Of a stretch of DNA of 64,000 bases, positions 1 through 64,000 are shown one piece after another. The position numbers were made by a program, and so were the translations under genes. Under the pieces are notes generated by a model that did not search any database, was not told the DNA's origin, and was given only the letters and a program-made list of their open reading frames with translations. Numbering within the stretch: the first letter of the stretch is position 1; every line of letters starts with the position of its first letter. The DNA is from Halobacteriovorax sp. GB3 (GTDB lineage Bacteria; Bdellovibrionota; Bacteriovoracia; Bacteriovoracales; Bacteriovoracaceae): assembly GCF_028649655.1 (NCBI RefSeq), contig NZ_JAQSLN010000003.1, forward strand, positions 186,001-250,000. Reading direction: 5' to 3'.

Positions 1-548
1 CGATTATGGCGCCTCGTGCTTATAAATTGATCGAGTTAAAAGAAGAGATCACAAAAGAATTCCCAAATTCAAAGGTCTCTGTTTCTACAAAGGCCGATGA
101 GGCCATCGTAAATGCAGACTTAATTATCACCTCAACCAGTGGCTTGGGGAAAAAGATCTTAGATATTAAGAGAGTTAAACCAGGTGCGATTATTTGTGAT
201 GTATCGAGGCCATTTGATATTACTGAAAATGAGGCCATGAGTCGTCCCGATGTTATGGTCGTGGCCAGTGGGGAAGTTCTCTTGCCTGGTGTGAATGAAA
301 TTAAGATTGACTTAGGTTTAGAAGGTGCCATGGTCTATGCTTGTCTTGCTGAAACGGCGCTACTTGCTTTAGAAGGTCGCTATGAGCCTTTCACGCTTTC
401 ACGTCGTATTGACTATCACAAAGTCGTAGAAATCGATCGCATGGCCAAAGATCACGGCGTAAAATTGGCCACAATCATGGGCCATAATGGTATAATTACA
501 GAAGAAGAATTTAATCTTTGTCGTAAACATGCACTAACGAAGGAATAA
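1..548 (+). CDS. Acyl-ACP-reductase-like / shikimate-dehydrogenase-like NAD(P)-binding protein (5' end outside window)
   Basis: The reading frame is open at the window edge, so the first visible ATG (base 6) is probably internal and the N-terminal half is missing. The visible 180 residues look like the Rossmann half of the long-chain acyl-ACP reductase/shikimate-dehydrogenase-like family: a KLIELKEEI helix after an Arg, then a strand giving ADLIITSTSG, then a strand giving AIICDVSRPFD, then a late segment (VYACLAETALLALEGRYEPF) matching the FACFAESMLLEFE-type helix of cyanobacterial acyl-ACP reductases. Such enzymes reduce acyl thioesters to aldehydes with NADPH. The catalytic Cys region lies upstream and cannot be checked. 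The stop is 2 bases before the DUF3419 gene, so the two are probably cotranscribed. The family call is from memory of motifs; the substrate is unknown. Confidence 0.6.
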   Translation, partial: IMAPRAYKLIELKEEITKEFPNSKVSVSTKADEAIVNADLIITSTSGLGKKILDIKRVKPGAIICDVSRPFDITENEAMSRPDVMVVASGEVLLPGVNEIKIDLGLEGAMVYACLAETALLALEGRYEPFTLSRRIDYHKVVEIDRMAKDHGVKLATIMGHNGIITEEEFNLCRKHALTKE

Positions 549-550
549 TT

Positions 551-1642
551 TTGGCGCAAAAATATTTTAATCAACTCAATTATACTCTTGGTAATGAAGA
601 TACGACTTTAGAAGTTGAAATGGTGAAAAAACTCAAGCCTAAGAGTATTTTTGCCGTTGCGGGAAGTGGATCTCGCGCCTTGCCTCTTATGCAAGAGGGT
701 GTTGAAAAACTCGTCTGCGCCGATGTTTCTTCTCATCAGCTCTATCTAACGATTCTTAGAATGGAGACAATTCGTCAATTTGATTTTCATGATTTTCTTC
801 TCTTTTGGGGTTTTCCTCCTTATGGCGGATACGATTATGGTCATAAGAGACGTGAGCTATTTTATAATTTAGAACTCGATGATCAGGCCAAAGAGTTTTT
901 CTTAGATGTCTATAAAGAACTTGGATGGCAATCGGTTCTCTATGAAGGTAAGTGGGAAAAGACTTTTAAAACGCTTGCTAAGATCAATAGGAAAATACTT
1001 GGTCGTGATTACGATAAAATCTTTCAATTCCATCACATTCAGGATCAGGCCCGCTACTTTGAAAATGATTTTCCTATGAAGAGATGGAAAACGGTCCTTT
1101 TTCTTTTAGGAAATAAGGCCATCTTTAATGCTTTACTCTACAAGGGTGATTTTATTAAAAAGAATGTTTCTCAGTCATACTTAGACTATTACACAGAAGC
1201 ATTTGATCACCTGATGAGCGAACAACTGGCAAGAAATAGCTATTTTATGCACCTTTGTTTTTATGGTGAAATTCGCCACGAAGATGGAAATCCTGTGGAG
1301 GCCAAGGAAGAGATTTTCTATGCTAATAAAAAGGCATTAGAATCTGCAAGTTTTCAAACGTATCAAGAAGACATGATTAGTTGTATTGAAAAAAGAGGGA
1401 AGTTTGATTTTCTCTCTTTAAGCGATGTTCCTAGTTATTTTAGTGGGGACCTCGAAGAGAGCTTTCTTCAGAAAATTAAAGTCGGCCTCAATCCTGGTGC
1501 TGTCATTGTTTTACGATCTTACTTAAGAGTACCTAAGTGCGATGAGACGGGGTTTGTTGATATCACTCCACAGTTTGGTCCTGAGATATTTGAAGAAAAA
1601 GTTCAAATGTATAAAGTAAAAGTTTTAAGATTTGATCCATAA
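551..1642 (+). CDS. DUF3419 family protein, BtaA-like 3-amino-3-carboxypropyltransferase fold
   Basis: This 363-residue protein begins with TTG, preceded by AGGA at 541-544. The N-terminal region has a SAM-binding-like glycine loop (SIFAVAGSGSRALPL, about residues 33-47) followed by the acidic strand VCADVSSHQLYL, the pattern seen in DUF3419/BtaA proteins. BtaA moves the aminocarboxypropyl group of SAM onto diacylglycerol in betaine-lipid synthesis. No BtaB-like methyltransferase is visible nearby, so the product may differ. The gene lies 2 bases after an acyl-ACP-reductase-like gene and ends in a strong terminator. The role is inferred from the family; the acceptor is unknown. Confidence 0.65.
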   Translation: MAQKYFNQLNYTLGNEDTTLEVEMVKKLKPKSIFAVAGSGSRALPLMQEGVEKLVCADVSSHQLYLTILRMETIRQFDFHDFLLFWGFPPYGGYDYGHKRRELFYNLELDDQAKEFFLDVYKELGWQSVLYEGKWEKTFKTLAKINRKILGRDYDKIFQFHHIQDQARYFENDFPMKRWKTVLFLLGNKAIFNALLYKGDFIKKNVSQSYLDYYTEAFDHLMSEQLARNSYFMHLCFYGEIRHEDGNPVEAKEEIFYANKKALESASFQTYQEDMISCIEKRGKFDFLSLSDVPSYFSGDLEESFLQKIKVGLNPGAVIVLRSYLRVPKCDETGFVDITPQFGPEIFEEKVQMYKVKVLRFDP

Positions 1643-1669
1643 AAAAAGGCCTCTTTCGAGGCCTTTTTT
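1642..1669. terminator. Bidirectional intrinsic terminator
   Basis: An A-run, the stem AGGCCTC / GAGGCCT with loop TTTC, and a T-run, between convergent genes ending at 1642 (+) and 1671 (-). It works on either strand. Confidence 0.85.
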
Positions 1670-1670
1670 A

Positions 1671-2027
1671 TTAATCATTCATAGAGCATTTAACGCTATT
1701 TACGAAGTATGTTCCACTTTCACCAGTAGATCTGTCATAACCATCAAGGTATGATGACTCAACTGTGATCGTGTATTTATCAAAGATATTCTGATCATAT
1801 CTTTGCTTTCCTGTTAGAACAGTTGTGTAGTAGTAATCTGTAATTCCCTGATCTACTTGGTCGATTTCTTCTTTTGTTGTAACGATTGTAAGATCTTTCA
1901 TTTCGTTACATTCATTTGTAATGGCCTCAACTAGGGCCTTGTTGTGAAGAGCTGCGTAGCTTGAGTTCTTTACTGTCGCAAATGCGCTTGTTGAAATTAA
2001 AAGGGCAAGTGTCATCATTTTTTTCAT
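1671..2027 (-). CDS. Small secreted protein of unknown function (VDQGI motif)
   Basis: A 118-residue protein with a clear Sec signal peptide (MKKMMTLALLISTSAFA) and two cysteines in the mature part (NECNEM and VKCSMND) that could form a disulfide. The centre carries QVDQGITDYYYTT, matched by RVDQGIVDLYYTI in the gene just upstream, so the two appear to be diverged paralogues. They run in the same direction 10 bases apart and are probably one operon. I do not recognise a domain. An AGGAG-like ribosome site (GGAGAACACC) precedes the ATG. Confidence 0.7.
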   Translation of the reverse strand: MKKMMTLALLISTSAFATVKNSSYAALHNKALVEAITNECNEMKDLTIVTTKEEIDQVDQGITDYYYTTVLTGKQRYDQNIFDKYTITVESSYLDGYDRSTGESGTYFVNSVKCSMND

Positions 2028-2037
2028 GGTGTTCTCC

Positions 2038-2433
2038 TTATAAGTGACAATTGTTGTTCAAGTCTTTTAGTAATGTGATTGATAATTTTTCGTGATAGTG
2101 TCTATAGTTACTGTAGTCGACATCTTCAACTTCAACCTGAATAAGGTTGAGCATTCTTCCTGTTTGGTTTTTGTGAAGAAGATCAATTGTGTAGTAGAGA
2201 TCAACAATACCTTGGTCGACTCTGTCTTTTCTAAGCTTCATATCTGTAACGATAAATTGGTTAACTTGCTGATCGCTTGCACACGAAACGAGCTTTTTCT
2301 CTAAATAAGTTTTAATGTCTCTTTGTAGTGAGCTTGGTGTTTGAACAATTATTTTTCCACGCTCGACCCCATGGCCAGCAAAGCACGAAGTTATTGTTAT
2401 TAAACTCAAAATTAGTGATTGAAAAAGTCTCAT
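2038..2433 (-). CDS. Small secreted protein, paralogue of the next gene
   Basis: A 131-residue protein with a signal peptide (MRLFQSLILSLITITSCFA), probably cut after FA. A Cys lies just before the predicted site (TSCFAG), so a lipoprotein form is possible but the lipobox is poor. It shares the VDQGI.D.YYT motif and overall length with the downstream secreted protein. Two further cysteines (VSCAS, NNCHL) may pair. First gene of a two-gene minus-strand unit. Function unknown. Confidence 0.65.
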   Translation of the reverse strand: MRLFQSLILSLITITSCFAGHGVERGKIIVQTPSSLQRDIKTYLEKKLVSCASDQQVNQFIVTDMKLRKDRVDQGIVDLYYTIDLLHKNQTGRMLNLIQVEVEDVDYSNYRHYHEKLSITLLKDLNNNCHL

Positions 2434-2528
2434 AAAGCTCCCTAAATAATTAATGAAGCCAATCTAGCTGGCCGATAAGGGGTTGTGAAATCTTTTATAA
2501 GGCGACAATCTCACTGTGGGAGACTTAA

Positions 2529-3353
2529 ATGAGCTTTGGTCAGGAATTGATAAAAATTAGAACGTCACTTGGTTATGATCAGGCAAAAAGTTTTTTTCTC
2601 TATTTACAAACCAGAGGGCTCGAGTGCAATTATCAATACTATGTGAAGATTGAAAAGAATCAGGCGCAACCATCGATTGGTATTGTGAATCAGATGGCCT
2701 ATGGGCTTTGCAAAGCACGTGGTGAGCAGTTGATTCTTGCTTACTGTCAAAATCAGTTTGAAGGGTTTTCTTATCTTTTTGATGGAAAAGTTTCTAAGAA
2801 ACAGCGCAAAAATAAGTTAGATATTGATTCTTCAAGTCAAAATCAAACCCTAACAAAAAAAAATAATAGCGGTCAAAAAGAATTATCTCTAGGTCAAATT
2901 CAGCTTCTTGGAGAGAAGAAGGAAAACTACTTCCTTTTTCTCCTTCTCACGCTTTCGCGCGATGAGGTGAGCCTTAGTGATATTTCTCTTTATAAAGATC
3001 TCTATCGATCAATTTCAGCGCTTATAGATGGAGCAATTGTCGTTGTTGAAGATGAGGCAATTCGTCCTGTATCGAGTGAATTTCGCTTTCCAAAATCCTA
3101 TAATAAGAATATCGATTCGATTTATAAGAGTTTTGATCTTTGGGACACTGAGTTTTCAGCTCAGTTTGAATTTGATCAGCTCATTAATAAAATGATGATA
3201 AGACGTATTTCTCCTCGCTATTTAAATGTTATTGAAAAGCAAATTGATTCACTCTCAGATCTTGTTCGCTTGAGTGATGAATCTGATCCTTGCTACAATA
3301 ATGACGTTATCCATCTCAATATTAGGCTTTCAAAGGGCAAGTTGCCTGGCTAA
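2529..3353 (+). CDS. Helix-turn-helix-type putative regulator
   Basis: A 274-residue soluble protein without a signal peptide. Residues about 3-70 (FGQELIKIRTSLGYDQAKSF to the QPSIGIVNQMAYGL helix) resemble an XRE-type helix-turn-helix with a YYVKIEKNQAQPS turn, as in regulators of Bdellovibrio-like bacteria. A polar, Asn/Lys/Gln-rich linker (about 95-125) separates this from a C-terminal domain of about 150 residues that I do not recognise; its layout (LTLSRDEVSLSD..., then HLNIRLSKGKL at the end) loosely recalls TIGR02147 proteins. It is divergent from the secreted pair at 1671-2433 and could regulate it. Confidence 0.55.
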   Translation: MSFGQELIKIRTSLGYDQAKSFFLYLQTRGLECNYQYYVKIEKNQAQPSIGIVNQMAYGLCKARGEQLILAYCQNQFEGFSYLFDGKVSKKQRKNKLDIDSSSQNQTLTKKNNSGQKELSLGQIQLLGEKKENYFLFLLLTLSRDEVSLSDISLYKDLYRSISALIDGAIVVVEDEAIRPVSSEFRFPKSYNKNIDSIYKSFDLWDTEFSAQFEFDQLINKMMIRRISPRYLNVIEKQIDSLSDLVRLSDESDPCYNNDVIHLNIRLSKGKLPG

Positions 3354-3424
3354 GGTCTCTTCCCTGAATTCTGGACATTTGGTCTTTAAATGGTGAAAAT
3401 AGTCTTCAAAATAAGGAGATTATC

Positions 3425-4126
3425 ATGTTCATTCGCTCACTTTTATCAATCTTCCTCATTCTTACTGCTGTCCAGACGAAGGCGCAAATTAGAGCTGTTT
3501 CTTTGGACTTTTTTAAAACGAGTCAAATTCTTGATGATCAGATGGCCTTTTACGTGAAGCTTAGTCCTTCTGATAAAGCAGACGTTATCTTTGTCGAGGA
3601 TGATCTCATCGTCGGATCTTTTCCAAAGACTTCCCAGGAGCGTTTTCTCTCTTTTCGCTCACGCTTTGTTATCAAGGGTGATCTTTCAAAGATAGATGAA
3701 AGTTTTCACTTAAAAAGCGCTACTTATAATCGCCTTAATCGCAAGACGAAATTTCAAAAAGGTAAGGACAATATCTTTTGGGCCAAAAGAAAGTCTTTTC
3801 CTTATTCTATAAGTTTTAAGATGAGCTCTTATGCGAGCTTTGCTTCCTCTTCAAATTCTCACTACCATGCTTTCATGGCCAATAGTGGAATTGATATGGC
3901 GCCAGACTATGTTCTCACACAAGTTATGACTCAGTACAATCGCTTTATAAGTGGAACGCTCTATAGTTTCGGACTCTATCAGCTAGAAGATCATGACGTA
4001 TTAGTAGAGGTCCTTGGGTGGAGTGGCCTAACAAGTGGTGTTCCCGACTTTATTCAACGCAAGATGCGTGATGAATACTCTGAGAAAATGAACCATTTCA
4101 AAAAATCTCTTAGTGGACTTTTATAA
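3425..4126 (+). CDS. Secreted protein of unknown function
   Basis: A 233-residue protein with a signal peptide ending TAVQTKAQ (cleavage likely after residue 20). The mature part is rich in Ser, Phe and Lys, with aromatic-alternating strands (SYASFASSSNSHYHAFM) that suggest a beta-rich fold. No Cys in the mature part. AAGGAG precedes the ATG with good spacing. It follows the regulator by 71 bases on the same strand. I do not recognise a family. Confidence 0.6.
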   Translation: MFIRSLLSIFLILTAVQTKAQIRAVSLDFFKTSQILDDQMAFYVKLSPSDKADVIFVEDDLIVGSFPKTSQERFLSFRSRFVIKGDLSKIDESFHLKSATYNRLNRKTKFQKGKDNIFWAKRKSFPYSISFKMSSYASFASSSNSHYHAFMANSGIDMAPDYVLTQVMTQYNRFISGTLYSFGLYQLEDHDVLVEVLGWSGLTSGVPDFIQRKMRDEYSEKMNHFKKSLSGLL

Positions 4127-4145
4127 TAATTTTCGAGAGGGAGAG

Positions 4146-4505
4146 TTATCTCCCTCGACACTCCCTAACGGCTAGATCAGCACTATAATCATTTCTATTT
4201 TCTTTTAAATTGATGACACAATCTATTTTTTGCATGAGAGATCTCGCTCTTTTGCAAATTGCTATGGCATGTTTGCTATCTAGTTCAAGGTCGTGGGCCT
4301 TACTTAAAAAGCGATAGCACATTGCTGGCGTTGGAGAACTGCCATGACAAAGTTCTATGGTGTCACTTGAACTTAGTTCAAGTTCAAATCGAGCAATGTA
4401 GAAACAGTTGTTTTCATGGGACTGTTGGAATTGATCATCGCCAATCGTTAAATTTGCTAGAGTTGAGCTAGAGATCATGAGTAATAGAGTCATTACTTTT
4501 AGCAT
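4146..4505 (-). CDS. Small secreted cysteine-rich protein
   Basis: A 119-residue protein with a signal peptide (MLKVMTLLLMISSSTLA). The mature part has six or more cysteines (NNCFYI, ELCHGS, AMCYRF, AICKRA, IDCVIN, RECRGR), spaced as if for disulfides in the periplasm or outside the cell. Mostly helical by composition. Convergent with the secreted protein ending at 4126. No family recognised. Confidence 0.6.
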   Translation of the reverse strand: MLKVMTLLLMISSSTLANLTIGDDQFQQSHENNCFYIARFELELSSSDTIELCHGSSPTPAMCYRFLSKAHDLELDSKHAIAICKRARSLMQKIDCVINLKENRNDYSADLAVRECRGR

Positions 4506-4582
4506 TATGTCCTCATTTTTGTTTTTTATTTATTGTCTTACCTTTTTTATGAGGATCTTTTCAAGGAGTAGGTTTTTTTTAC

Positions 4583-4610
4583 AAAAAAAAGCCCCTCGAA
4601 TAAGAGGGGC
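4583..4610 (-). terminator. Intrinsic terminator of nrdBA
   Basis: Read on the minus strand: stem GCCCCTC / GAGGGGC (4591-4597 with 4604-4610), then a run of eight T. It lies 28 bases after the nrdA stop. Confidence 0.85.
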
Positions 4611-4638
4611 CTTTTGATTGATTCATTTTGATGGAGGA

Positions 4639-7005
4639 CTATGCTCCGCACATCTCGCAATCCTCTGGATTGTCGATTGAGCAAACCATGGCCGCTTCAT
4701 TTTGTTGTTTTGCTGATTCGCTCGTTGATTTCTTATCAACAGTGAATTGAACAGCGTTAACTGCAGCACGTGATCTTAGGTAGTACATACCTGTTTTAAG
4801 ACCTGATTTCCATGCATAAAAGTGCATAGAAGAGAGCTTTCCAAAGTTAGGATCTTGCATGTGAACGTTCAGAGATTGACCTTGGTCAATGAATGGTGCA
4901 CGTCCGGCCGACATATTGATAACGGCCTTTTGCTTAATTTCCCAAACCGTTTTATAGAGCTCTTTGATCTCTTCAGGAATTTTTGCAATGTTTTGGACAG
5001 AACCATTGTTTGCAATAATCTCCATTCTTAGCTCTTCATTCCAAAGACCAGCTTCGATAAGGTCATTTACTAGGTATTTATTAACAACAGCAAATTCACC
5101 TGAAAGAACACGTCTTACATAGATATTTGAAGTAATTGGCTCGAAACACTCGTTATTTCCAAGAATTTGTGACGTCGATGCCGTTGGCATTGGCGCAACA
5201 AGAAGAGAGTTTCTAACACCACTTTCTTTAATTTGAGCTCTAAGAGTTTCCCAGTCCCAACGTCCGCTTGATGGCTTCACTCCCCACATGTCAAATTGGA
5301 ATTGACCTTGAGAAATTGGTGAACCTTCATAAGTCTGGTATGGACCATCTTGAACTGCTAAATCTTTTGATGCACTACAAGCTGCAAAGTAGATCGTTTC
5401 GAAAATCTCATTGTTAAGCTTTAGGGCCTCATCCGACTCAAATGGAAGTCTCATAAGGAAGAATGTATCTGCTAGACCTTGTACACCAAGACCAATTGGT
5501 CTATGTCTCATGTTTGAGTTCTTCGCTTCAACTACTGGGTAGTAGTTGATGTCGATGATTCTGTTAAGGTTAGCTGTCATGCGATAAACAGTCTTGTAAA
5601 GTTCATCGTGATCATACGTCGCTTTACCATCTTCGACTTTAACAAATTTGTTAAGTGCAACTGAGGCAAGGTTACATACGGCAACTTCATCTGGTGAAGT
5701 GTATTCCATAATCTCTGTACAAAGGTTTGAAGACTTAATTGTCCCAAGGTTTTTCTGGTTCGATTTCTCGTTAACAGAATCTTTGTAAAGCATATAAGGA
5801 GAACCCGTTTCAATTTGTGATTCAAGAACTTGAAACCATAGGTCTTGAGCACGGATTACTTTTTTACCTTTTCCTTCTTTTTCATAGCGAGTGTAAAGAG
5901 CTTCAAACTCGGCTCCATAAGTGTCAGCAAGACCTGGACACTCGTGTGGACACATGAGAGTCCAGTGCTCATCAGCTTCAACACGCTTCATGAAAAGATC
6001 CGGAATCCAAAGAGCGTAGAAAAGATCACGAGCACGAGTTTCTTCGGCCCCTGTGTTCTTTTTCATCTCTAAGAAATCAGAAACGTCAGCATGCCATGGC
6101 TCAAGATAGATCGCAAAAGAACCTTTACGCTTTCCACCACCTTGATCAACATAGCGGGCCGTATCGTTGAAAACTTTAAGCATTGGTACGATACCGTTTG
6201 AAGTACCGTTTGTTCCTTTAATAAAAGAACCTTTCGCACGGATATTGTGGATTGAAAGACCAATACCACCAGCTGATTGTGAAATCAGGGCCGTTTGCTT
6301 TAGTGTATCGTAGATACCTTCAATAGAGTCGTCTTTTGTTGTCAAAAGAAAACAGCTTGAAAGTTGCGCCTTATTTGTCCCAGAGTTAAAAAGAGTCGGA
6401 GTTGCGTGAGTGAAGAATTTCTCACTCATTCCATTGTATGTTTCAATGGCCGCTTCAAGGTTGTTCATGTGGATTCCCACAGAAACTCTCATGAGCATTT
6501 GTCCTGGTCTTTCAACAATTTTACCATCCATTTTTAGGAGGTATGACTTTTCAAGTGTTTTGAAACCAAAGTAGTCGTAGTTGAAATCTCTTTTATCGTC
6601 TACGTGCTTATCAAGAAGTTCAGCGTTGGCCATAACAACTTCGTAAAGCTCTTTAGAAACGAGGGGAGAGTGCTCTCCTGTTTTCTCGTTAACGTAGTTG
6701 TACATAGACTTGATGTTTTCAGAAAAACATCCCTTAGTTTCTTTATGTAGGTTTGATACGGCAATACGTCCAGCTAGTTTTGAGTAGTCTGGGTGTTTTG
6801 TCGATAGATAAGCAGCCGTTTCACCTGCTAGCTTATCAAGTTCTTGAGTTGTAATACCATCGTAGATACCTTCAACAACTTTTTGTGTAATAAGTGTTGG
6901 ATCAACGAAGTTTCTATCGAGGTCAAAACATAGACCTTCGATTCTGTCAGTGATTTTATCAAATTTGATTGGCTCTCTTTCACCACTTCTCGTTAAAACA
7001 TACAT
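4639..7005 (-). CDS. nrdA: Ribonucleoside-diphosphate reductase, class Ia large subunit
   Basis: Reduces ribonucleoside diphosphates to deoxy forms. The 788 residues begin with an ATP-cone (about 1-90) and carry the expected catalytic set: Cys218 (SSCFLL), Asn427-x-Cys429-x-Glu431 (NLCTE) and Cys444 (VAVCNLA). Numbering and motifs are nearly those of eukaryotic RNR1. The C-terminal redox tail ends in CEMCGA, again as in eukaryotic large subunits. The gene starts 3 bases after nrdB, so the order is nrdB-nrdA, the reverse of Escherichia coli. It ends in a strong terminator. The presence of an ATP-cone implies dATP feedback control. Confidence 0.97.
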
Positions 7006-7008
7006 ATT

Positions 7009-7977
7009 CTAGAACTCCGCATCTAATGTAAAAGTTTGACTTTGTTTTTCACCAAGAACACCTGGTCTTTGGTATTCAGAAACTCTCTTTTCAAAGAAGT
7101 TTGTCTTTCCTTCTAAAGAGATAAGTTCCATCCAATCAAATGGGTTCTCTGTACCAAATTCTTTTTCGCAACCAAGTTGAACTAGCCAGTAGTCACAAAC
7201 AAATTCGATATATTTAGTCATCATATCTGAGTTCATACCAATAAGAGATACAGGTAGGGCCTCAGTGATAAATTCTTTTTCAATCTCAACAGCTTCAGTA
7301 AGAATCTGTCTGATTGTTTCTTTGCTCGCTTGCTCTTCTTCAGAAAGAAGAGAGTGAATAAGACAAGCAAATTCACAGTGAAGACCTTCATCACGAGAGA
7401 TGAACTCGTTAGAAGTACAAAGACCTGGCATGAGACCACGTTTTTTGAGCCAGTAGATTGAGCAGAATGATCCAGAAAAGAAGATTCCTTCTACCGCCGC
7501 AAAACCAACTAGTCTTTCAGCAAATTTACTGTCTGAACCAATCCATTTCATGGCCCATTTTGCTTTCTTAGATACGCAGTCAAAGTGCTCAACAGCATGG
7601 AAGAGCTTATCTTTTGTCGCACCATCTTTTACATATGTATCAATAAGTAGTGAGTACATTTCAGAGTGGATATTTTCCATAGCGATTTGGAAACCGTAGA
7701 AGCATCTTGCTTCAGGGATTTGAACATCGTTATAGAATCTCTGGGCCAAGTTTTCGTTAACAATTCCATCACTGGCCGCAAAGAAAGCGAGAACGTGACT
7801 AATGAAATGTCTTTCGTTGTCGTTGAGTTTTTCCCAATCTGTTAAATCTGGAGCGAGATCAATTTCCTCGGCCGTCCAAAATACTGCCATATGCTTTTTA
7901 TACATATCCCAGATCTGGTGATATTGAATTGGAAAAATAACAAAGCGATCTTCGTTGGGAGCTAAAATAGGATCCAC
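7009..7977 (-). CDS. nrdB: Ribonucleoside-diphosphate reductase, class Ia small subunit
   Basis: Carries the diiron-tyrosyl radical cofactor for NrdA. In 322 residues it has the ligands Asp70, Glu101 and His104 and the radical Tyr108 in ENIHSEMY, plus later VEG and EGLHCEF ligands, matching mouse R2 in spacing. The C-terminus FTLDAEF is the peptide that docks on the large subunit and is nearly the eukaryotic FTLDADF. First gene of the nrdBA operon. A good ribosome site (GGAGGC) precedes ATG. The upstream 534 bases hold NrdR-box-like palindromes, so NrdR repression is plausible. Confidence 0.96.
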
Positions 7978-7990
7978 AGTGCCTCCTTAC

Positions 7991-8091
7991 GTGTGTGTCT
8001 CAAAAGTGGGTTTTAACCTAAATTTCTTTTTATTTTTGTGTGTGTTTATTTGTTAAAAAAAGGGAAGTTTTTGAATCATTCTTGTGTGTGT
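7991..8091. repeat. Three regularly spaced GT tracts upstream of nrdB
   Basis: GTGTGTGT-type tracts begin at about 7991, 8037 and 8083, i.e. every 46-47 bases. Read toward nrdB they are ACACACAC tracts. The bases between them are not repeated. Confidence 0.6.
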
Positions 8092-8178
8092 GAGGCAAAA
8101 AATTCCTTCTGTTTTTCAATAATTAAAGAGTAGCACTAGATTACAATTTTTCAAGAGTCTTGTTGAGAGAAAAAATAA

Positions 8179-8208
8179 AAGGTCTGAAACTTTATTTTTG
8201 AAGACCTT
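8179..8208. other. Hairpin AAGGTCT/AGACCTT
   Basis: Inverted repeat AAGGTCT (8179-8185) and AGACCTT (8202-8208), with a 16-base A+T-rich loop. No T-run follows, so it is more likely part of a structured leader than a terminator. Confidence 0.4.
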
Positions 8209-8222
8209 GAAATTAGGACTTT

Positions 8223-8265
8223 ACAAGCTCTAAACCCCTTTGCCAAAGGCGTTTAGGGGTCTTGT
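8223..8265. other. Long imperfect hairpin in nrdB leader region
   Basis: Nested pairs: ACAAG (8223-8227) with CTTGT (8261-8265); CTAAAC (8230-8235) with GTTTAG (8251-8256); CCTTT (8237-8241) with AAAGG (8245-8249), loop GCC. There is no immediate T-run on either strand; a T5 lies at 8271-8275 on the plus strand. It could be a leader structure of nrdBA or part of a small RNA. Confidence 0.45.
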
Positions 8266-8367
8266 CAACGTTTTTCAAATGGTCGAAAAAACATTTTATT
8301 TGTAAGCTAATTTTAGAAAAAAATTCATTGTTTTTGCTATTCGCTCCGCGTCTTTTGCAGTGTGTTT

Positions 8368-8383
8368 ACACAAGATATAGGGC
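8368..8383. promoter_or_regulatory. Possible second, degenerate NrdR box
   Basis: ACACAAGATATAGGGC matches the NrdR consensus (ACACTATATATAGTGT-like) at most left-half and centre positions but poorly on the right. NrdR sites usually come in pairs; the centre-to-centre distance to the better site at 8402-8417 is 34, slightly more than the usual 31-32. Confidence 0.35.
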
Positions 8384-8401
8384 CATGACATGTAGCGTGA
8401 G

Positions 8402-8417
8402 CCACTATATCTAGTGG
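8402..8417. promoter_or_regulatory. NrdR-box-like palindrome
   Basis: CCACTATATCTAGTGG, extended to a GCCACTA/TAGTGGC inverted repeat, closely resembles the NrdR operator. NrdR is the ATP/dATP-sensing repressor of ribonucleotide reductase genes. The site is about 425 bases upstream of nrdB and 95 bases upstream of the divergent receiver gene, so which promoter it controls is unclear. Confidence 0.5.
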
Positions 8418-8511
8418 CTAAAGACAATATTAAGACTAAACTGACATAAATCATTAATAAAAAGGCGAAAAAATCCGTAAAGATAAGCAGGCCCAAATTG
8501 AGGAGTAACCA

Positions 8512-8907
8512 ATGGCGCAATTGGATTTAATAATTGTTGATGATGATAAGTTTATGGGGAAGGTTTTTTCCTCAATGCTCAGTGGATATGAAATAAATTA
8601 TGAATTCTATTCAGACTCTACTGAGGCCCTCAGTGCTATTTTGGAGCATCGTCCAAAGTGCGTTCTACTCGATTACAATATGCCGGGAATGAACGGGCAG
8701 GATTTAATAGTAAAATTGAGTGAAAATCATATTTTCCAGCATTCAAGTATTTTTCTCATTACAGCAGATGCTTTGAGTGAAATGGATAAAATGCGAATGA
8801 TGACCCTGGGTTTTGAAAAGCTCATTGATAAGAATGTTCTTAAGAAAGAAACTTTCTTAGAGGCCATAAGCGATGTTCTCGGAGAGATTAAAAAGCTTGT
8901 GGCCTAA
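8512..8907 (+). CDS. Single-domain response regulator (CheY-like receiver)
   Basis: A 131-residue stand-alone receiver domain. The acidic pocket is VDDD (Asp10-12), the phospho-acceptor is Asp54 in LLDYNMPG, the switch Thr is 84 (LITAD) and the conserved Lys is 103 (FEKLIDK). No output domain, so it acts by protein-protein contact, e.g. in chemotaxis or a phosphorelay. No kinase is adjacent. GAGGAG precedes ATG. It is convergent with, and separated by one base from, the recombinase gene. Confidence 0.92.
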   Translation: MAQLDLIIVDDDKFMGKVFSSMLSGYEINYEFYSDSTEALSAILEHRPKCVLLDYNMPGMNGQDLIVKLSENHIFQHSSIFLITADALSEMDKMRMMTLGFEKLIDKNVLKKETFLEAISDVLGEIKKLVA

Positions 8908-8908
8908 G

Positions 8909-9862
8909 TTAGAAGTCGAGCTTTACGACAGGTGAGTCAGTGATTTTCTTTCTTCTCTTGTCGTATTCTTGAGTCGTTTTAACAGATGCGTGGTTGACTT
9001 CTTGGGCCACGGTATAAATATCAACACCTATTTCTAATAGTTCACTAATGAATGTCGCTCTTGCAGAGTGTGGACTTACTTTGAAGTTAATTCCAATTTT
9101 TTTAGCGTATTTTTGAATGATCTCATTGATCGTTTTTGGATTGAGTGGCTTGTTGAGATTCTCTGGATTGCTCGGGTTTTTAGTTGGCTGAAAGAGCCAG
9201 TCGTTGAGATCGTGCTCTCTTTCTTTGTCGATCATCCATTGTTTATATTCTTCTATGGCATTGATACAACTTGGGTGGAGTAGTTTTTGTCCAAGCTTTC
9301 CACCTTTCCCACGATATTGAATAATCTTGTTACCATCTAAGTCTTTATAGTTTTTTACGCGAAGGTTTAAGATCTCGCTCTTTCTGAGACCCGTTGTAAA
9401 AAAAGTCAAAAGAAGGGCCTTATGAAGTGGTCCTGAGTTGTTTTTACTATCAATAGCTAAAAGCATCTCTCGCACCTGTTCACCGGAGAGGGCGTTGGTA
9501 GGAGTCATGACTTCTGTACGTGGTCTTTTAACACTTGTGACAGGGTTAAAGTCACACTGTCCCTTTTCTACTAGGAAATGGAAGTAACTTGAGAGGGCCG
9601 CCAATTTTCGCCCTATCGTTTTTGGTGCACAGGGCTCGCCGTCTCGTCCACCAACTTCAGCTAGAAAGTTCCTATAGCGTATGATGTGGATGCGCTCGAT
9701 TTCTTGGTAAGACTTTAAGGGGTAGTTATCGCTGAGCCATTCTAAAAATTGCGCCATATCTCGACGATAATTATCGCGAGTATGGAGTGAGGTGAAGTTG
9801 TCGAAAAATTCATCGTACAGATGAAAGCGCTCTTGAGAGCTTTCTTTGAGTGCATGGCCCAT
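8909..9862 (-). CDS. Tyrosine recombinase (phage integrase/Xer family)
   Basis: A 317-residue recombinase with an N-terminal SAM-like core-binding domain (about 12-105) and a C-terminal catalytic domain. The full catalytic set is visible: Arg160 (TTGLRKSE), Lys186/189 (GKGGK), His265 and Arg268 (SPHSARAT), His291 (NHASVKTT) and nucleophile Tyr300. Length fits XerC/XerD, but the sequence around HSAR departs from the usual HTLRHSFA of XerD, so it may be an integrase or a lineage-specific Xer. A second recombinase starts at 63741. No att site or phage genes are seen beside it. Confidence 0.88.
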   Translation of the reverse strand: MGHALKESSQERFHLYDEFFDNFTSLHTRDNYRRDMAQFLEWLSDNYPLKSYQEIERIHIIRYRNFLAEVGGRDGEPCAPKTIGRKLAALSSYFHFLVEKGQCDFNPVTSVKRPRTEVMTPTNALSGEQVREMLLAIDSKNNSGPLHKALLLTFFTTGLRKSEILNLRVKNYKDLDGNKIIQYRGKGGKLGQKLLHPSCINAIEEYKQWMIDKEREHDLNDWLFQPTKNPSNPENLNKPLNPKTINEIIQKYAKKIGINFKVSPHSARATFISELLEIGVDIYTVAQEVNHASVKTTQEYDKRRKKITDSPVVKLDF

Positions 9863-9902
9863 ATGTTTATTATGACAGGGAGGATCGAGGCAGTGGAGGA
9901 GG

Positions 9903-9930
9903 AAAAAAGCTCCGCTAGGCTAAGCGGAGC
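9903..9930 (-). terminator. Intrinsic terminator of the desaturase gene
   Basis: Minus-strand reading: GCTCCGCT / AGCGGAGC stem (9909-9916 with 9923-9930) and a T6 run, 16 bases past the desaturase stop. Confidence 0.85.
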
Positions 9931-9946
9931 AATATTTTGGTCTATT

Positions 9947-11017
9947 TTAAGCGCATGCCGTCTTGGCGAGCGTGATCATATTGTAAAATGAGTGAGAGAG
10001 TTCTCTCATTTCACCTAAAAGTTCGTCCTTAAGTGCCCATTCGTTATTTCGACGTAGTCTTTTCTGATCTTGTAGATTCTTTTTAATTTGTTCAAAGAGT
10101 GCGTGAGCTTTTTCAATCATTGTTTGATCGAGTTCTAGTTGTTCGAGCTTTTCCATCTGAACGCGAAATTTTGCTAGTTCAATATCTTCCTCGGCAATGA
10201 CTTTGAGTCCCTTTGCTAGGTTGAACTTTGAGAGCGTATAGATGAGCCATTTCGTTGGATCGAAGTGGTACCAACGTATGCCATTTCTGTAATCTGTTTG
10301 AAATGTGTGGTGAAAGTTATGGTATCCCTCTCCGTAAGTAAAGAAGGCCATAAGCCAACTGTCTTTAGCAGAGTGTTCTAGGGAATAAGGCTGGTTTCCA
10401 ACCATATGGCAAAGGGAATTGATGAAGAAAGTGGCATGATGAACAAAGACCACTCTTGCAAGTCCAGCTATGGCAAAACCGTAGAGAAAGCTTCCAAGCA
10501 AGGCCCCGAGAAGTCCCGGGAGGATAAGGCCAAAAAAGGCACACAGTAGGAGATAGTATTTGTGTTGCCACATGATAAGGCGATCACTTGTCAGATCTTT
10601 TGGATAGAGGTTGGCGTACTTTGGATTTTCTTTTAAGAGAACCCAGCCCATGTGAGCGTAGAAGAAGCCCTCGTTGATATTGTATGGGTCTACTTCTGTA
10701 TCAACATTTCCGTGATGGCGACGGTGATCGGCAGACCACTTTAAGGCAGAATTTTGAAAAGTTGCTGCTCCAAAAATTAGGAAAAACAAACGAACAGGCC
10801 ATGATGCCTTGTAGGCCCTGTGCGAGAAGAGGCGATGGTAGCCGGCCGTGATAGAGAGACCAGTTATAAAATAATAAACGATTGCCAGTAATAGTTGTTG
10901 CCACTGAAGCCCCTCTGTTGCCAGAACATAGCCGCCAAGACCTAGGGCGAGTAGTGGTGTTGACACAAGAAATGTTGTGTTAACAGGACTTAAGTTTTTA
11001 AAATGATATCTTTCCAT
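9947..11017 (-). CDS. Membrane fatty-acid (acyl-CoA delta-9 type) desaturase
   Basis: Introduces a cis double bond into acyl chains in the membrane, using O2 and a diiron site. Three histidine boxes are present: HRLFSH (about 62-67), HRRHH (about 97-101) and EGYHNFHH (about 229-236), with four hydrophobic segments around them, as in stearoyl-CoA desaturases. The 356 residues end in a roughly 85-residue charged, helical extension (ELAKFRVQMEKLEQLELD and onward) that the basic bacterial enzyme lacks. Single gene with its own terminator; the electron donor is not encoded nearby. Confidence 0.93.
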   Translation of the reverse strand: MERYHFKNLSPVNTTFLVSTPLLALGLGGYVLATEGLQWQQLLLAIVYYFITGLSITAGYHRLFSHRAYKASWPVRLFFLIFGAATFQNSALKWSADHRRHHGNVDTEVDPYNINEGFFYAHMGWVLLKENPKYANLYPKDLTSDRLIMWQHKYYLLLCAFFGLILPGLLGALLGSFLYGFAIAGLARVVFVHHATFFINSLCHMVGNQPYSLEHSAKDSWLMAFFTYGEGYHNFHHTFQTDYRNGIRWYHFDPTKWLIYTLSKFNLAKGLKVIAEEDIELAKFRVQMEKLEQLELDQTMIEKAHALFEQIKKNLQDQKRLRRNNEWALKDELLGEMRELSHSFYNMITLAKTACA

Positions 11018-11185
11018 GATGACTCCTTACAAAGACTAGAGTATCAGGCCGAAGATCAAATAAATGTAAAACTAATGTAAAAGCGTTGTTGTTTCGCAGA
11101 TTCCTCTGTTAATTGTAACTAGTGAAAAATATTTCCCAAGTTAATTTTTCTTTAACCCCAGACGATAAGCTTTTAAAATAGAGGC

Positions 11186-11614
11186 ATGAAGAAAAATAGA
11201 ATGATGCTTATTTCTAAAGAGTCGAGCCGTGAATATGTTGTTTTTCATAATTTAACGAGTAGTTCCTCTTGTTTTAATTACGAAAACAATCGACTAAGGC
11301 AACTTGATGAAACGAGCTTTTCACTTATTTGCCCTAAAAATATGTGCGCCTTAGGTCACGAACTAGAATTTCATTTTTTTGAACAGAATAAGCGCTTGGA
11401 GCTCATGAAGAAGATGCCTGAAAACAGGGTTCTTCTTTCTGCGAATATGATGGTCACTGGTAAAGTCGAAAGTATACACAAGGTAGATGAGCAGTTAGTT
11501 GAATTGAATATCTCACTTTTACTCTACGATAAAAATCAGTGGGACACTTACTATAAGAAGTATGGATGGAAACAAGAGAAGGTAAATTACCTTTTTGATA
11601 AATTTAAAATATAG
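11186..11614 (+). CDS. Cytoplasmic protein of unknown function
   Basis: A 142-residue protein without a signal peptide, with alternating polar and hydrophobic strands (LEFHFFEQNKRLELM, VLLSANMMVTGKVESIH, LVELNISLLLYD). The strand pattern would suit a small beta-barrel such as PilZ, but the RxxxR and D/NxSxxG PilZ motifs are not visible. It lies 7 bases upstream of the receiver/TPR gene, so the two are probably cotranscribed and functionally linked. Confidence 0.55.
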   Translation: MKKNRMMLISKESSREYVVFHNLTSSSSCFNYENNRLRQLDETSFSLICPKNMCALGHELEFHFFEQNKRLELMKKMPENRVLLSANMMVTGKVESIHKVDEQLVELNISLLLYDKNQWDTYYKKYGWKQEKVNYLFDKFKI

Positions 11615-11621
11615 GTTGGCA

Positions 11622-12959
11622 ATGGACGAAAAAAGCATCGCTCAGATTAAAAAGTATGTGAAAGGAAAGAAATTTCTTATTGTCGATAACTCAAGTGTCG
11701 GTAAGGCCTCTATTAAAAAGATGCTTTCACAAACCGCGGTTTCGAAATCAAATATTTTAGGCGCTAATAATTTTGAAGATGCTAAAGAGATTGTAAAAAA
11801 TCAAAAGCCAGAGTGGATCTTTTGCAATTATATGATTGGAGGGGAGAGTTATGAAGAGCTTCTTTCACTTCATTTAAAATTGAGACCAGAGCGCATTACT
11901 TCAGGCTTTATTTTACTCTCTGAAAATAACTCTCTCGAAATTTCCGTTCATGTCGCTCAGTCTCAAGTAGATAAGCTCGTTCTAGTTCCTTTTACCGTTG
12001 TTAGTTTGCAGCAAGAATTTTTAAAAGTTATGCTGCCTAAAGCGAATCCTACGCCGTATCAGGTACACGTAGAACTTGGTAAGCAATATTTTTATACTGA
12101 CCCAGATAAGGCCCTCAGTTATTTTGATAAGGCCAAAAGACTTGAAAAAGGACCAACGGCTGCCTGTTATTATGAAGGAATGCTTTATTTAAAAGAGAAG
12201 TCACTTGAAAAGGCTAGAAGTTGTTTTGAAGAGGGGCTCAAGTATCAGCCTCTTCACTATCAATGTTTAAGTGAGCTTTTTCAAATTATGGTGAAATTAG
12301 ATGAAAAGCATAAGGCCTATAAACTCGCTCGTTGCTTGATTGATCATTATCCAGTGAATCCAGAATTACTTCCAACATTGACGTGGCTATCTGTGGCCTG
12401 CGCTGAATATGATGATATTTTCGAGTATCACAGTGCTTTTAAGCAAGTCGTAAACCCAGATAAGGATATGAAAAATTATATCGCTGCTTCAATGGCAATT
12501 TACGGTAAGAAAGTTATCAAAGATAAGTTTAAAGAAGAGAAAGAGACTTCTAGTGAGCTTTACTCTAAGGCCCTTGAAGTAATTGAACGCGCAAGTGAAA
12601 TTTGCGATGGTAAACCGCTTATTTATGCCTCACTTGTGGAGGCCCTTAAAGAAGCGCGTGAAATTGAACTTCTCGATCGCATTCTCTCTAAAGCACTCTC
12701 TCAATTTCCTGAGTCCCGAGAGATTCGTATCCTCGAGGTTTTAGTGAGTGATTTGCAAGCAACAGCGGCCGAGGGACTAAAGCTTGTACAAGATACGATT
12801 CAACAAGGTCTTAAATCCCCTGAACTCTATGAAGTTCTCATTAAGCGGTCCATTGAAATGAATTTGGCCAAGCAAAAAGTTGAAGAGCACTATGAGAAGG
12901 CCTGTCGTGATTTTCCTGATAAGAGAAACTCTTTTGAAGAACTTATTTCAGAGATTTAA
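11622..12959 (+). CDS. Receiver-like domain fused to TPR repeats
   Basis: I chose ATG 11622 (MDEKSIAQIKK), just after the upstream stop and behind AGG, over an overlapping frame start at 11595. Residues about 15-135 resemble a receiver domain (KKFLIVDNSSVGKASIKKML, then EWIFCNYMIGGES where the phospho-Asp would lie), but the acceptor position reads Asn-Tyr, so phosphorylation is doubtful. The rest is helical with TPR-like pairs (YFDKAKRLEKGPTAACYYEG, ARSCFEEGLKYQPLHYQCLS). Probably a scaffold in signalling. It overlaps the convergent tcdA by 4 bases. Confidence 0.75.
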   Translation: MDEKSIAQIKKYVKGKKFLIVDNSSVGKASIKKMLSQTAVSKSNILGANNFEDAKEIVKNQKPEWIFCNYMIGGESYEELLSLHLKLRPERITSGFILLSENNSLEISVHVAQSQVDKLVLVPFTVVSLQQEFLKVMLPKANPTPYQVHVELGKQYFYTDPDKALSYFDKAKRLEKGPTAACYYEGMLYLKEKSLEKARSCFEEGLKYQPLHYQCLSELFQIMVKLDEKHKAYKLARCLIDHYPVNPELLPTLTWLSVACAEYDDIFEYHSAFKQVVNPDKDMKNYIAASMAIYGKKVIKDKFKEEKETSSELYSKALEVIERASEICDGKPLIYASLVEALKEAREIELLDRILSKALSQFPESREIRILEVLVSDLQATAAEGLKLVQDTIQQGLKSPELYEVLIKRSIEMNLAKQKVEEHYEKACRDFPDKRNSFEELISEI

Positions 12960-13759
12960 TTAAAAATTGGATTTTTTGTGATTTTTGAGACGACGTAAGA
13001 GACGGCAAAAAAAGCAAAACTCCCCGTGACAAAACTTGCGCTTCCAAATCCTGTTTGGCAATCGAGCCTTGTGGACTCCCCTTGAATTGGTTTATGGCAT
13101 GTTCCACCAGCTGGGTCAGGGTAGACGGCCCTTTCGTAGCTAAAGACACAAGGGACTTTGAAATTTCTATTTCTAGAAAAACCATGATCTTGGCGAAGTT
13201 TTTTTCTTATTCGTTGTAAGAGTTTGTCGTTATAGGACTTAGAGAGATCATCGATTTTAATGCGGGTAGGATCGACTCTTCCTCCTGCTCCACCACAAAC
13301 GATTAAGGGAATATCGTGTTCTTTACAGTCTAAAATTAGTTGAATTTTTTCTTCAAATGAATCGATACAATCGATGATGTAATCATAGCGATGAGAAAGT
13401 ATTTCGTTGGAATTTTTCTTAGAATAGAAAGATTGAATCTCTTGTATTTCACACTGGGGATTAATCTCTAGAATCCTCTTTTTCATGACCTCAGTTTTCA
13501 TTTGGCCAACACTAGAGCTAAGAGCGTGAACTTGTCTGTTGATATTGCTCTGGCAAAGATCATCAAGATCAATCATGGTGATTTTTCCAACACCACTTCT
13601 TGCCAAGGATTCACATACCCAAGATCCAACACCACCGATTCCAACGACTGCTACATGGGAACTCTTGAGAAGATCCCACTCTTTTTGACCAACAAGTCTT
13701 CCAATTCCGCCGAAGCGAAAGTCGTATTGGTCATTATTTATTTGGTCGTTATCTTTCAT
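12956..13759 (-). CDS. tcdA: tRNA threonylcarbamoyladenosine dehydratase (E1-like)
   Basis: Uses ATP to cyclise the t6A base next to the anticodon (position 37) of tRNAs to ct6A. The 267 residues start with the conserved RFGGIGRLVGQ segment, then the nucleotide-binding GIGGVGSWVCE, the IDLDDLCQSNINRQ acidic segment typical of ThiF/MoeB-type adenylating enzymes, and the IDSFEEKIQLI region. The C-terminal EGESTR-like region and a hydrophobic tail (GSFAFFAVSYVVS) match the CsdL/TcdA subfamily rather than MoeB. The sulfur-relay partners CsdA/CsdE are not in the window. Confidence 0.92.
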   Translation of the reverse strand: MKDNDQINNDQYDFRFGGIGRLVGQKEWDLLKSSHVAVVGIGGVGSWVCESLARSGVGKITMIDLDDLCQSNINRQVHALSSSVGQMKTEVMKKRILEINPQCEIQEIQSFYSKKNSNEILSHRYDYIIDCIDSFEEKIQLILDCKEHDIPLIVCGGAGGRVDPTRIKIDDLSKSYNDKLLQRIRKKLRQDHGFSRNRNFKVPCVFSYERAVYPDPAGGTCHKPIQGESTRLDCQTGFGSASFVTGSFAFFAVSYVVSKITKNPIFN

Positions 13760-13799
13760 AGTCCTTCATTTAATGGATTCAAGCATCAAAGACAAGGGC

Positions 13800-14897
13800 C
13801 TATTGATAATTTTCCATAACTTGATAGAGTTCCATACCTTTTCTGATATTTCCAGAGGTCGTATGATTGATGATTAGGCAGTCTTTTTTAGCTTTATGCT
13901 CTTCAAGGAGGCGCTCAGGATCTTCAAAGCTTAAAATACTAAATAAGATTTCCCCTTTTTTGACCTCTTGTCCAGGTTTTGCATGATACTCAACAAGGCC
14001 ACCTTTTGGCGCATAGTAGGTCTTATAATCCGAAAGTAGGCAAGCTTTTGGAGTTTCTAAAATAAGATGCTCTTCAAGCGGATTCTCGCTAATGATCTCT
14101 CTTTTTAAAAGATAATGCATAATTTTTGCGGCCTGCTTTAGTGCAAGCTTTGTATTGATAACTTCTTCGCTTCCAAGTTCCAATGTGTAAGACTCAAATG
14201 GAATGTCGTAAGTTTTACCAGAATTTTCGAGGGCCTTTTTAAGGTGAACCCATGGCATGAAACTCGCTTCATCCATGGCCATTCCAAATTCATTGGGTAT
14301 GATGAGATGATGAGGGAAGTTGAGGTCTTTTGATTTTTCTGTGAGATACTCAGCAACATAGAGGTAGTCACAAGCAATAGGTCCTGTATGCAGATCTAAT
14401 ACATAATCAGCTCTAGCTGCTATCTTTTGTAAATGTAAGTTGAGAAAAGCATTTTCATTTTCACCGTACTCTTTGAGTGCAAATAGTTTTTGATCAATGG
14501 CCTTTTCTAGGTATGCCTTAAATTGCTCTTTATCAAAATCTTTTTTTGCAAATTGATCGAGAGATTGGTTAGCGAAAATATCTTTGTAGAGACGATTCCA
14601 ATTATCTCCAGTCACCGAATTAAAGCGCCCTAGAGTCCATGTACCCATTTTAGTAATGGCGGCGAGGGGGTTGGCCTGAGGTAGGAGAGTGATGTTTCCA
14701 CGAACGATATCAGGGTTTGCTTTAAGAGTAACGAGGATATGGTAAATGACGGCATTACCTTGAATCTCTGCCCCATGAACATTGGCCTGAATAAAGGCCG
14801 ATTGATCGCTCTTGTGACCTTCAAAATGAAAGAGGCGAAGCTCTAGTGGATTTGCATTTCCTTGTTGTCCGATTGTGATCGTTTCTAATTTCATCAT
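13800..14897 (-). CDS. Succinylglutamate desuccinylase/aspartoacylase-family zinc hydrolase
   Basis: A zinc-dependent amide hydrolase of the AstE/AspA family. Zinc ligands are visible as NVHGAEIQ (HxxE) and a later DLHTG His; WNRLYKDIF supplies substrate contacts. After the catalytic domain (about 1-260) a beta-rich tail with YYAPKGGLVEYHAKPGQEVKKG is seen, as in AstE-like proteins with a biotinyl-lipoyl-like end. A GTG at 14921 is in frame, but AAAGG correctly placed before ATG 14897 makes that the better start. The substrate cannot be read from sequence; no arginine-succinyl pathway genes are nearby. Confidence 0.8.
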   Translation of the reverse strand: MMKLETITIGQQGNANPLELRLFHFEGHKSDQSAFIQANVHGAEIQGNAVIYHILVTLKANPDIVRGNITLLPQANPLAAITKMGTWTLGRFNSVTGDNWNRLYKDIFANQSLDQFAKKDFDKEQFKAYLEKAIDQKLFALKEYGENENAFLNLHLQKIAARADYVLDLHTGPIACDYLYVAEYLTEKSKDLNFPHHLIIPNEFGMAMDEASFMPWVHLKKALENSGKTYDIPFESYTLELGSEEVINTKLALKQAAKIMHYLLKREIISENPLEEHLILETPKACLLSDYKTYYAPKGGLVEYHAKPGQEVKKGEILFSILSFEDPERLLEEHKAKKDCLIINHTTSGNIRKGMELYQVMENYQ

Positions 14898-15001
14898 GAA
14901 TAATACCTTTGGAATAATCACCTATGTGCTAACTTATTGGTTTTTATAGAAATCTTAAGAAAATTTTTAAAATTGAGTATTAGAGTCCGATAAGCCTTTT
15001 G

Positions 15002-16435
15002 ATGAAAAAGCTATATCTACGACATTCACTACTTCTTACTTTCCTAGTCTTTAGTTTACCAAGTTATGGGCTAATCCTCTACCAAGATAAGGTCGGAAAG
15101 AGTAAAAATACTCTCAGCTACGATCGTCATACAGGGGAGTACCTTTGGCAAGAAGGCAAGAAAAAGACCTACTTTAAGCGCCATCGCTATAGAGACGTTT
15201 TAAAGAAGGCCACTTATCTAAGTGCCAACGACTACTCAAAACTCAAAAAGAGTCTCATTCGTCACTCGCGCTTTGAACATTCGAGTGCACCAACTTCTGA
15301 GGATCTCTTTCTTACTGCCCTTGCGATGAAAGAAGAGGCGTTTTCAACACTCTCTCCTAAAGTGAGTGATGATTGCTTTAGAGATCGAAAAAAGAAAAAG
15401 TCGGCTGCTCCTGAGTTTCGCTTTAAGCCGTATATGAGTGAAGTGAAAGATGAAGTTGGAGAGGCGCTCTTTAAATTAAAGATGAATGATGAAGGTTTTT
15501 TTAGTCTTGGAGAGTTAACGAAATTAAAAGTAGAGTTGATGACTTCAAATGATAACTTCCTTCATGGAATGGCCAATGAGCAAAACCTTGGCCTTGTAAA
15601 AAATGGAAAGGGCATAGAAGGTGATGATCGAGGTTGTACCTTCGCTATTTCAACAGGAGTTGAAGCCGAATTTGAAAAGGGAGGACTTGCCCTTAGAAGT
15701 TACTCAAAGGGGTGTTCTCGTTTAGCACCACAAAAATCTTATATCACTATCGCTGGTAGGCCCTTTGAAATTGAAAAAAGAAGAGATGATAAAGGGAGAG
15801 TTTATCAGGAGTTTATCTCTGTTGATGGGCTTGAACTTGAAGTTAAAAAAACCATCTCTGGAAAAGTCTATGGGAAAGTTCTTGCTAGGCGTGAAGTATT
15901 AGATGATCAAGGGGGCCTTGCTAAGGTGATGCAAGAAAATTGGCACTCACTAAGTGATAAGGCCGTTCAGTATAATTACGTAGATCATATGGATAAAAGT
16001 GTTCGCTATTCATCTGAGGTTCGTTTAGGAACAAATTTTGAAGTCTTAAAAACGGAAAATATTCGTGTTGCTGGAAATGCTGAAGTTGGAAAGAATTTCA
16101 CTAGTGGGGCAGATGATGATAATTATCTTCGCGCTAAAGCAACGATGAAGGCCCAGTACTTAAATGAAAACCAAAGAGGAGAGAAGTTTCCTTCGTGGGA
16201 AGCGAAGCTTGTCGTTCAAGGAAAAAAATATGTAGACGATGTCACCGATCGGTCTATCCGCTTTGATGTCACAAAAAGATATAGCGTAACAAGAAATGGT
16301 TATGTTTTTTTTACCGCTGGGGTCTCTGATGATACCGATCGTTTGGCCGTTGATTATTCGCAAGAAGAAATCAATCGCAACGGTGAGATGGATCTACAGC
16401 ATCATCTAGGGGGAGGGTTCGAGTATCGTTGGTAA
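15002..16435 (+). CDS. Secreted, probably outer-membrane beta-rich protein
   Basis: A signal peptide (about MKKLYLRHSLLLTFLVFSLPSYG) is followed by about 455 residues without a family I know. The N-terminal third is charged and helical; from about residue 290 it alternates polar and aromatic residues (VRYSSEVRLGTNFEVL, YLRAKATMKAQYL, GYVFFTAGVS) and ends in EYRW, the aromatic terminus common in outer-membrane barrels. The following gene has the same architecture, so the two are probably diverged paralogues in one operon; the ribosome site for the second lies inside the end of this one. A TTG at 14999 is an alternative start. Confidence 0.65.
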   Translation: MKKLYLRHSLLLTFLVFSLPSYGLILYQDKVGKSKNTLSYDRHTGEYLWQEGKKKTYFKRHRYRDVLKKATYLSANDYSKLKKSLIRHSRFEHSSAPTSEDLFLTALAMKEEAFSTLSPKVSDDCFRDRKKKKSAAPEFRFKPYMSEVKDEVGEALFKLKMNDEGFFSLGELTKLKVELMTSNDNFLHGMANEQNLGLVKNGKGIEGDDRGCTFAISTGVEAEFEKGGLALRSYSKGCSRLAPQKSYITIAGRPFEIEKRRDDKGRVYQEFISVDGLELEVKKTISGKVYGKVLARREVLDDQGGLAKVMQENWHSLSDKAVQYNYVDHMDKSVRYSSEVRLGTNFEVLKTENIRVAGNAEVGKNFTSGADDDNYLRAKATMKAQYLNENQRGEKFPSWEAKLVVQGKKYVDDVTDRSIRFDVTKRYSVTRNGYVFFTAGVSDDTDRLAVDYSQEEINRNGEMDLQHHLGGGFEYRW

Positions 16436-17639
16436 GACTCTACTTCTTATTTTCCTAGGTCTAAGCTTCAATTGTTTCGCTAATGATCTTATGAAAACGC
16501 TCTTTGATAAAGAGGGGTTTCGCGTTCGTTATAATACGGAAGATAGACTTTATATCGTTGAAAAAGATGGAAAAATTGAGCGCTATCCAAGACATCTTGC
16601 AAGTCGACTGCTCTTTAGGCACCAGTTTGATACAACACTTGAGACCTATGAAGAATTTAAAAAAATTCTAAATAATCACAATAAAATCTTAAACCTTGTT
16701 GAACCCACTGATGAAGAATTGATTGCAGAGGCCTTTGATTTTAAAGATACGGCCATGCGCTATTTGAGTGAAGCAAAAAATCCTTGTGATTATAAGACAA
16801 GACAATATGGAAAAGGTGATCTTTTAAACTTAAAACTTGAAAATACTTCACCTCTTAATGATGCCATGAATTCTTTGGCCGAGATGTTAACGATGAAAGA
16901 AGATGGTTATGCCTCTGTAAAGAAAACGTTTAAAGATAAAATGAATATCATTACTGATGAAAATGGTGAAGCGACTGTGATTAAATTTGGTGGTGGTCAG
17001 TATAAGACAGTTATTGAATCCGTTGGTGGTGAGAATAAGCGCACAAGACAGACTGTTGAAATAGACGGCGCGAAGTTTGAAATTAGACTCTCTGAAGATA
17101 AAGATGACTTCTATATCAAAGTTGTCGGTAAAGAAGGGGTTAATAATCAATATGGAGCGATCGCTAAAAAAGCGGCCAGCGCAATTACAGATGAAGTTTC
17201 CAGTGAGTCGGTGGATGATTTAGAATTTGCAACAGAAGTTAACTTTGGTAATCGATTTCATATATATCGAGATCATAATTCTTCTTTTACTTCAAATATC
17301 TCTCTTGGAAGAGAGTTTGGTGTCTATGGAACAAGCTCTGGCTATGTACGTATGAAGGGGGACCTTCGCTATAAGTATGTCGATCGCCACATTGATGGTA
17401 AAGATGTCTCATCATTTGAAGTGGCCTTGTTTTACGATAAAATTGACTACGATGCCGGTGGTAGTACGACTCCGCGAGGAATCGAATTTGTACGTCGATA
17501 TCGTGTAAATGATAAGACAGACCTTTTTATATCTGCTTCACACAGTAAGGTGGCCCCTTTAACAAAGGCCGATGAGGATCACCGCGAAGAGCTCGTATGG
17601 GACGAGATGATCTTTATTGGAATTGAGTCAAAATTCTAA
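16425..17639 (+). CDS. Secreted, probably outer-membrane beta-rich protein; apparent non-standard ATC start
   Basis: The first ATG is at 16491, but the same frame is open upstream to 16410 and encodes a textbook signal peptide just before it (GKTLLLIFLGLSFNCFA, then NDLMKTLF). There is no ATG, GTG or TTG in that stretch. A strong GGGGGAGGG ribosome site at 16410-16418 sits 6 bases before ATC 16425, which overlaps the end of the previous gene, so initiation at ATC by translational coupling is my preferred reading. The protein then resembles the upstream one: charged N-terminal part, beta-rich second half (FATEVNFGNRFHIY, FEVALFYDKIDYDAG) and terminal ESKF. If the ATG at 16491 is used, the export signal is lost. 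Confidence 0.6.
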   Translation: MVGKTLLLIFLGLSFNCFANDLMKTLFDKEGFRVRYNTEDRLYIVEKDGKIERYPRHLASRLLFRHQFDTTLETYEEFKKILNNHNKILNLVEPTDEELIAEAFDFKDTAMRYLSEAKNPCDYKTRQYGKGDLLNLKLENTSPLNDAMNSLAEMLTMKEDGYASVKKTFKDKMNIITDENGEATVIKFGGGQYKTVIESVGGENKRTRQTVEIDGAKFEIRLSEDKDDFYIKVVGKEGVNNQYGAIAKKAASAITDEVSSESVDDLEFATEVNFGNRFHIYRDHNSSFTSNISLGREFGVYGTSSGYVRMKGDLRYKYVDRHIDGKDVSSFEVALFYDKIDYDAGGSTTPRGIEFVRRYRVNDKTDLFISASHSKVAPLTKADEDHREELVWDEMIFIGIESKF

Positions 17640-18841
17640 ACGAGCCAGTCAGTGCTTGTTTTTATCGGTCTTGGCGTCATGAGATCCCCATTGTAAAGGA
17701 CAACTTCTGCTGGTAGATTGTGGCATAGAAAGAAAGGCATTGCCTCTGTAAAGCCATAAGCTCCCGTTTGAGAGAAGACAAGCCAATCACCTTCATTGAT
17801 ATCATTTGGCAGTTGAAAAGTTCCAAGTTTATCGATGGCCGTACAAAGTGGACCGTGCACTTGAAAAGAACTTTTTTCGGCATCAGAATCACGAAACATC
17901 TCACAAGGAAAGTCCTGATCTACTAAGGCCGGACGAGCAATATGGTTAATCCCACCATCAGTGACAAGAATCTCTTTTCCACGAACCGTTTTTCTATCGA
18001 TAACTTGAGTTAGATAGTGGCCACAAGTTCCTACGGCGTAGCGACCAAGTTCCATCCAAACCTTTTTCAACCCGTGTTTTTCTTTGATTTTTGTGAGCGT
18101 GACACTGACATCTTTAAAATCGAGAGGGGAGTCACCTTTTTCATAGCAGATTCCAAGGCCTCCACCAAGATCTAAGATATTGAGTGGAATTTTCATTGTC
18201 TTAGCAAGTTCAACCATTTCTTTTGAAATTTTATCCCAGATGGTCTCAAGCCTACTAAGATCGAGAATATTTCCCCACTGAAAGACATGGAACCCTTGAA
18301 AATCGAGATTTTTAGTTTTTTCAAAATCTAGCTTTAGCCACTCTTTTTGATCGAGACCAAAAGGAGTAATGGCATCTCCACCTAGAACAGAGGAACCTTC
18401 ATCCCAATCCAGTTGTACGCGAAGAAGTACCTTTGGTCTCGCTCCTAGTTCTCCAGCGATTTCACTAAGCCAATAGGCCTGATTGAGTGATTCTAAGACG
18501 ACGACATTAACTTCATTATTAATCATGGAGCGAAGATAATTTCTCGCTTTTGATGGACCAGTTGAAAGGATGTCCTCTGGCTCAACTCCTGCTTGCAGAA
18601 CTTGGTTAAGTTCTCCTTGGGAGGCGACATCGATTCCAAAGTTGAGGTTTCGAAATATTTTTAAAATAGAAGACAAAGGATTGGCCTTACAAGCATACCA
18701 AAGTTTTACATCTGGATCTTTCACGCTATCCATATAAGTGAGGCGTGATTTGAGATGATCGAGATCGTAGAAGAAGAAACTAGAATCTAGTCTTTTAATC
18801 ACGCGCTCAAGTCTCTTTTTATGCTCAATTGTAAGGGCCAT
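17636..18841 (-). CDS. lysA: Fold-III PLP decarboxylase, diaminopimelate decarboxylase by context
   Basis: By position this is the last enzyme of lysine synthesis, decarboxylating meso-diaminopimelate. The 401 residues have the PLP Lys in YACKANP (about residue 52), the glycine-rich phosphate loop LGGGLG, and the C-terminal TGAYGF. Two features differ from ordinary LysA: the motif usually CESGD reads HGPLCTAID, without the Glu that contacts the far end of diaminopimelate, and the EPGR loop reads ELGRYAVG. Both recall the decarboxylases linked to exosortase systems. The gene is the fifth of lysC-dapB-dapA-dapD-lysA, 27 bases after dapD, which supports the lysine role. Substrate identity is therefore inferred from context more than from motifs. 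Confidence 0.75.
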   Translation of the reverse strand: MALTIEHKKRLERVIKRLDSSFFFYDLDHLKSRLTYMDSVKDPDVKLWYACKANPLSSILKIFRNLNFGIDVASQGELNQVLQAGVEPEDILSTGPSKARNYLRSMINNEVNVVVLESLNQAYWLSEIAGELGARPKVLLRVQLDWDEGSSVLGGDAITPFGLDQKEWLKLDFEKTKNLDFQGFHVFQWGNILDLSRLETIWDKISKEMVELAKTMKIPLNILDLGGGLGICYEKGDSPLDFKDVSVTLTKIKEKHGLKKVWMELGRYAVGTCGHYLTQVIDRKTVRGKEILVTDGGINHIARPALVDQDFPCEMFRDSDAEKSSFQVHGPLCTAIDKLGTFQLPNDINEGDWLVFSQTGAYGFTEAMPFFLCHNLPAEVVLYNGDLMTPRPIKTSTDWLV

Positions 18842-18868
18842 GCCTTTGTCCTTTCTCGTAATTAGAAT

Positions 18869-19633
18869 CTATCTAAGAAATTCTTCTAGCTCTAGTGATT
18901 CGTTTGATTTTTCGTCTCTATATTTTACGATCATCGCACAATTCATTGTAAGCCCCATCTCTTTTGCCCATCCAAGCTTGTCATTGACAGGACGAGAACC
19001 AGGGACAACGATAGCATTTTCAGGAATTGGCTCACCAACTTCTAATTTTCTCTCGTTTACACAGTCATAAACAGGAACACCTTTAGAAAGAATAACACCA
19101 GGAGCAATAACGGCTCCTTTTAAAACTTGAATTCCTTCAACGATAACGGCACCTGCACCAATGAAAGCATTATCTTCAATAATAACTGGAGCAAGACCTA
19201 CGGGCTCAAGAACTCCACCAATTTGAACACCGGCCGAAAGGTGAACGTTTTTACCAATCTGCGCGCACGAACCTACAAGAGCGTGTGAATCGACCATTGT
19301 TCCCTCGTCAACATAGGCGCCAATATTGATATAGGCCGGAGGCATGATGATAACTCCGCTTGAAACATAAGCTCCACGACGAACGCTTGATCCACCTGGA
19401 ACGAGGCGAACACCATCATTTGGTGTAAAGTTTCTTGGGGCCATATTGTGCTTGTCTACAAAACCAGGGTAGTGATTATCACCCATATCAACATTTGTTC
19501 CATCTTTGAAAGCTGCAAGAATAGCTTTTTTAGCATCAACATTTGCAACCCATTTTCCATCGACTTTATTAGCGGCACGAACTTCGCCTTTTTCCATAAG
19601 ATCGAGAACTTCTTTCCAATTTAAATCACTCAT
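18869..19633 (-). CDS. dapD: Tetrahydrodipicolinate N-succinyltransferase
   Basis: Transfers succinyl from succinyl-CoA to tetrahydrodipicolinate in the succinylase branch of diaminopimelate synthesis. The left-handed beta-helix hexapeptide repeats run from about residue 85 to 200, with NIGAYVDEGTMVDSHALVGS, CAQIGKNVHLS and GGVLEPVG closely matching Escherichia coli DapD. The C-terminal NCAMIVKYRDEKS and ELEEFLR also match. At 254 residues it is slightly short at the N-terminus. Fourth gene of the lysine operon, 14 bases after dapA. The later succinylase-branch genes dapC and dapE are not in the window. Confidence 0.93.
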   Translation of the reverse strand: MSDLNWKEVLDLMEKGEVRAANKVDGKWVANVDAKKAILAAFKDGTNVDMGDNHYPGFVDKHNMAPRNFTPNDGVRLVPGGSSVRRGAYVSSGVIIMPPAYINIGAYVDEGTMVDSHALVGSCAQIGKNVHLSAGVQIGGVLEPVGLAPVIIEDNAFIGAGAVIVEGIQVLKGAVIAPGVILSKGVPVYDCVNERKLEVGEPIPENAIVVPGSRPVNDKLGWAKEMGLTMNCAMIVKYRDEKSNESLELEEFLR

Positions 19634-19647
19634 TTTTATTCCTTTTG

Positions 19648-20529
19648 TTACATTAAGTTTTTATACCAATTTCTAATTTGCTCACTCGCCTTTAGGAGAG
19701 GCTCAACTGATTGAAGATCACGAGCATCGAGAGGTGAGCGCATTGTATTTGTTTTAATCGTTTTCTCACTGGCCATTAGGGCCTTCACTGGAACTGGGTT
19801 TGAAGCCAGAAAAAGTGTGTTTGAACAATCACTCCAAAGAGCGGCTTCTTTTAAAGTTCCATCTAGGCATTTTTTGACAAAGAGATTCGTCTCTTTTGGC
19901 CATGCATTTGATGCTACTGAAACAAGTCCAGAAGCTCCAAGCGGTGAAAAGTCAGGAAGAAGGGCATCATCACCTGAATAAACCATGGTCTTAGGGGCCG
20001 CTTCAACGTAGCTTTTAAATTTTTCAACTGAACCTGAGGCCTCTTTAATTGCCCATAAATTTTTATGATCATTTAATCTTTTAACGGCATTGATATTAAG
20101 CTCTCCACCAGTTCTTCCCGGAACATTGTAGAGCATAACTGGCTTTGTCGATGCATCCATGAGAGTTTTAAACCACTCATACTGACCATGTTCACCTGGT
20201 TTAGCATAAAGTGGGCTTACCATTAGGTAGGCATCAAGTTTTAATGTTTCAAGGTATTGAACCCATTTTAACGTGCTTTTAAGGTTGATTCCACCGACAC
20301 CACACATGAGTGGGGCCTTCAAATTCAGTGAGAGGGCAAAGTCTAAAATCTTTTTTGACTCGTCCTCATCGAGGTTAAGGGCCTCTCCTGTTGAACCTAA
20401 AATAAGAATTCCATTTCCCGCTTGCTCTTGCTCGCGAAGAACTTTTTCATATGAATCATAATCAATTGTTTGATCTTCATTCATTGGACTAATAACCGCT
20501 GTCCATAGGGCGTAGTCTTTTACATTCAT
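19648..20529 (-). CDS. dapA: 4-hydroxy-tetrahydrodipicolinate synthase
   Basis: Condenses pyruvate with aspartate semialdehyde. A 293-residue TIM barrel with the expected motifs: GSTGEALNLDEDE (substrate carboxylate loop), MLYNVPGRTG (catalytic Tyr) and IKEASGSVEK (Schiff-base Lys). Third gene of the lysine operon, 13 bases upstream of the next enzyme region. Part of the committed step of the pathway, normally feedback-inhibited by lysine in proteobacteria. Confidence 0.96.
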   Translation of the reverse strand: MNVKDYALWTAVISPMNEDQTIDYDSYEKVLREQEQAGNGILILGSTGEALNLDEDESKKILDFALSLNLKAPLMCGVGGINLKSTLKWVQYLETLKLDAYLMVSPLYAKPGEHGQYEWFKTLMDASTKPVMLYNVPGRTGGELNINAVKRLNDHKNLWAIKEASGSVEKFKSYVEAAPKTMVYSGDDALLPDFSPLGASGLVSVASNAWPKETNLFVKKCLDGTLKEAALWSDCSNTLFLASNPVPVKALMASEKTIKTNTMRSPLDARDLQSVEPLLKASEQIRNWYKNLM

Positions 20530-20542
20530 TCGTTATCCTTGG

Positions 20543-21208
20543 TTAACTTAAAAGTTCTTTTAGTGTTATTTCTTGAAAGTCATAGAGTCCAACTTCTAGC
20601 TCTAGGACTTTCTTTGTGGCCCAAAGGGCACCTTCGGCGAAAATCTTTCTATCGAGGGCCTCGTGGCGAAGTGTGATCTTTTCTGTTTGAGTTTCAAAGG
20701 TGAGAGTGTGATCTCCAACGACATCTCCAATTCGATCGGAGGTAATCTCAAAATCTTCACCAGTCCAATCTCTCCATGTGATTGCTGTTCCCGATGGAGC
20801 GTCAAGCTTCTTTGTATGGTGGACTTCATGAATATTAAATGAGTAATCAGAAAAAAGTTTATGAGCATTACTCATTGTTTTAATCATTTGTTGAACGAGA
20901 TTCATTCCTAGCGAAAAATTGGTCGCATAAACCCATGGTGCCTTAAGATCATTTTTAAAATCTTCTTCCCAAGAAAATCCTGTTGAGCCAGTAACTACGG
21001 GGATTCCTGAGCTTTTTAAAGTTTCACGATACTCTAAAAATGCATCACCTGGCAAAAAGGAGAGAATCACATCATGTCCTTTAAGAGAATCGATCGTGAT
21101 AGGGGTTTTTGAATCAAAGATACTAACTTCTATTGGAAGAGATTTTTGTTCAATGAGTTCTATGACTTTAGATCCCGTTTTTCCTTTACCTAAGAGGGCG
21201 AGTTTCAT
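20543..21208 (-). CDS. dapB: 4-hydroxy-tetrahydrodipicolinate reductase
   Basis: Reduces the DapA product with NAD(P)H. The N-terminus carries the nucleotide loop ALLGKGKTGSKV, and the catalytic/substrate motif is EVHHTKKLDAPSGTAI (His-His and Lys pair). At 221 residues it is about 50 shorter than the E. coli enzyme, a compact form also known from other phyla; the missing part lies in the nucleotide-binding domain between strands. The gene overlaps the lysC stop by 4 bases, so translation is coupled. Confidence 0.93.
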   Translation of the reverse strand: MKLALLGKGKTGSKVIELIEQKSLPIEVSIFDSKTPITIDSLKGHDVILSFLPGDAFLEYRETLKSSGIPVVTGSTGFSWEEDFKNDLKAPWVYATNFSLGMNLVQQMIKTMSNAHKLFSDYSFNIHEVHHTKKLDAPSGTAITWRDWTGEDFEITSDRIGDVVGDHTLTFETQTEKITLRHEALDRKIFAEGALWATKKVLELEVGLYDFQEITLKELLS

Positions 21209-22557
21209 GCGATAAATTCCTTGTGTAGCTTTTCAATACATTCACTGGCCTTGTCATTGGCAACGAGAAAGCAGAAATTATGCTTACTAGCGCCAAGACA
21301 GATCATTCGCACATTAATATCGCCAAGAGCGTTAAAGATACGAGCGGCAAGACCTGGTGTGTGGTTAATATTATTACCGATTAGAGACACAAGGGAAAGT
21401 TCCCCTTCGATTTTTACTTCTCCAAGAGCACTGAGCTCTTCGAAAAGTGTTTTATTGAGTAGCGTCGAATCATCGACAGTAAGGGAAACGGAAATTTCAG
21501 ATGTGGTAATGGAATCGACACTAACGCGGTGGTTATTAAAAATTTTAAAAATCTCAAATAAGAATCCATGAGTGTGAAGCATCTTTGGCGTCGAAAGAGT
21601 AATGAGACTTTGAGCCTCTCTTTTTGCCATAGCGCGAATGAGTGGGGCTTCACTCGTGGATTTCTTTATCCATGTTCCAGGCGCATCGGGCTCATAGCTA
21701 GAGCCGACGAAGACTTGAACATTGGCGCGAAGGGCCGGTGTAAGTGTTGTCGGATGGAGGATCTTCGCGCCAAATGTTGCAAGTTCAGCTGCTTCTTGAA
21801 AAGTGATCTCGCCAAGAAGTTTTGCTTCTTTAACTATTCTGGGATCAGTCGTCGCAATACCTGCAACGTCAGTCCAAATTTGTAATGTCCTTGCTCTTAA
21901 TCCCTCAGCAAGTAGAGCCGCTGAATAATCAGAGCCGCCGCGTCCAAGAGTTGTGGTTTCACCATCTTTTGTAGAGCCGATAAAACCTTGTGTGACAAAG
22001 ATGACATCATTTGAGATCTCACCAAGGTGAAGATCACATAATTCTTTAATCTCATCAATTTGGGCACTCGCTCTATTGAAGCGATCATCGGTTCTAAGAA
22101 CTTTTCGAACATCGAGTAGTCTAACATCTTTATTCTCGCTATGGACTTCCTTCATTGCATAAGTAAAGAGAAGTGAGCTCATTCTCTCTCCAAGGGATTG
22201 AAGTCCATCAAAGGCCTTTGGAGTGAGATCGCGAAGCAGGCTTACGCCCTTAGAGAGCGTTTCCAGTTCATTATAAAGAGTTTCTAGTTGCTCTCTAACA
22301 GATTCATAGCAATTTAAATCAGAGGCAATATCATTGTGTTTCGTTTTAATTTTTTCAATAAGCTCAGCACACTCGTCCCACTGGCCTTTAGAGGCAAGGT
22401 TTGAAATTTGAATGAGCTGGTTTGTGGTTCCATAGGTTGCTGAGACAACGACGAGATTGGCCTTTTGGTCAAAGCTCACCTTTGCGCTTCTTCTCATACA
22501 AGTTGCATCGGCCATAGATGAGCCACCAAATTTAGCGACAATTAAATCATTAGACAT
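21205..22557 (-). CDS. lysC: Aspartate kinase
   Basis: Phosphorylates aspartate at the head of the lysine/threonine/methionine pathways. The N-terminus has VAKFGGSSMADA; the kinase domain continues with GRGGSDYSAALLAEGL and the DVAGIATTDPR region. Two ACT domains follow (about 300-450), ending in LGASKHNFCFLV, so allosteric control by amino acids is expected. An in-frame TTG at 22575 exists, but ATG 22557 has AGGGAG at the right distance, and that ribosome site is the one a lysine riboswitch appears to mask. First gene of the operon. Confidence 0.95.
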   Translation of the reverse strand: MSNDLIVAKFGGSSMADATCMRRSAKVSFDQKANLVVVSATYGTTNQLIQISNLASKGQWDECAELIEKIKTKHNDIASDLNCYESVREQLETLYNELETLSKGVSLLRDLTPKAFDGLQSLGERMSSLLFTYAMKEVHSENKDVRLLDVRKVLRTDDRFNRASAQIDEIKELCDLHLGEISNDVIFVTQGFIGSTKDGETTTLGRGGSDYSAALLAEGLRARTLQIWTDVAGIATTDPRIVKEAKLLGEITFQEAAELATFGAKILHPTTLTPALRANVQVFVGSSYEPDAPGTWIKKSTSEAPLIRAMAKREAQSLITLSTPKMLHTHGFLFEIFKIFNNHRVSVDSITTSEISVSLTVDDSTLLNKTLFEELSALGEVKIEGELSLVSLIGNNINHTPGLAARIFNALGDINVRMICLGASKHNFCFLVANDKASECIEKLHKEFIA

Positions 22558-22562
22558 ATGGA

Positions 22563-22610
22563 TCTCCCTTTTCAATTAGAAAACAATTTTATTTGTCCAT
22601 GAATGGGAGA
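22563..22610 (-). promoter_or_regulatory. Predicted RBS-sequestering stem of the lysC leader
   Basis: On the minus strand TCTCCC (plus 22605-22610) is complementary to GGGAGA (plus 22563-22568), which is the lysC ribosome site. No T-run follows the aptamer before the start codon, so control of translation rather than termination is likely. Pairing is by eye and not energy-tested. Confidence 0.55.
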
Positions 22611-22650
22611 GGTTTTTTTGAGGCGTAAGCTTAATTAAAGCTTATTTGAT

Positions 22651-22822
22651 GACCCCCAAAGTTCTCCACATGTTCATGTGACAGTCCTAGGGATTCAGCC
22701 CTAGTAACCAACAAATTTTCTTTCAGTGTAGAAAACCGTTTCGGCATCTTCTCCCGTTACTTGAAATCATTGATTCACTGAAATCTTAATCAAGCTATCT
22801 GAAAGATGCACCTCTTTGGTCT
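22651..22822 (-). ncRNA. Lysine riboswitch (L box) aptamer
   Basis: Read on the minus strand, the leader of lysC contains the L-box core: AGAGGTGC (near 22808-22815), AAGTAACGGGAG, AAGATGCCGAAA (22739-22750 region), a hairpin ending TTGTTGGTTAC, and GACTGTCA (22679-22686). The closing P1 helix is GACCAAAG (22814-22821) with CTTTGG...GTC (22651-22661). Order, spacing and the invariant words match the lysine riboswitch family. A promoter lies immediately upstream and lysC downstream. Confidence 0.92.
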
Positions 22823-22826
22823 GATT

Positions 22827-22855
22827 ATGATAAGAGAAACAGGGGTGCTTGACAA
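22827..22855 (-). promoter_or_regulatory. Promoter of the lysine operon
   Basis: Minus strand: -35 TTGTCA (22855-22850), 17-base spacer, -10 TATCAT (22832-22827). Transcription would start about 5-8 bases on, right at the riboswitch P1 helix, which supports the call. The -35 overlaps a plus-strand TTGACA (CTTGACAAG palindrome). Confidence 0.7.
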
Positions 22856-22906
22856 GGACGAAACTCTGAATCACCCTAGTTTCAGATCATTTTTATAGGA
22901 GATCGA

Positions 22907-24016
22907 ATGAAAAAAGTTGGTATTATTGGATGGCGTGGGATGGTTGGTTCCGTGCTCATGGAGCGAATGAGGGCCGAAAAGGACTTCGATGTCATCGATC
23001 CTTATTTTTTTACAACGTCACAAGCTGGTCAATTAGGACCGAAGGTGAATGGAAAACAAGGTCCATTAAAAGACGCTAAAAATCTTTCTGACTTACAAGA
23101 AATGGATATTATCATCTCTTGCCAAGGGGGAGATTATACAAAGTCCGTTTACGCTGATTTGAGATCTTCTGGTTGGCAAGGTTATTGGATTGATGCTGCC
23201 TCGACTTTAAGAATGAACGAAGATGCGCTGATTGTTTTAGATCCTGTAAATAAGGCGGTTATGGAGCGAGGAATTGATCGCGGAATTAAAACCTTTGCAG
23301 GTGGAAATTGCACAGTTTCATTGCAGCTCATGGCCATTGGATCTCTCTTTGAAAATAATCTTGTCGAATGGGTAAGTAGCATGACTTATCAGGCCGCCTC
23401 TGGTGGAGGGGCAAGACATATGAGAGAGCTCATTAAGCAATTTGAAATCTTAGGACTCTCAGTCAAAGATTTAAATGATAACCCAGCTTCAAATATTCAC
23501 GAAATAGAAAGCAAAGTAACAGAGCTTTTACGTACGAAAAACTTACCAACGGATCAATTTGGAGTACCACTAGCAGGATCACTCATTCCATGGATCGATT
23601 CACAATTAGATAACGGTCAATCGCGCGAAGAGTGGAAAGGCATGAGCGAGACAAATAAAATCCTAGGACTTGATAAAGCTTCTGAGATTCCAGTCGATGG
23701 AACTTGTGTTCGTATCGGGGCCCTTCGCTGTCACTCGCAGGCCTTTACTATTAAGCTCAAAGAAAAAGTAGATATCAAAAGGGTAGAAGAGCTCATTGCC
23801 AATTACACTGAATGGACTGAGTTTGTTCCTAACGATAAAGAAATCACTATGGAAAAATTAACTCCTAGTTATGTGACAGGAACGATGAAAATTCCTGTGG
23901 GGAGAGTTCGCAAGATGAATCTTGGCGATGATTTTCTCAATGTCTTTACCGTTGGTGATCAACTTCTTTGGGGAGCTGCTGAGCCTCTTCGAAGAACAAT
24001 GAGAATGTTATTATAA
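22907..24016 (+). CDS. asd: Aspartate-semialdehyde dehydrogenase
   Basis: Reduces aspartyl phosphate, the LysC product, to the semialdehyde. The 369-residue protein is the gamma-proteobacterial type: N-terminal [17 protein letters not shown] nucleotide loop, catalytic Cys in [13 protein letters not shown] (about residue 134), [11 protein letters not shown] and the C-terminal [24 protein letters not shown] gives a good ribosome site. Divergent from the lysine operon and sharing its 331-base control region, but the riboswitch is on the other strand, so lysine does not control asd through it. It ends in a strong terminator. Confidence 0.96.
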
Positions 24017-24019
24017 AAA

Positions 24020-24050
24020 ATGAGGGCCAAATTTATGGCCCTTTTTTTTT
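24020..24050 (+). terminator. Intrinsic terminator of asd
   Basis: GGGCC / GGCCC stem (24024-24028 with 24037-24041), loop AAATTTAT, then a run of nine T that touches the stop codon of the convergent gene. Confidence 0.85.
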
Positions 24051-24777
24051 ATTGAAGTGATCCTCGCTCCATAGCGAAGCTTTCTTTTTTCTGATTCATG
24101 GCCTGTTCAAACAGAACATCTCCCTTGGCGATGGCATCGCTAACCATGTCAGAATAAAGCTTGGCAGTAACTTCAATTGCATATTTTACTTCTTCTAAAT
24201 CATCTGTCGTTTGTACTAATTCTCTAATATATCCTTGCATCATCTTGATATGTCCTTGATCAATTGTATGGTGATCAAAGATAAAACTCATGGCCTCTTT
24301 TGAGACACCAACTTTTTCAAGGGCCTCCATATAGTCTTTACCAAAATGCGTCGGCATATATTCGAGGTGAAAAAGATAACCTAAATAACCAACAGGATTT
24401 CTAAATTGAATTTGGTAAAAGGCATAAGATAAAAGCGCTGTCGTCGAATTTGATGGCCTTGAACTTGGAATGTGCTCAGTTTCAAAACCTAATGCTTTCA
24501 TATCATTAAGAGCAAGTTGGTCGTGACCAATCTCACTAATAGCGTGACGATAGAACGGTTTAATTTGAGTTCTTTGATGACCTCTAAAGAAAGCCGTAGC
24601 AAAGGTTTGAATCTGAGGATTTTCACGCGTGTGGTGAAAAATTTGCTCTAAAATACAAGCATAGTGAATTGATGTGATTTCTTTATTTAATATTCTACTG
24701 AAGCCCTTTGAAGTATTAACCTCTTTCATGACTTCTTCCCAGTGACTGTAGATCTTATTGAACATTGAATTTTCCAT
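24049..24777 (-). CDS. Haem-oxygenase-like diiron oxidase (HDO) family protein
   Basis: A 242-residue all-helical protein of the iron-containing redox enzyme group that includes UndA, CADD and BesC. All six ligands of the family are in place: Glu82 and His85 (SEIGH, the ExxH helix), Glu139 (FHLEYM), and His169, Asp173, His176 (HxxxDxxH in DHHTIDQGHIKM). UndA turns fatty acids into terminal alkenes and CADD makes p-aminobenzoate, so the chemistry varies; here the partner gene suggests an acylated substrate. The start overlaps the end of the upstream acyltransferase by 23 bases, so they are translated together. Specific function unknown. Confidence 0.8.
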   Translation of the reverse strand: MENSMFNKIYSHWEEVMKEVNTSKGFSRILNKEITSIHYACILEQIFHHTRENPQIQTFATAFFRGHQRTQIKPFYRHAISEIGHDQLALNDMKALGFETEHIPSSRPSNSTTALLSYAFYQIQFRNPVGYLGYLFHLEYMPTHFGKDYMEALEKVGVSKEAMSFIFDHHTIDQGHIKMMQGYIRELVQTTDDLEEVKYAIEVTAKLYSDMVSDAIAKGDVLFEQAMNQKKESFAMERGSLQ

Positions 24778-25471
24778 TAATCTGCTCCTTAGTGTTTTGA
24801 TGATTGAATATGTTGATTGATTGAATGTCTTGGTATTCTTTTAGAATTTTAAAAAACGGAGAACGAATCGATTGCAGATAACGTTCATTAAAATTTTCTA
24901 AAAGCATGATGTGTATATTTCCAAATTCAGGATGATTAGCATCTCTGGTTTTTACAAAGCCATACTTGCTGAAAAAGCTAAGTATCGGATCGTTACAATC
25001 GAGTAAGCTATGTGTGATCTTCTCATGTAGAGAGTAACGATAAACTTCATTCATTAGCTTTAAAGTCGTCGAGAGCACTCGAGATTTCTTGTCTGTTATG
25101 ATTTTACTTGTGTAGCAGCAGTTGTTTTGACTTAAGTGATTAATGAAACTGTAGTTGAAAAGATCTTCATAGGGATAGTCTTGACCTTTTTCTAGTTTAT
25201 TTAGTCTTACAGTGCCAATCATTTTATTGTCTTTAAACACACCAAGAATATAAGGATTAAGATGATCCCATTCGTCGATGATCATTTTTCTTTCATGATC
25301 GACATGCTTAAGGCCTTGTCTATCCATTTGCTCGATATAGACAAAATAGCGAAAGCGAAAAACGGTTTCTAATTCTTCTTTCGATTGCATTAAGTAGACC
25401 TCGTTATCTTTGTAATAACTCTGTGGCTTACTTGTTAAGTGATCGTCGTTTGAGTTGATTAATACTGACAA
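24755..25471 (-). CDS. GNAT-fold N-acyltransferase, FeeM/LuxI-like
   Basis: A 238-residue protein starting at TTG behind GGGAGG. The sequence FRFRYFVYIEQMDR (about 38-51), DEWDHLNPYILGVF (about 66-79) and MIGTVRLNKL (about 84-93) follows the layout of N-acyl amino acid synthases (FeeM) and acyl-homoserine-lactone synthases: RxRYxVY helix, D-WD, then a G-x-RL strand. Such enzymes move an acyl group from acyl-ACP to an amino group. A later YSLHE...CNDPILSFFSKYGF is the C-terminal GNAT core. It forms an operon with the diiron oxidase. It has no LuxR partner in the window, so a quorum-sensing role is not supported. Confidence 0.7.
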   Translation of the reverse strand: MSVLINSNDDHLTSKPQSYYKDNEVYLMQSKEELETVFRFRYFVYIEQMDRQGLKHVDHERKMIIDEWDHLNPYILGVFKDNKMIGTVRLNKLEKGQDYPYEDLFNYSFINHLSQNNCCYTSKIITDKKSRVLSTTLKLMNEVYRYSLHEKITHSLLDCNDPILSFFSKYGFVKTRDANHPEFGNIHIMLLENFNERYLQSIRSPFFKILKEYQDIQSINIFNHQNTKEQINGKFNVQ

Positions 25472-25707
25472 AAGAGCCTCCCTCTTAAAATTTCACTTAA
25501 AAAAATAAGCAGGGAAATTTTCAATGGCCATGAAACGCAGGCCATAAGTGTTCCTTGAAAATAAGGAGCAATTTATCTCAAGAAAAATTGATCTAGCTCT
25601 CTTGTGGCCGATATTATTGGTAGCATTTCCTTAGAAACAAGGGGTTAAAGTATTGATATTTTATTTACGATAGGTAGATGAGTGAAACCTGTTTGATAAT
25701 GGTATTT

Positions 25708-26418
25708 ATGAAAATCTTAATCCCTTTTCTTTTTATCCTGTCTTTTTCTACTTTGGCCTTAAGGGCCACTGAGGATTTAAGATTTCAAGATGAGCAGCTA
25801 AAAGAGATAGAAGTATTTGCCAATTGCCAAAAGAAAGTTCAAACGCTAAATCCATCTTTAAAAGAACTCTATTCTTTCTATTCTAAATTTTACGATCGTG
25901 TTGAAAAGTATGAAGAAAAGCTTCTTGCTGACAATAAAATTTCCTACGATAAAATCGTCACACTCAAAGTAAAAAAACTCGCTCTTCAAAAAAAGCTCAT
26001 GCACTTGCAAAGTTTAAAAAAATACGTGGCCCCTTCAAGAAATCCCCTGGATAAGTATGGCGCGAGACGTCCGGCCTATGATGTCGACGAAGGTGGCGAC
26101 GATGATCGCATTGCGGGCAATCGTTATAGAAAAGTTGGTCCGCAAGATAAGTACGGAGCAAGACGCCCGGCCTATGATCTCGATGAAGGTGGAGACGATG
26201 ATCGCATTGCGGGCAATCGTTATAGAAAAGTTAGTCCGCAAGATAAGTACGGCGCGAGACGCCCAGCTTATGATGTTGATGAAGGCGGAGATGATGATCG
26301 AAGAGCTCCAGCAAGTGAAGGAGGCCTTATACTTGCTTCAAACAGAGGGTATGTGGACCCATTAACTCTTGGAATTCCCCTTCATGAACAAGAGCAAATA
26401 AAACTTCTTTTTCGCTAA
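25708..26418 (+). CDS. Secreted protein with 32-residue acidic tandem repeats
   Basis: I prefer ATG 25708 (MKILIPFLFILSFSTLA, a standard signal peptide) over the in-frame ATG at 25678, which would add an acidic leader. After a helical, Lys-rich region (about 25-110) come two full and one partial copies of a 32-residue unit, starting DKYGARRPAYDVDEGGDDDR and continuing IAGNRYRKV(G/S)PQ. The repeats mix an Arg patch with a GGDDDR acidic patch and could bind metal, polyanions or a cell-surface partner. The DNA copies differ at only a few, mostly third-position bases, so the array is recent. No family recognised. Confidence 0.65.
   Translation: MKILIPFLFILSFSTLALRATEDLRFQDEQLKEIEVFANCQKKVQTLNPSLKELYSFYSKFYDRVEKYEEKLLADNKISYDKIVTLKVKKLALQKKLMHLQSLKKYVAPSRNPLDKYGARRPAYDVDEGGDDDRIAGNRYRKVGPQDKYGARRPAYDLDEGGDDDRIAGNRYRKVSPQDKYGARRPAYDVDEGGDDDRRAPASEGGLILASNRGYVDPLTLGIPLHEQEQIKLLFR
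26050..26302 (+). repeat. 96-base in-frame tandem repeat, 2.6 copies
   Basis: Units begin at 26050, 26146 and 26242 with GATAAGTA(T/C)GG; the third stops after about 60 bases. Each unit encodes 32 residues of the secreted protein at 25708-26418. Confidence 0.95.
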
Positions 26419-26438
26419 ATTCATTTCAAACTGGCTAA

Positions 26439-27329
26439 CTATCCTGGTGCTGACTTAATTAAATGTTCATTATGATAGTCCATATAAATATTTAAATGCT
26501 CCTCTAATTTCTTCGGGTCTTTTGTCGTACACCAAGACTTTCTTACAAGTCTATTAATAGAGTATCGAAGCATGGCGTAAGTATGATTCAAAGAAAAAAG
26601 AGGGTCAAACTTTAGTCGTTTTAGCTCTCCTTGCCCCACGACACAACCTCTTCCACCTTTATATTGTTTATGAATTGCCTGTGGAAAATTTAAAGAAATT
26701 GCCTTTGGATATAGAGGGTGCTCATCTGTTTCAAAAATGACATCTTTGGTTACGATAGGCTTTAATTTAAAAAGCATTTCATTTAATTTTTTAAAATGTT
26801 CGCTTTTACGCTTTCCATATTTCTTTCGAGATTTCTCTGCGAGGTGTCCAAATGCAGGAATTCTAGCGACTTCTATCGCAAGGATTCTCCTTGTTAAAGG
26901 ACATACCGCGATTGAAGCACTTAAAGGTTTTAGTTTTGTATGCTCAATTGTTATCAAGTCATCAAACTGAACTTTGGAAAGAGGATTCTTTTCTAACTGT
27001 TTGAGTCGCTTTTCTTGTCTTTTCTTTGCTTTTTTCGAGTGAAACTCAATTTTTCTCTCTACCGTTTTTCTCGAAGTTTTCAGCAAGAGCGCAATTCTTC
27101 TAATTGAAGTATTTGAACAATAGTGTTTGTAAACATCGTTATTAAGCCGTCTTTTATTTTGATGTTTTGCTAGTGAAAATGTCGCTGAAGAAAACCTCGT
27201 CTTACAAATCTTACATTTGTATCGCTGAATAATTCGAGAATCGGAGGATCTTTTGAATGTTCCATCCTTAACGATGAAAGTGCGTTTTTTGTGATAATTA
27301 CAGTTTTGATTGGGGCAGCCGTGTTTCAT
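26439..27329 (-). CDS. Transposase-like protein with N-terminal zinc ribbon
   Basis: A 296-residue protein. The start has a zinc-binding pattern CPNQNC...CKIC (about residues 5-43), followed by a helix-turn-helix-like NTSIRRIALLLKTSRKTV (about 73-90) and a basic helix. The second half has Asp-rich strands (VQFDDLITIE, VIFETDEHPLYP) and NHTYAMLRYSINRLVRKSW with a late EEHLNIY, which fits a DDE-type nuclease related to IS1/IS1595-group transposases. The exact catalytic triad is a guess. No convincing terminal repeats or target duplication flank it, so it may be a decayed or domesticated element. Confidence 0.65.
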   Translation of the reverse strand: MKHGCPNQNCNYHKKRTFIVKDGTFKRSSDSRIIQRYKCKICKTRFSSATFSLAKHQNKRRLNNDVYKHYCSNTSIRRIALLLKTSRKTVERKIEFHSKKAKKRQEKRLKQLEKNPLSKVQFDDLITIEHTKLKPLSASIAVCPLTRRILAIEVARIPAFGHLAEKSRKKYGKRKSEHFKKLNEMLFKLKPIVTKDVIFETDEHPLYPKAISLNFPQAIHKQYKGGRGCVVGQGELKRLKFDPLFSLNHTYAMLRYSINRLVRKSWCTTKDPKKLEEHLNIYMDYHNEHLIKSAPG

Positions 27330-27403
27330 GCTACATAATATGCAAAAGCTATATAATGAAATGACTATAGACTGTTGAAATAATGGAACTTTATAAACCT
27401 AAT

Positions 27404-27431
27404 GATCAATAATTTAACACCATTATTGATC
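27404..27431. other. Perfect 10-base inverted repeat at the end of the regulator gene
   Basis: GATCAATAAT (27404-27413), an 8-base loop, and ATTATTGATC (27422-27431), overlapping the stop codon of the gene ending at 27423. No T-run follows on either strand. Confidence 0.5.
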
Positions 27432-28175
27432 GCCAGTTTTAAATGGATTTAAAGAGAGGCATAGTAAATGAGGTTTTTCATTACCTTGTAATTCACTTTC
27501 ATCAATTTTTTGTATGACTGAGAGCCTGAATTTTTCAAAATCTTCTTTTATCTTAGCAATATCATTTTTTGAAACCTTAACAATTGATGCAGAATGAATA
27601 CGCTCTTGTTTTGGAATTTCGCGAATCGCATTTTTTGAAAGATCAAAGCATGACTCTATATAAGTCGTTCTCTTATCTTTATCTTTGAAAAGAAGTTTTC
27701 CATGTTTAGCTTCACAAAGAGAATAAGAACTCATTTCATCAATGATGACCCGAACGAACTCTCCTTCAACTAAATCAAGAAGTAGGCCCTCAAGCGTTTT
27801 AAGATCAAATGGAGCGTGTTTCTTTAATTCGATTAGGCTCATGGGTTTATGATCAAGAAGCGTCAGTGTGGCCATATGAAAGGGTGATAGCTCAAATTGC
27901 TCGTCAATAAGAACCTCGTTGAGAGTGGCCCTTCCTTTTCTTTTATTTTCTTCGATTTTAACAATGAGCTGATACTCTCTATCAGTAAGTTCTATTTTCT
28001 GGTGAACTTGATCGAGAGTCTTTTGAGAAATGGCACTTTCTTTGTTTAAGATTTCACTGAGACGGCCTGAACTTAGGCCTAAATCTCTTGCAAATGAGCG
28101 AAGGGAGTAGTTGCTATTTCTTTCGAAACGCTTCTGATACTCTCTTTTTAAGGCCGTGGTTAAGGTTATTTCCAT
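27423..28175 (-). CDS. TIGR02147-family regulator-like protein
   Basis: A 250-residue protein with an N-terminal region (LKREYQKRFERN..YSLRSFARDLGLSSGRLSEILN, about 8-46) that is the helix-turn-helix of this family, found in Bdellovibrio-like and Fibrobacter-like bacteria. The C-terminal half has the family layout ending in KNDIAKIKEDFEKFRLSVIQKI and a short strand LLCLSLNPF, as in the usual VYQLNIQLFPLT. It lies 49 bases downstream of a histidine kinase on the same strand, so it may be its partner gene. Targets unknown. Confidence 0.75.
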   Translation of the reverse strand: MEITLTTALKREYQKRFERNSNYSLRSFARDLGLSSGRLSEILNKESAISQKTLDQVHQKIELTDREYQLIVKIEENKRKGRATLNEVLIDEQFELSPFHMATLTLLDHKPMSLIELKKHAPFDLKTLEGLLLDLVEGEFVRVIIDEMSSYSLCEAKHGKLLFKDKDKRTTYIESCFDLSKNAIREIPKQERIHSASIVKVSKNDIAKIKEDFEKFRLSVIQKIDESELQGNEKPHLLCLSLNPFKTGDQ

Positions 28176-28224
28176 AACTATTCATAAACCTTATTTACTT
28201 TGACTGAAAGTGTTTTGATAAAAT

Positions 28225-29559
28225 TTACTCAGATTTTTGAAAGGCCAATTTGAAAGTACTACCAGTTGGGCCAATATTTTCATTTTCGTTTGTTTCAACG
28301 TCTATATCTGCCCCGTAGAGATCGAGGTAGAATTTTACGATTGGCATACCAAAGCCCGTTCCTTTTTCGCCACCTGTTCCAGAACGAGATGTCGTGACAT
28401 CGTGGCGAAAGAGATTTTTCAAAATCTCATGAGGAATTCCAATTCCGTAATCTTTAATTTCAAGCTTGATTTGCTCGTCTTCTTCCTTAAAGTTGAACTC
28501 GATATCAGCACCCTTTGGTGAGAACTTGATGGCATTTGTTAGGATGTTTGTTATGACGCTGTTTTTGAGAGAAGTTCTCTCTGATTTTACAAAGTAGTGC
28601 TCTTTATCTTGCGCTATTTTGACTTGAATTTGCTTTTGTGTGGCGAGGTCTTGGTGATTTGTGAGGGCCTCTTGAACGACTTCTAGAAGATCCACTTTTT
28701 CAATGGCCACTTCCAATTTTCCATTTTCAAAGGCCTGCAAAGAACGAACTGAATGGATTAATTGCTCCATATTCAAAGTGATTTCACCCATCTTTGAAAA
28801 GAGGTCCTTCTTTTGATCTTCACTCATTTTCTCATATTTGCGATCTATTTTAAAAAGACTCATCTTCATGGCAAATAGTGGATTTGTTAAGTCGTGCGAT
28901 AGAACAGCTAAAAGAGAGCGATTTTTCTCATTGAGTTTAAAGAGTTCTAATCGTTGTTGATCCGAAGTGATGATGGCCTCATTTTTTTGCTTAACAAAGA
29001 CCCTTGAGACAAAATAAAAAGTAACAAAACAAAAGACGATGGACACACTATCAAAAACGTAGATTTCTTCTCTTGAAAAGACATCGGGTATAACCGTATA
29101 GGCCTTAGGAAAGAGATAGGCCGCGAGCATGAGAAGCGAGACAATAATCCCCGTAAAAAATCCTAGAAACTCTCCAAGCAGCATAACACCAAAAATAGAA
29201 AAACATGGCATCCACATGAGATTTGTAAAAAGAAGCTCCGGAGCATAAAGCTGCTGGAATGAAAGAAGCATGCCTAGAGTTAAGATAAAGAGAATTGCTG
29301 AACGAGAATATTGACCGTCTCTTTTGTAGGAAAAGAGGTTGATCGTAAAGATGGCGACACTAACAATTTGAGCAATAGCAACGCGGTGATTTTCATTAAC
29401 AATATTTAGGAGAAAAAAGACTAAAAGGACTATGGAAGCAATGATTTGACTGGCCGAAAGAATGGCATAATTGGATCTTTCTAAGACATCACTTGATTGT
29501 TTCGCCGAGTCCGGAGAAAACCAATGCGCGAGAGCTCTTATGGAGTCAGTTATCTTCAT
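28225..29559 (-). CDS. Membrane sensor histidine kinase
   Basis: A 444-residue kinase. Residues about 35-195 hold six hydrophobic segments with almost no periplasmic loops, so it probably senses within the membrane. The dimerisation box is LLAVLSHDLTNPLFAMK (His about 222), the N box TNILTNAIKFSPKG, G1 IKDYGIGIPHE and G2 GTGFGMPIVKFY. No response regulator is adjacent; the next gene downstream is the TIGR02147 regulator. Signal unknown. Confidence 0.92.
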   Translation of the reverse strand: MKITDSIRALAHWFSPDSAKQSSDVLERSNYAILSASQIIASIVLLVFFLLNIVNENHRVAIAQIVSVAIFTINLFSYKRDGQYSRSAILFILTLGMLLSFQQLYAPELLFTNLMWMPCFSIFGVMLLGEFLGFFTGIIVSLLMLAAYLFPKAYTVIPDVFSREEIYVFDSVSIVFCFVTFYFVSRVFVKQKNEAIITSDQQRLELFKLNEKNRSLLAVLSHDLTNPLFAMKMSLFKIDRKYEKMSEDQKKDLFSKMGEITLNMEQLIHSVRSLQAFENGKLEVAIEKVDLLEVVQEALTNHQDLATQKQIQVKIAQDKEHYFVKSERTSLKNSVITNILTNAIKFSPKGADIEFNFKEEDEQIKLEIKDYGIGIPHEILKNLFRHDVTTSRSGTGGEKGTGFGMPIVKFYLDLYGADIDVETNENENIGPTGSTFKLAFQKSE

Positions 29560-29717
29560 GAATTATCACTTCTTCTTTAATAGATTAAGTTACTTAAAAA
29601 TTGAAACATCGACCTTTTAATATTTTATAGCAACTCCAGATAGAATGATATCTGTTTAGCATAAAGTTTTCTTAATTTATATCCTGTAGCTTAAGTAAAT
29701 TCGAAGAATAAGTGACT

Positions 29718-31046
29718 CTAGCGTTCTAAAAAACTCTCATCAGTTAAGGCCTCTTTTAAAAAGACCAGAAGATCCTCTCTTTCATCACTATTAAGACGAA
29801 TCGCTCTTGAGCGCAGGGCCGGATGAGCGGTGTCTTTTTTTCTAAAGAGTCGATAAGGAGCCGTTTCAACATAGAGAGCTTTCAAATAGTAGTCCTGATA
29901 CTGATTATTCATCTCTTTGCCCTTATATTGATCGAGGGCCTTAACTCCAGACTCATAATGATTGAGTACTTCCTCTAGGCTAAGATAGGCCCCAGAATGA
30001 AAATACGGCGCAGTTAGGGCGACATTTCGAAGAGCGGGCGTTCTAAATTTGTAGAGGTCAGCAGGCTTTTTTGTGATTTCAAATCGTCCTTGATCATTTT
30101 TGTGAATATCAAAACCTTCACCAACTCCAGGAGCGGCCACATTTTGAAAACTAAATTCACTCAAGTGTGCTCCTCTGTGACAGAGAACGCAACGGCCTCT
30201 TTCAACAAAGACGAGGGCCCCTCTTTTTTGCTTATAGCTCATGGCCTTTAGATCTCCACGAAGATAGCGATCCCATGGGGTATTGTTGGCCAGAAAGTAG
30301 TAGCTTTGAAACTCTGCGAGAGCATTAGCAAGGTGAGCAATATTGATAGACTCACTTGCAAAGGCAGCTTTGATGAGATCTTTATAATCGGCTGAATTTA
30401 TAATTCTTTGAACAATCAAATTCCACACTTCGCGATCACTCTTTGCATTAGCAAGATCATTTTCACCAGGGAGTCCTCTCATCTCCTCATGGGAAAGAAG
30501 TGGAAAGAGGGCCTGAGCGGCCAGTGCACCAGATAAAGCATCACTAATCTCATAGTCTTCAGGGTAATCACCATTTAGACCGGCAGATGGGGTCTCATAA
30601 ATATAAAGCCTTGGGATAAATTCAACTCTTCCATCCCAAAAGAAGCGATTGACATTAAGGCCGACATTAAAAAGCGCAGGTGTGTGGCGAGAGAGCAGTT
30701 GAGAATCTTTTTTCTGAATAGGCATCTCATGGGGGTCACTGCCATAGGCCCCTTGACCTAGACCAAGTGGCAGGGCATCGGCCGAGCCTCTTTTTGGGTC
30801 GTGACAGTGGGCGCAGCTTATATTTTTATTGCCACTTAAAAGGGGATCAAAAAAGAGCTTTTTTCCAAGAGCATAGAGCTCCTGGTTCTTATCCCTTTCT
30901 AGATCCAGCGCTTCGAATTGAAATTGGCGAATATAGCGCTCTAGTTTCTTGTCTGCTTCCAGCTCTGTGGCGCTAGAAGTAATGAAAATTAAAGAACTTA
31001 GGGCAGCGATAGCTAAATGAATCATATGGATAGGCATAGGTGTCAT
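29718..31046 (-). CDS. Di-haem cytochrome c peroxidase / MauG family protein
   Basis: A periplasmic protein of 442 residues with a signal peptide (IHLAIAALSSLIFITSSA). Two CxxCH haem sites are seen: Cys78-Cys81-His82 (CAHCH) and Cys286-Cys289-His290 (CVLCH). The order and the LFFDPLLSGNKNISCAHCH and FRTPALRNVALTAPYFHSG segments match bacterial cytochrome c peroxidases, which reduce H2O2 with electrons from cytochrome c. The spacing also fits MauG-like enzymes. Single gene. The early ATG at 31046 gives a short extra leader; later ATGs would still leave a signal peptide. Confidence 0.9.
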   Translation of the reverse strand: MTPMPIHMIHLAIAALSSLIFITSSATELEADKKLERYIRQFQFEALDLERDKNQELYALGKKLFFDPLLSGNKNISCAHCHDPKRGSADALPLGLGQGAYGSDPHEMPIQKKDSQLLSRHTPALFNVGLNVNRFFWDGRVEFIPRLYIYETPSAGLNGDYPEDYEISDALSGALAAQALFPLLSHEEMRGLPGENDLANAKSDREVWNLIVQRIINSADYKDLIKAAFASESINIAHLANALAEFQSYYFLANNTPWDRYLRGDLKAMSYKQKRGALVFVERGRCVLCHRGAHLSEFSFQNVAAPGVGEGFDIHKNDQGRFEITKKPADLYKFRTPALRNVALTAPYFHSGAYLSLEEVLNHYESGVKALDQYKGKEMNNQYQDYYLKALYVETAPYRLFRKKDTAHPALRSRAIRLNSDEREDLLVFLKEALTDESFLER

Positions 31047-31166
31047 CTCATTGTCGTCGTTGGGCGCTCATTATGCTCAAATTTTCTTTACATGACAATG
31101 GCCCATCCAATTGTAGACGAGTTTTAAATATGTTATGAACAAGGGGAAAATAAAAAAGGAAATTTC

Positions 31167-32756
31167 ATGATCAGTGTACAAAATGTCAGCCTAGCATTTG
31201 GTGGGCGAAAATTATTTGAAGACGTAAATATTAAATTTACCCCAGGTAATTGCTACGGTCTTATTGGGGCCAACGGTGCAGGGAAATCGACATTCCTAAA
31301 AATCCTCTCAGGAGAAATCGAGCCAAATACAGGAGCAATCAATATCACTCCAGGCGAGAGACTTTCAATCCTAAAGCAGGATCACTATGCCTATGATGAG
31401 TATACTGTTATGGAAACAGTAATGATGGGTAATAGTTCTCTTTATGAGATCATGAAAGAGAAAGATGCCATCTATATGAAAGACCCATTCACAGACGAGG
31501 ATGGTATTAGAGCAAGTGAGCTTGAGGCTCAATTTGCCGATATGAATGGTTGGGAAGCAGAGGCTGAAGTTGGTGTTATGCTCGATGGACTTGGTATTCC
31601 TACAGAGCTTCACGGAACTCTCCTTGCGGATCTCCAAGCAGATGTAAAAGTTAAGGTTCTTCTAGCACAAGCTCTTTTTGGAAACCCTGATATTCTTCTT
31701 CTGGATGAGCCGACAAACCACTTGGATCTTAAAGCGATCAATTGGCTTGAGAACTTCCTGCTAAACTTCAAAAATACTGTGATCGTTATTTCCCACGACA
31801 GACACTTTCTTAATAAGGTTTGTACAAATATTGCGGATATCGATTTTGGTAAGATTACGGCCTATGCTGGTAACTACGAATTTTGGAAGAAGTCTTCTGA
31901 GTTAGCACTTCAACTTAGAGCTTCAGAGAATAAGAAGGCTGAGGACAAGGCCGCTGAACTTAAGGCCTTTATCCAGCGATTCAGTGCCAACGCATCAAAG
32001 TCAAAGCAGGCCACTTCAAGACAAAAACAACTTGATCGCCTTCAAGTAAATCAACTTCCAATCTCAACGCGTAAGTACCCTTATGTTCACTTCGCTCCAA
32101 AAAGAGAAGTTGGAAAAGAGATTTTAAGAGTTGATGGTCTAACAAAGACGATTGATGGAGAAAAGATCCTCGATAACGTGACTTTTGTTGTTAATAAAGG
32201 CGATAAAATTGCCTTCGTTTCCGATAACGATCTTGCACAAACGACACTTTTTGAAATCCTCTCGGGAGAGATGGAACCAGATAGTGGAACTTATGAATGG
32301 GGAACAACAATCACTCATACATACTTTCCAACTGATAACTCAAAGTACTTTGAAGATGGAAAATACGATCTTGTCGATTGGCTTAGAAACTTCTCTGAAA
32401 ATAAAGACGAGTCTTTTATTCGTGGGTTTCTAGGAAAAATGCTCTTTTCTGGAGAAGAGGCCAAGAAGAAGACAAACGTTCTTTCAGGGGGAGAAAAAGT
32501 TCGTTGTATGCTTTCAAAGATGATGCTCTCAGAAGCAAACGTTCTTATCTTTGATGGACCAACGGCCCACTTAGACCTTGAAAGTATTTCTTCAGTGAAC
32601 GAGGGAATGACAAAATTTAAAGAAATCATTCTCTTTACTTCTCATGACCATGAGCTTGTTCAAACGGTTGCTAACCGTATTATCAAGCTTCAAAGTAAGC
32701 TTACTTATGATAAATACATCTCTTTTGATGAGTATTTAACTGAAACAATCAAATAA
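31167..32756 (+). CDS. ABC-F family ATPase, YbiT-like
   Basis: A 529-residue protein with two ABC domains and no membrane part; ABC-F proteins act on the ribosome. The first domain has Walker A GANGAGKST, an atypical signature LLADLQADVKVKVLLAQAL as in YbiT, and Walker B LLLDEPTNHLD. The second has a normal LSGGEKVR signature but a degenerate Walker A (SDNDLAQTT, no GK) and a Walker B LIFDGPTAHLD in which the catalytic Glu is Gly. Such a subfamily exists in other phyla as I recall. The gene ends in a strong terminator. Confidence 0.92.
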   Translation: MISVQNVSLAFGGRKLFEDVNIKFTPGNCYGLIGANGAGKSTFLKILSGEIEPNTGAINITPGERLSILKQDHYAYDEYTVMETVMMGNSSLYEIMKEKDAIYMKDPFTDEDGIRASELEAQFADMNGWEAEAEVGVMLDGLGIPTELHGTLLADLQADVKVKVLLAQALFGNPDILLLDEPTNHLDLKAINWLENFLLNFKNTVIVISHDRHFLNKVCTNIADIDFGKITAYAGNYEFWKKSSELALQLRASENKKAEDKAAELKAFIQRFSANASKSKQATSRQKQLDRLQVNQLPISTRKYPYVHFAPKREVGKEILRVDGLTKTIDGEKILDNVTFVVNKGDKIAFVSDNDLAQTTLFEILSGEMEPDSGTYEWGTTITHTYFPTDNSKYFEDGKYDLVDWLRNFSENKDESFIRGFLGKMLFSGEEAKKKTNVLSGGEKVRCMLSKMMLSEANVLIFDGPTAHLDLESISSVNEGMTKFKEIILFTSHDHELVQTVANRIIKLQSKLTYDKYISFDEYLTETIK

Positions 32757-32760
32757 GAAT

Positions 32761-32793
32761 AAAAAAGGGAAACATTAGTGTTTCCCTTTTTTT
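32761..32793 (+). terminator. Intrinsic terminator of the ABC-F gene
   Basis: GGGAAACA / TGTTTCCC stem (32767-32774 with 32779-32786), loop TTAG, then T7. Confidence 0.85.
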
Positions 32794-32817
32794 ATAACTA
32801 ATCGTAAAATTAAAGGG

Positions 32818-33645
32818 ATGAAACGCCTTTTAATAATCTTCCTATTCATTAGTACCCAAAGCTTTGCCACAATAAGGATAGGAATTCCCGATGATGTCTA
32901 CCTTGATTTTCTGGCCTTTATGCGAGGTCGCGAAATAGAGTCCATTGATAGTTATGAGGATAAGTTTTCAAGACGTGATGTCGTCGAGACGGTCCTTATA
33001 TTGAGAATGTTAAAGCTTGGTGGGCACACAGGAAAAATTAGCTTTGTCCCAATGGCCACATATAAGAGGCTTCTTCGAGAAGTATCAAGTGGAAGTGTTG
33101 ACTTGGCCGCTACAAGCGTTTGGGAGAGTGATATAAAAGACCATGAGAAGGGTCCAGTTCTTGTCAACGAGGGAGAGTTTGAGGCGGGAATCTACACATC
33201 TCATACAGCTTCAAAAGTAAGAGATCTCATTCAAAAAGCACAACTTAATTCCCTAACTGCTGTTACTTCAATCCACTGGAAAGAAGATGTTCTGGTTTTA
33301 AAGTCGCTAGATCTAAAACATATTTTCTATGCGCCTCTTTGGACCTCTATGGTGAAGCTTGTTAGCTTGAAGCGCTATGATTTTCTTATGGCAAATCTAC
33401 CCAACAAAGAAAATATGGATTTGATAGGGGATGGGTACCATTTGAAAGTTGTCGAGGGTGTTAAAGTGAAGCTTAGAGGACAACGAGTGGTGGCCTACTC
33501 TAAAAAGGCCCCAAAAGAATTGAAAGACTATCTTTTTAAAGGTGCTAAGATTCTAAGAGAAAACGGCGAAATCAAAAAGGCCTATACCGAATCTGGTTTT
33601 TTCTCCCATATGGCAAAGCACTGGAAAGTTCTCAATCAAGACTGA
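32818..33645 (+). CDS. Periplasmic solute-binding-like protein
   Basis: A signal peptide (MKRLLIIFLFISTQSFA) precedes a 258-residue domain laid out like type-2 periplasmic binding proteins: starting TIRIGIPDD, a strand KISFVPMATYKRLLREVSSGSVDLAATSVWES in the first lobe, and a return RGQRVVAYSKKAPKELKDYL with a C-terminal helix. No transporter or kinase partner is adjacent, so it may be a stand-alone sensor or enzyme-like relative. It overlaps the convergent lipoprotein gene by 10 bases. Confidence 0.7.
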   Translation: MKRLLIIFLFISTQSFATIRIGIPDDVYLDFLAFMRGREIESIDSYEDKFSRRDVVETVLILRMLKLGGHTGKISFVPMATYKRLLREVSSGSVDLAATSVWESDIKDHEKGPVLVNEGEFEAGIYTSHTASKVRDLIQKAQLNSLTAVTSIHWKEDVLVLKSLDLKHIFYAPLWTSMVKLVSLKRYDFLMANLPNKENMDLIGDGYHLKVVEGVKVKLRGQRVVAYSKKAPKELKDYLFKGAKILRENGEIKKAYTESGFFSHMAKHWKVLNQD

Positions 33646-33944
33646 TCCAGAATACTCAAAACCTCTTCTTTGATATAGCGATCTGCTTTCTTTAGGCATA
33701 TTTTATAAATGCCCTTGCGCTCTTTGTTCTTTAAAAGGGCAACCGCCTGATCAGTACATCCTTTTAAATAGGCACTTCTAGCGAGCATCAAGCTTGTGGA
33801 CATACTAATTTTGTCGCTCTTATAACTCTTATTTTTGATCAATTTCTTAATAGAATTCTCCGCTTGAAACTCTGTACTCGCACAGGACTGAAGCAAGAGG
33901 AGCATTAAAGATAGGGAAGACGTCTTTATAAGGTTAGTTTTCAT
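33636..33944 (-). CDS. Small lipoprotein
   Basis: A 102-residue protein with a lipobox LLQSC (Cys about 21) after a hydrophobic leader, so it is anchored to a membrane. The mature part is helical with two short repeats of a Lys-rich helix and a CTDQAVALLKNKERKG segment. Two more Cys (KGCTD, KICLK). No family recognised. Confidence 0.65.
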   Translation of the reverse strand: MKTNLIKTSSLSLMLLLLQSCASTEFQAENSIKKLIKNKSYKSDKISMSTSLMLARSAYLKGCTDQAVALLKNKERKGIYKICLKKADRYIKEEVLSILDQS

Positions 33945-34113
33945 AGTCCTATTAGTCTAACAAAGCTTTGTATATTATCGATATTCGGTAATCTCTGCCA
34001 ATAGTGTCTAAAAAACTAACATTTCGAGAAATTTTAACAACCCCTAGATCACAAAAATTAAATTCAAAGCAAAATACAAGAAAATCTATTTTAATTTCTT
34101 AATGGAGAAACAA

Positions 34114-34533
34114 ATGAAAAATACCATCTTACTATTTGCGCTTCTTTCAACTGGATCAACATTTGCCTCAGAATGTGTCCTCACTTACAAGCAGATCGAT
34201 ACAGAATTTGGCTGTGTAGAAAAGACTTCAAATCGTGTCCTTAAAAAGGAAGTGGCAAGTGCTAAAGAATGCTATGAATCTGCCATCGAACATTCTAAAA
34301 AAGTTCCAGGGATCGTTTATCTAAATATAGCAAAAGTCGGTTCTAGCTGTGGTCCAGATGGTATTTACCAAACGGAAAATTATTCTTTTGTTGAATGGAA
34401 GTATGGCTCTCTTTTAAGTCTTGAATGGCCACAGAGTGGGAGAGTGAATTCCCTTTCAAAAACATATTCATCTGGATTTTCTGAGGGAAATCAGGTTTTC
34501 GATTTGGACGGTTATCTTATTGAAGAACAATAA
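34114..34533 (+). CDS. Small secreted cysteine-containing protein
   Basis: I chose ATG 34114, preceded by GGAG at the proper distance, over an in-frame ATG at 34102. The signal peptide is MKNTILLFALLSTGSTFA. The mature part has four Cys (SECVLT, FGCVEK, KECYES, SSCGPD), suggesting two disulfides, and ends acidic. The next small secreted gene follows in 12 bases, so they form an operon. No family recognised. Confidence 0.65.
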   Translation: MKNTILLFALLSTGSTFASECVLTYKQIDTEFGCVEKTSNRVLKKEVASAKECYESAIEHSKKVPGIVYLNIAKVGSSCGPDGIYQTENYSFVEWKYGSLLSLEWPQSGRVNSLSKTYSSGFSEGNQVFDLDGYLIEEQ

Positions 34534-34545
34534 GAGGGATCAAAC

Positions 34546-34824
34546 ATGAAGAATGTCTTTATAACGACAGCGGCCACAGTACTTTTTTCTGTGGCCTCTT
34601 TTGCAACGTCAACAGATTGTGGTTCACTAAATTTTAGAAAGAACAATCTCGACGGTGATATTGTCGATGCCATGGCCGTGGAGAAAATTTCTGAAGATCA
34701 ATTTGTCACACTTGGACTTGCCATCAGTGGACTGAATCAACAAATGAAGAGAAATGGTTGCAACGAAGAAACAGAAAAACTTTTAGATCAACTTGAAAGA
34801 ACTTTTCATTCGTTAAAAAAATAG
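34546..34824 (+). CDS. Small secreted protein
   Basis: 92 residues with a signal peptide (MKNVFITTAATVLFSVASFA). The mature 72 residues are mostly helical with two Cys (TDCGSL, NGCNEE). Second gene of a pair with the previous secreted protein; AGAGGG precedes the ATG. Function unknown. Confidence 0.6.
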   Translation: MKNVFITTAATVLFSVASFATSTDCGSLNFRKNNLDGDIVDAMAVEKISEDQFVTLGLAISGLNQQMKRNGCNEETEKLLDQLERTFHSLKK

Positions 34825-34847
34825 CATTTGATTTTAGAATAATCAGC

Positions 34848-34876
34848 TATAGGGGGCAAAAAAGTAACCCCCTATA
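34848..34876 (+). terminator. Hairpin, weak or imperfect terminator
   Basis: TATAGGGGG (34848-34856) and CCCCCTATA (34868-34876) form a perfect 9-base stem, but only scattered T follow, so termination is uncertain. Confidence 0.4.
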
Positions 34877-34981
34877 ATATTAATTATGTGGGGTAAAGCC
34901 AATATACTTCTGATAACTTACAAAGTATCTCCTATATTGAAACCTTTTACTAGCTGATCAATTTTGCCTTACAATTCATGC

Positions 34982-35203
34982 TTATTTTAAATCAACTAAA
35001 TCAATCCTGATTTCTCTTCCAAGAGCTTCTAGCATTTCTGCGAATTTCCAAAATGAAACCTGTGAGCTTCCGCTATTAAGTTGCCTTGAGATGACGGCCG
35101 CCTGAACACCCATTTTTTCTGCGAGATCTTTTGTTTTTAAGTTTTGAACTTCTAATTCATTTTTAATTAAAAAGACCATTCTTTGGCGCAAATTTTCTTC
35201 CAT
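34982..35203 (-). CDS. Small XRE-family helix-turn-helix protein
   Basis: 73 residues, almost all one XRE domain: LKTKDLAEKMGVQAAVISRQLNSG is the helix-turn-helix. Such proteins are often antitoxins or phage-type repressors, but no toxin gene is adjacent. The gene just upstream of the metal-efflux operon terminator reads the same way; a regulatory link is not shown. Confidence 0.8.
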   Translation of the reverse strand: MEENLRQRMVFLIKNELEVQNLKTKDLAEKMGVQAAVISRQLNSGSSQVSFWKFAEMLEALGREIRIDLVDLK

Positions 35204-35289
35204 GACTTATTTCCTTAAAAAAGTGACTTTCTAAATTCGATTTTAAGGCGTTTTTTAAAAAAATGTAACATTAGGTATGGGTAAAATTA

Positions 35290-35319
35290 ACAAAAATAAG
35301 GCCCCAAAACTATGGGGCC
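35290..35319 (-). terminator. Intrinsic terminator of the metal-efflux operon
   Basis: Minus strand: GGCCCCA / TGGGGCC stem (35300-35306 with 35313-35319) followed by a T-rich run (TTATTTTT), 11 bases after the TolC-like stop. Confidence 0.8.
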
Positions 35320-35329
35320 AAATAATTGA

Positions 35330-36568
35330 TCAAAATTGATGAATTTCTTTTTCTAATTCCACACCAAGGCGTGACTCAAGCTCGAGAACTTTTGATGTTA
35401 TGGAAAGCGCAAGTTCTGGTCTTTGAACTTCGAGTTCAAATAATTCCGTTTCAGATTCAACGAGATCATCAAAGTCAACTTGACCGTAGCGAAGTTCTTT
35501 AATGGCCGTTTTAAATTTCAGCTCTAATAGTGAAACTTTTCTCTCAACAATGTGTATCTGTTCCTGAAGAGATTCTATTTCATTAAAAAGCGTTGAAATA
35601 GATTCGCGCTCAGAAATCAGGCCTTGCTCGGATTTAAGTCTTGCAATAAGGGCCTTGCGATAGGCCTTAGAAACACTATTATTTGTTTGATAATTAAATA
35701 GGGGAATCGTTAAACTCAACTCTCCTTTTAACTCATTATCCCCTTTTTCAAGCCTTTCAAGATCATCTAAACGTCCATATGAGATCTCATAATCGAGCTT
35801 TGGAAGCTTTTTAGAGCGCTCAATTTGCTCATCAAGAGTTGCTGATTTTTCAAGAAAGACTAGTTTTTTAGAATTTAACGTAGAAAGATCAGATGGCCTT
35901 TTTGTTAAATGATAATGGGAGAGCTTTCCTTTAAAAAGATAATCCTCCCCTTTAAAAATCTCTCTCATACTCGATTTGGCCTTCTCTTTTTTCGCCCTAA
36001 TTTCTAAAAGAAAATAAGAAAGAGATTCCTCTTTAAGCTTTAAATCAATCCCTAACCTTTTATTAACAAGCCCTGAGCGATTTCCCTTATCAACAATGCG
36101 CTTAATTGTTTGAAGACGCTTTCGGGAGCTAGCATAGGCCTTTTCCCATTCTTTTTGGGCCATCAGCGACTGGAATGATTGTGTGTAGCGAGCGATAAGA
36201 TTTCTTTTTTTACTATCGAGATCCAATTCGCTACTTTGATAAAGAAGTGAGCTTCTCTTTTTTTCTTTAAGAGACTTTCCTCCTTCATAAAGGCTTCCAT
36301 GAAGTTTTGTATAAAGGGCGAACTCGCTTTCATTTTCCTTATCACCCTTTGTCTTTTCAAGGGCCCCAACGAGATCGATCTTTGGTGCAAACTCTCCTAT
36401 CCATTCTTTCTTAGACAGCTTAGAGAGTTTTCTTTTTTCATGAATCTCTTTTTGATAGAGACTCGTTTGCTCTATTTTCTTTAGTCCTTCCTCAAAACTA
36501 AGCACGCTGGCCTGAGCGGCCTGTGCACTTAGAGAGAAAATAAAGACAGTTAGTAAGCTCTTTCTCAT
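35330..36568 (-). CDS. TolC/CusC-family outer-membrane efflux protein
   Basis: A 412-residue outer-membrane channel, with a signal peptide (MRKSLLTVFIFSLSAQAAQA) and two copies of the long coiled helices typical of the family (about 60-190 and 250-400), ending in ELEKEIHQF. Sequence shared with known members is loose, as is usual. Third gene of the pump operon, 3 bases after the His-rich gene, so it should form the exit duct for the RND pump. Confidence 0.85.
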   Translation of the reverse strand: MRKSLLTVFIFSLSAQAAQASVLSFEEGLKKIEQTSLYQKEIHEKRKLSKLSKKEWIGEFAPKIDLVGALEKTKGDKENESEFALYTKLHGSLYEGGKSLKEKKRSSLLYQSSELDLDSKKRNLIARYTQSFQSLMAQKEWEKAYASSRKRLQTIKRIVDKGNRSGLVNKRLGIDLKLKEESLSYFLLEIRAKKEKAKSSMREIFKGEDYLFKGKLSHYHLTKRPSDLSTLNSKKLVFLEKSATLDEQIERSKKLPKLDYEISYGRLDDLERLEKGDNELKGELSLTIPLFNYQTNNSVSKAYRKALIARLKSEQGLISERESISTLFNEIESLQEQIHIVERKVSLLELKFKTAIKELRYGQVDFDDLVESETELFELEVQRPELALSITSKVLELESRLGVELEKEIHQF

Positions 36569-36571
36569 GGG

Positions 36572-37051
36572 CTACCTCTTTTCAAGTTGAATTTTTACTT
36601 CGTGATCTTGGCCATCTTTTTCAAATTCTATCTCTAAAATAAAACGACGATCGCGAAATTTTGGAAGAGTTGCCACATAGTGATCTCCCTTAGCTTGAAG
36701 CTTAAGATCCATCGACTTCTTTGAACGAGGAAGTTCAATTTCAACTTCTTCCATTTTCAATTTGTCTAAACTAACGGCGACAAATTCCTTCTCATTCATA
36801 AGTGCTAAAGGATAGAGTTTTAATTCTTCTCCCTTAACTCTTGCTTCAAAGAACATTTCTAAGTGATTAGCGTGGTTCTTTTTTTCTTTGTGCTCATGTT
36901 TATGTTTGTGACCATGATCTTCACTGTGCTTAACTTCACCAAGAACACCACCGTGCGGAGCGCTTGGAATGGCACCAGGAGTTGAGTGATCTCCGTGAGA
37001 AAAAGAGTTAATAGAAGCTAATGTAAGTGTCAGAATCAATAGTTTTTTCAT
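36572..37051 (-). CDS. Histidine-rich periplasmic metal-binding protein
   Basis: 159 residues with a signal peptide (MKKLLILTLTLASINSFS). Just after it, about residues 19-64 hold a dense His cluster (SHGDHS, SEDHGHKHKHEHKEKKNH), as in periplasmic Zn/Ni/Cu-binding proteins, followed by a small beta domain (FFEARVKGEELKLYPLAL ... HYVATLPKF). It resembles the N-terminal metal-binding part of CzcB-type adaptors but lacks the hairpin, lipoyl and barrel regions. Its ATG overlaps the pump stop by 4 bases, so the two are coupled. Likely metal chaperone to the pump. Confidence 0.75.
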   Translation of the reverse strand: MKKLLILTLTLASINSFSHGDHSTPGAIPSAPHGGVLGEVKHSEDHGHKHKHEHKEKKNHANHLEMFFEARVKGEELKLYPLALMNEKEFVAVSLDKLKMEEVEIELPRSKKSMDLKLQAKGDHYVATLPKFRDRRFILEIEFEKDGQDHEVKIQLEKR

Positions 37052-40000
37052 AGAATTTCTTCCTTTTTATTTGAGATTTTTAAATATTTATAAGCTGCTT
37101 TTTTTCCGTATTTGTAGAAGACAACCGGAGTAATCCACATATCTAGTAGAGTTGAGCTAAAGAGCCCCCCAACGATTACCACTGCAACGGGATAGAGAAT
37201 TTCTTTACCAGGCTCCCCTTTTGAAAAGACAAGAGGTAAAAGTCCAAGCATTGCGCTAATGGCCGTCATTAAAACTGGTACAAGACGCTCTAGAGAGCCT
37301 CGAATGACAAGTTTTTCACTCCACGTCTCATCTTCTTCTTTCATCAAATGAAGATAGTGAGAGATCATGAGGATTCCATTTCTTGCTGCAATTCCACAGA
37401 GAGTCACAAGGGCCACAAGAGAGGCCATCGAAAGAATTCCCTCTGTGAAATAGAGGGCAAAAAGTCCTCCAATCATAGCGAGGGGAATACTGAACATAAT
37501 CTGCACGACAATAAAGTGAACTTTAAAGTGTGAGTATAAAAGAATATAGATCATGACCATGGCAATAAGCCCTAAAATGATCATCGTTCTTGTTGCCTCT
37601 TTTTCTGAGGCAAATTGACCACCGTAGTGAATGGAATAGCCGGCCGGAAGCTTGATCTTATCACTCACCTTCTTTTGAATCTCTTCGACAACTTCACTTA
37701 GTCCACGATCGCTGACATTGGCCTGAACAACAAGGCGGCGTCTCATATTCTCTCTGTTAATGAGGTTTGGACCACGGGCCTTATAGACATCGGCGATATC
37801 TTTTAAGTGAACCTGTTGACCATTTGGAAGAACATCAATAACAAGATTTTGAATACTCTCCACATTGTTTCTTGAACTTTCATCGAGCCTAGAGAAGACA
37901 TCGATAACTCGCTTTCCATCAATAACTTGAGCGACACTCTCTCCTTGCAAGGCCATTTCCAGTTGATCGGATACTTTACCGACGTTAAGGCCATACTTAG
38001 CAGCATCTTCGCGATAGAAATAAGATTTTACCTGAGGGATTTCAACTTGCTGTTCAATTTGGGCATCGACAATTCCCTCAGTTGATTTCATTTCTTTTAA
38101 AATCTTTGAGCCAATTAAGCGAAGCTCATCCATATCATTTCCAAAGATCTTAATGGCAATTTCTGCGTTAACTCCTGAAAGAAGATGATCGAGTCTATGA
38201 GAGATGGGTTGACCAATATTAATTCCAGCGCCTGGAATAATCTCTTCTAGCTTTTCTCTAATAATTGATAATACAACTGATCGCTCTCGCCCGGTGTGAT
38301 TGAAATCCACATCGATTTCACTAACATTCACCCCTTCAGCGTGCTCATCAAGTTCGGCCCTTCCCGTTCTTCTAGAGACCGATTTTACTTCGGGTAGAGT
38401 TTTTATGAATTCCTCAGCAAGTTTTCCTTTTTCATTGGAATAGCTAAGACTAACGCCCGGAGGAAGAGTCACACTAATCATGGCCGTTCCCTCATTAAAT
38501 GTTGGTAAGAACTCGCGCGCCATCTTAGGAAGGGTTGCAAGAGAGGCGAAAAAGAGAATGAGCGTTGGAAGAACAATTAAAAGAGGTCTTTTTAGAAAGC
38601 CTTTTATGATCAGTTCATCAAATTTCTTTAAAAAGAGAACTAATTTCGTCTCCTCTCCATCCACAACATTTTTAAGCTTTGGCAGAAGATGGTAGCAAAG
38701 AACCGGAGTCACTGTCAGTGAAACCACAAGAGAGGCCAAAAGAGAGATAATAAATGAAAGACCAAGAGGTCTAAAGAACCTTCCCTCTAGCCCACTTAAA
38801 AAGAAAAGCGGAACAAAGACTAAAACGACAATCATTGTGGCAAAGACAATGGAATTTCTAACCTCTTTAGAAGCGCTAAAAACAACTTGAATAATCGGCT
38901 TTTTCCCTTTGTTTTCCTGTAGCCTCCGATAGACATTTTCCACATCGACAATGGCATCATCAACTAAAAGACCTACGGCGATAGCAAGCCCTCCAAGAGT
39001 CATGGTATTGATCTCTAAATTGAAAAAATAGAAGACAATAAATGTGAGAGCGAAACTAAGGGGTAGCGCTGTTAGCGTAATAAAAGTCGTTCTAAAATTT
39101 AAAAGAAAGATAAAAAGAGTCAGGGCAACAAGGATTGCTCCATCTCTTAGGGCCTCTTTAACATTTTCTACGGCCATGGAAATGAAGGTAGCTTGGCGAA
39201 AAAGCCCCTTGTGAAGAGTCACACCCTCTGGAAGTGTTTGGTTAATTCTTGTGAGGGCCACCTCGACATCTTCAGTGAGTTTGAGAGTCGATGTTCCCGG
39301 TTGCTTTTTAACAGCGAGAATAACTCCTTCTTCTCCCATAATGGAGGCATCACCTCTTTGAACCTTTTTACCAATAAAGACCTTGGCGACATCTTTTACT
39401 AAAACTGGTCGTCCTTGGTAAGTTCCAATGACTGACATTTTAATATCTTCTATGGTTTCAATGCGCCCGAGATTTCGAACGAGATATTCGTTATTTCCCT
39501 CATAGAGAAAACCGCCTGTTGTGTTATCACTTAAGTGAGTGAGGTTTTCTTGAACATTTTCAAGAGAGAGATTTCTCTTTTTCAGCTCTTTTGAAGAAAA
39601 GTGAACTTTAAATTCCTTAACTCCCCCGCCAATGGGAATAACCTGAGAGATTCCCCCTACGGCGAGAAGCTCTGGACGAATTGTCCAATCGGCAAGAGAT
39701 CTTAAATCCATTCCTTTATAGTCGGGATTATCAGAGGAAAGTCCAACTAGCATAATCTCACCCATGATGGATGTGACAGGTCCCATCACTGGGCGAATGC
39801 CCTCGGGAAGAGTCTGTCCTACCTGGGAGAGTTTCTCTGCGACAAATTGGCGGTTTCTATAAATATCAGAGCCCCAATCAAATTCGAGCCAGACAATAGA
39901 GAGTCCAATCCCAGAACTTGAGCGCATCCTCTTAAGGCCTGGTGTTCCGTTTAGGGCCACTTCCAGGGGAAATGTAACCAAGGTCTCGACTTCTTCAGGA

Positions 40001-40170
40001 GCAAGGCCGTGAGACTCAGTTAAAATCGTTACCGTTGGTCTATTCAGGTCGGGAAAGACATCAACGTTTAGTTTTTCTAAGACAAAAGCACCATAGGCCA
40101 AAATACCTAGTGCCAAAAAGATCACAATCCCCCTGCGTTTTAGGGACCATGAAATCAGATAATCAAACAC
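37048..40170 (-). CDS. czcA: Heavy-metal RND efflux pump, CzcA/CusA family
   Basis: Proton-driven inner-membrane pump for metal cations. The 1040 residues have the twelve-helix RND layout with two large periplasmic loops. Family motifs: PDLNRPTVTI (N-terminal loop), and in the central helix LLVDDAIVDVENVYRR with the proton-relay Asp/Asp/Glu that marks heavy-metal pumps. Metal specificity cannot be told from these; the His-rich partner and upstream His/Cys peptide suggest divalent zinc, cobalt, nickel or monovalent copper. Start of a three-gene operon; a CzcI-like gene lies 54 bases upstream. Confidence 0.92.
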   Translation of the reverse strand: MFDYLISWSLKRRGIVIFLALGILAYGAFVLEKLNVDVFPDLNRPTVTILTESHGLAPEEVETLVTFPLEVALNGTPGLKRMRSSSGIGLSIVWLEFDWGSDIYRNRQFVAEKLSQVGQTLPEGIRPVMGPVTSIMGEIMLVGLSSDNPDYKGMDLRSLADWTIRPELLAVGGISQVIPIGGGVKEFKVHFSSKELKKRNLSLENVQENLTHLSDNTTGGFLYEGNNEYLVRNLGRIETIEDIKMSVIGTYQGRPVLVKDVAKVFIGKKVQRGDASIMGEEGVILAVKKQPGTSTLKLTEDVEVALTRINQTLPEGVTLHKGLFRQATFISMAVENVKEALRDGAILVALTLFIFLLNFRTTFITLTALPLSFALTFIVFYFFNLEINTMTLGGLAIAVGLLVDDAIVDVENVYRRLQENKGKKPIIQVVFSASKEVRNSIVFATMIVVLVFVPLFFLSGLEGRFFRPLGLSFIISLLASLVVSLTVTPVLCYHLLPKLKNVVDGEETKLVLFLKKFDELIIKGFLKRPLLIVLPTLILFFASLATLPKMAREFLPTFNEGTAMISVTLPPGVSLSYSNEKGKLAEEFIKTLPEVKSVSRRTGRAELDEHAEGVNVSEIDVDFNHTGRERSVVLSIIREKLEEIIPGAGINIGQPISHRLDHLLSGVNAEIAIKIFGNDMDELRLIGSKILKEMKSTEGIVDAQIEQQVEIPQVKSYFYREDAAKYGLNVGKVSDQLEMALQGESVAQVIDGKRVIDVFSRLDESSRNNVESIQNLVIDVLPNGQQVHLKDIADVYKARGPNLINRENMRRRLVVQANVSDRGLSEVVEEIQKKVSDKIKLPAGYSIHYGGQFASEKEATRTMIILGLIAMVMIYILLYSHFKVHFIVVQIMFSIPLAMIGGLFALYFTEGILSMASLVALVTLCGIAARNGILMISHYLHLMKEEDETWSEKLVIRGSLERLVPVLMTAISAMLGLLPLVFSKGEPGKEILYPVAVVIVGGLFSSTLLDMWITPVVFYKYGKKAAYKYLKISNKKEEIL

Positions 40171-40224
40171 AAAATCTCCTTTGTGATAATAGAATCAATT
40201 TACATGCAAATAAATGTCAGGAGA

Positions 40225-40551
40225 CTAGGCCATGGGTGGCGGACTGAGAGAGAGAATGTAGGGATTTTTATAGAGATTGAGATAGAAGAAGCTATTGTTC
40301 TGCTCTTTGCTCTCATCGATAAGTTTGTGATTGATCATTCGGTTGTCGCTTAAGTGGCGAAGACAGCTCACACCACAAGTATGACAATGAGTGGAATGGT
40401 CTTCGTGGGCCTGATTGTCATGGCAATCGCCACTGGCCGAAATATTCACTTCACTCACATCTTGACAGTGATCGTCGTGAAAGAGCTCTTTTGCCACAGT
40501 GTCGTAGCTAAAAGAAAAAATGAATAGAAGACAAAGTAAAATTCTCATCAT
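40225..40551 (-). CDS. His/Cys-rich secreted protein, CzcI/CopL-like
   Basis: The likely start is ATG 40551 or 40548 (MMRILLCLLFIFSF, a signal peptide), not the longer in-frame start at 40617, which would overlap tapT. The mature part is dense in His and Cys (FHDDHCQDVSE, NQAHEDHSTHCHTCGVSC), and ends in LSPPPMA. Such peptides precede czc operons in other bacteria and are thought to bind metal. It reads toward the pump operon. Name is tentative. Confidence 0.6.
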   Translation of the reverse strand: MMRILLCLLFIFSFSYDTVAKELFHDDHCQDVSEVNISASGDCHDNQAHEDHSTHCHTCGVSCLRHLSDNRMINHKLIDESKEQNNSFFYLNLYKNPYILSLSPPPMA

Positions 40552-40570
40552 AGCAAGATCAAGGATACCT

Positions 40571-41221
40571 TCACTCTTTTTTTGAGTCAAATGCTTCCTC
40601 ATAGGCAACGCGACCATAACGTGCGTAAAAGTGATTCTTTACCATCGACATAAAGGGAACTTCTAGGCGCTCTCTTAAGTTTTGCCCCTCAATGATACCA
40701 AGGGCCCTTGCAATGGCCTCATAAGTACAAACAGCTTCTTTAAAAGGAGATTTTCTAAGACGATACTGACTCTCTCCGCTAAAGGGAATTGTTACAGAGG
40801 GCACATCTTTTAGAAACGGCATGCGCGACTTAAACTTCTTGGCCTGTCTCCACGATCCATCGGGAACGATAAGAGAGAGAGGACGATCAAAGCTTTCAAT
40901 TAATTCTATTGAAAGCTCTTTTGCATCTTCATCTGGAAAGAGATAGAGCGGTTGATAAGCTGGATCGAGAAGATCACTCTCTAGGATGGGATCATCTTGT
41001 ATGCCTCTTAAATGGGTTTGGCATTTATCCATAAGTAGATCGGCAAGATAGGCCGTATTACTTGTAAGAGATCTTTCATTAACATGCATAATGATATGAA
41101 CAGGTGTTTGAGCTTGAATTGGTGTTAAGTCATCACAAAAGCAAAACTTCTGATTTACTCGACAGACTTTACAACGATTTTCTCTAGTTTCACGGCGTGA
41201 CTTTTTGCTCATTTTTTCCAA
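40571..41221 (-). CDS. tapT: DTW-domain tRNA-uridine aminocarboxypropyltransferase
   Basis: Moves the aminocarboxypropyl group of SAM onto a tRNA uridine (acp3U). The 216 residues have a zinc Cys set at the start (CKVCRVNQKFCFCDD), the family signature PDGSWRQAKKF (the D-x-x-W that names the domain) and a later YRLRKSPFKEAVCTYEAIA. Single gene on the minus strand, close upstream of the CzcI-like gene. The exact tRNA position is not predictable. Confidence 0.9.
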   Translation of the reverse strand: MEKMSKKSRRETRENRCKVCRVNQKFCFCDDLTPIQAQTPVHIIMHVNERSLTSNTAYLADLLMDKCQTHLRGIQDDPILESDLLDPAYQPLYLFPDEDAKELSIELIESFDRPLSLIVPDGSWRQAKKFKSRMPFLKDVPSVTIPFSGESQYRLRKSPFKEAVCTYEAIARALGIIEGQNLRERLEVPFMSMVKNHFYARYGRVAYEEAFDSKKE

Positions 41222-41303
41222 TTCTTTTCAGTTAAATTGAACTCATGTTATAATTTCAATCATATTTCATCTGTTAAGATTAACACAATCAAAAGGACAA
41301 TGT

Positions 41304-41690
41304 ATGGAAGCATTACAACGTCATGGAGTCAATATTGGACTTCTATTTTTAAGAGTGACGGTATCCCTATCAATGATTTTGGCCCACGGCCTGCCTAAAT
41401 TACAAAACTTTAGCACGATCGCCCCAAAATTTCCTGATCCAGTAGGATTTCTAGGAGGAAGTGTTTCTCTTGGGCTTGCTATTTTTGGTGAAGTGGTTTG
41501 TCCTGCTATGATTATTCTTGGGATTAAAACAAGATTTGCAGCGATTCCAGCGGCCATGACAATGGTTGTTGCGGCCTTTCTCGTTCACGGTGCCGATCCT
41601 TATAAAGCAAAAGAGCTTGCCTTCATGTATCTCTTTGTCTTTATCGCTTTGATTTTCACTGGTGGTGGGAAACTTTCTGTTAGAGATTAA
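41304..41690 (+). CDS. DoxX-family membrane protein
   Basis: 128 residues, four hydrophobic helices, with the family pattern LFLRVTVSLSMILAHGLPKL, then GEVVCPAMIILGIKTRFAA and LAFMYLFVFIALIFTGGGKLS. DoxX proteins are inner-membrane proteins with a role in redox balance, not well defined. Single gene, terminator follows. Confidence 0.9.
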   Translation: MEALQRHGVNIGLLFLRVTVSLSMILAHGLPKLQNFSTIAPKFPDPVGFLGGSVSLGLAIFGEVVCPAMIILGIKTRFAAIPAAMTMVVAAFLVHGADPYKAKELAFMYLFVFIALIFTGGGKLSVRD

Positions 41691-41693
41691 AAA

Positions 41694-41722
41694 TAAAGGG
41701 CCTTCTAATGGCCCTTTTTTTT
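41694..41722. terminator. Bidirectional terminator
   Basis: GGGCC / GGCCC stem (41698-41702 with 41710-41714), loop TTCTAAT, T8 on plus and A3/AAA context on minus; sits between the DoxX gene and the convergent secreted protein. Confidence 0.75.
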
Positions 41723-43838
41723 ATTCCTTTTCTTCTTGATAAATCGTAATCATTTTTGAGACACCTTTGATCTGTCGAACATTTCGATTGAGATCAGGAG
41801 TTGCCGTGGCCTTGGTGATTTCACCTCGTTTTCCTCGAAATAAGTAATAGAGATAATCCAGACGATTATCGATATCGATTTCAGGATGATTCTTTTCGAT
41901 GCGCTTAAGATCGGATAAGAGGTCTGCTGCAAAGCCAAGGGTGGCAAGGGCCGCTGGTCTAGCTTCTTGTAGATCGCCCTTTTCAATTTTGTATTTTTCA
42001 ACAATCTTATTAGGGATGATTTTAATCTGTGAAGGCCCTCTTGAATTTGGACTATTATTTCCCTTTAATTTCTTAACGAGCGAAATGAGAAATGGAAAAT
42101 CCTCTTTAATTTTATATCTTGGGTGAGTTCCCATTTTTGTTTCAGGTTGCATTACTCCAAAAGAAAATTTTACGAGCATGTTGTACTCATCATTTTCTAA
42201 GTTATAGAGTTTCATGAGATTTTCTTTTTCACTTTCAAGAGTGTCTAAAAATTCTCTTAGAAAGAACTCTTCCTTTTCTTTTTTTGCCTTATAAACGGCG
42301 TGAGCTTCACGGTACTTCTCTCCATTTCGAGGAGGACTTTGGTAGACAAGGGATCTTAAATCACTGTCACTAATTGCAATTTTAATCTCTCTATACTCAA
42401 CTTTTCTTGGAGAGTAGTTATAGGCCTGATAATTTTTCTTGGATGCTTTTGTTGTAAAACGAAGTTCTCCTTCTTTAGCAACAAAGGTATTACTCTTATC
42501 TGTCGGTAGAACATAAACGGGATCACCGCGCTCTAGTCCAAGATGGATATCCACACCAAAAGGGCGAATTTTCTGATCTCTTTTTGCCTGGGTAAAGAGC
42601 TCTCCATGCTTTCCTCTTTTTAAAAATTGAAAAACACCGGCCCCACCACTGTAGAGAAGATCATCTTTTTCACTTTCAAAACTCGCCGATTCAACTAATC
42701 TTCCCGTATTATCATAAACAGAGATAAGACCCTTTTCTTTATCAACAACCCCATAGCGCGTACGATCACTGTGCCTGTGAAAAGTTTTGATCTTTTCTAG
42801 CTCATCGGGAATATCGTTAATCTCTTCTTGGAGAGCGAGAATCTCACTCGTTTTAATCATGCCCTCACTATCAGAGAGATAGGGCCATTCCATGATTTGA
42901 TACTCTTGCTCTTGATCTGATTTTGGATTTTCTACACGAGAATCACGGTTTCCTTGAAATTTAAAAATGGCCTTACCGCGATAGCGCAAAGAGAGATCAT
43001 CTTCAAAACTAATGCCAGAAAGTTCGTCTAGGCTAATTTCGTCTTTAAGGCCATCGAGCCAGCGAGAAAAGAATTGATGGGCCTGATCGTTATTGTAGCG
43101 GCAAGTTCCAGCAAATTCATTTCCTTTAAGACAACCAACGGCCCTTAAATGAATTTGTAATTTTTCTTTTATTTCATCGAGAACGAGATTGTAGTCTTTT
43201 GCGTTTTTATCAACGAGTCTCTTAATCTCATTAACTGTTAGTGGTCTTTTCCCTTTCATTGCCCCTGTGTACTGGATAATTTGCGATGAAACATTTGAAC
43301 GGTTATAAAGAGCTGAGAACTCGCCATCAACGTCTATCGCGAGATCAGAGGCAAGAGAGGCAAACCAAAGAATGGCAACATCCCTTTCATCAAAAGGAGA
43401 ATCCTTGGCCATAACTTTATGAGCGAGAACAAAGGCCGAAGCTTCACGGTTTGAAAATCTTTCGTAACGTTCCCAATAGCTGGCCTTAACCATCGTTTCT
43501 TCGATTGTTTCTAAATCTTTTAAATAAGCACTTTGCTTGTAGTTTTTTACAAGCTGACTCAGAGATGATTTTTCATCATCACTAAGATCATTAAAAAATT
43601 GTTTTGAATAACTCTCCATAGTTGGAAGAGCTTCTTTATTTTGAAGAGTCGCAATTTTTAGAAGTGTTAAATGAAATTGGCGCGAGAGTAATTTCTCTTT
43701 TTGCTTATCACTTAATTGATTTTTAAAAACTGAAACGGCCTCTTTTTCACAAAAGGCAAGACTGATGGCCCCCAAAGCTTGGTTGAAAGAGAAAAGAGTT
43801 AAAATTATTGATAAAACGATAAACTTTATTTTTTCCAT
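41721..43838 (-). CDS. Large secreted protein with possible lytic-transglycosylase-like C-terminus
   Basis: A 705-residue protein with a signal peptide (MEKIKFIVLSIILTLFSFNQALG). The first 280 residues are helical, the middle has a beta segment (YGVVDKEKGLISVYDN, GVFQFLKRGKHGELF) that loosely recalls L,D-transpeptidase-type domains, and the last 130 residues have FSFGVMQPETKMG, a later SRGPSQIKIIP and a helical AALATLGFAADLLSDLKR. This last part recalls transglycosylase-fold proteins, with Glu in MQPETK as a possible acid; I cannot confirm it. Convergent with DoxX. If right, it would act on peptidoglycan. Confidence 0.5.
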   Translation of the reverse strand: MEKIKFIVLSIILTLFSFNQALGAISLAFCEKEAVSVFKNQLSDKQKEKLLSRQFHLTLLKIATLQNKEALPTMESYSKQFFNDLSDDEKSSLSQLVKNYKQSAYLKDLETIEETMVKASYWERYERFSNREASAFVLAHKVMAKDSPFDERDVAILWFASLASDLAIDVDGEFSALYNRSNVSSQIIQYTGAMKGKRPLTVNEIKRLVDKNAKDYNLVLDEIKEKLQIHLRAVGCLKGNEFAGTCRYNNDQAHQFFSRWLDGLKDEISLDELSGISFEDDLSLRYRGKAIFKFQGNRDSRVENPKSDQEQEYQIMEWPYLSDSEGMIKTSEILALQEEINDIPDELEKIKTFHRHSDRTRYGVVDKEKGLISVYDNTGRLVESASFESEKDDLLYSGGAGVFQFLKRGKHGELFTQAKRDQKIRPFGVDIHLGLERGDPVYVLPTDKSNTFVAKEGELRFTTKASKKNYQAYNYSPRKVEYREIKIAISDSDLRSLVYQSPPRNGEKYREAHAVYKAKKEKEEFFLREFLDTLESEKENLMKLYNLENDEYNMLVKFSFGVMQPETKMGTHPRYKIKEDFPFLISLVKKLKGNNSPNSRGPSQIKIIPNKIVEKYKIEKGDLQEARPAALATLGFAADLLSDLKRIEKNHPEIDIDNRLDYLYYLFRGKRGEITKATATPDLNRNVRQIKGVSKMITIYQEEKE

Positions 43839-43937
43839 GACTAACCTATCGGAATTATAACAACATTTTCTTACACCTATTTTGCTGCGCTGCCGTTGTA
43901 ATTATTCACAACTTTTGTGAAGTATGTATAAAATTCA

Positions 43938-43965
43938 TTGACGTTCCCCTGTGGATACGTAATTT
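43938..43965 (+). promoter_or_regulatory. Possible promoter of the secreted protein at 43990
   Basis: TTGACG, 16-base spacer, TAATTT, 24 bases before the ATG. Reasonable but weak -10. Confidence 0.35.
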
Positions 43966-43989
43966 TTACGGCCACCAAGGAGAACTATT

Positions 43990-45267
43990 ATGAAAAAGCT
44001 TATCACACTTTCGCTTCTACTCGGGCTTAGCGCTCCAGTAACAGCAAAAGTTTGGCAAACGACAACACAGTGGAATCAAGAATATGAAAATCTCTATTCT
44101 AAGTGGATTGAAAGTCCTGAAGTCCATAAAGATATGTTCGTTAGTAAATCTTCGCCTTATTTTGGCGGAAGATATGACTGCGCTGATGCAGCCTACGCTC
44201 TAAGAGCAATCTTCGCATCAAAGCACGGTCTTCCTTTTGCACTAAAAAACCCAACGGGAAGTCGTGGTCGCTACGCGATGTTTTCAAATGAAGTCAATAA
44301 ATTTGATAAATATCCTGCTGGACCAAAGAGAGTTACAGCTTTCCTTAACTATATTTCTGATATGGTTGGAACAGAAAACCTCTCTCGTCACGATACCTAT
44401 CCAATTAAAATAGATTCTGTGACATCGGGAAAACTCTATACTTATAAAATTAGAGCTCGCTTTGGCAGTACGATCCGTCACGCTTATACAATTAAAGAAG
44501 TAAATCAGACGGGAACATTTGATCTCATCTATTCGACACAGGCCATTCGCAAAAAGAATCTTCCTCTTAACTATAGAAAGGAAAAGCCCCTTGTGAATCT
44601 TCCACACGATGTCTGGGGATTTAGAGCATTCAAATGGCCAAGACTTCTTGGAACATCTCCTTCAGAGTTTCCAGCCGAACTAAACTACTCAACTGAGCAG
44701 TACGCCATGGTTAAACAAATGGGTAGAGGCTTTTTCAAGCACGTTAAAAATACGTTAAAAACTGTTGATGAAGATGACTCAGCACTACTAACAAGAGTAT
44801 TTAATAACGTATGTACTGAAGCTCAGTCACGTATTGAATATGTTAACCAAGGTTATCAGCATCACGTTTCAACTGGTGGTAAGTGTATGAATTATGCAGA
44901 TTACGATGCCTATTCAACACCTGCAAGAGATAAGGCCCTGAAAGATGCCTACGAAACGCTTTGGAGCACATACCTTGATCTTCATAGAGCGGGAGAGCTC
45001 TACGATGCAAAAGTATACGAGCACGTCAATGCACTCTTTTGGCATGAATCGACAACTCAAGAGAGATTGTACGAACCAACAAGAGAACAAAAAGAAGCGC
45101 TTCTCTTTGCTTGTCCAATTCAATACAAAGAAGGGACAACGATTGATCTAGCAACTCTTTTTACAAGACTTAGAAGAGGAAAACTCTCTTCGCATCCTAA
45201 CGATTCTCTAGAAGTTCGTTGGGGAGAAGTTACTGGTCCAAAGACTAGATGTAAGCAATGGTACTAA
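43990..45267 (+). CDS. Secreted protein with possible Cys-His catalytic pair
   Basis: 425 residues with a signal peptide (MKKLITLSLLLGLSAPVTA). Near the start of the mature part is GGRYDCADAAYALRAIFA, a Cys at the start of a helix, and about 110 residues later STIRHAYTIKEV followed by DLIYST, as in NlpC/P60- or transglutaminase-like enzymes (Cys, then His, then Asp). The remaining 200 residues are unfamiliar, with several cysteines. AAGGAG precedes the ATG. Between two divergent or convergent secreted proteins. Function inferred weakly. Confidence 0.5.
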   Translation: MKKLITLSLLLGLSAPVTAKVWQTTTQWNQEYENLYSKWIESPEVHKDMFVSKSSPYFGGRYDCADAAYALRAIFASKHGLPFALKNPTGSRGRYAMFSNEVNKFDKYPAGPKRVTAFLNYISDMVGTENLSRHDTYPIKIDSVTSGKLYTYKIRARFGSTIRHAYTIKEVNQTGTFDLIYSTQAIRKKNLPLNYRKEKPLVNLPHDVWGFRAFKWPRLLGTSPSEFPAELNYSTEQYAMVKQMGRGFFKHVKNTLKTVDEDDSALLTRVFNNVCTEAQSRIEYVNQGYQHHVSTGGKCMNYADYDAYSTPARDKALKDAYETLWSTYLDLHRAGELYDAKVYEHVNALFWHESTTQERLYEPTREQKEALLFACPIQYKEGTTIDLATLFTRLRRGKLSSHPNDSLEVRWGEVTGPKTRCKQWY

Positions 45268-45280
45268 AATGATAAAAAGA

Positions 45281-45308
45281 AAAGGCCACAGAATATGTGG
45301 CCTTTTTT
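45281..45308. terminator. Bidirectional terminator
   Basis: GGCCACA / TGTGGCC stem (45284-45290 with 45296-45302), loop GAATA, T6 on plus and an A-rich run on the other side; between convergent genes ending at 45267 and 45307. Confidence 0.85.
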
Positions 45309-47061
45309 AATCTGTTTCACGGTCGTGAATATCATATTCGATAACATCATTAATTTCTTGAACCTGAAGTGTCTTTGAACCGGCATCATCAGGAGAATCC
45401 TTAACTTCAATTCCACCCTCTGCAAGACGCTTAACGGCCTCATCTCTTTTAATCCCACTTCCACTAGCGATATCAATCCCCGCTTGCTGCGCCTTTTTTA
45501 ACCCTTCTTCAGTAAAGGCACTATTGTCTAGCTCCTTACTAATAGAATAAGTGTTAACACTCGTTTTAGCAGAACCAGGCTGTCTGGCACCACCACTAGA
45601 GTTAGAGTCTCCCCCAACTTCGAGATAGCCTGTCACAATATTACTAAAATGGATAAGTTGAGCGTAATCACTTGTTTTACTTGTGAGCTCTTTTTGAATG
45701 GCATCGAGCTTTCTTTCATTTTCGGCCTTGGCCGTCGATTCATCATCACTTTTTGATTTTTGATTTTTCTCTAATTGCATGGCAAGTGATTTAACAAGGG
45801 CATCTTTTTCAGTTTCGTATCTCTTTTTAATCATGTCTTTTAACGCGTCGACATCACCAGCGAGAAGCTCCTTAATTTTTTCTTCTGAATACCCTTGGTC
45901 TTTAAAATATTGCTCTAAACCCTTTTCTGGATTTTCTTCTAGATCTGTAATGAGTTTATTTTTTAAGGCCTCGGCGCGAAGACCTTGCTCGATAAGCTGC
46001 TCTTCATTTTCACCTGCATCACTTAAAAAGGCCTCACACTCAGGAGTTATCTGACCTGTCTTTTGGCACTCTTCAAGAATCTTAGCATCTTCTAATTGAG
46101 CGTCGTTATACTTTGTTTCATTGACAAATTCACCAGAAGTCACCGTTGTTAGATCATCGATGGTTTTATCTTTTCCCTTTGATTCATAAAAAGGAGTTGC
46201 TGACTTTCTATCTTTACTCGCGACTTTAAGATCTTTTATGGAATCTTTAACCTTTGTGATGGCCAAGAGGTTTTGCTTTGCCGTCTTCACATAATTAACG
46301 ACCTCACAGGCGCGAACTTGAGTGTAGTCAATATCTTCACTTGTCACTTCATCGGCGTCTTTACTATTTTGAACTTCAGAGATTAAGTTTTTATCGTGAC
46401 AGATCTTAGGAACCTTAACGATACAATCATTCCAAGAATTTCTTGAACTAGCATCGAAGTTTCCAAGTGATTTAATATTCTTTTCACGATTTTCTTTTCT
46501 ATAAACTTCATCTTTTTTTATTGCGTAATCATTGCCTGCGTGAGCATCCATACAATAAGAAGAGAAAGCTGAGACAATATTTTTCCCAACCTGAGTCTCG
46601 TAGAGATCATAGAAGACACCTTCATCAACGAGTTTATTTTTAAAGAAAGAGCTATCCTTTCTTGTCTCTTCAAAAAGAACACTTGCTAATTTATTGTAGA
46701 GATAATCTTCAAGCTTTTTAATTCCTTTACTCTGTTTATTATTATCTGATCCCGTGTAAACGGATTCATACTTTCCTTCGAGACTCTTTCCATCTTTTGT
46801 CTTGTTAACAACCTGCTGAACCTGTTTTTGCTGTTCAGAAGAAAGTCCTCCCCAAACACAACTCGAAAGATTTTCTTTTGCCACATTATTTGATTGGCAC
46901 TTCTTAACTTGCTCACTTACACCAGGAACTTCCATGGCCTTTGAAAGAATATCGGAACTCTCCTTTTGCGATTCGATTGCACGAGATTCATTGCTCGCAA
47001 AAGAACTTGTGATAAGGAGGGTCTGTAGTGAGATAAATGTTAAAAAGATCTTAGAATTCAT
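45307..47061 (-). CDS. Large secreted protein, coiled-coil rich, unknown
   Basis: 584 residues with a signal peptide (MNSKIFLTFISLQTLLITSSFA). The mature part is very polar (Lys, Glu, Asp, Ser, Asn), largely helical, with several Cys (VKKCQS, SSCVWG, SYCMDA, NDCIVK). Stretches such as EENPEKGLEQYFKDQGYSEE are coiled-coil-like. No domain recognised. Divergent from the acyl-CoA dehydrogenase gene across 216 bases with a structured element. Confidence 0.6.
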   Translation of the reverse strand: MNSKIFLTFISLQTLLITSSFASNESRAIESQKESSDILSKAMEVPGVSEQVKKCQSNNVAKENLSSCVWGGLSSEQQKQVQQVVNKTKDGKSLEGKYESVYTGSDNNKQSKGIKKLEDYLYNKLASVLFEETRKDSSFFKNKLVDEGVFYDLYETQVGKNIVSAFSSYCMDAHAGNDYAIKKDEVYRKENREKNIKSLGNFDASSRNSWNDCIVKVPKICHDKNLISEVQNSKDADEVTSEDIDYTQVRACEVVNYVKTAKQNLLAITKVKDSIKDLKVASKDRKSATPFYESKGKDKTIDDLTTVTSGEFVNETKYNDAQLEDAKILEECQKTGQITPECEAFLSDAGENEEQLIEQGLRAEALKNKLITDLEENPEKGLEQYFKDQGYSEEKIKELLAGDVDALKDMIKKRYETEKDALVKSLAMQLEKNQKSKSDDESTAKAENERKLDAIQKELTSKTSDYAQLIHFSNIVTGYLEVGGDSNSSGGARQPGSAKTSVNTYSISKELDNSAFTEEGLKKAQQAGIDIASGSGIKRDEAVKRLAEGGIEVKDSPDDAGSKTLQVQEINDVIEYDIHDRETD

Positions 47062-47118
47062 AGTCTTATTATCGGGTAAAACCGTGAAAAACTAAAATTT
47101 CCCCCTATTTTAAGCTTT

Positions 47119-47192
47119 ATGAAATAAAAGGCGACTACTTCTGTCGGCACCACTTTATTTCATATGACTCCCCAGTCATACAAAGTCGCCGA
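47119..47192. other. Structured element with competing helices upstream of the acyl-CoA dehydrogenase
   Basis: Helices seen: ATGAAATAAA (47119-47128) with TTTATTTCAT (47154-47163); GGCGACT (47130-47136) with AGTCGCC (47184-47190); TATGACT (47163-47169) with AGTCATA (47174-47180); TCGGC (47144-47148) with GCCGA (47188-47192). Some pairs exclude others. Not a riboswitch class I recognise; strand unknown. Confidence 0.5.
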
Positions 47193-47277
47193 TAAGTCTG
47201 TACAAAAATCCACTAACTCCTTAAAATATGGTGATAAACACAACCGCCTTCATGGCCTTAACGAGGGTTGATTCACG

Positions 47278-49038
47278 ATGAATTACTTTGATAACGAAAA
47301 AGAATGGTTATGGTTATTTGAAAATGGAATCGATTGGGATGCCATTATAAATCTCTACTACCCAAGTTTTCCAACAGAAGATGGGTTAGAAAATAAAGAA
47401 GAAGTTCTAGATTTTTTTAAAGAACTTCTCACTTCAACTGGTCACTGGGCCGCGACTTCTGTTGCCGAACGCTCAATGAAATTAGATGAACAAGGCCCTG
47501 GCTCTATTGAAAATGGTAGAACAATTCCGGGTGAAGCCTTGAGTGAACTCTACAAAGAAGCGAGTGAACTTCAGGTCTTTGGTCTGCCTCTTCCAAGAAA
47601 GTTTGGAGGGCTTGAAACTCCAAGTGTTCTCCTGATGATTCTCTTAGAGCAACTTTCACGCGCTTGTCTTTCTTCATCAACTCAGGTTGCTTTTTTTACT
47701 TCAATAGCTGAAATGGTTCACCGCTACACAGACGAAGAAACGGCCATGAGAATTGTTCCAAAGATTATTGAAGGAAAGTTAAGTGGATCCATGAACTTAA
47801 CGGAACCAGGGTGTGGATCAGATCTTGGTATGATTAAAACCTCTGCCACCCCTTGTGAGGATGGAAGCTACTTATTAAATGGAAATAAAATCTTCATCAC
47901 AAATGGTGGTGGTGGCGTTAGCTTTGTTCTTGCTCGTATTAAAGACGCACCAGAGGGGCTAAAGGGAATCTCTCTTTTTCTTTGTGAACAAGATGTCGAA
48001 GGAAAAGATGAACCAAATTATATTGTCGCTAAAAATGAGCATAAGCTTGGGATGCATGGCTCATTTACTTGTGAAATTGTCTATGAAAACTCAAAGTCCC
48101 ACCTCGTTGGCGACCCAGGTGAAGGTTTCAAGTATATGCTTCATCTTATGAACGAAGCGCGTATTGCCGTTGGTATGCAGGCCCTTGGTTTAATTGAGGC
48201 CTCAATTGGCTATGCGAGAACTTATGCCGATGAGCGCGTGCAATTTGATCGCCCTATTTCTGATTTACCTCTTATGCGTAGAAATCTGGAAGACTTCGAA
48301 ACAGAAAGAGATGCTATTCGCGCACTTCTTGTTGATACGATCTCCCACTTTGACATCTTTCAAAAGCTCGATCTCAAAAAGAATCAATCTCAGGATTTAA
48401 CAAAAGAAGAAGAGAACCTCTATAGTGAAGCGAACCTGTGGACGCGAAAGAGAACTCCCCTTGTCAAATACTATGCCTGTGAGGCCGCAACGAACTTAAC
48501 GACAAAGGCCGTTCAAGTTCTGGGTGGATATGGATTTATGAAAGAATATCCAGTCGAAAGGTTTCACCGCGACTCCTTTGGTCCACTTCTTTATGAAGGA
48601 ACAAGCCAGATACAAGCTCTAATGGCCTTAAAAGATGTTGTTAAATACGCCATGAAAGATCCAAAGAGATTTTTTAGTAATGTTCTCTTTAAGCATCCAA
48701 CAACAGAGCTACTAAGTGATGCCGGCGAATGCTCTATCGCCTTTAAAAAAGTCCACTTTCGCTTTAAAAAGAATATGATTGCTCTGCTTGTTAAATGCCT
48801 TAGGCCAGAGTTAGCGACTGATCTTTTAAATCCAAAGGCGTGGGCCAACGAAGAAAAACTCAACGGTCTTATGTCTCACGCAGAGACCCTGTGTCAGGCG
48901 CTTTCATATATGGAAACATTGAGAGTACTCTGCGAACATGCTAAAAAAGACGAGTCGAGATTCGATCTCTATCAGCGATATGAAAAACTCATTCGCCCAA
49001 GACTCGAAGCCATTTATTGTGATTGGGATATTCGATAA
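47278..49038 (+). CDS. Acyl-CoA dehydrogenase
   Basis: FAD enzyme of beta-oxidation. 586 residues: helical N-terminal domain, the FAD/substrate motif GSMNLTEPGCGSDLG, the central GNKIFITNGG, the ALGLIEASIGYARTYADERVQF region, and the catalytic base Glu in LLYEGTSQIQ. At 586 residues it has the C-terminal extra domain of the long AcdB/AidB-like group rather than the short enzymes of about 390. It starts with ATG directly after GGGTTGATTCACG, a poor ribosome site. Single gene with a structured upstream region and terminator after. Confidence 0.93.
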   Translation: MNYFDNEKEWLWLFENGIDWDAIINLYYPSFPTEDGLENKEEVLDFFKELLTSTGHWAATSVAERSMKLDEQGPGSIENGRTIPGEALSELYKEASELQVFGLPLPRKFGGLETPSVLLMILLEQLSRACLSSSTQVAFFTSIAEMVHRYTDEETAMRIVPKIIEGKLSGSMNLTEPGCGSDLGMIKTSATPCEDGSYLLNGNKIFITNGGGGVSFVLARIKDAPEGLKGISLFLCEQDVEGKDEPNYIVAKNEHKLGMHGSFTCEIVYENSKSHLVGDPGEGFKYMLHLMNEARIAVGMQALGLIEASIGYARTYADERVQFDRPISDLPLMRRNLEDFETERDAIRALLVDTISHFDIFQKLDLKKNQSQDLTKEEENLYSEANLWTRKRTPLVKYYACEAATNLTTKAVQVLGGYGFMKEYPVERFHRDSFGPLLYEGTSQIQALMALKDVVKYAMKDPKRFFSNVLFKHPTTELLSDAGECSIAFKKVHFRFKKNMIALLVKCLRPELATDLLNPKAWANEEKLNGLMSHAETLCQALSYMETLRVLCEHAKKDESRFDLYQRYEKLIRPRLEAIYCDWDIR

Positions 49039-49040
49039 AA

Positions 49041-49074
49041 TAAAAAAGGCCCTTTAACTTGGGCCTTTTTATTT
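49041..49074. terminator. Bidirectional terminator
   Basis: AAGGCCC / GGGCCTT stem (49046-49052 with 49061-49067), A-run before and T-run after, between convergent genes ending at 49038 and 49069. Confidence 0.85.
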
Positions 49075-49764
49075 TTCTTTCATTGTAAGTTGTTTAAAGC
49101 TAAGCATCTTTTCTGGGAATTCCTGACACTGTTCTTGCTTATAAATTTCCATCACAAGACCAATGGTGTGACCAGACTGGGAATCCGTTTTGACTTTAAC
49201 ATCGATAATCTTCTCGCCAATAAGCTCACCAGTGGCACTATCTTGAGCTCCTATAATCTTTCTAATGACATCGACTCCATCGTATTCATTTGAACGAAGA
49301 AATTGATACATCGTAATCTGTTCTCTTTCAGTGATCACTTTCTTTGGCAATTTATCAGAGAGTACGGCCTCGCAAATATCTTTGGCCTCTCCGTGCTTAT
49401 CTGTTTGAACAATAGAGAAATAAGAAACCGGAACACTCCCATCAAAATACATCGGACCTGAGGCCAGTAATTGTTTAAGAGTTAGTTCGGCATTATAGAT
49501 TTTTGTTTTTTGAACATTATCACATTGCTTATCTTCAAATTTAACATCAAGCTTCTTCGTTTCTTGAAGAGATTGAAATTGAATGCGCTTATTGCGATAG
49601 CTTGTGCACAGGCGATCAATAATTGAGCGCTCTTTATCAGAGTACTCATCAGATAGAGCGAAGCCTTGACCAACAACGGCCTTTTGGTAGTCGCTGCTAC
49701 CTGCATTTTGCCTTCCACAGGCAAGTAAAATGAATAGAGGGATCAAATAAAATCCTTTCATCAC
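49069..49764 (-). CDS. Lipoprotein of unknown function
   Basis: 231 residues with a lipobox LLAC (Cys16) after a short hydrophobic leader. The mature part has two further cysteines in EAVLSDKL and EQCQEF regions and alternating strands (VSYFSIVQTDKHGE, GHTIGLVMEIYKQ), so is mainly beta. No family recognised. Confidence 0.65.
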   Translation of the reverse strand: MMKGFYLIPLFILLACGRQNAGSSDYQKAVVGQGFALSDEYSDKERSIIDRLCTSYRNKRIQFQSLQETKKLDVKFEDKQCDNVQKTKIYNAELTLKQLLASGPMYFDGSVPVSYFSIVQTDKHGEAKDICEAVLSDKLPKKVITEREQITMYQFLRSNEYDGVDVIRKIIGAQDSATGELIGEKIIDVKVKTDSQSGHTIGLVMEIYKQEQCQEFPEKMLSFKQLTMKEK

Positions 49765-49852
49765 CTAGCTTTACGGTCAGATAATCAAAAAACTTAAGTA
49801 GGCCCTTGTTTTTTTTATGGTAAAGAACTTTTTTACCTGTTAATTGATAACT

Positions 49853-50656
49853 ATGGATGAATTAAAGGCCAATAAATGCTCTAGCTTCCAAGGAGAACTT
49901 GGAGCCTATGACGTTGTCACTACTGAGGATGGGAGTATCACCCTTCACTCTGCTTATTTTGATGAAAATTGCCACTCCCTTTCTGGAGCGGCCATGGAAA
50001 CTCAGTATAACTACCTTGAGGGATGTCTTGTCGATCAATCGATTCGCTCAGGCGAAGAACTGACTGTCTTTGAAGTAGGTCTAGGACTTGGAATTGGACC
50101 AAAGATTACCATTGATTACTGGTTAAATCACAAAAAAGCTCCTCTAACCTTTGTTTCAACAGAGCTTGATAAGGCCCTCGTTGAATTTGCCAAAGAAACC
50201 TTTAAAGAGAGCGAATATTTTCAAAAGCTCCAATACCTAGAGCAAGATGATCTTTGCTACTTTCAATACCTTAATGAGAAGCTTAATTTCATCATTCTTA
50301 TTGGCGATGCCAGAGAGACGACGATTAAGGCCTTTAAAAAGGGGCATTTCTCTGCTGTTAAAGCAATTTATCAAGATGCCTTCAGTCCTAAGAAAAATCC
50401 GGCCCTCTGGACTGTCGAGTGGTTTTTAACTCTTAAAGAGATCTCTCATTCAAAGGTTGTTCTCAGTACCTATTCTTCGGCCAAGAGAATTAGGAAATCT
50501 CTTATTCAAGCGGGCTTTCATGTTCAAAATAGAGAGGGATTTGGTGCAAAGAAGGTCGCGACTCTAGCGACTTTAGAAGGAGTTAGTGATGAAGATGTTC
50601 TTTCTAGTCTTGAGCGCTCTCCTGTGTGTGCTCTTGTTGATCGAGATCTAGCATAA
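49853..50656 (+). CDS. MnmC-like (DUF752) SAM-dependent methyltransferase domain protein
   Basis: The start is ATG 49853 (TTG 49844 is in frame, but neither has a good ribosome site). The protein has a SAM loop (VFEVGLGLGIGPK), the acidic strand FVSTELDK, and the family block AIYQDAFSPKKNPALWTVEWF, then LSTYSSAKRIRKSLIQAGF and GFGAKKVATLATLEG. This matches the methyltransferase half of MnmC, which finishes mnm5s2U in tRNA anticodons; the oxidoreductase half is missing, so it is a stand-alone form. Confidence 0.82.
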   Translation: MDELKANKCSSFQGELGAYDVVTTEDGSITLHSAYFDENCHSLSGAAMETQYNYLEGCLVDQSIRSGEELTVFEVGLGLGIGPKITIDYWLNHKKAPLTFVSTELDKALVEFAKETFKESEYFQKLQYLEQDDLCYFQYLNEKLNFIILIGDARETTIKAFKKGHFSAVKAIYQDAFSPKKNPALWTVEWFLTLKEISHSKVVLSTYSSAKRIRKSLIQAGFHVQNREGFGAKKVATLATLEGVSDEDVLSSLERSPVCALVDRDLA

Positions 50657-50889
50657 CAACTCGGCCATCTTTTTAAACAAGATCCTCTGAATTAAAGACA
50701 CTTAGGTCTTTTGGCCAGAAATTTTGCCACGAGATAAACCCATCTTTTAAGTATGAGTCTTACTGATTTCAATACACTCCCAATTATTTCTTTAGAAAAA
50801 GCATTTTTAATAAAGAACAAGCTGATAATTAGCTAAAATCATTTAAAAAGCATCCGATAAATAAAAAAACAGAAAGAAAGGAAATCACC

Positions 50890-52242
50890 ATGGCGCAAGT
50901 GGTAGTTATTGAAGATAATCAAACCATGCTTGATCTAATCACGCTCAATTTGAAATCCTATGCAGGAGCAGATGTCATTCCACGCGAAAATAGTGCCGAT
51001 GCTATCGATCTTTTAAACCTCTTGCCAACAGTTGATCTTATTATTGCGAAATCTAATATTGACAGTGATAATGTCGCCCACGCAATTACCGATTATATAA
51101 TTGATAACCGCTTAGAAATACCTTTGGTTTTTCTTGGTGAAGTTGCTCCCAACTACCCTGGACTTGAAGAGATTGCCAAAGTCATTGATGACTCTAAAGA
51201 CTGGGAAAGTGTTATTAAAATAGCCTGTAGCGCTCTTGGAGTAAAAGAAGAGACTCTTGAAAAGAAGATGACTCCCGATTATATCCCCGTTCCAGTAAAG
51301 TACTTTCTTGGACTTGATACTTCTTTTTGCGATGTTTTTATTCGCATAAAAAAAGCACCAGGAGAATATCAATTCATTAAGCGCATCCACGAAGAAGATA
51401 GCTATAGCAAAGATATCGTGAATAAATATATTGAGCAGGGACTTAAAAACTTCTACATATCAAAAGAGCACGAAGATAGCTTTGTTAACTATGTCTCAAA
51501 TCAACTGGTCAGTAAGTTAAACGACAAGAGCTTAACGACTGATCAGAAAATTAAAATCATGTCCGACAGTTTTCACGTCGCCTTAAATGAAATATATAAA
51601 ATGGGATTTAACAGTGCCACAGTTCAGTTAACTGAAAGTATTGTTAATTCCATGGTTGATACCTTTAAAGAAAACCCTGAGATGTCACCTCTTCTTTTTA
51701 AAGTGATAAATTCTAAAACAGGATATCTTTATCGCCACGCCCATATGTGCTCGATTGTAGCCAGTGAAATCCTTGTTAACTTAGGACTTGATAAAAGAGA
51801 GCTCCATGAAACTCTTGCCTATGCATCGTTTTTTAAAGACATCTCTCTTACCGAGCACCCTGAGCTAGCTAAAATTAGCTCTTACGAAGAGCTAGAAAAA
51901 GCAGAGATGACAAGTGATCTTTGGGACCTTGTTTTTAATCACGCTCAAGATGGCGCCCTCATCATTAGAAAGCACCCTGAGGCGCCTTTAGATGTTGATA
52001 CCATAATTAAAAACCATCATGGTACTTCGAATGGAAAAGGCTTTGCCGTTAATAACAAGGGAGAATTTCCAAAACTCTCTTTGATTTTCATTGTCGCCGT
52101 TGAATTTACAAATGAACTTCTTTCTTTTAAAGACAGTGGTCGAAAGCCAAGACCTATTGTCGATATCCTTAAGGAAAAGTATGATCTAGACAATATGAAA
52201 GATATTATTCATGCTCTAGAGAAGACCATTAAAAATTCATAA
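50890..52242 (+). CDS. Degenerate receiver plus HD-like output domain
   Basis: 450 residues. Residues 1-115 have receiver shape (VVVIEDNQTMLDLITLNL) but the phospho-acceptor position is Lys54 (LIIAKSNID) and the switch Thr is absent. A linker is followed by an HD-type domain (about 275-450): YRHAHMCSIVASEILVNLGL, then FFKDISLTEH where HD-GYP enzymes have HD (here Lys316-Asp317), a later VFNHAQDGALIIRKHPEA, and NHHGTSNGKGF in place of HHExxDGxGYP. Both domains therefore look non-catalytic. Probably a protein-interaction or ligand sensor. Confidence 0.8.
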   Translation: MAQVVVIEDNQTMLDLITLNLKSYAGADVIPRENSADAIDLLNLLPTVDLIIAKSNIDSDNVAHAITDYIIDNRLEIPLVFLGEVAPNYPGLEEIAKVIDDSKDWESVIKIACSALGVKEETLEKKMTPDYIPVPVKYFLGLDTSFCDVFIRIKKAPGEYQFIKRIHEEDSYSKDIVNKYIEQGLKNFYISKEHEDSFVNYVSNQLVSKLNDKSLTTDQKIKIMSDSFHVALNEIYKMGFNSATVQLTESIVNSMVDTFKENPEMSPLLFKVINSKTGYLYRHAHMCSIVASEILVNLGLDKRELHETLAYASFFKDISLTEHPELAKISSYEELEKAEMTSDLWDLVFNHAQDGALIIRKHPEAPLDVDTIIKNHHGTSNGKGFAVNNKGEFPKLSLIFIVAVEFTNELLSFKDSGRKPRPIVDILKEKYDLDNMKDIIHALEKTIKNS

Positions 52243-52259
52243 AACCAAAGCGAGCAATC

Positions 52260-53207
52260 ATGACATCACCATTTCCAAACTCACCTCTTTGTAAGCTCTT
52301 TGATATTGAATATCCTATTATTCAGGCCGGTATGGTTTGGGTATCAGGAGCGAAGCTTGCGGCAGCAGCATCAAATGCAGGATGTCTTGGTATCATTGGT
52401 GCAGGATCAATGAAGCCTGAGCTCTTAGAGGCCCATATAAAAAAAGCAAAGTCGCTGACAGACAAACCCCTTGCAGTCAATGTTCCCCTTCTTTACCATC
52501 TCTCTAAAGAGCAAATTGATGTCTCTTTAAAAGAGGGAATTAGAATCTTTTTTACAAGTGCTGGCTCCCCTAAAAAATACACGCAGTACTTAAAAGATCA
52601 CGGGGCCACTGTTGTTCATGTGACAAGTTCTCCTGAGCTTGCCATCAAGTGTGAAGCGGCCGGAGTTGATGCTGTTGTAGCAGAAGGATTTGAGGCCGGA
52701 GGACACAATGGACGCGATGAAATCACAACCATGTGCCTTATTCCCCAAGTCGTTGATGCCCTATCGATTCCCGTTATCGCAGCTGGAGGAATCGGAGATG
52801 GAAGACAAATAGCCGCGGCCTTTTGCCTCGGAGCAAGTGCTGTTCAACTAGGGACTCGCTTTGCCTTAACAAAAGAATCTAGTGCTCACGATAATTTCAA
52901 AAAGAAAATTCTCGAAGCAACAAGTGGTGAAACTCTTTTAACCATGAAAGACCTCGTGCCTGTACGCTTGATGAAAAATCACTTTTTCAATCAAGTGCAA
53001 GAGCTTGAAAGGCGCTGTGCAACGAAAGAAGAGATGATTACACTTCTTGGAAAAGGAAGAGCAAAAAAGGGAATGCTTGAAGGAGATCTCGAAGAGGGAG
53101 AACTTGAAATTGGTCAAGTAAGTGCTCTTTTAAAAGATATCCCAACGTGCCTTGAGCTAGTGGAAAATTTAATTCGAGAATATAGCGAAGTTAAAATGAA
53201 GTTATAA
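52260..53207 (+). CDS. FMN-dependent nitronate monooxygenase / FabK-like enoyl-ACP reductase
   Basis: 315-residue TIM barrel with FMN. Motifs: IEYPIIQAGMVWVSGAKLAAA at the start, AAGVDAVVAEGFEAGGHNG (FMN/catalytic His region), IPVIAAGGIGDGRQIAAA and ASAVQLGTRF. EGFEAGGHNG lies between the FabK (EGMESGGHIG) and nitronate monooxygenase forms. Neighbours do not settle which; it follows the receiver/HD gene by 17 bases, so cotranscription is likely. Ends in a terminator. Confidence 0.85.
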   Translation: MTSPFPNSPLCKLFDIEYPIIQAGMVWVSGAKLAAAASNAGCLGIIGAGSMKPELLEAHIKKAKSLTDKPLAVNVPLLYHLSKEQIDVSLKEGIRIFFTSAGSPKKYTQYLKDHGATVVHVTSSPELAIKCEAAGVDAVVAEGFEAGGHNGRDEITTMCLIPQVVDALSIPVIAAGGIGDGRQIAAAFCLGASAVQLGTRFALTKESSAHDNFKKKILEATSGETLLTMKDLVPVRLMKNHFFNQVQELERRCATKEEMITLLGKGRAKKGMLEGDLEEGELEIGQVSALLKDIPTCLELVENLIREYSEVKMKL

Positions 53208-53236
53208 AAAAGGAGATCAACTGATCTCCTTTTCTT
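53206..53236. terminator. Bidirectional terminator
   Basis: AGGAGATCA (53211-53219) and TGATCTCCT (53222-53230) with A-run before and T-run after, between convergent genes. Confidence 0.8.
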
Positions 53237-53239
53237 TTA

Positions 53240-54124
53240 TTAGTTTGAAGTTTTAAGGGCCTGAATTCTTTTCTCAAGCGGTGGGTGTGAAGAAAAGAGC
53301 GCCATAATCGATTGTTTATCAGCAATTTTCAACGTTCCCATATTTGAATCATCTGTCATGATTCGATCTTGATAACGAACAAGACTTTCTAGAGCTGCAA
53401 TCATCTTTTGCTTTCCAGCAAGCTCTGCTCCACCTGCATCGGCCTTATACTCTCTATAACGGCTAAACCACATAACAATGGGCTTTGATAGAATCGTAAA
53501 AAGAATATCGAGAACAAAAATAACGGCCGTCTGTGCAAAAAAGCCAAGGCCACCACGCCCCTCTTCATCTTTTAATGCTTGGGAGATCGCAAAAGTGATG
53601 ACACGTGAAAAGAACATCACAAAGGCGTTCACGACACCCTGAACGAGAGTCATCGTTACCATGTCTCCATTGGCCGCGTGAGCAACTTCGTGTGCGAGTA
53701 CACCTTCAACCTCATCTTGATTCATTTGCTCAAGTAAACCAGTCGATACAGCAACAAGTGAATTATTCTTTGATGGTCCAGTTGCAAAAGCGTTAACTTC
53801 TGGAGAGTTGTAAATTCCAACCTCTGGCATTTTTGTAATGCCGGCCTTTTTAGCAAGTCTATGAACAGTTGCAACGAGTTCATGATAGGGACCATTTAGC
53901 TCAACAATCTGAACTCCCATGGCCATCTTCGCCATCATTTTTGAAATCAGTAGTGAAATAAAAGATCCACCCATCCCCCAAAGCAAACAGAAGATCAATA
54001 GACTTTCGTAGTTAATTCCTTGGGCCGTTAGATAAGGCTTTACTCCAAGTAAACTTGTGACAATCGAAATCGTTGCTACGATTAGGATATTTGTTAATAG
54101 AAAGAGTGAAACTCTTTTAAACAT
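53240..54124 (-). CDS. htpX: Membrane zinc metalloprotease HtpX
   Basis: Inner-membrane quality-control protease. 294 residues, four hydrophobic helices, zinc site HEVAH (His145, Glu146, His149), then a later [15 protein letters not shown] with the third ligand Glu, and the C-terminal [14 protein letters not shown] that is typical of HtpX. AAGGAG precedes the ATG. The upstream region has a TTGAC direct repeat that may be a heat/stress operator. Confidence 0.95.
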
Positions 54125-54168
54125 TTTCTTCTCCTTATAATGTTTTCTTCCCTTATTTTGATATCATT

Positions 54169-54216
54169 TTCGCTATAGTCAATATTTAGCGAAGCGAATT
54201 GACACAAAGTTGACGA
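54169..54216. promoter_or_regulatory. Inverted and direct repeats between htpX and the ion channel gene
   Basis: TTCGCTA (about 54170-54176) with TAGCGAA (54187-54193) form an inverted repeat, and TTGAC occurs twice 11 bases apart (54199-54214 region). Read toward htpX these are GTCAA-N6-GTCAA, a CtsR-like layout. Which regulator binds is not known. Confidence 0.4.
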
Positions 54217-54249
54217 AAATAAGCTCTAGGACTCAAGAAAATTAGTGAA

Positions 54250-55605
54250 TTGCCGATAGATTTCATGGGCATCAACTGTGTTTTTCACAATCTAGGGCGT
54301 ATGATTAATCAAAAGAAATTTTCAAGAGCAGAAATTATCTGGCAAGGTCTCATTTTTTGGGCGATTACCTACACTGTTATCGAAGCAGCATTAAGCTTTA
54401 CCTTCGAACAAAGAACAGAGGGATGGCAATTGTTAAGCGATCTTCTTATTTCAAGCTTCTTTGCCATTGATTTTATTTATCAATTTCGCTCAAAGTTCAA
54501 ATCGCCCACTCCATTTAAAACAAAGAATGAAAAGATCATATGGTCAATGACAATGGCCCTCGAGCTTTTAGCGGCCCTGCCTTATGACCTTATTGCCATG
54601 AAGATGGGGCTTTCTCATGGATATCAATTCTTCTACCTTTTAAGATTTATCCGCTTTGTTCGAATTGCAAAGGCCTTTAATCTCCTTGGAGGAATAGCTC
54701 TTATTCCAAAGGGAGTTAAGTTTCAATTTCTCATTGTGATGAGTATGGTTGCGGTTCACTTTATCTCTTGTATGTGGGTTTTAATTCACCCCTCGCAAGA
54801 TACAGACAATACGACACGCTATATCGAAGCTCTCTACTGGACAATAACGACGTTAACGACAATTGGTTACGGTGATGTAACTCCGGTTAACAATACGGGA
54901 CGACTTTTCACGATGGCCATTATGATTTGTGGAGTTGGGGTTTACGGGGTTGTTATTGGTAATGTGGCCAAAATGATTTCCGATGCCGATCGCTATAAAG
55001 AAAAGGCAAGAGAGAAAATGGGAGATCTAAACTCTCTTATGAAATATTACAACGTCCCTGATCGCGTTCAAGGGGCCGTCTTTAATTACTATAATCACCT
55101 TCTTGAAAAGCGTTTGACAGATAATGACAATCGCATCATCTCTGAATTACCTCACGCACTTCAGCAAGAACTTATGACTTATATGAATATTAAGCTCATA
55201 AGAACTGTTCCTCTTTTTAAGAGTTGCTCTCAGGCCTGCTTAAAAGATGTCGCTAGCGCTCTTGAGCAGATGTATTATTCTCCAGGACAGACGATCATCA
55301 ACACGGGTGAAATTGGACACGAAATGTATATTATTGGACATGGCGTTGCAGAAGTTATTCTAAAAGACGGAAGCGTTGTTGCCAATCTTCACGAAGGACA
55401 ATTTTTTGGCGAGATAGCCCTTTTGAAAGAGACCAAGCGCAGTGCTAACGTTCGAGCGCAAACGTACTGTGACCTCTACAAGCTTGAGAAGTCTGACTTT
55501 CTTGAAATTATTAAAAAACACCCAGAGCTTCTTGAAAGAGTTGAAGGGATTGCTCAAAAGAGATCATCAGATAGAAGAGAAAAAACACCACAACAGGCCG
55601 CCTAA
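54250..55605 (+). CDS. Cyclic-nucleotide-gated voltage-type potassium channel
   Basis: A 451-residue channel starting at TTG 54250 (ATG 54301, with AGGG before it, is a real alternative). Six hydrophobic segments are seen; the fourth is Arg-rich (LLRFIRFVRIAKAF, voltage sensor), the pore has TTLTTIGYGDVTP (selectivity TIGYGD). A C-linker (about 250-310) leads to a cyclic-nucleotide-binding domain (about 325-440) with a phosphate cassette GEIALLKETKRSANVRA. So it should be an inner-membrane K+ channel controlled by cAMP or cGMP. Single gene. Confidence 0.9.
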   Translation: MPIDFMGINCVFHNLGRMINQKKFSRAEIIWQGLIFWAITYTVIEAALSFTFEQRTEGWQLLSDLLISSFFAIDFIYQFRSKFKSPTPFKTKNEKIIWSMTMALELLAALPYDLIAMKMGLSHGYQFFYLLRFIRFVRIAKAFNLLGGIALIPKGVKFQFLIVMSMVAVHFISCMWVLIHPSQDTDNTTRYIEALYWTITTLTTIGYGDVTPVNNTGRLFTMAIMICGVGVYGVVIGNVAKMISDADRYKEKAREKMGDLNSLMKYYNVPDRVQGAVFNYYNHLLEKRLTDNDNRIISELPHALQQELMTYMNIKLIRTVPLFKSCSQACLKDVASALEQMYYSPGQTIINTGEIGHEMYIIGHGVAEVILKDGSVVANLHEGQFFGEIALLKETKRSANVRAQTYCDLYKLEKSDFLEIIKKHPELLERVEGIAQKRSSDRREKTPQQAA

Positions 55606-55667
55606 ATTTTACGGATCTAAATAAAAGAGATAGCATTATTTAAATGACTCTTTTCAAGGACGTAAAG

Positions 55668-56183
55668 ATGAACGCTTTTCTAGTTTTTTGGTCTCTCTTT
55701 TTCTTCACTTTCAGCGCCAGTGCTGACAATATTCGTCTCAAAGTTCCCGCCATTGAAGGGCAAATAGAAACTTTCGATATCGAAATTACTGATTCCCAAG
55801 TTCAATTGATTTGTCACTTTTTTAGCGAAAAGCTCAATGTCTTCAAAAGAAGAGTTCGCTACGCACACACCTATCACAAGAAAATTAGTGCCAGTACCTA
55901 TTCAGTGAAAATGAAAAAGCTCTCACTCACTGAAATCCTCCCTACATTTGAACTCAAGCGTTGTGCTTATAAATTAATCTTAATTGGCAAAGACCACGAT
56001 AATAAGACTTTACTTGGCGATCTTGTTCTCCTTGGCAGTGAAGAGGAAACAATGGATAATAGTGAAATTGCCCAGATGAAAGATGATCTCTTATGGGCAG
56101 GAGATCTCTATGGACCACTTGAGATTTTTATTAACGATCAAAATAACAAACGATCTATCGACTTTAAAAGAAGGATCCTATGA
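55668..56183 (+). CDS. Secreted protein of unknown function upstream of tldD
   Basis: I use ATG 55668, preceded by AAGGACG at the right spacing, not the in-frame ATG at 55644. Signal peptide MNAFLVFWSLFFFTFSASA. The mature 150 residues are mainly beta (IRLKVPAIEGQIETFDIEI) with three Cys (QLICHFF, KRCAYK); the rest charged. The stop overlaps the ATG of tldD by 4 bases, so it is cotranslated. No family recognised. It might be processed by TldD/TldE, but no evidence. Confidence 0.6.
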   Translation: MNAFLVFWSLFFFTFSASADNIRLKVPAIEGQIETFDIEITDSQVQLICHFFSEKLNVFKRRVRYAHTYHKKISASTYSVKMKKLSLTEILPTFELKRCAYKLILIGKDHDNKTLLGDLVLLGSEEETMDNSEIAQMKDDLLWAGDLYGPLEIFINDQNNKRSIDFKRRIL

Positions 56184-57565
56184 TAACGAAAGAAACCGCT
56201 CGCGATGTGATTGACTACGGTCTCTCGCTAGGTGCTGATTTTTGTGAATTATTCATTGAAAAAAATCAAAGCCAATACATTCAACTTCTCGATCAAAAAG
56301 TAAATAACCTACAAGGGGGAATTTCTTTTGGTGTCGGTGTACGCTTACTCTTTGGAACGAAAGTTCTTTATGGACACACAAACAAGGCGAGTAAAGAAGA
56401 ATTAAAATTTATCGTAAAATCTCTTTGTGCAAAAGATAGAAGAGATCCACGCGTTAATTCAACCAATTTCTCATTCGAGCAATTTACAAATATTCACCCT
56501 ACACTTCATGGACTTAATAACGACATTCTCCTAGATGAAAAAGTTCGCTACCTCATGAAAGTTGATAAGGCCGCAAGAGATCAAAGTGAAAAAATTGTTC
56601 AACTAGACGCAGGATCACTCCAAAGACATCAACAAATTGAAATCTTCAACTCTGAAGGTCTCCACATTGGTGATGAAAGACACTATACGCGTATCTTTGC
56701 AAGTGCTATCGCTAAGGATGGAGCTGAGCAGAACTCAAGTTTTGAAGGCCCTGGGGCTCTGATGGGCTGGGATTTCACGGCAGGAGTCAATCCACAAGCT
56801 CTAGGAGAAGAGGTAGCAAGACAGGCCCTTTTAAAGCTTACGGCCGATGAATGTCCAGGAGGAAAGCTTCCAGTTATTATCGACAATGGTTTTGGTGGAG
56901 TAATTTTTCACGAGGCCTGCGGTCACCTTCTAGAAACGACATCTGTCGCTAAAAAAGCTTCTGTCTTTCACGATAAGATGGGCCAAATGATTGCCAATCC
57001 TGTCGTAAGTGCCGTTGATGATGGACTCATTCAAAATGCATGGGGTTCTCTTACTATCGATGATGAGGGAATGAAGACTCGTAAGACTCAACTTATTAAA
57101 GACGGAAAACTTGAAAGCTTCATGGTTGATAAAGTTGGTGCTATGAAAACGGGCTTTGAAAGAACCGGATCAGGACGTCGCCAAAACTATCGATACGCTC
57201 CGACAAGTCGTATGCGTAATACTTATATTGAACCTGGGCATTATTCTCTTGAAGAAATGGTTTCAACAATTGATCACGGAATCTATTGCAAGAAAATGGG
57301 CGGTGGATCAGTGAATCCAGGAACGGGAGAATTTAACTTTGCCGCTCAAGAGAGTTATCTCATTAAAAATGGAAAAATTGATCGCCCACTAAAATCTGCA
57401 ACACTTATTGGAACAGGTCCAGAAACTCTCCAAAAGATTTCAATGGTTGGTAATAATCTGGACATGGCAGCGGGAATGTGTGGAAGTTCTAGTGGTTCCC
57501 TTCCTGTAACAGTTGGACAGGCGGCCCTAAAAGTTGATGAAATTCTAGTTGGAGGGAATGCCTAA
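56180..57565 (+). CDS. tldD: Metalloprotease subunit TldD
   Basis: 461-residue zinc subunit of the TldD/TldE protease. The active motif is IFHEACGHLLE (HExxxH), and later GHYSLEEMVSTIDHG, GTGEFNFAAQESYLI and the C-terminal CGSSSGSLPVTVGQ match the family. TldD/E degrades unfolded and cyclic peptides and matures microcin B17. It overlaps the upstream secreted gene by 4 bases and abuts tldE (sharing one base). Confidence 0.95.
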   Translation: MITKETARDVIDYGLSLGADFCELFIEKNQSQYIQLLDQKVNNLQGGISFGVGVRLLFGTKVLYGHTNKASKEELKFIVKSLCAKDRRDPRVNSTNFSFEQFTNIHPTLHGLNNDILLDEKVRYLMKVDKAARDQSEKIVQLDAGSLQRHQQIEIFNSEGLHIGDERHYTRIFASAIAKDGAEQNSSFEGPGALMGWDFTAGVNPQALGEEVARQALLKLTADECPGGKLPVIIDNGFGGVIFHEACGHLLETTSVAKKASVFHDKMGQMIANPVVSAVDDGLIQNAWGSLTIDDEGMKTRKTQLIKDGKLESFMVDKVGAMKTGFERTGSGRRQNYRYAPTSRMRNTYIEPGHYSLEEMVSTIDHGIYCKKMGGGSVNPGTGEFNFAAQESYLIKNGKIDRPLKSATLIGTGPETLQKISMVGNNLDMAAGMCGSSSGSLPVTVGQAALKVDEILVGGNA

Positions 57566-58902
57566 TGAAAGAGCAAAAAATCATTCTTCAAAAAGTAATT
57601 GATCTCATAAAAAAAAATAAGGCCACTGGCGATGTTATTTTTGATCAGGGAAAGAGTCTTTCCTTTAAAGCGCACGATGGTGAGCTAGAAAAATATGAAG
57701 TATCCTCTTCGGCCGTTATCGGCGTTCGTATCATTAAAAATGAGCGTGTTGGAACGAGCTTCTCTGAGGCCATTGATGATGACTCTCTAGAAATCATGGT
57801 TAAGCAGGCCATTGATTACGCATCTTTTTCAAAAGAAGACCCTCATCAAAAAATTATTTGTGAAAAAAGTGAAAAGCACGAAAATAATCCGGCCTGTAAT
57901 TCAAAAGAAACAATCGATGCCGAACAAATGATTGAAATGTGCTTAAAACTTGAGTCACTTCCAAAGAAAAGAGATTCGCGAGTTAAGAGTTCACCGTACA
58001 ATGGACTTAGCGAAGGTTCTTCGACTTGGTTTTATATGAATACAAATGGGGCTTTTCGCTCTGAGAGCTCTCGCTATTTTTCTGCAACTTCTTCTGTTCT
58101 TATGCAAGAAGAGGGAAAGAATACTTCTTTCTATGAAGGTTCTGTAAAAAGAAATTTTAGCGACCTTGACATCGATCATCTCGTTGATGAGAGCATCTTT
58201 CACGCTAGTGAATTTTTAAAAGGTGAGCAAGTTGAAACGGGAAAATACAATATCGTCTTCTCCCCTAGAACCTTCAGTTCATTCTTTGGTGTCTTCTCTA
58301 ATATCTTTTCAGCAGAATCAACAATTGAAGGAAAGAACCCTCTTTTTGAAAAATTAGGCGAACAGATCGCTCACCCAGAACTTTCACTAATTGATCGTCC
58401 CCACTTTGAACGTGGCTTCAATAACCAAAGTTTTGATAGCGAAGGTATGGAAACAAGTGATACAGAGCTTATTAAAAACGGTCAATACTGTGGTCTTCTT
58501 CAAAATTCAAAGACGGCCAGTGAGCTAAAGATGAAAAATACACACAACGCAGCTCGCTCAGCTCGAGGATCACTCAATGTGAGTTTTTCTAATAAAGTTT
58601 TTAATCTCGGTTCAACAAAAGAAGAAGAAATTAACCAAATGGACCATCTTGAAATCGTAGAGATACAAGGTCTTCACTCAGGGGCAAATTCTATTAGTGG
58701 AGAATTCTCTTTTCCTATTAGTGGTTACCTCTATCGAAATGGAAAAAAGGAAAAAGTTGTTAAAGGAGTCACACTCTCAGGTAACTTCTTTAAGGCCCTT
58801 AATGACATTACTCACGTTGGTGATAAACTTCACTCAAACTCTATGGGTACTGTTTTTATGCCTAAAATCGTATTTTCTAATCTCTCTATTGCGGGCCTCT
58901 AG
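57565..58902 (+). CDS. pmbA: TldE/PmbA-like partner of TldD
   Basis: 445 residues, the non-catalytic partner; no HExxxH. Family layout: N-terminal SSSAVIGVRIIKNERVGTSF, mid NRxFSxxD-like region, FNNQSFDSEGMETSDTELI and C-terminal IQGLHSGANSISGEFSFPISG. It shares one base with the tldD stop (TAATG type overlap). It ends upstream of a hairpin cluster. Confidence 0.9.
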   Translation: MKEQKIILQKVIDLIKKNKATGDVIFDQGKSLSFKAHDGELEKYEVSSSAVIGVRIIKNERVGTSFSEAIDDDSLEIMVKQAIDYASFSKEDPHQKIICEKSEKHENNPACNSKETIDAEQMIEMCLKLESLPKKRDSRVKSSPYNGLSEGSSTWFYMNTNGAFRSESSRYFSATSSVLMQEEGKNTSFYEGSVKRNFSDLDIDHLVDESIFHASEFLKGEQVETGKYNIVFSPRTFSSFFGVFSNIFSAESTIEGKNPLFEKLGEQIAHPELSLIDRPHFERGFNNQSFDSEGMETSDTELIKNGQYCGLLQNSKTASELKMKNTHNAARSARGSLNVSFSNKVFNLGSTKEEEINQMDHLEIVEIQGLHSGANSISGEFSFPISGYLYRNGKKEKVVKGVTLSGNFFKALNDITHVGDKLHSNSMGTVFMPKIVFSNLSIAGL

Positions 58903-58914
58903 CTCGACTCATTG

Positions 58915-58936
58915 CAGGGGCCGAAGTCGGCCTCTG
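58915..58936 (+). terminator. Probable terminator of tldDE
   Basis: CAGGGGCCGA with TCGGCCTCTG (58915-58924 with 58927-58936), 9 of 10 paired; followed by an A+T-rich but not T-only run. Confidence 0.5.
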
Positions 58937-58983
58937 TAATAATTTCAATTTAGATTGTCATCATCAATTCAATTTCATAGTTT

Positions 58984-59040
58984 CTTCACATAAATTGTGA
59001 AGACGACAATTTCTGTAAAACCCCCCAATTTTTTACAGAA
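58984..59040. other. Two further hairpins between tldE and kamA
   Basis: CTTCACA (58984-58990) with TGTGAAG (58996-59002); and TTCTGTAAAA (59011-59020) with TTTTACAGAA (59031-59040), loop CCCCCCAATT. Lie in the 178-base gap between convergent genes. Confidence 0.5.
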
Positions 59041-59047
59041 TGAATCA

Positions 59048-59077
59048 TAAAAAAAGGGCCAGTTGCCTGGCCCTTTA
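59048..59077 (-). terminator. Intrinsic terminator of kamA
   Basis: GGGCCAG / CTGGCCC stem (59056-59062 with 59067-59073), loop TTGC; on the minus strand a T7 run follows. Confidence 0.85.
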
Positions 59078-59080
59078 TTT

Positions 59081-60421
59081 CTATTTAATTCCTGCTTTTT
59101 TTAATGCATCATCTACCATTTGTTTTCTAATATTGGCATCTGACCAACGTTCTTGCGCCTCTGATGAGAGCTTGTGGATTGGATCATAGTAAACAAAATG
59201 CTGACCCGGTTTTACATAAGGGGCCTTCCATACAGAAATCCCATTTTCTTCATCATAGTATTCGTAAGAAGCAACGTGTCTCTTCCCCCCTCCGCCAGGA
59301 AGGTCACAAACAAATGTAGGAGTATTGAAGCCTGCTGTCGTTCCACGCACGGCCTTTTCGATTTCCTCACCTTCTTTAAGCGTTGTACGAAGGTGTTCAC
59401 AACCAGGCACCATGTCGTGCATATAAACATAGTAAGGTTGAATATTCATATAACTCACTTGTCTTGTAAGTTGGACCATCTCTTCGATTGAGTCATTAAC
59501 ACCGGCCTGAAGGACGGCCTGGTTTCTAACGATAATTCCAAGAGAGAAAAGGCGATCCATGGCCATTTGTGACCACTTTGTAATTTCTTTTGTTGAAGAA
59601 AAGTGTGTATGGATAACAACTTGTTTTCCAAAAGCACGTCCAAGCTTAGCTATATCACTAACCGCTTCAACCCAAGCATCGTCTGTTAAGACTTTCATTG
59701 GAAAGATCGCGATCCCTTTTGTTGCAAGACGAATTCTTCTAATATGAGGTATTTTTAAAAGGTTCTCACCAATATAGCGAATTTGTTTTGGTGTGAGCAT
59801 ATAAGCATCACCACCAGAGACAACGATGTCTTCAAGCTGTGGTGTTTTAACAATGTATTCAAAAACATCGTCCCATTTTTTCTGGTTAGCCCCGTATGTT
59901 TCTTTTTCAACTGTTTCTGTTGAACCACCAATAATTCTCGATCTTGTACAATAAGAACAATAAACCGGACAAATCGTTGTAGGTAAGAAAAGTGCCTTAT
60001 CAGGGTATCTGTGCGTTAGCATTGGAACCGGCATATCTGCATCTTCAGCGAGAGAGTCGGCCATATGAAATGGGTGATCTGGTAGAAGCTGGCTTTTGAT
60101 TGGAAGAAACTGCATTCTTAGAGGGCAGTTTGCTGGATCTTTCCAGTCCATAAGAGCAAAAATATAAGGAGTAATACGAATATTCATTGGGACAACATGC
60201 ATAGCATCCATGATGTCTTGTAAGAAAGCATCGTCTAGTTTATCTCCCAATATCTTCTTTACTTGTTCTACTTTTCTAATGGCGTTTTTCTGTTGCCATA
60301 AGTGATCAGAGAACTCCCCTCTACTCACATTTGCCCAAGCGGGTATCTCTTTCCAAAAGTCATCATTTCGAAAATTTCTGTGCTCTAAATTAGGAACACG
60401 TAAATGTTTCATCTCAGACAT
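59081..60421 (-). CDS. kamA: Lysine 2,3-aminomutase, KamA family radical SAM enzyme
   Basis: Moves the alpha-amino group of lysine to the beta carbon with PLP and a 4Fe4S-SAM cluster. The radical-SAM motif is CPVYCSYC (Cys151, 155, 158), the PLP-binding Lys lies in VCDLPGGGGKRH, and 446 residues fit full-length KamA rather than shorter EpmB. VVSGGDAYMLTPKQI and YYVYMHDMVPGCEHLRT match the family. Single minus-strand gene with its own terminator. It could serve lysine catabolism or beta-lysine synthesis; the window encodes a lysine biosynthetic operon but no beta-lysine transferase. Confidence 0.9.
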   Translation of the reverse strand: MSEMKHLRVPNLEHRNFRNDDFWKEIPAWANVSRGEFSDHLWQQKNAIRKVEQVKKILGDKLDDAFLQDIMDAMHVVPMNIRITPYIFALMDWKDPANCPLRMQFLPIKSQLLPDHPFHMADSLAEDADMPVPMLTHRYPDKALFLPTTICPVYCSYCTRSRIIGGSTETVEKETYGANQKKWDDVFEYIVKTPQLEDIVVSGGDAYMLTPKQIRYIGENLLKIPHIRRIRLATKGIAIFPMKVLTDDAWVEAVSDIAKLGRAFGKQVVIHTHFSSTKEITKWSQMAMDRLFSLGIIVRNQAVLQAGVNDSIEEMVQLTRQVSYMNIQPYYVYMHDMVPGCEHLRTTLKEGEEIEKAVRGTTAGFNTPTFVCDLPGGGGKRHVASYEYYDEENGISVWKAPYVKPGQHFVYYDPIHKLSSEAQERWSDANIRKQMVDDALKKAGIK

Positions 60422-60668
60422 AAGTCATCCTTTCTCTTTTTCATCATTTCCAATCTTATTAGTACCTACTCTTCGGCATTAAAGATGAAATAATAAAGTT
60501 GTTTAGTTTGGTATAGGCACTAACTTATTGAAAATCTTTTATTTGTCATTACACATCTTGTTAATATCAAAGCTATCTTCTTGAAATTGTGACAAAAAAC
60601 ACCTTTATCTTTTTTCATTTTCGTGGAAAATAGAAGAGAATTTAGAAATGACCTTTTGGAGAAAACTC

Positions 60669-61889
60669 ATGGAAGATTTTAATCCCGAAGATTTGTTTCA
60701 GCTTCTGGTACTTGGTGCAGGAACTGAAATCACAAATACTTCATCGAAAATGCAAAAAGATCTCTCGGCCCAACAGTCGACAATCACAAATAGCATTCAC
60801 TCCTTCAACAATTTTCAAGACGGACTGACTCAGATTCAACACTCTATTGATAAAATGTCCTCTTCAGTAGATGAAGTAACTTCAAGTACCAAAGTGACTC
60901 GTGAAGAACTAAATGAAGTTCAAGATCAAATGAAAAATCTTGAAAATCAATTCAATAATATCAATGAACTTTTAAAACAGATTAACTCTATTGCTGATCA
61001 AACCAATCTCCTCGCGCTCAATGCAACGATTGAAGCGGCAAGAGCGGGTGAATCAGGAAAGGGTTTTGCCGTTGTCGCCACAGAGGTTAAAGAACTTTCT
61101 AAGGTAACAAAAAAGGCCAATGAAGAAATTCAACAAACTCTTGTTGAAGTTGGTGAGGCCATCGGAGATCTCTCTTCAAGTGTTGGAAGATCTAATGAAA
61201 AGATGGGCGAAAGCTTAACGACAGTTCAAACGACATTGAAAGAAATGACGGGAGTAAAGCATTTAACAAGTGACTTTAAAGATGAGGTTGATAGCTCAAT
61301 TCGCGTTTTTAACACTCTCGAACAAACAACAGCTGCTGTTAACAATGAACTCTTAGAACTTAAAACGATCGGAGATACATTTGATAACCTCCTTCGTCTT
61401 ATGAAGTTTAACAATCTAATTAATCAAGGAATCGATCCAATTGATCGCTTACAACCGGCCATAGAAGCGAGTGATTATACAAACAACAATCGCTTTAATG
61501 AAAGAGAAGATGAATATCGTATGACAGAAAATGATATTCTCATTTCTGCAACTGATCCAAGAGGTGTCATTACCTTTGCCAATAATCAATTCTACAGTGT
61601 TGCTCAATATGGAAATGGTGAACTTGTTGGCAAACCTCACAATATCATTCGCCACCCAGACATGCCTAAAACGGCCTTCGAAGACCTTTGGAAGACAATT
61701 AAAGCAGGTAAGATTTGGGAAGGTTTTGTAAAAAATCGTGGTCGTCTTGGAAGAATTTATTGGGTTAAGGCGGTTGTCTTTCCATGTTTTAACGAAAATA
61801 AAGTTATAGAGGGTTACATTTCAATTCGACTACGTCCAACGGACAAAGAAATTGAAAGAGCAAAAGAAGCTTATAAAAGATTACCTTAA
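60669..61889 (+). CDS. Soluble methyl-accepting-type chemoreceptor with C-terminal PAS domain
   Basis: I chose ATG 60669 (MEDFNPEDLFQ), preceded by GGAG with 7 bases, over ATG 60648. There is no transmembrane segment. Residues about 20-270 are a coiled-coil MCP signalling domain with the conserved hairpin (IADQTNLLALNATIEAARAG, GFAVVATEVKELS). The C-terminal 120 residues are an Aer-like PAS (ATDPRGVITFANNQFYSVA, GKPHNIIRHPDMPKTAFEDL). This is the reverse of the usual PAS-then-MCP order. It may sense redox or a bound cofactor in the cytoplasm. Confidence 0.9.
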   Translation: MEDFNPEDLFQLLVLGAGTEITNTSSKMQKDLSAQQSTITNSIHSFNNFQDGLTQIQHSIDKMSSSVDEVTSSTKVTREELNEVQDQMKNLENQFNNINELLKQINSIADQTNLLALNATIEAARAGESGKGFAVVATEVKELSKVTKKANEEIQQTLVEVGEAIGDLSSSVGRSNEKMGESLTTVQTTLKEMTGVKHLTSDFKDEVDSSIRVFNTLEQTTAAVNNELLELKTIGDTFDNLLRLMKFNNLINQGIDPIDRLQPAIEASDYTNNNRFNEREDEYRMTENDILISATDPRGVITFANNQFYSVAQYGNGELVGKPHNIIRHPDMPKTAFEDLWKTIKAGKIWEGFVKNRGRLGRIYWVKAVVFPCFNENKVIEGYISIRLRPTDKEIERAKEAYKRLP

Positions 61890-61895
61890 TATTAT

Positions 61896-61924
61896 AAAAG
61901 CTCTCCCTAAGGAGAGCTTTTTTA
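61896..61924. terminator. Bidirectional terminator
   Basis: AAAGCTCTCC / GGAGAGCTTT (61897-61906 with 61911-61920), loop CTAA, between convergent genes. Confidence 0.85.
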
Positions 61925-63472
61925 TGGATGAAAAACATTGTGAAACTTAGGTTTTGCTGGTGCGATGAAGCCTCCAAGAATTCTCTTCTTATGATACTTC
62001 TTCCAGGCCTTGTAATCTTTCTCTTTAAGCGAATCTAAGAAATCAAACATCTCACCTAGACTTAAAGGCGCCTTATTGGCCTTTTCTTTCTGATCTAACT
62101 CTTTGTAAAAATATTCTCCAACTTCATCTAGAACGAGAAAGAGTCTCATTTGTTTGGCCGTCATATTTTTTGGAAATTCCTTCGAGATGTCTCTATTTAA
62201 TAGATATTTCCACTTCAAAATCTTAACCATTGTATCACTCTTTCTTGCAAGAGTTGAAAAGCGAGACATAAGTTTCGTTCCAACGGTTGGGTGAAAGCGA
62301 TAATTCTCATCTTCCATCCAAAGAAAGAGTTTTGTTAAAATGGCGTCTTTAAAGCGTGAATCTCTAAGTTTCTTTGGGTTTCTCCATTCAGAGACGATAT
62401 CAAAGCGCGAATCAAATTGAATGTCTCCTGGTCCAAACGTATCAAACGATGAAACACTCTCTTTGGTTACTTTAATTCCTAAATCTCGTAAAAAAGGAAC
62501 AAGTCCTTTGTTAAAGCGAGTCTTATATTCAGGGATATCAACTTCTTCCATTCCAAGTTTTTTTGAAGCGTGCTTATAACCAAAGTAAACAACCTCAGAA
62601 CAAAATAGTCTCGACTCATCTTTATAATCCATTCCAAAGTCGTACTCGATATTGCTACCAGCAACTTGGGCCTTCTTAACGTGGTTAAAAGTTATTTTTC
62701 CCGCTAACTCTGAAAGCTTTTTATCGCTATGCCTAAAGACAACTGTTCTTGCGTTCTTTTGTTCTAAGTGGACATCAATTGGCGCGACAACGTTTCCAAT
62801 CTCAATATGCGCCTCAGATGTAAAAATTTTATCTTTCTCTTTGTGGACAAGACTTAAATGAGAAAACTGAGTATCAGTCTGACCAATACGAGCAATGGCC
62901 GCAGAAGAAAAAGCGTTCCCTCTTGAAAGAAGAACATCTCCACCATTTAAATCCTGCCAGCTTTTGAATCCAGAGTACTTAGGATTGACAAGAAAATGGC
63001 CTCCATCACCAGTTAAAGTAACAAAGTGATCATCAGATTTGTGCTCATTTTGATAACTATATTCAATTAAATAATCTTCAACGTAACGCAAGGCCATGAA
63101 GGCCCTTTTAATAGAAACTAAACATTTCTTATCATCACTAGTCTCTCGCTCTAGATCCTTGAGTCTCTCCTTGATTCCAAGTCGTATATAGAAAGAAGAG
63201 CGTATGTACTCATCCATATCCTCTGGACTCATTGACTGTAGTGCAACCGTTTTTGAATCTAACTCATAAAGTTTCTTCCAGTAATATTCAATTGAGTCGT
63301 GACACTCACGAGCTCCCATATCTCTACTAAGAGTCACTTGAACTTCATCGAGAATTTCAAATAATTTATTCTTATGAACACTGGCAGGCCCACGCCATGA
63401 AAAATCTTGATGCGTAGAGCACGATGTCAAAGTTAGAGTAACGAGGGTGACAAAAGCTAGATTTCTTTTCAT
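61922..63472 (-). CDS. Lipoprotein with YiiX/YebB-like permuted papain domain
   Basis: 516 residues, lipobox LTSC (Cys18) after the leader MKRNLAFVTLVTLTLTS. Residues about 170-320 match the permuted NlpC/P60 group: GGDVLLSRG, then FSHLSLVHKEKD (His) and ESRLFCSEVVYFGYKHA (Cys), in the order His then Cys. Such proteins hydrolyse or bind lipids/peptidoglycan. The flanking N-terminal helical part and the C-terminal 190 residues are unfamiliar, so the domain is embedded in a larger protein. Membrane-anchored, facing the periplasm. Confidence 0.75.
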   Translation of the reverse strand: MKRNLAFVTLVTLTLTSCSTHQDFSWRGPASVHKNKLFEILDEVQVTLSRDMGARECHDSIEYYWKKLYELDSKTVALQSMSPEDMDEYIRSSFYIRLGIKERLKDLERETSDDKKCLVSIKRAFMALRYVEDYLIEYSYQNEHKSDDHFVTLTGDGGHFLVNPKYSGFKSWQDLNGGDVLLSRGNAFSSAAIARIGQTDTQFSHLSLVHKEKDKIFTSEAHIEIGNVVAPIDVHLEQKNARTVVFRHSDKKLSELAGKITFNHVKKAQVAGSNIEYDFGMDYKDESRLFCSEVVYFGYKHASKKLGMEEVDIPEYKTRFNKGLVPFLRDLGIKVTKESVSSFDTFGPGDIQFDSRFDIVSEWRNPKKLRDSRFKDAILTKLFLWMEDENYRFHPTVGTKLMSRFSTLARKSDTMVKILKWKYLLNRDISKEFPKNMTAKQMRLFLVLDEVGEYFYKELDQKEKANKAPLSLGEMFDFLDSLKEKDYKAWKKYHKKRILGGFIAPAKPKFHNVFHP

Positions 63473-63740
63473 TTACAACTCCTATTCCCTACTCTTTTCG
63501 TCGTCTTTAGCAAAAACCTTAATGCCAAACAAATTATGGCAATTTCCCCTAGGTTAGACCAAGGACTACTCCTTAGAATCGATTCTAGACCCATTTATGG
63601 ACTTTCTCTTTTATTTCAGTAAGTTATGGACATTTTTTTTCATATAATATAAATTATAAGACATCGATGCGCGAGGATTCACGCAAATTGAAAGGGCCTA
63701 GCCAAGGTATCGGTTTTTTAAAAAAATTATGAAAGGATTC

Positions 63741-64000
63741 ATGACCAAAATGAACGAAAGAATTTCTCTTAATAAAAAAAATCAGCAGTGGTTTGAAAAT
63801 TATCTACACGCTTGTAAAAGACAGAATAAATCTGAGCACACCATCAAAAATTACGAAGCTGATCTTAGAAAATTTATTTTGTGGTTTGAGTTTCAAACTA
63901 ATAAAACGATCGATGCCGTTGATCAGGATGACATCATGGAGTACAAGAATTTCCTCACTCATGGTGGCACAATTACAAAAACTCTTTCACTAAAAGAAAA
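63741..64000 (+). CDS. Tyrosine recombinase, N-terminal part (runs off the window)
   Basis: From ATG 63741 the frame is open to the window end. AAAGGA precedes it with good spacing. The 86 residues seen are a core-binding SAM-like domain: WFENYLHACKRQNKSEHTIK, NYEADLRKFILWFEF, IDAVDQDDIMEYKNFLTHGG. This fits XerC/XerD or an integrase; the catalytic part is outside. A second recombinase, complete, lies at 8909-9862. Confidence 0.75.
   Translation, partial: MTKMNERISLNKKNQQWFENYLHACKRQNKSEHTIKNYEADLRKFILWFEFQTNKTIDAVDQDDIMEYKNFLTHGGTITKTLSLKE

Follow-up and report, generated by a model that had tools for sequence, protein, structure and literature searches.

Two overlapping genes lie on the reverse strand of the window, that is, the whole 64,000-nucleotide stretch of Halobacteriovorax sp. 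GB3 DNA that was analysed. They encode a predicted acyltransferase of the FeeM/LuxI fold (ACT) and a predicted haem-oxygenase-like dimetal oxidase (HDO; Table 1). The coordinates of both reading frames and the length of their overlap agreed exactly with the first-pass annotation. Initiation at an alternative in-frame ATG of the HDO gene, four codons further in, would reduce the overlap to 11 bases; the position of the ribosome-binding-like AGGAG element favours the first ATG. The corresponding pair of a congener (genome G074, loci L055/L075) also overlaps, by 14 bases. Given the overlap, the two genes are probably translated together.

Table 1. Features of the ACT-HDO locus and its flank, with positions in the window.
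Feature	Position	Strand	Evidence
ACT, FeeM/LuxI-fold acyltransferase (predicted), 238 aa, TTG start	24755..25471	-	ORF, PF21926, fold model
HDO, haem-oxygenase-like dimetal oxidase (predicted), 242 aa, ATG start	24049..24777	-	ORF, PF14518, fold model
Overlap of ACT 3' end and HDO 5' start, 23 bases	24755..24777	-	ORF coordinates
AGGAG, ribosome-binding-like, in the last coding part of ACT, 7 nt upstream of the HDO start codon	24784..24790	-	sequence
GGGAGG, ribosome-binding-like, upstream of the ACT TTG start	25475..25485	-	sequence
Terminator-like hairpin, bidirectional, between HDO and convergent asd	24022..24043	.	detected on both strands
asd (aspartate-semialdehyde dehydrogenase), convergent flank, outside the module	22907..24016	+	TIGR01745, E 1.8e-178

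Terminator-like sites were more frequent in the region than expected (6 versus 1.0), and the bidirectional hairpin downstream of HDO suggests that the ACT-HDO unit is closed against asd. Together with the convergent asd, the genes lysA-dapD-dapA-dapB-lysC form a compact lysine/DAP block (17636-24016), which is syntenic around the pair in the congener. The products of asd, lysC, dapB and dapA were considered as suppliers of a substrate (lysine, or homoserine via aspartate semialdehyde) and dropped. The lysine/DAP genes were not assigned to the module because they adjoin the pair in two congeners only, asd is on the opposite strand and a terminator lies between. On the other side, a secreted-looking protein is encoded at 25678-26418, with a tandem repeat in 26050-26300 consisting of 2.6 copies of a 96-base (32-residue) unit, DKYGARRPAYDVDEGGDDDRIAGNRYRKVSPQ; in the congener, the gene for a relative of this protein (34% identity over 90 aa) is likewise divergent from ACT. 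An IS1-like transposase gene also adjoins the pair (26439-27329, - strand), and a 41% identical relative is found close to HDO in another lineage (L063:5476-6402). A histidine kinase gene at 28225-29559 is not claimed as a sensor partner, as the transposase gene and two others intervene.

The HDO protein scored well above the curated cut-off of PF14518, Haem_oxygenas_2 (E 2.6e-15; 57.1 bits, cut-off 28.9). Its AlphaFold model (mean pLDDT 95.1) has the predicted haem-oxygenase-like fold and was matched by Foldseek to 3DDE (TM 0.79), CADD (0.75) and UndA (0.70), and also to TenA and BesC. The six metal ligands listed in the first-pass annotation (E82, H85, E139, H169, D173 and H176) were numbered correctly and are invariant in 26 aligned sequences. 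A set of three histidines and three carboxylates defines most HDOs (PMC13108848). Profile match, model and ligand conservation thus bear out the earlier family assignment and support an intact 3-His/3-carboxylate HDO in the window.

The closest solved relative is 3DDE, an uncharacterised protein of Shewanella denitrificans (Sden_3740; profile E 5e-35), with which all six ligand positions are identical at an overall identity of 24%. Next by sequence, at a distance, is the mangotoxin acetylenase MboA. UndA, BesC, CADD, MboA and others have the ligand set and the fold in common with the window HDO, the identity of characterised HDOs to it being very low (profile E 6e-13 for MboA and 6e-5 for BesC); the CADD subfamily model TIGR04305 gave 17.1 bits at a cut-off of 200. 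The superfamily is estimated at more than 10,000 members, of which about a dozen have been characterised, most of them with fatty or amino acids as substrates (PMC13108848). The literature examined reports no partner acyltransferase for UndA, BesC, CADD, MboA or other characterised HDOs. Two Bdellovibrionota members of the HDO subfamily (L057:7561-8322 and L058:7714-8457) have lost several metal ligands and are possible pseudoenzymes; the second still adjoins a highly diverged ACT, the first has none nearby.

ACT matched PF21926, FeeM (E 1.2e-10; 41.8 bits, cut-off 27). The best Foldseek matches of its AlphaFold model (pLDDT 85.8) were the acyl-homoserine lactone (AHL) synthases BjaI and LasI; FeeM (2G0B) was matched with a TM (by target) of 0.73-0.77 and E 1.8e-8 to 8e-8. 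A phmmer search with the single ACT sequence against the PDB gave no match, the relatives having come from profile and fold searches. These matches assign ACT to the FeeM/LuxI type, as had been proposed, rather than to an unrelated GNAT family, and the motifs quoted earlier are present, with R41-Y42-x2-Y45, D66-x2-D69 and R89 invariant in 20 aligned sequences. Two more specific assignments were rejected on their scores, namely a genuine LuxI synthase (PF00765; 18.7 bits, cut-off 24) and a PEP-CTERM/exosortase-associated acyltransferase (TIGR03694; 32.8 bits, cut-off 111.95); the model for the ornithine acyltransferase OlsB (NF052554) gave 21.2 bits at a cut-off of 350.

In a tree of 47 ACT domains, two groups were separated by a long, fully supported branch. 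The Glu of the E-x-S-R motif, whose column was identified by aligning ACT with group I and LuxI-family sequences, is kept in all 13 members of group I; most of this group has an N-terminal PilZ domain, which is present in the members adjoining this HDO subfamily. The window ACT, which has no regulatory domain, belongs to group II, where this Glu is absent from 34 of 34 members (the window residues are C-Y-T-S-K) and Asp-x-Asn is nearly always present on the next strand (D158-x-N160 in the window). In N-acyl amino acid synthases this Glu is catalytic, and the exchange Glu103Ala abolished the phenotypes of Nas354 (PMC4897644). The earlier reading of ACT as an ordinary FeeM-type acyl-ACP:amino-acid transferase is therefore supported as to fold and motifs but not beyond them, the catalytic Glu being absent. 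As far as sequence and model can tell, the window ACT follows the FeeM/LuxI plan and fails one defining feature of the family, which makes ACTs of this type unusual within a well-studied mechanism. With the catalytic Glu lost, acceptor and mechanism may differ from those of FeeM; Asp158, on the strand after the Glu-less one, might serve as general base. The HDO tree was less resolved than the ACT tree. HDOs with PilZ-type partners formed a moderately supported subclade (84/96), which makes replacement of the ACT partner likely. Two anciently diverged ACT groups serve one HDO subfamily.

The genomic distribution of the pair was determined with HDO alone as bait in the phylum, in GTDB contigs, and in Gammaproteobacteria, Parvularculaceae and Alphaproteobacteria. 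The edge of the HDO subfamily is sharp, with members above 250 bits and the next sequence at 167. In line with the adjacency anticipated by the first-pass annotation, an ACT gene was located within 153 bp of HDO in 39 of 41 distinct members. At locus L098, ACT is one gene away, a single cyclase gene lying between; at L057, no ACT is near the ligand-deficient HDO paralogue, and the same genome has a second, complete pair (L056). ACT is present beside HDO at both L078 and L097. The annotation had viewed the association within Bdellovibrionota; most of the copies recovered were in the alphaproteobacterial Parvularculaceae, and others in Rhodospirillales and Gammaproteobacteria. ACT was found up- or downstream of HDO and on the same or the opposite strand; in many loci of Alphaproteobacteria the two genes share a strand and HDO comes first. 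Among 62 Parvularculaceae genomes, the same 22 contain both genes and 40 contain neither, and in each of the 22 the two matches share a contig and are separated by no more than 131 bp. The probability of such co-occurrence by chance, 1/C(62,22) = 3e-17, would hold for independent genomes only; the genomes here are related, and this kinship inflates the significance. As to the chance background, PF21926 gave only two matches at E<=1e-3 in the 3.6 Mb genome from which the window was taken. The variety of arrangements argues that the association is selected and not merely a matter of co-transcription, and without a functional link it would be difficult to account for identical presence and absence despite rearrangement of the genes. 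ACT and HDO are a near-obligatory, functionally linked pair.

In relatives of the window species, the pair is repeatedly connected with second-messenger elements. Nine PilZ-ACTs have RxxxR near the N-terminus, eight of them with [D/E]-x-[S/T/N]-x2-G about 30 residues further on. Four HDO-adjoining ACTs carry a C-terminal cyclic-nucleotide-binding (CNB) domain, detected by Pfam in L083, L116 and L112 and by motif in L167, and the canonical phosphate-binding cassette is kept in three of these four fusions. Genes combining GAF with a class-III cyclase are found beside the pair in Bdellovibrionota and Oligoflexales, and at the Parvularculaceae loci HDO and a histidine-kinase gene are divergently arranged. 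Next to the pair in the window species, no cyclase, PilZ or CNB element or histidine kinase was found. That ACT recurs together with cyclic-(di)nucleotide domains, with cyclases or with a histidine kinase suggests that product formation is switched by signalling, and the PilZ- and CNB-ACT fusions point to a lipid product under second-messenger control.

Such a connection between lipid and second messenger was hinted at by only one earlier report that we found, on Nas343 and Nas354 (PMC4897644). These proteins share with the window ACT the fold, the PF21926 match and the RxxY/DxxD/R-N layout, and Nas354 carries a PilZ domain, as do relatives of the window ACT. The PilZ-like domain is C-terminal in Nas343 and Nas354, whereas it is N-terminal in the HDO-linked ACTs; the window group further differs from the Nas proteins in the lack of the catalytic Glu, in its own Asp-x-Asn strand motif and in being paired with an HDO gene. 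The search of the open-access literature thus recovered an N-acyl amino acid synthase joined with PilZ and none joined with a heme oxygenase-like protein, in agreement with the earlier statement that no characterised pair of this kind was known. The nearest functional parallel is provided by the tyz, thalassotalic, kyonggic and stieleriacine clusters, where an N-acyl amino acid synthase is combined with an O2-dependent oxidase whose substrate is the N-acyl amino acid, the two frames sometimes overlapping (PMC12479983). The thalassotalic, kyonggic and tyrazolone clusters comprise an N-acyl tyrosine synthase and a nitroreductase-family desaturase (PMC12479983). In tyz-type clusters the oxidase belongs to the nitroreductase family and has a ThiF partner; the oxidase of the present module is an HDO, and ThiF was not seen. 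Despite their fold similarity to ACT, the AHL synthases LuxI, BjaI and LasI are set apart by the PF00765 cut-off, which ACT misses, by the catalytic Glu, which ACT lacks, and by LuxR, which was not seen with ACT.

Our preferred explanation, to which we assign a probability of about 0.5, is a two-enzyme lipid-modification pathway in which ACT makes an N-acyl amine or N-acyl amino acid and HDO oxidises it. ACT would take an acyl chain from a thioester of ACP or CoA and attach it to the amino group of an amino acid or other small amine, and the diiron HDO would then use O2 to desaturate, cleave or hydroxylate the N-acyl product; we infer the donor and the acceptor of the acyl chain, the sequence of the two reactions and the product. 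An N-acyl amino acid unites the two kinds of compound on which most characterised HDOs act, fatty acids and amino acids (PMC13108848), which fits an HDO acting on such a product. Further support comes from the parallel with N-acyl amino acid synthases whose partner is an O2-dependent desaturase with a different fold (PMC12479983), and from L057, the lone clade member with no ACT nearby, which has lost diiron ligands. HDO substrates can rarely be guessed, hence the value of a partner ACT: where a whole HDO subfamily has its own acyltransferase, the substrate is to be sought among a limited number of N-acyl compounds that can be tested. More tentatively, the pathway may be gated by second messengers, with c-di-GMP acting through PilZ and cAMP/cGMP through CNB and cyclase partners, and may employ a relocated catalytic Asp; its HDO may carry out, on an N-acyl lipid, a reaction so far not known from HDOs, to yield an undescribed class of membrane lipid or of signal made from an oxidised lipoamino acid.

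The loss of the FeeM catalytic Glu from the window group counts against the preferred explanation, as does the lack of a cyclase, PilZ or CNB element next to the pair in the window species. The linkage of the two genes is equally compatible with a reverse order of steps or with an ACT that acylates a protein. In the former case, HDO would convert a free amino or fatty acid to an unusual amine or acyl unit, which ACT would then use for N-acylation. This corresponds to what most characterised HDOs do, e.g. BesC, HrmI, AetD and UndA (PMC13108848), gene order is not fixed and has HDO first in the alphaproteobacterial loci mentioned, and an unusual acceptor could account for the missing FeeM Glu; the leading position of ACT in the window transcript is weak evidence the other way, and we regard HDO acting first as rather unlikely though a serious competitor. 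Mycobacterial Pat enzymes are cAMP-gated CNB-GNAT proteins that modify other proteins, and the four CNB-ACT fusions beside HDOs invite the comparison. ACT could accordingly be a cyclic-nucleotide-controlled acyltransferase modifying HDO or another protein, and CADD illustrates that a protein of the HDO fold can be its own substrate (PMC13108848). The NCBIfam Pat model indeed matches L083, but over the CNB domain only; the ACT catalytic domain is FeeM/LuxI-like and not Pat-like by sequence and fold, and most ACT copies have no CNB domain, so that protein acylation appears very unlikely.

An autoinducer-like role, with the pair making a diffusible acyl signal sensed by the adjoining histidine kinase or GAF-cyclase, seems improbable. 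It is suggested by AHL synthases being the nearest solved folds of ACT, by the divergent histidine-kinase gene in Parvularculaceae and by the GAF-cyclase beside HDO in Bdellovibrionota and Oligoflexales. However, ACT missed the LuxI cut-off, no LuxR-type gene was seen, the window species has no neighbouring sensor, and regulatory domains on ACT itself suggest that signalling controls synthesis rather than that the product is sensed. The notion that adjacency is an accident of shared ancestry, as synteny of the surrounding block within the genus of the window species might suggest, is contradicted by varied arrangements in several classes, by matching presence and absence and by the different ACT types, and can practically be dismissed.

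The pairing has a wider setting among more distant HDOs. In other members of the family to which the window species belongs, the gene for such an HDO overlaps or directly adjoins one for a divergent FeeM-like protein (HHalign probability to ACT 98.8%). This third, more divergent FeeM-like type occurs beside distant HDOs, again with an overlap of 23 bases at L070. Cluster-5 proteins beside more distant Bdellovibrionota HDOs were rejected as acyltransferases (no profile match; HHalign 3%). The recurrence of FeeM-like and of AMP-ligase/HDO/short-chain dehydrogenase clusters suggests that the broad HDO branch is associated with acyl-handling enzymes.

HDOs resembling 3DDE (L117-L143) were present in about 35 of 369 gammaproteobacterial genomes, mostly in a conserved and apparently uncharacterised cluster with genes for an AMP-ligase, a short-chain dehydrogenase and a TPR protein and without ACT. 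The L070 cluster (6698-10618) encodes the FeeM-like protein, the distant HDO, a hexapeptide acyltransferase, a ferritin-like oxidase and a fatty-acid-desaturase-like protein; loci L035, L036, L071, L069 and L074 resemble it, the desaturase-like protein having been noted in L070. In two further Bdellovibrionota loci (L043:6270-7904 and L051:1192-2826), HDO is fused behind an FkbM methyltransferase domain. A fatty-acid-desaturase-like and then a FeeM-like gene follow the fusion, a ferritin-like oxidase gene lies on the other strand, and the whole is predicted to be a larger lipid-modifying cluster.
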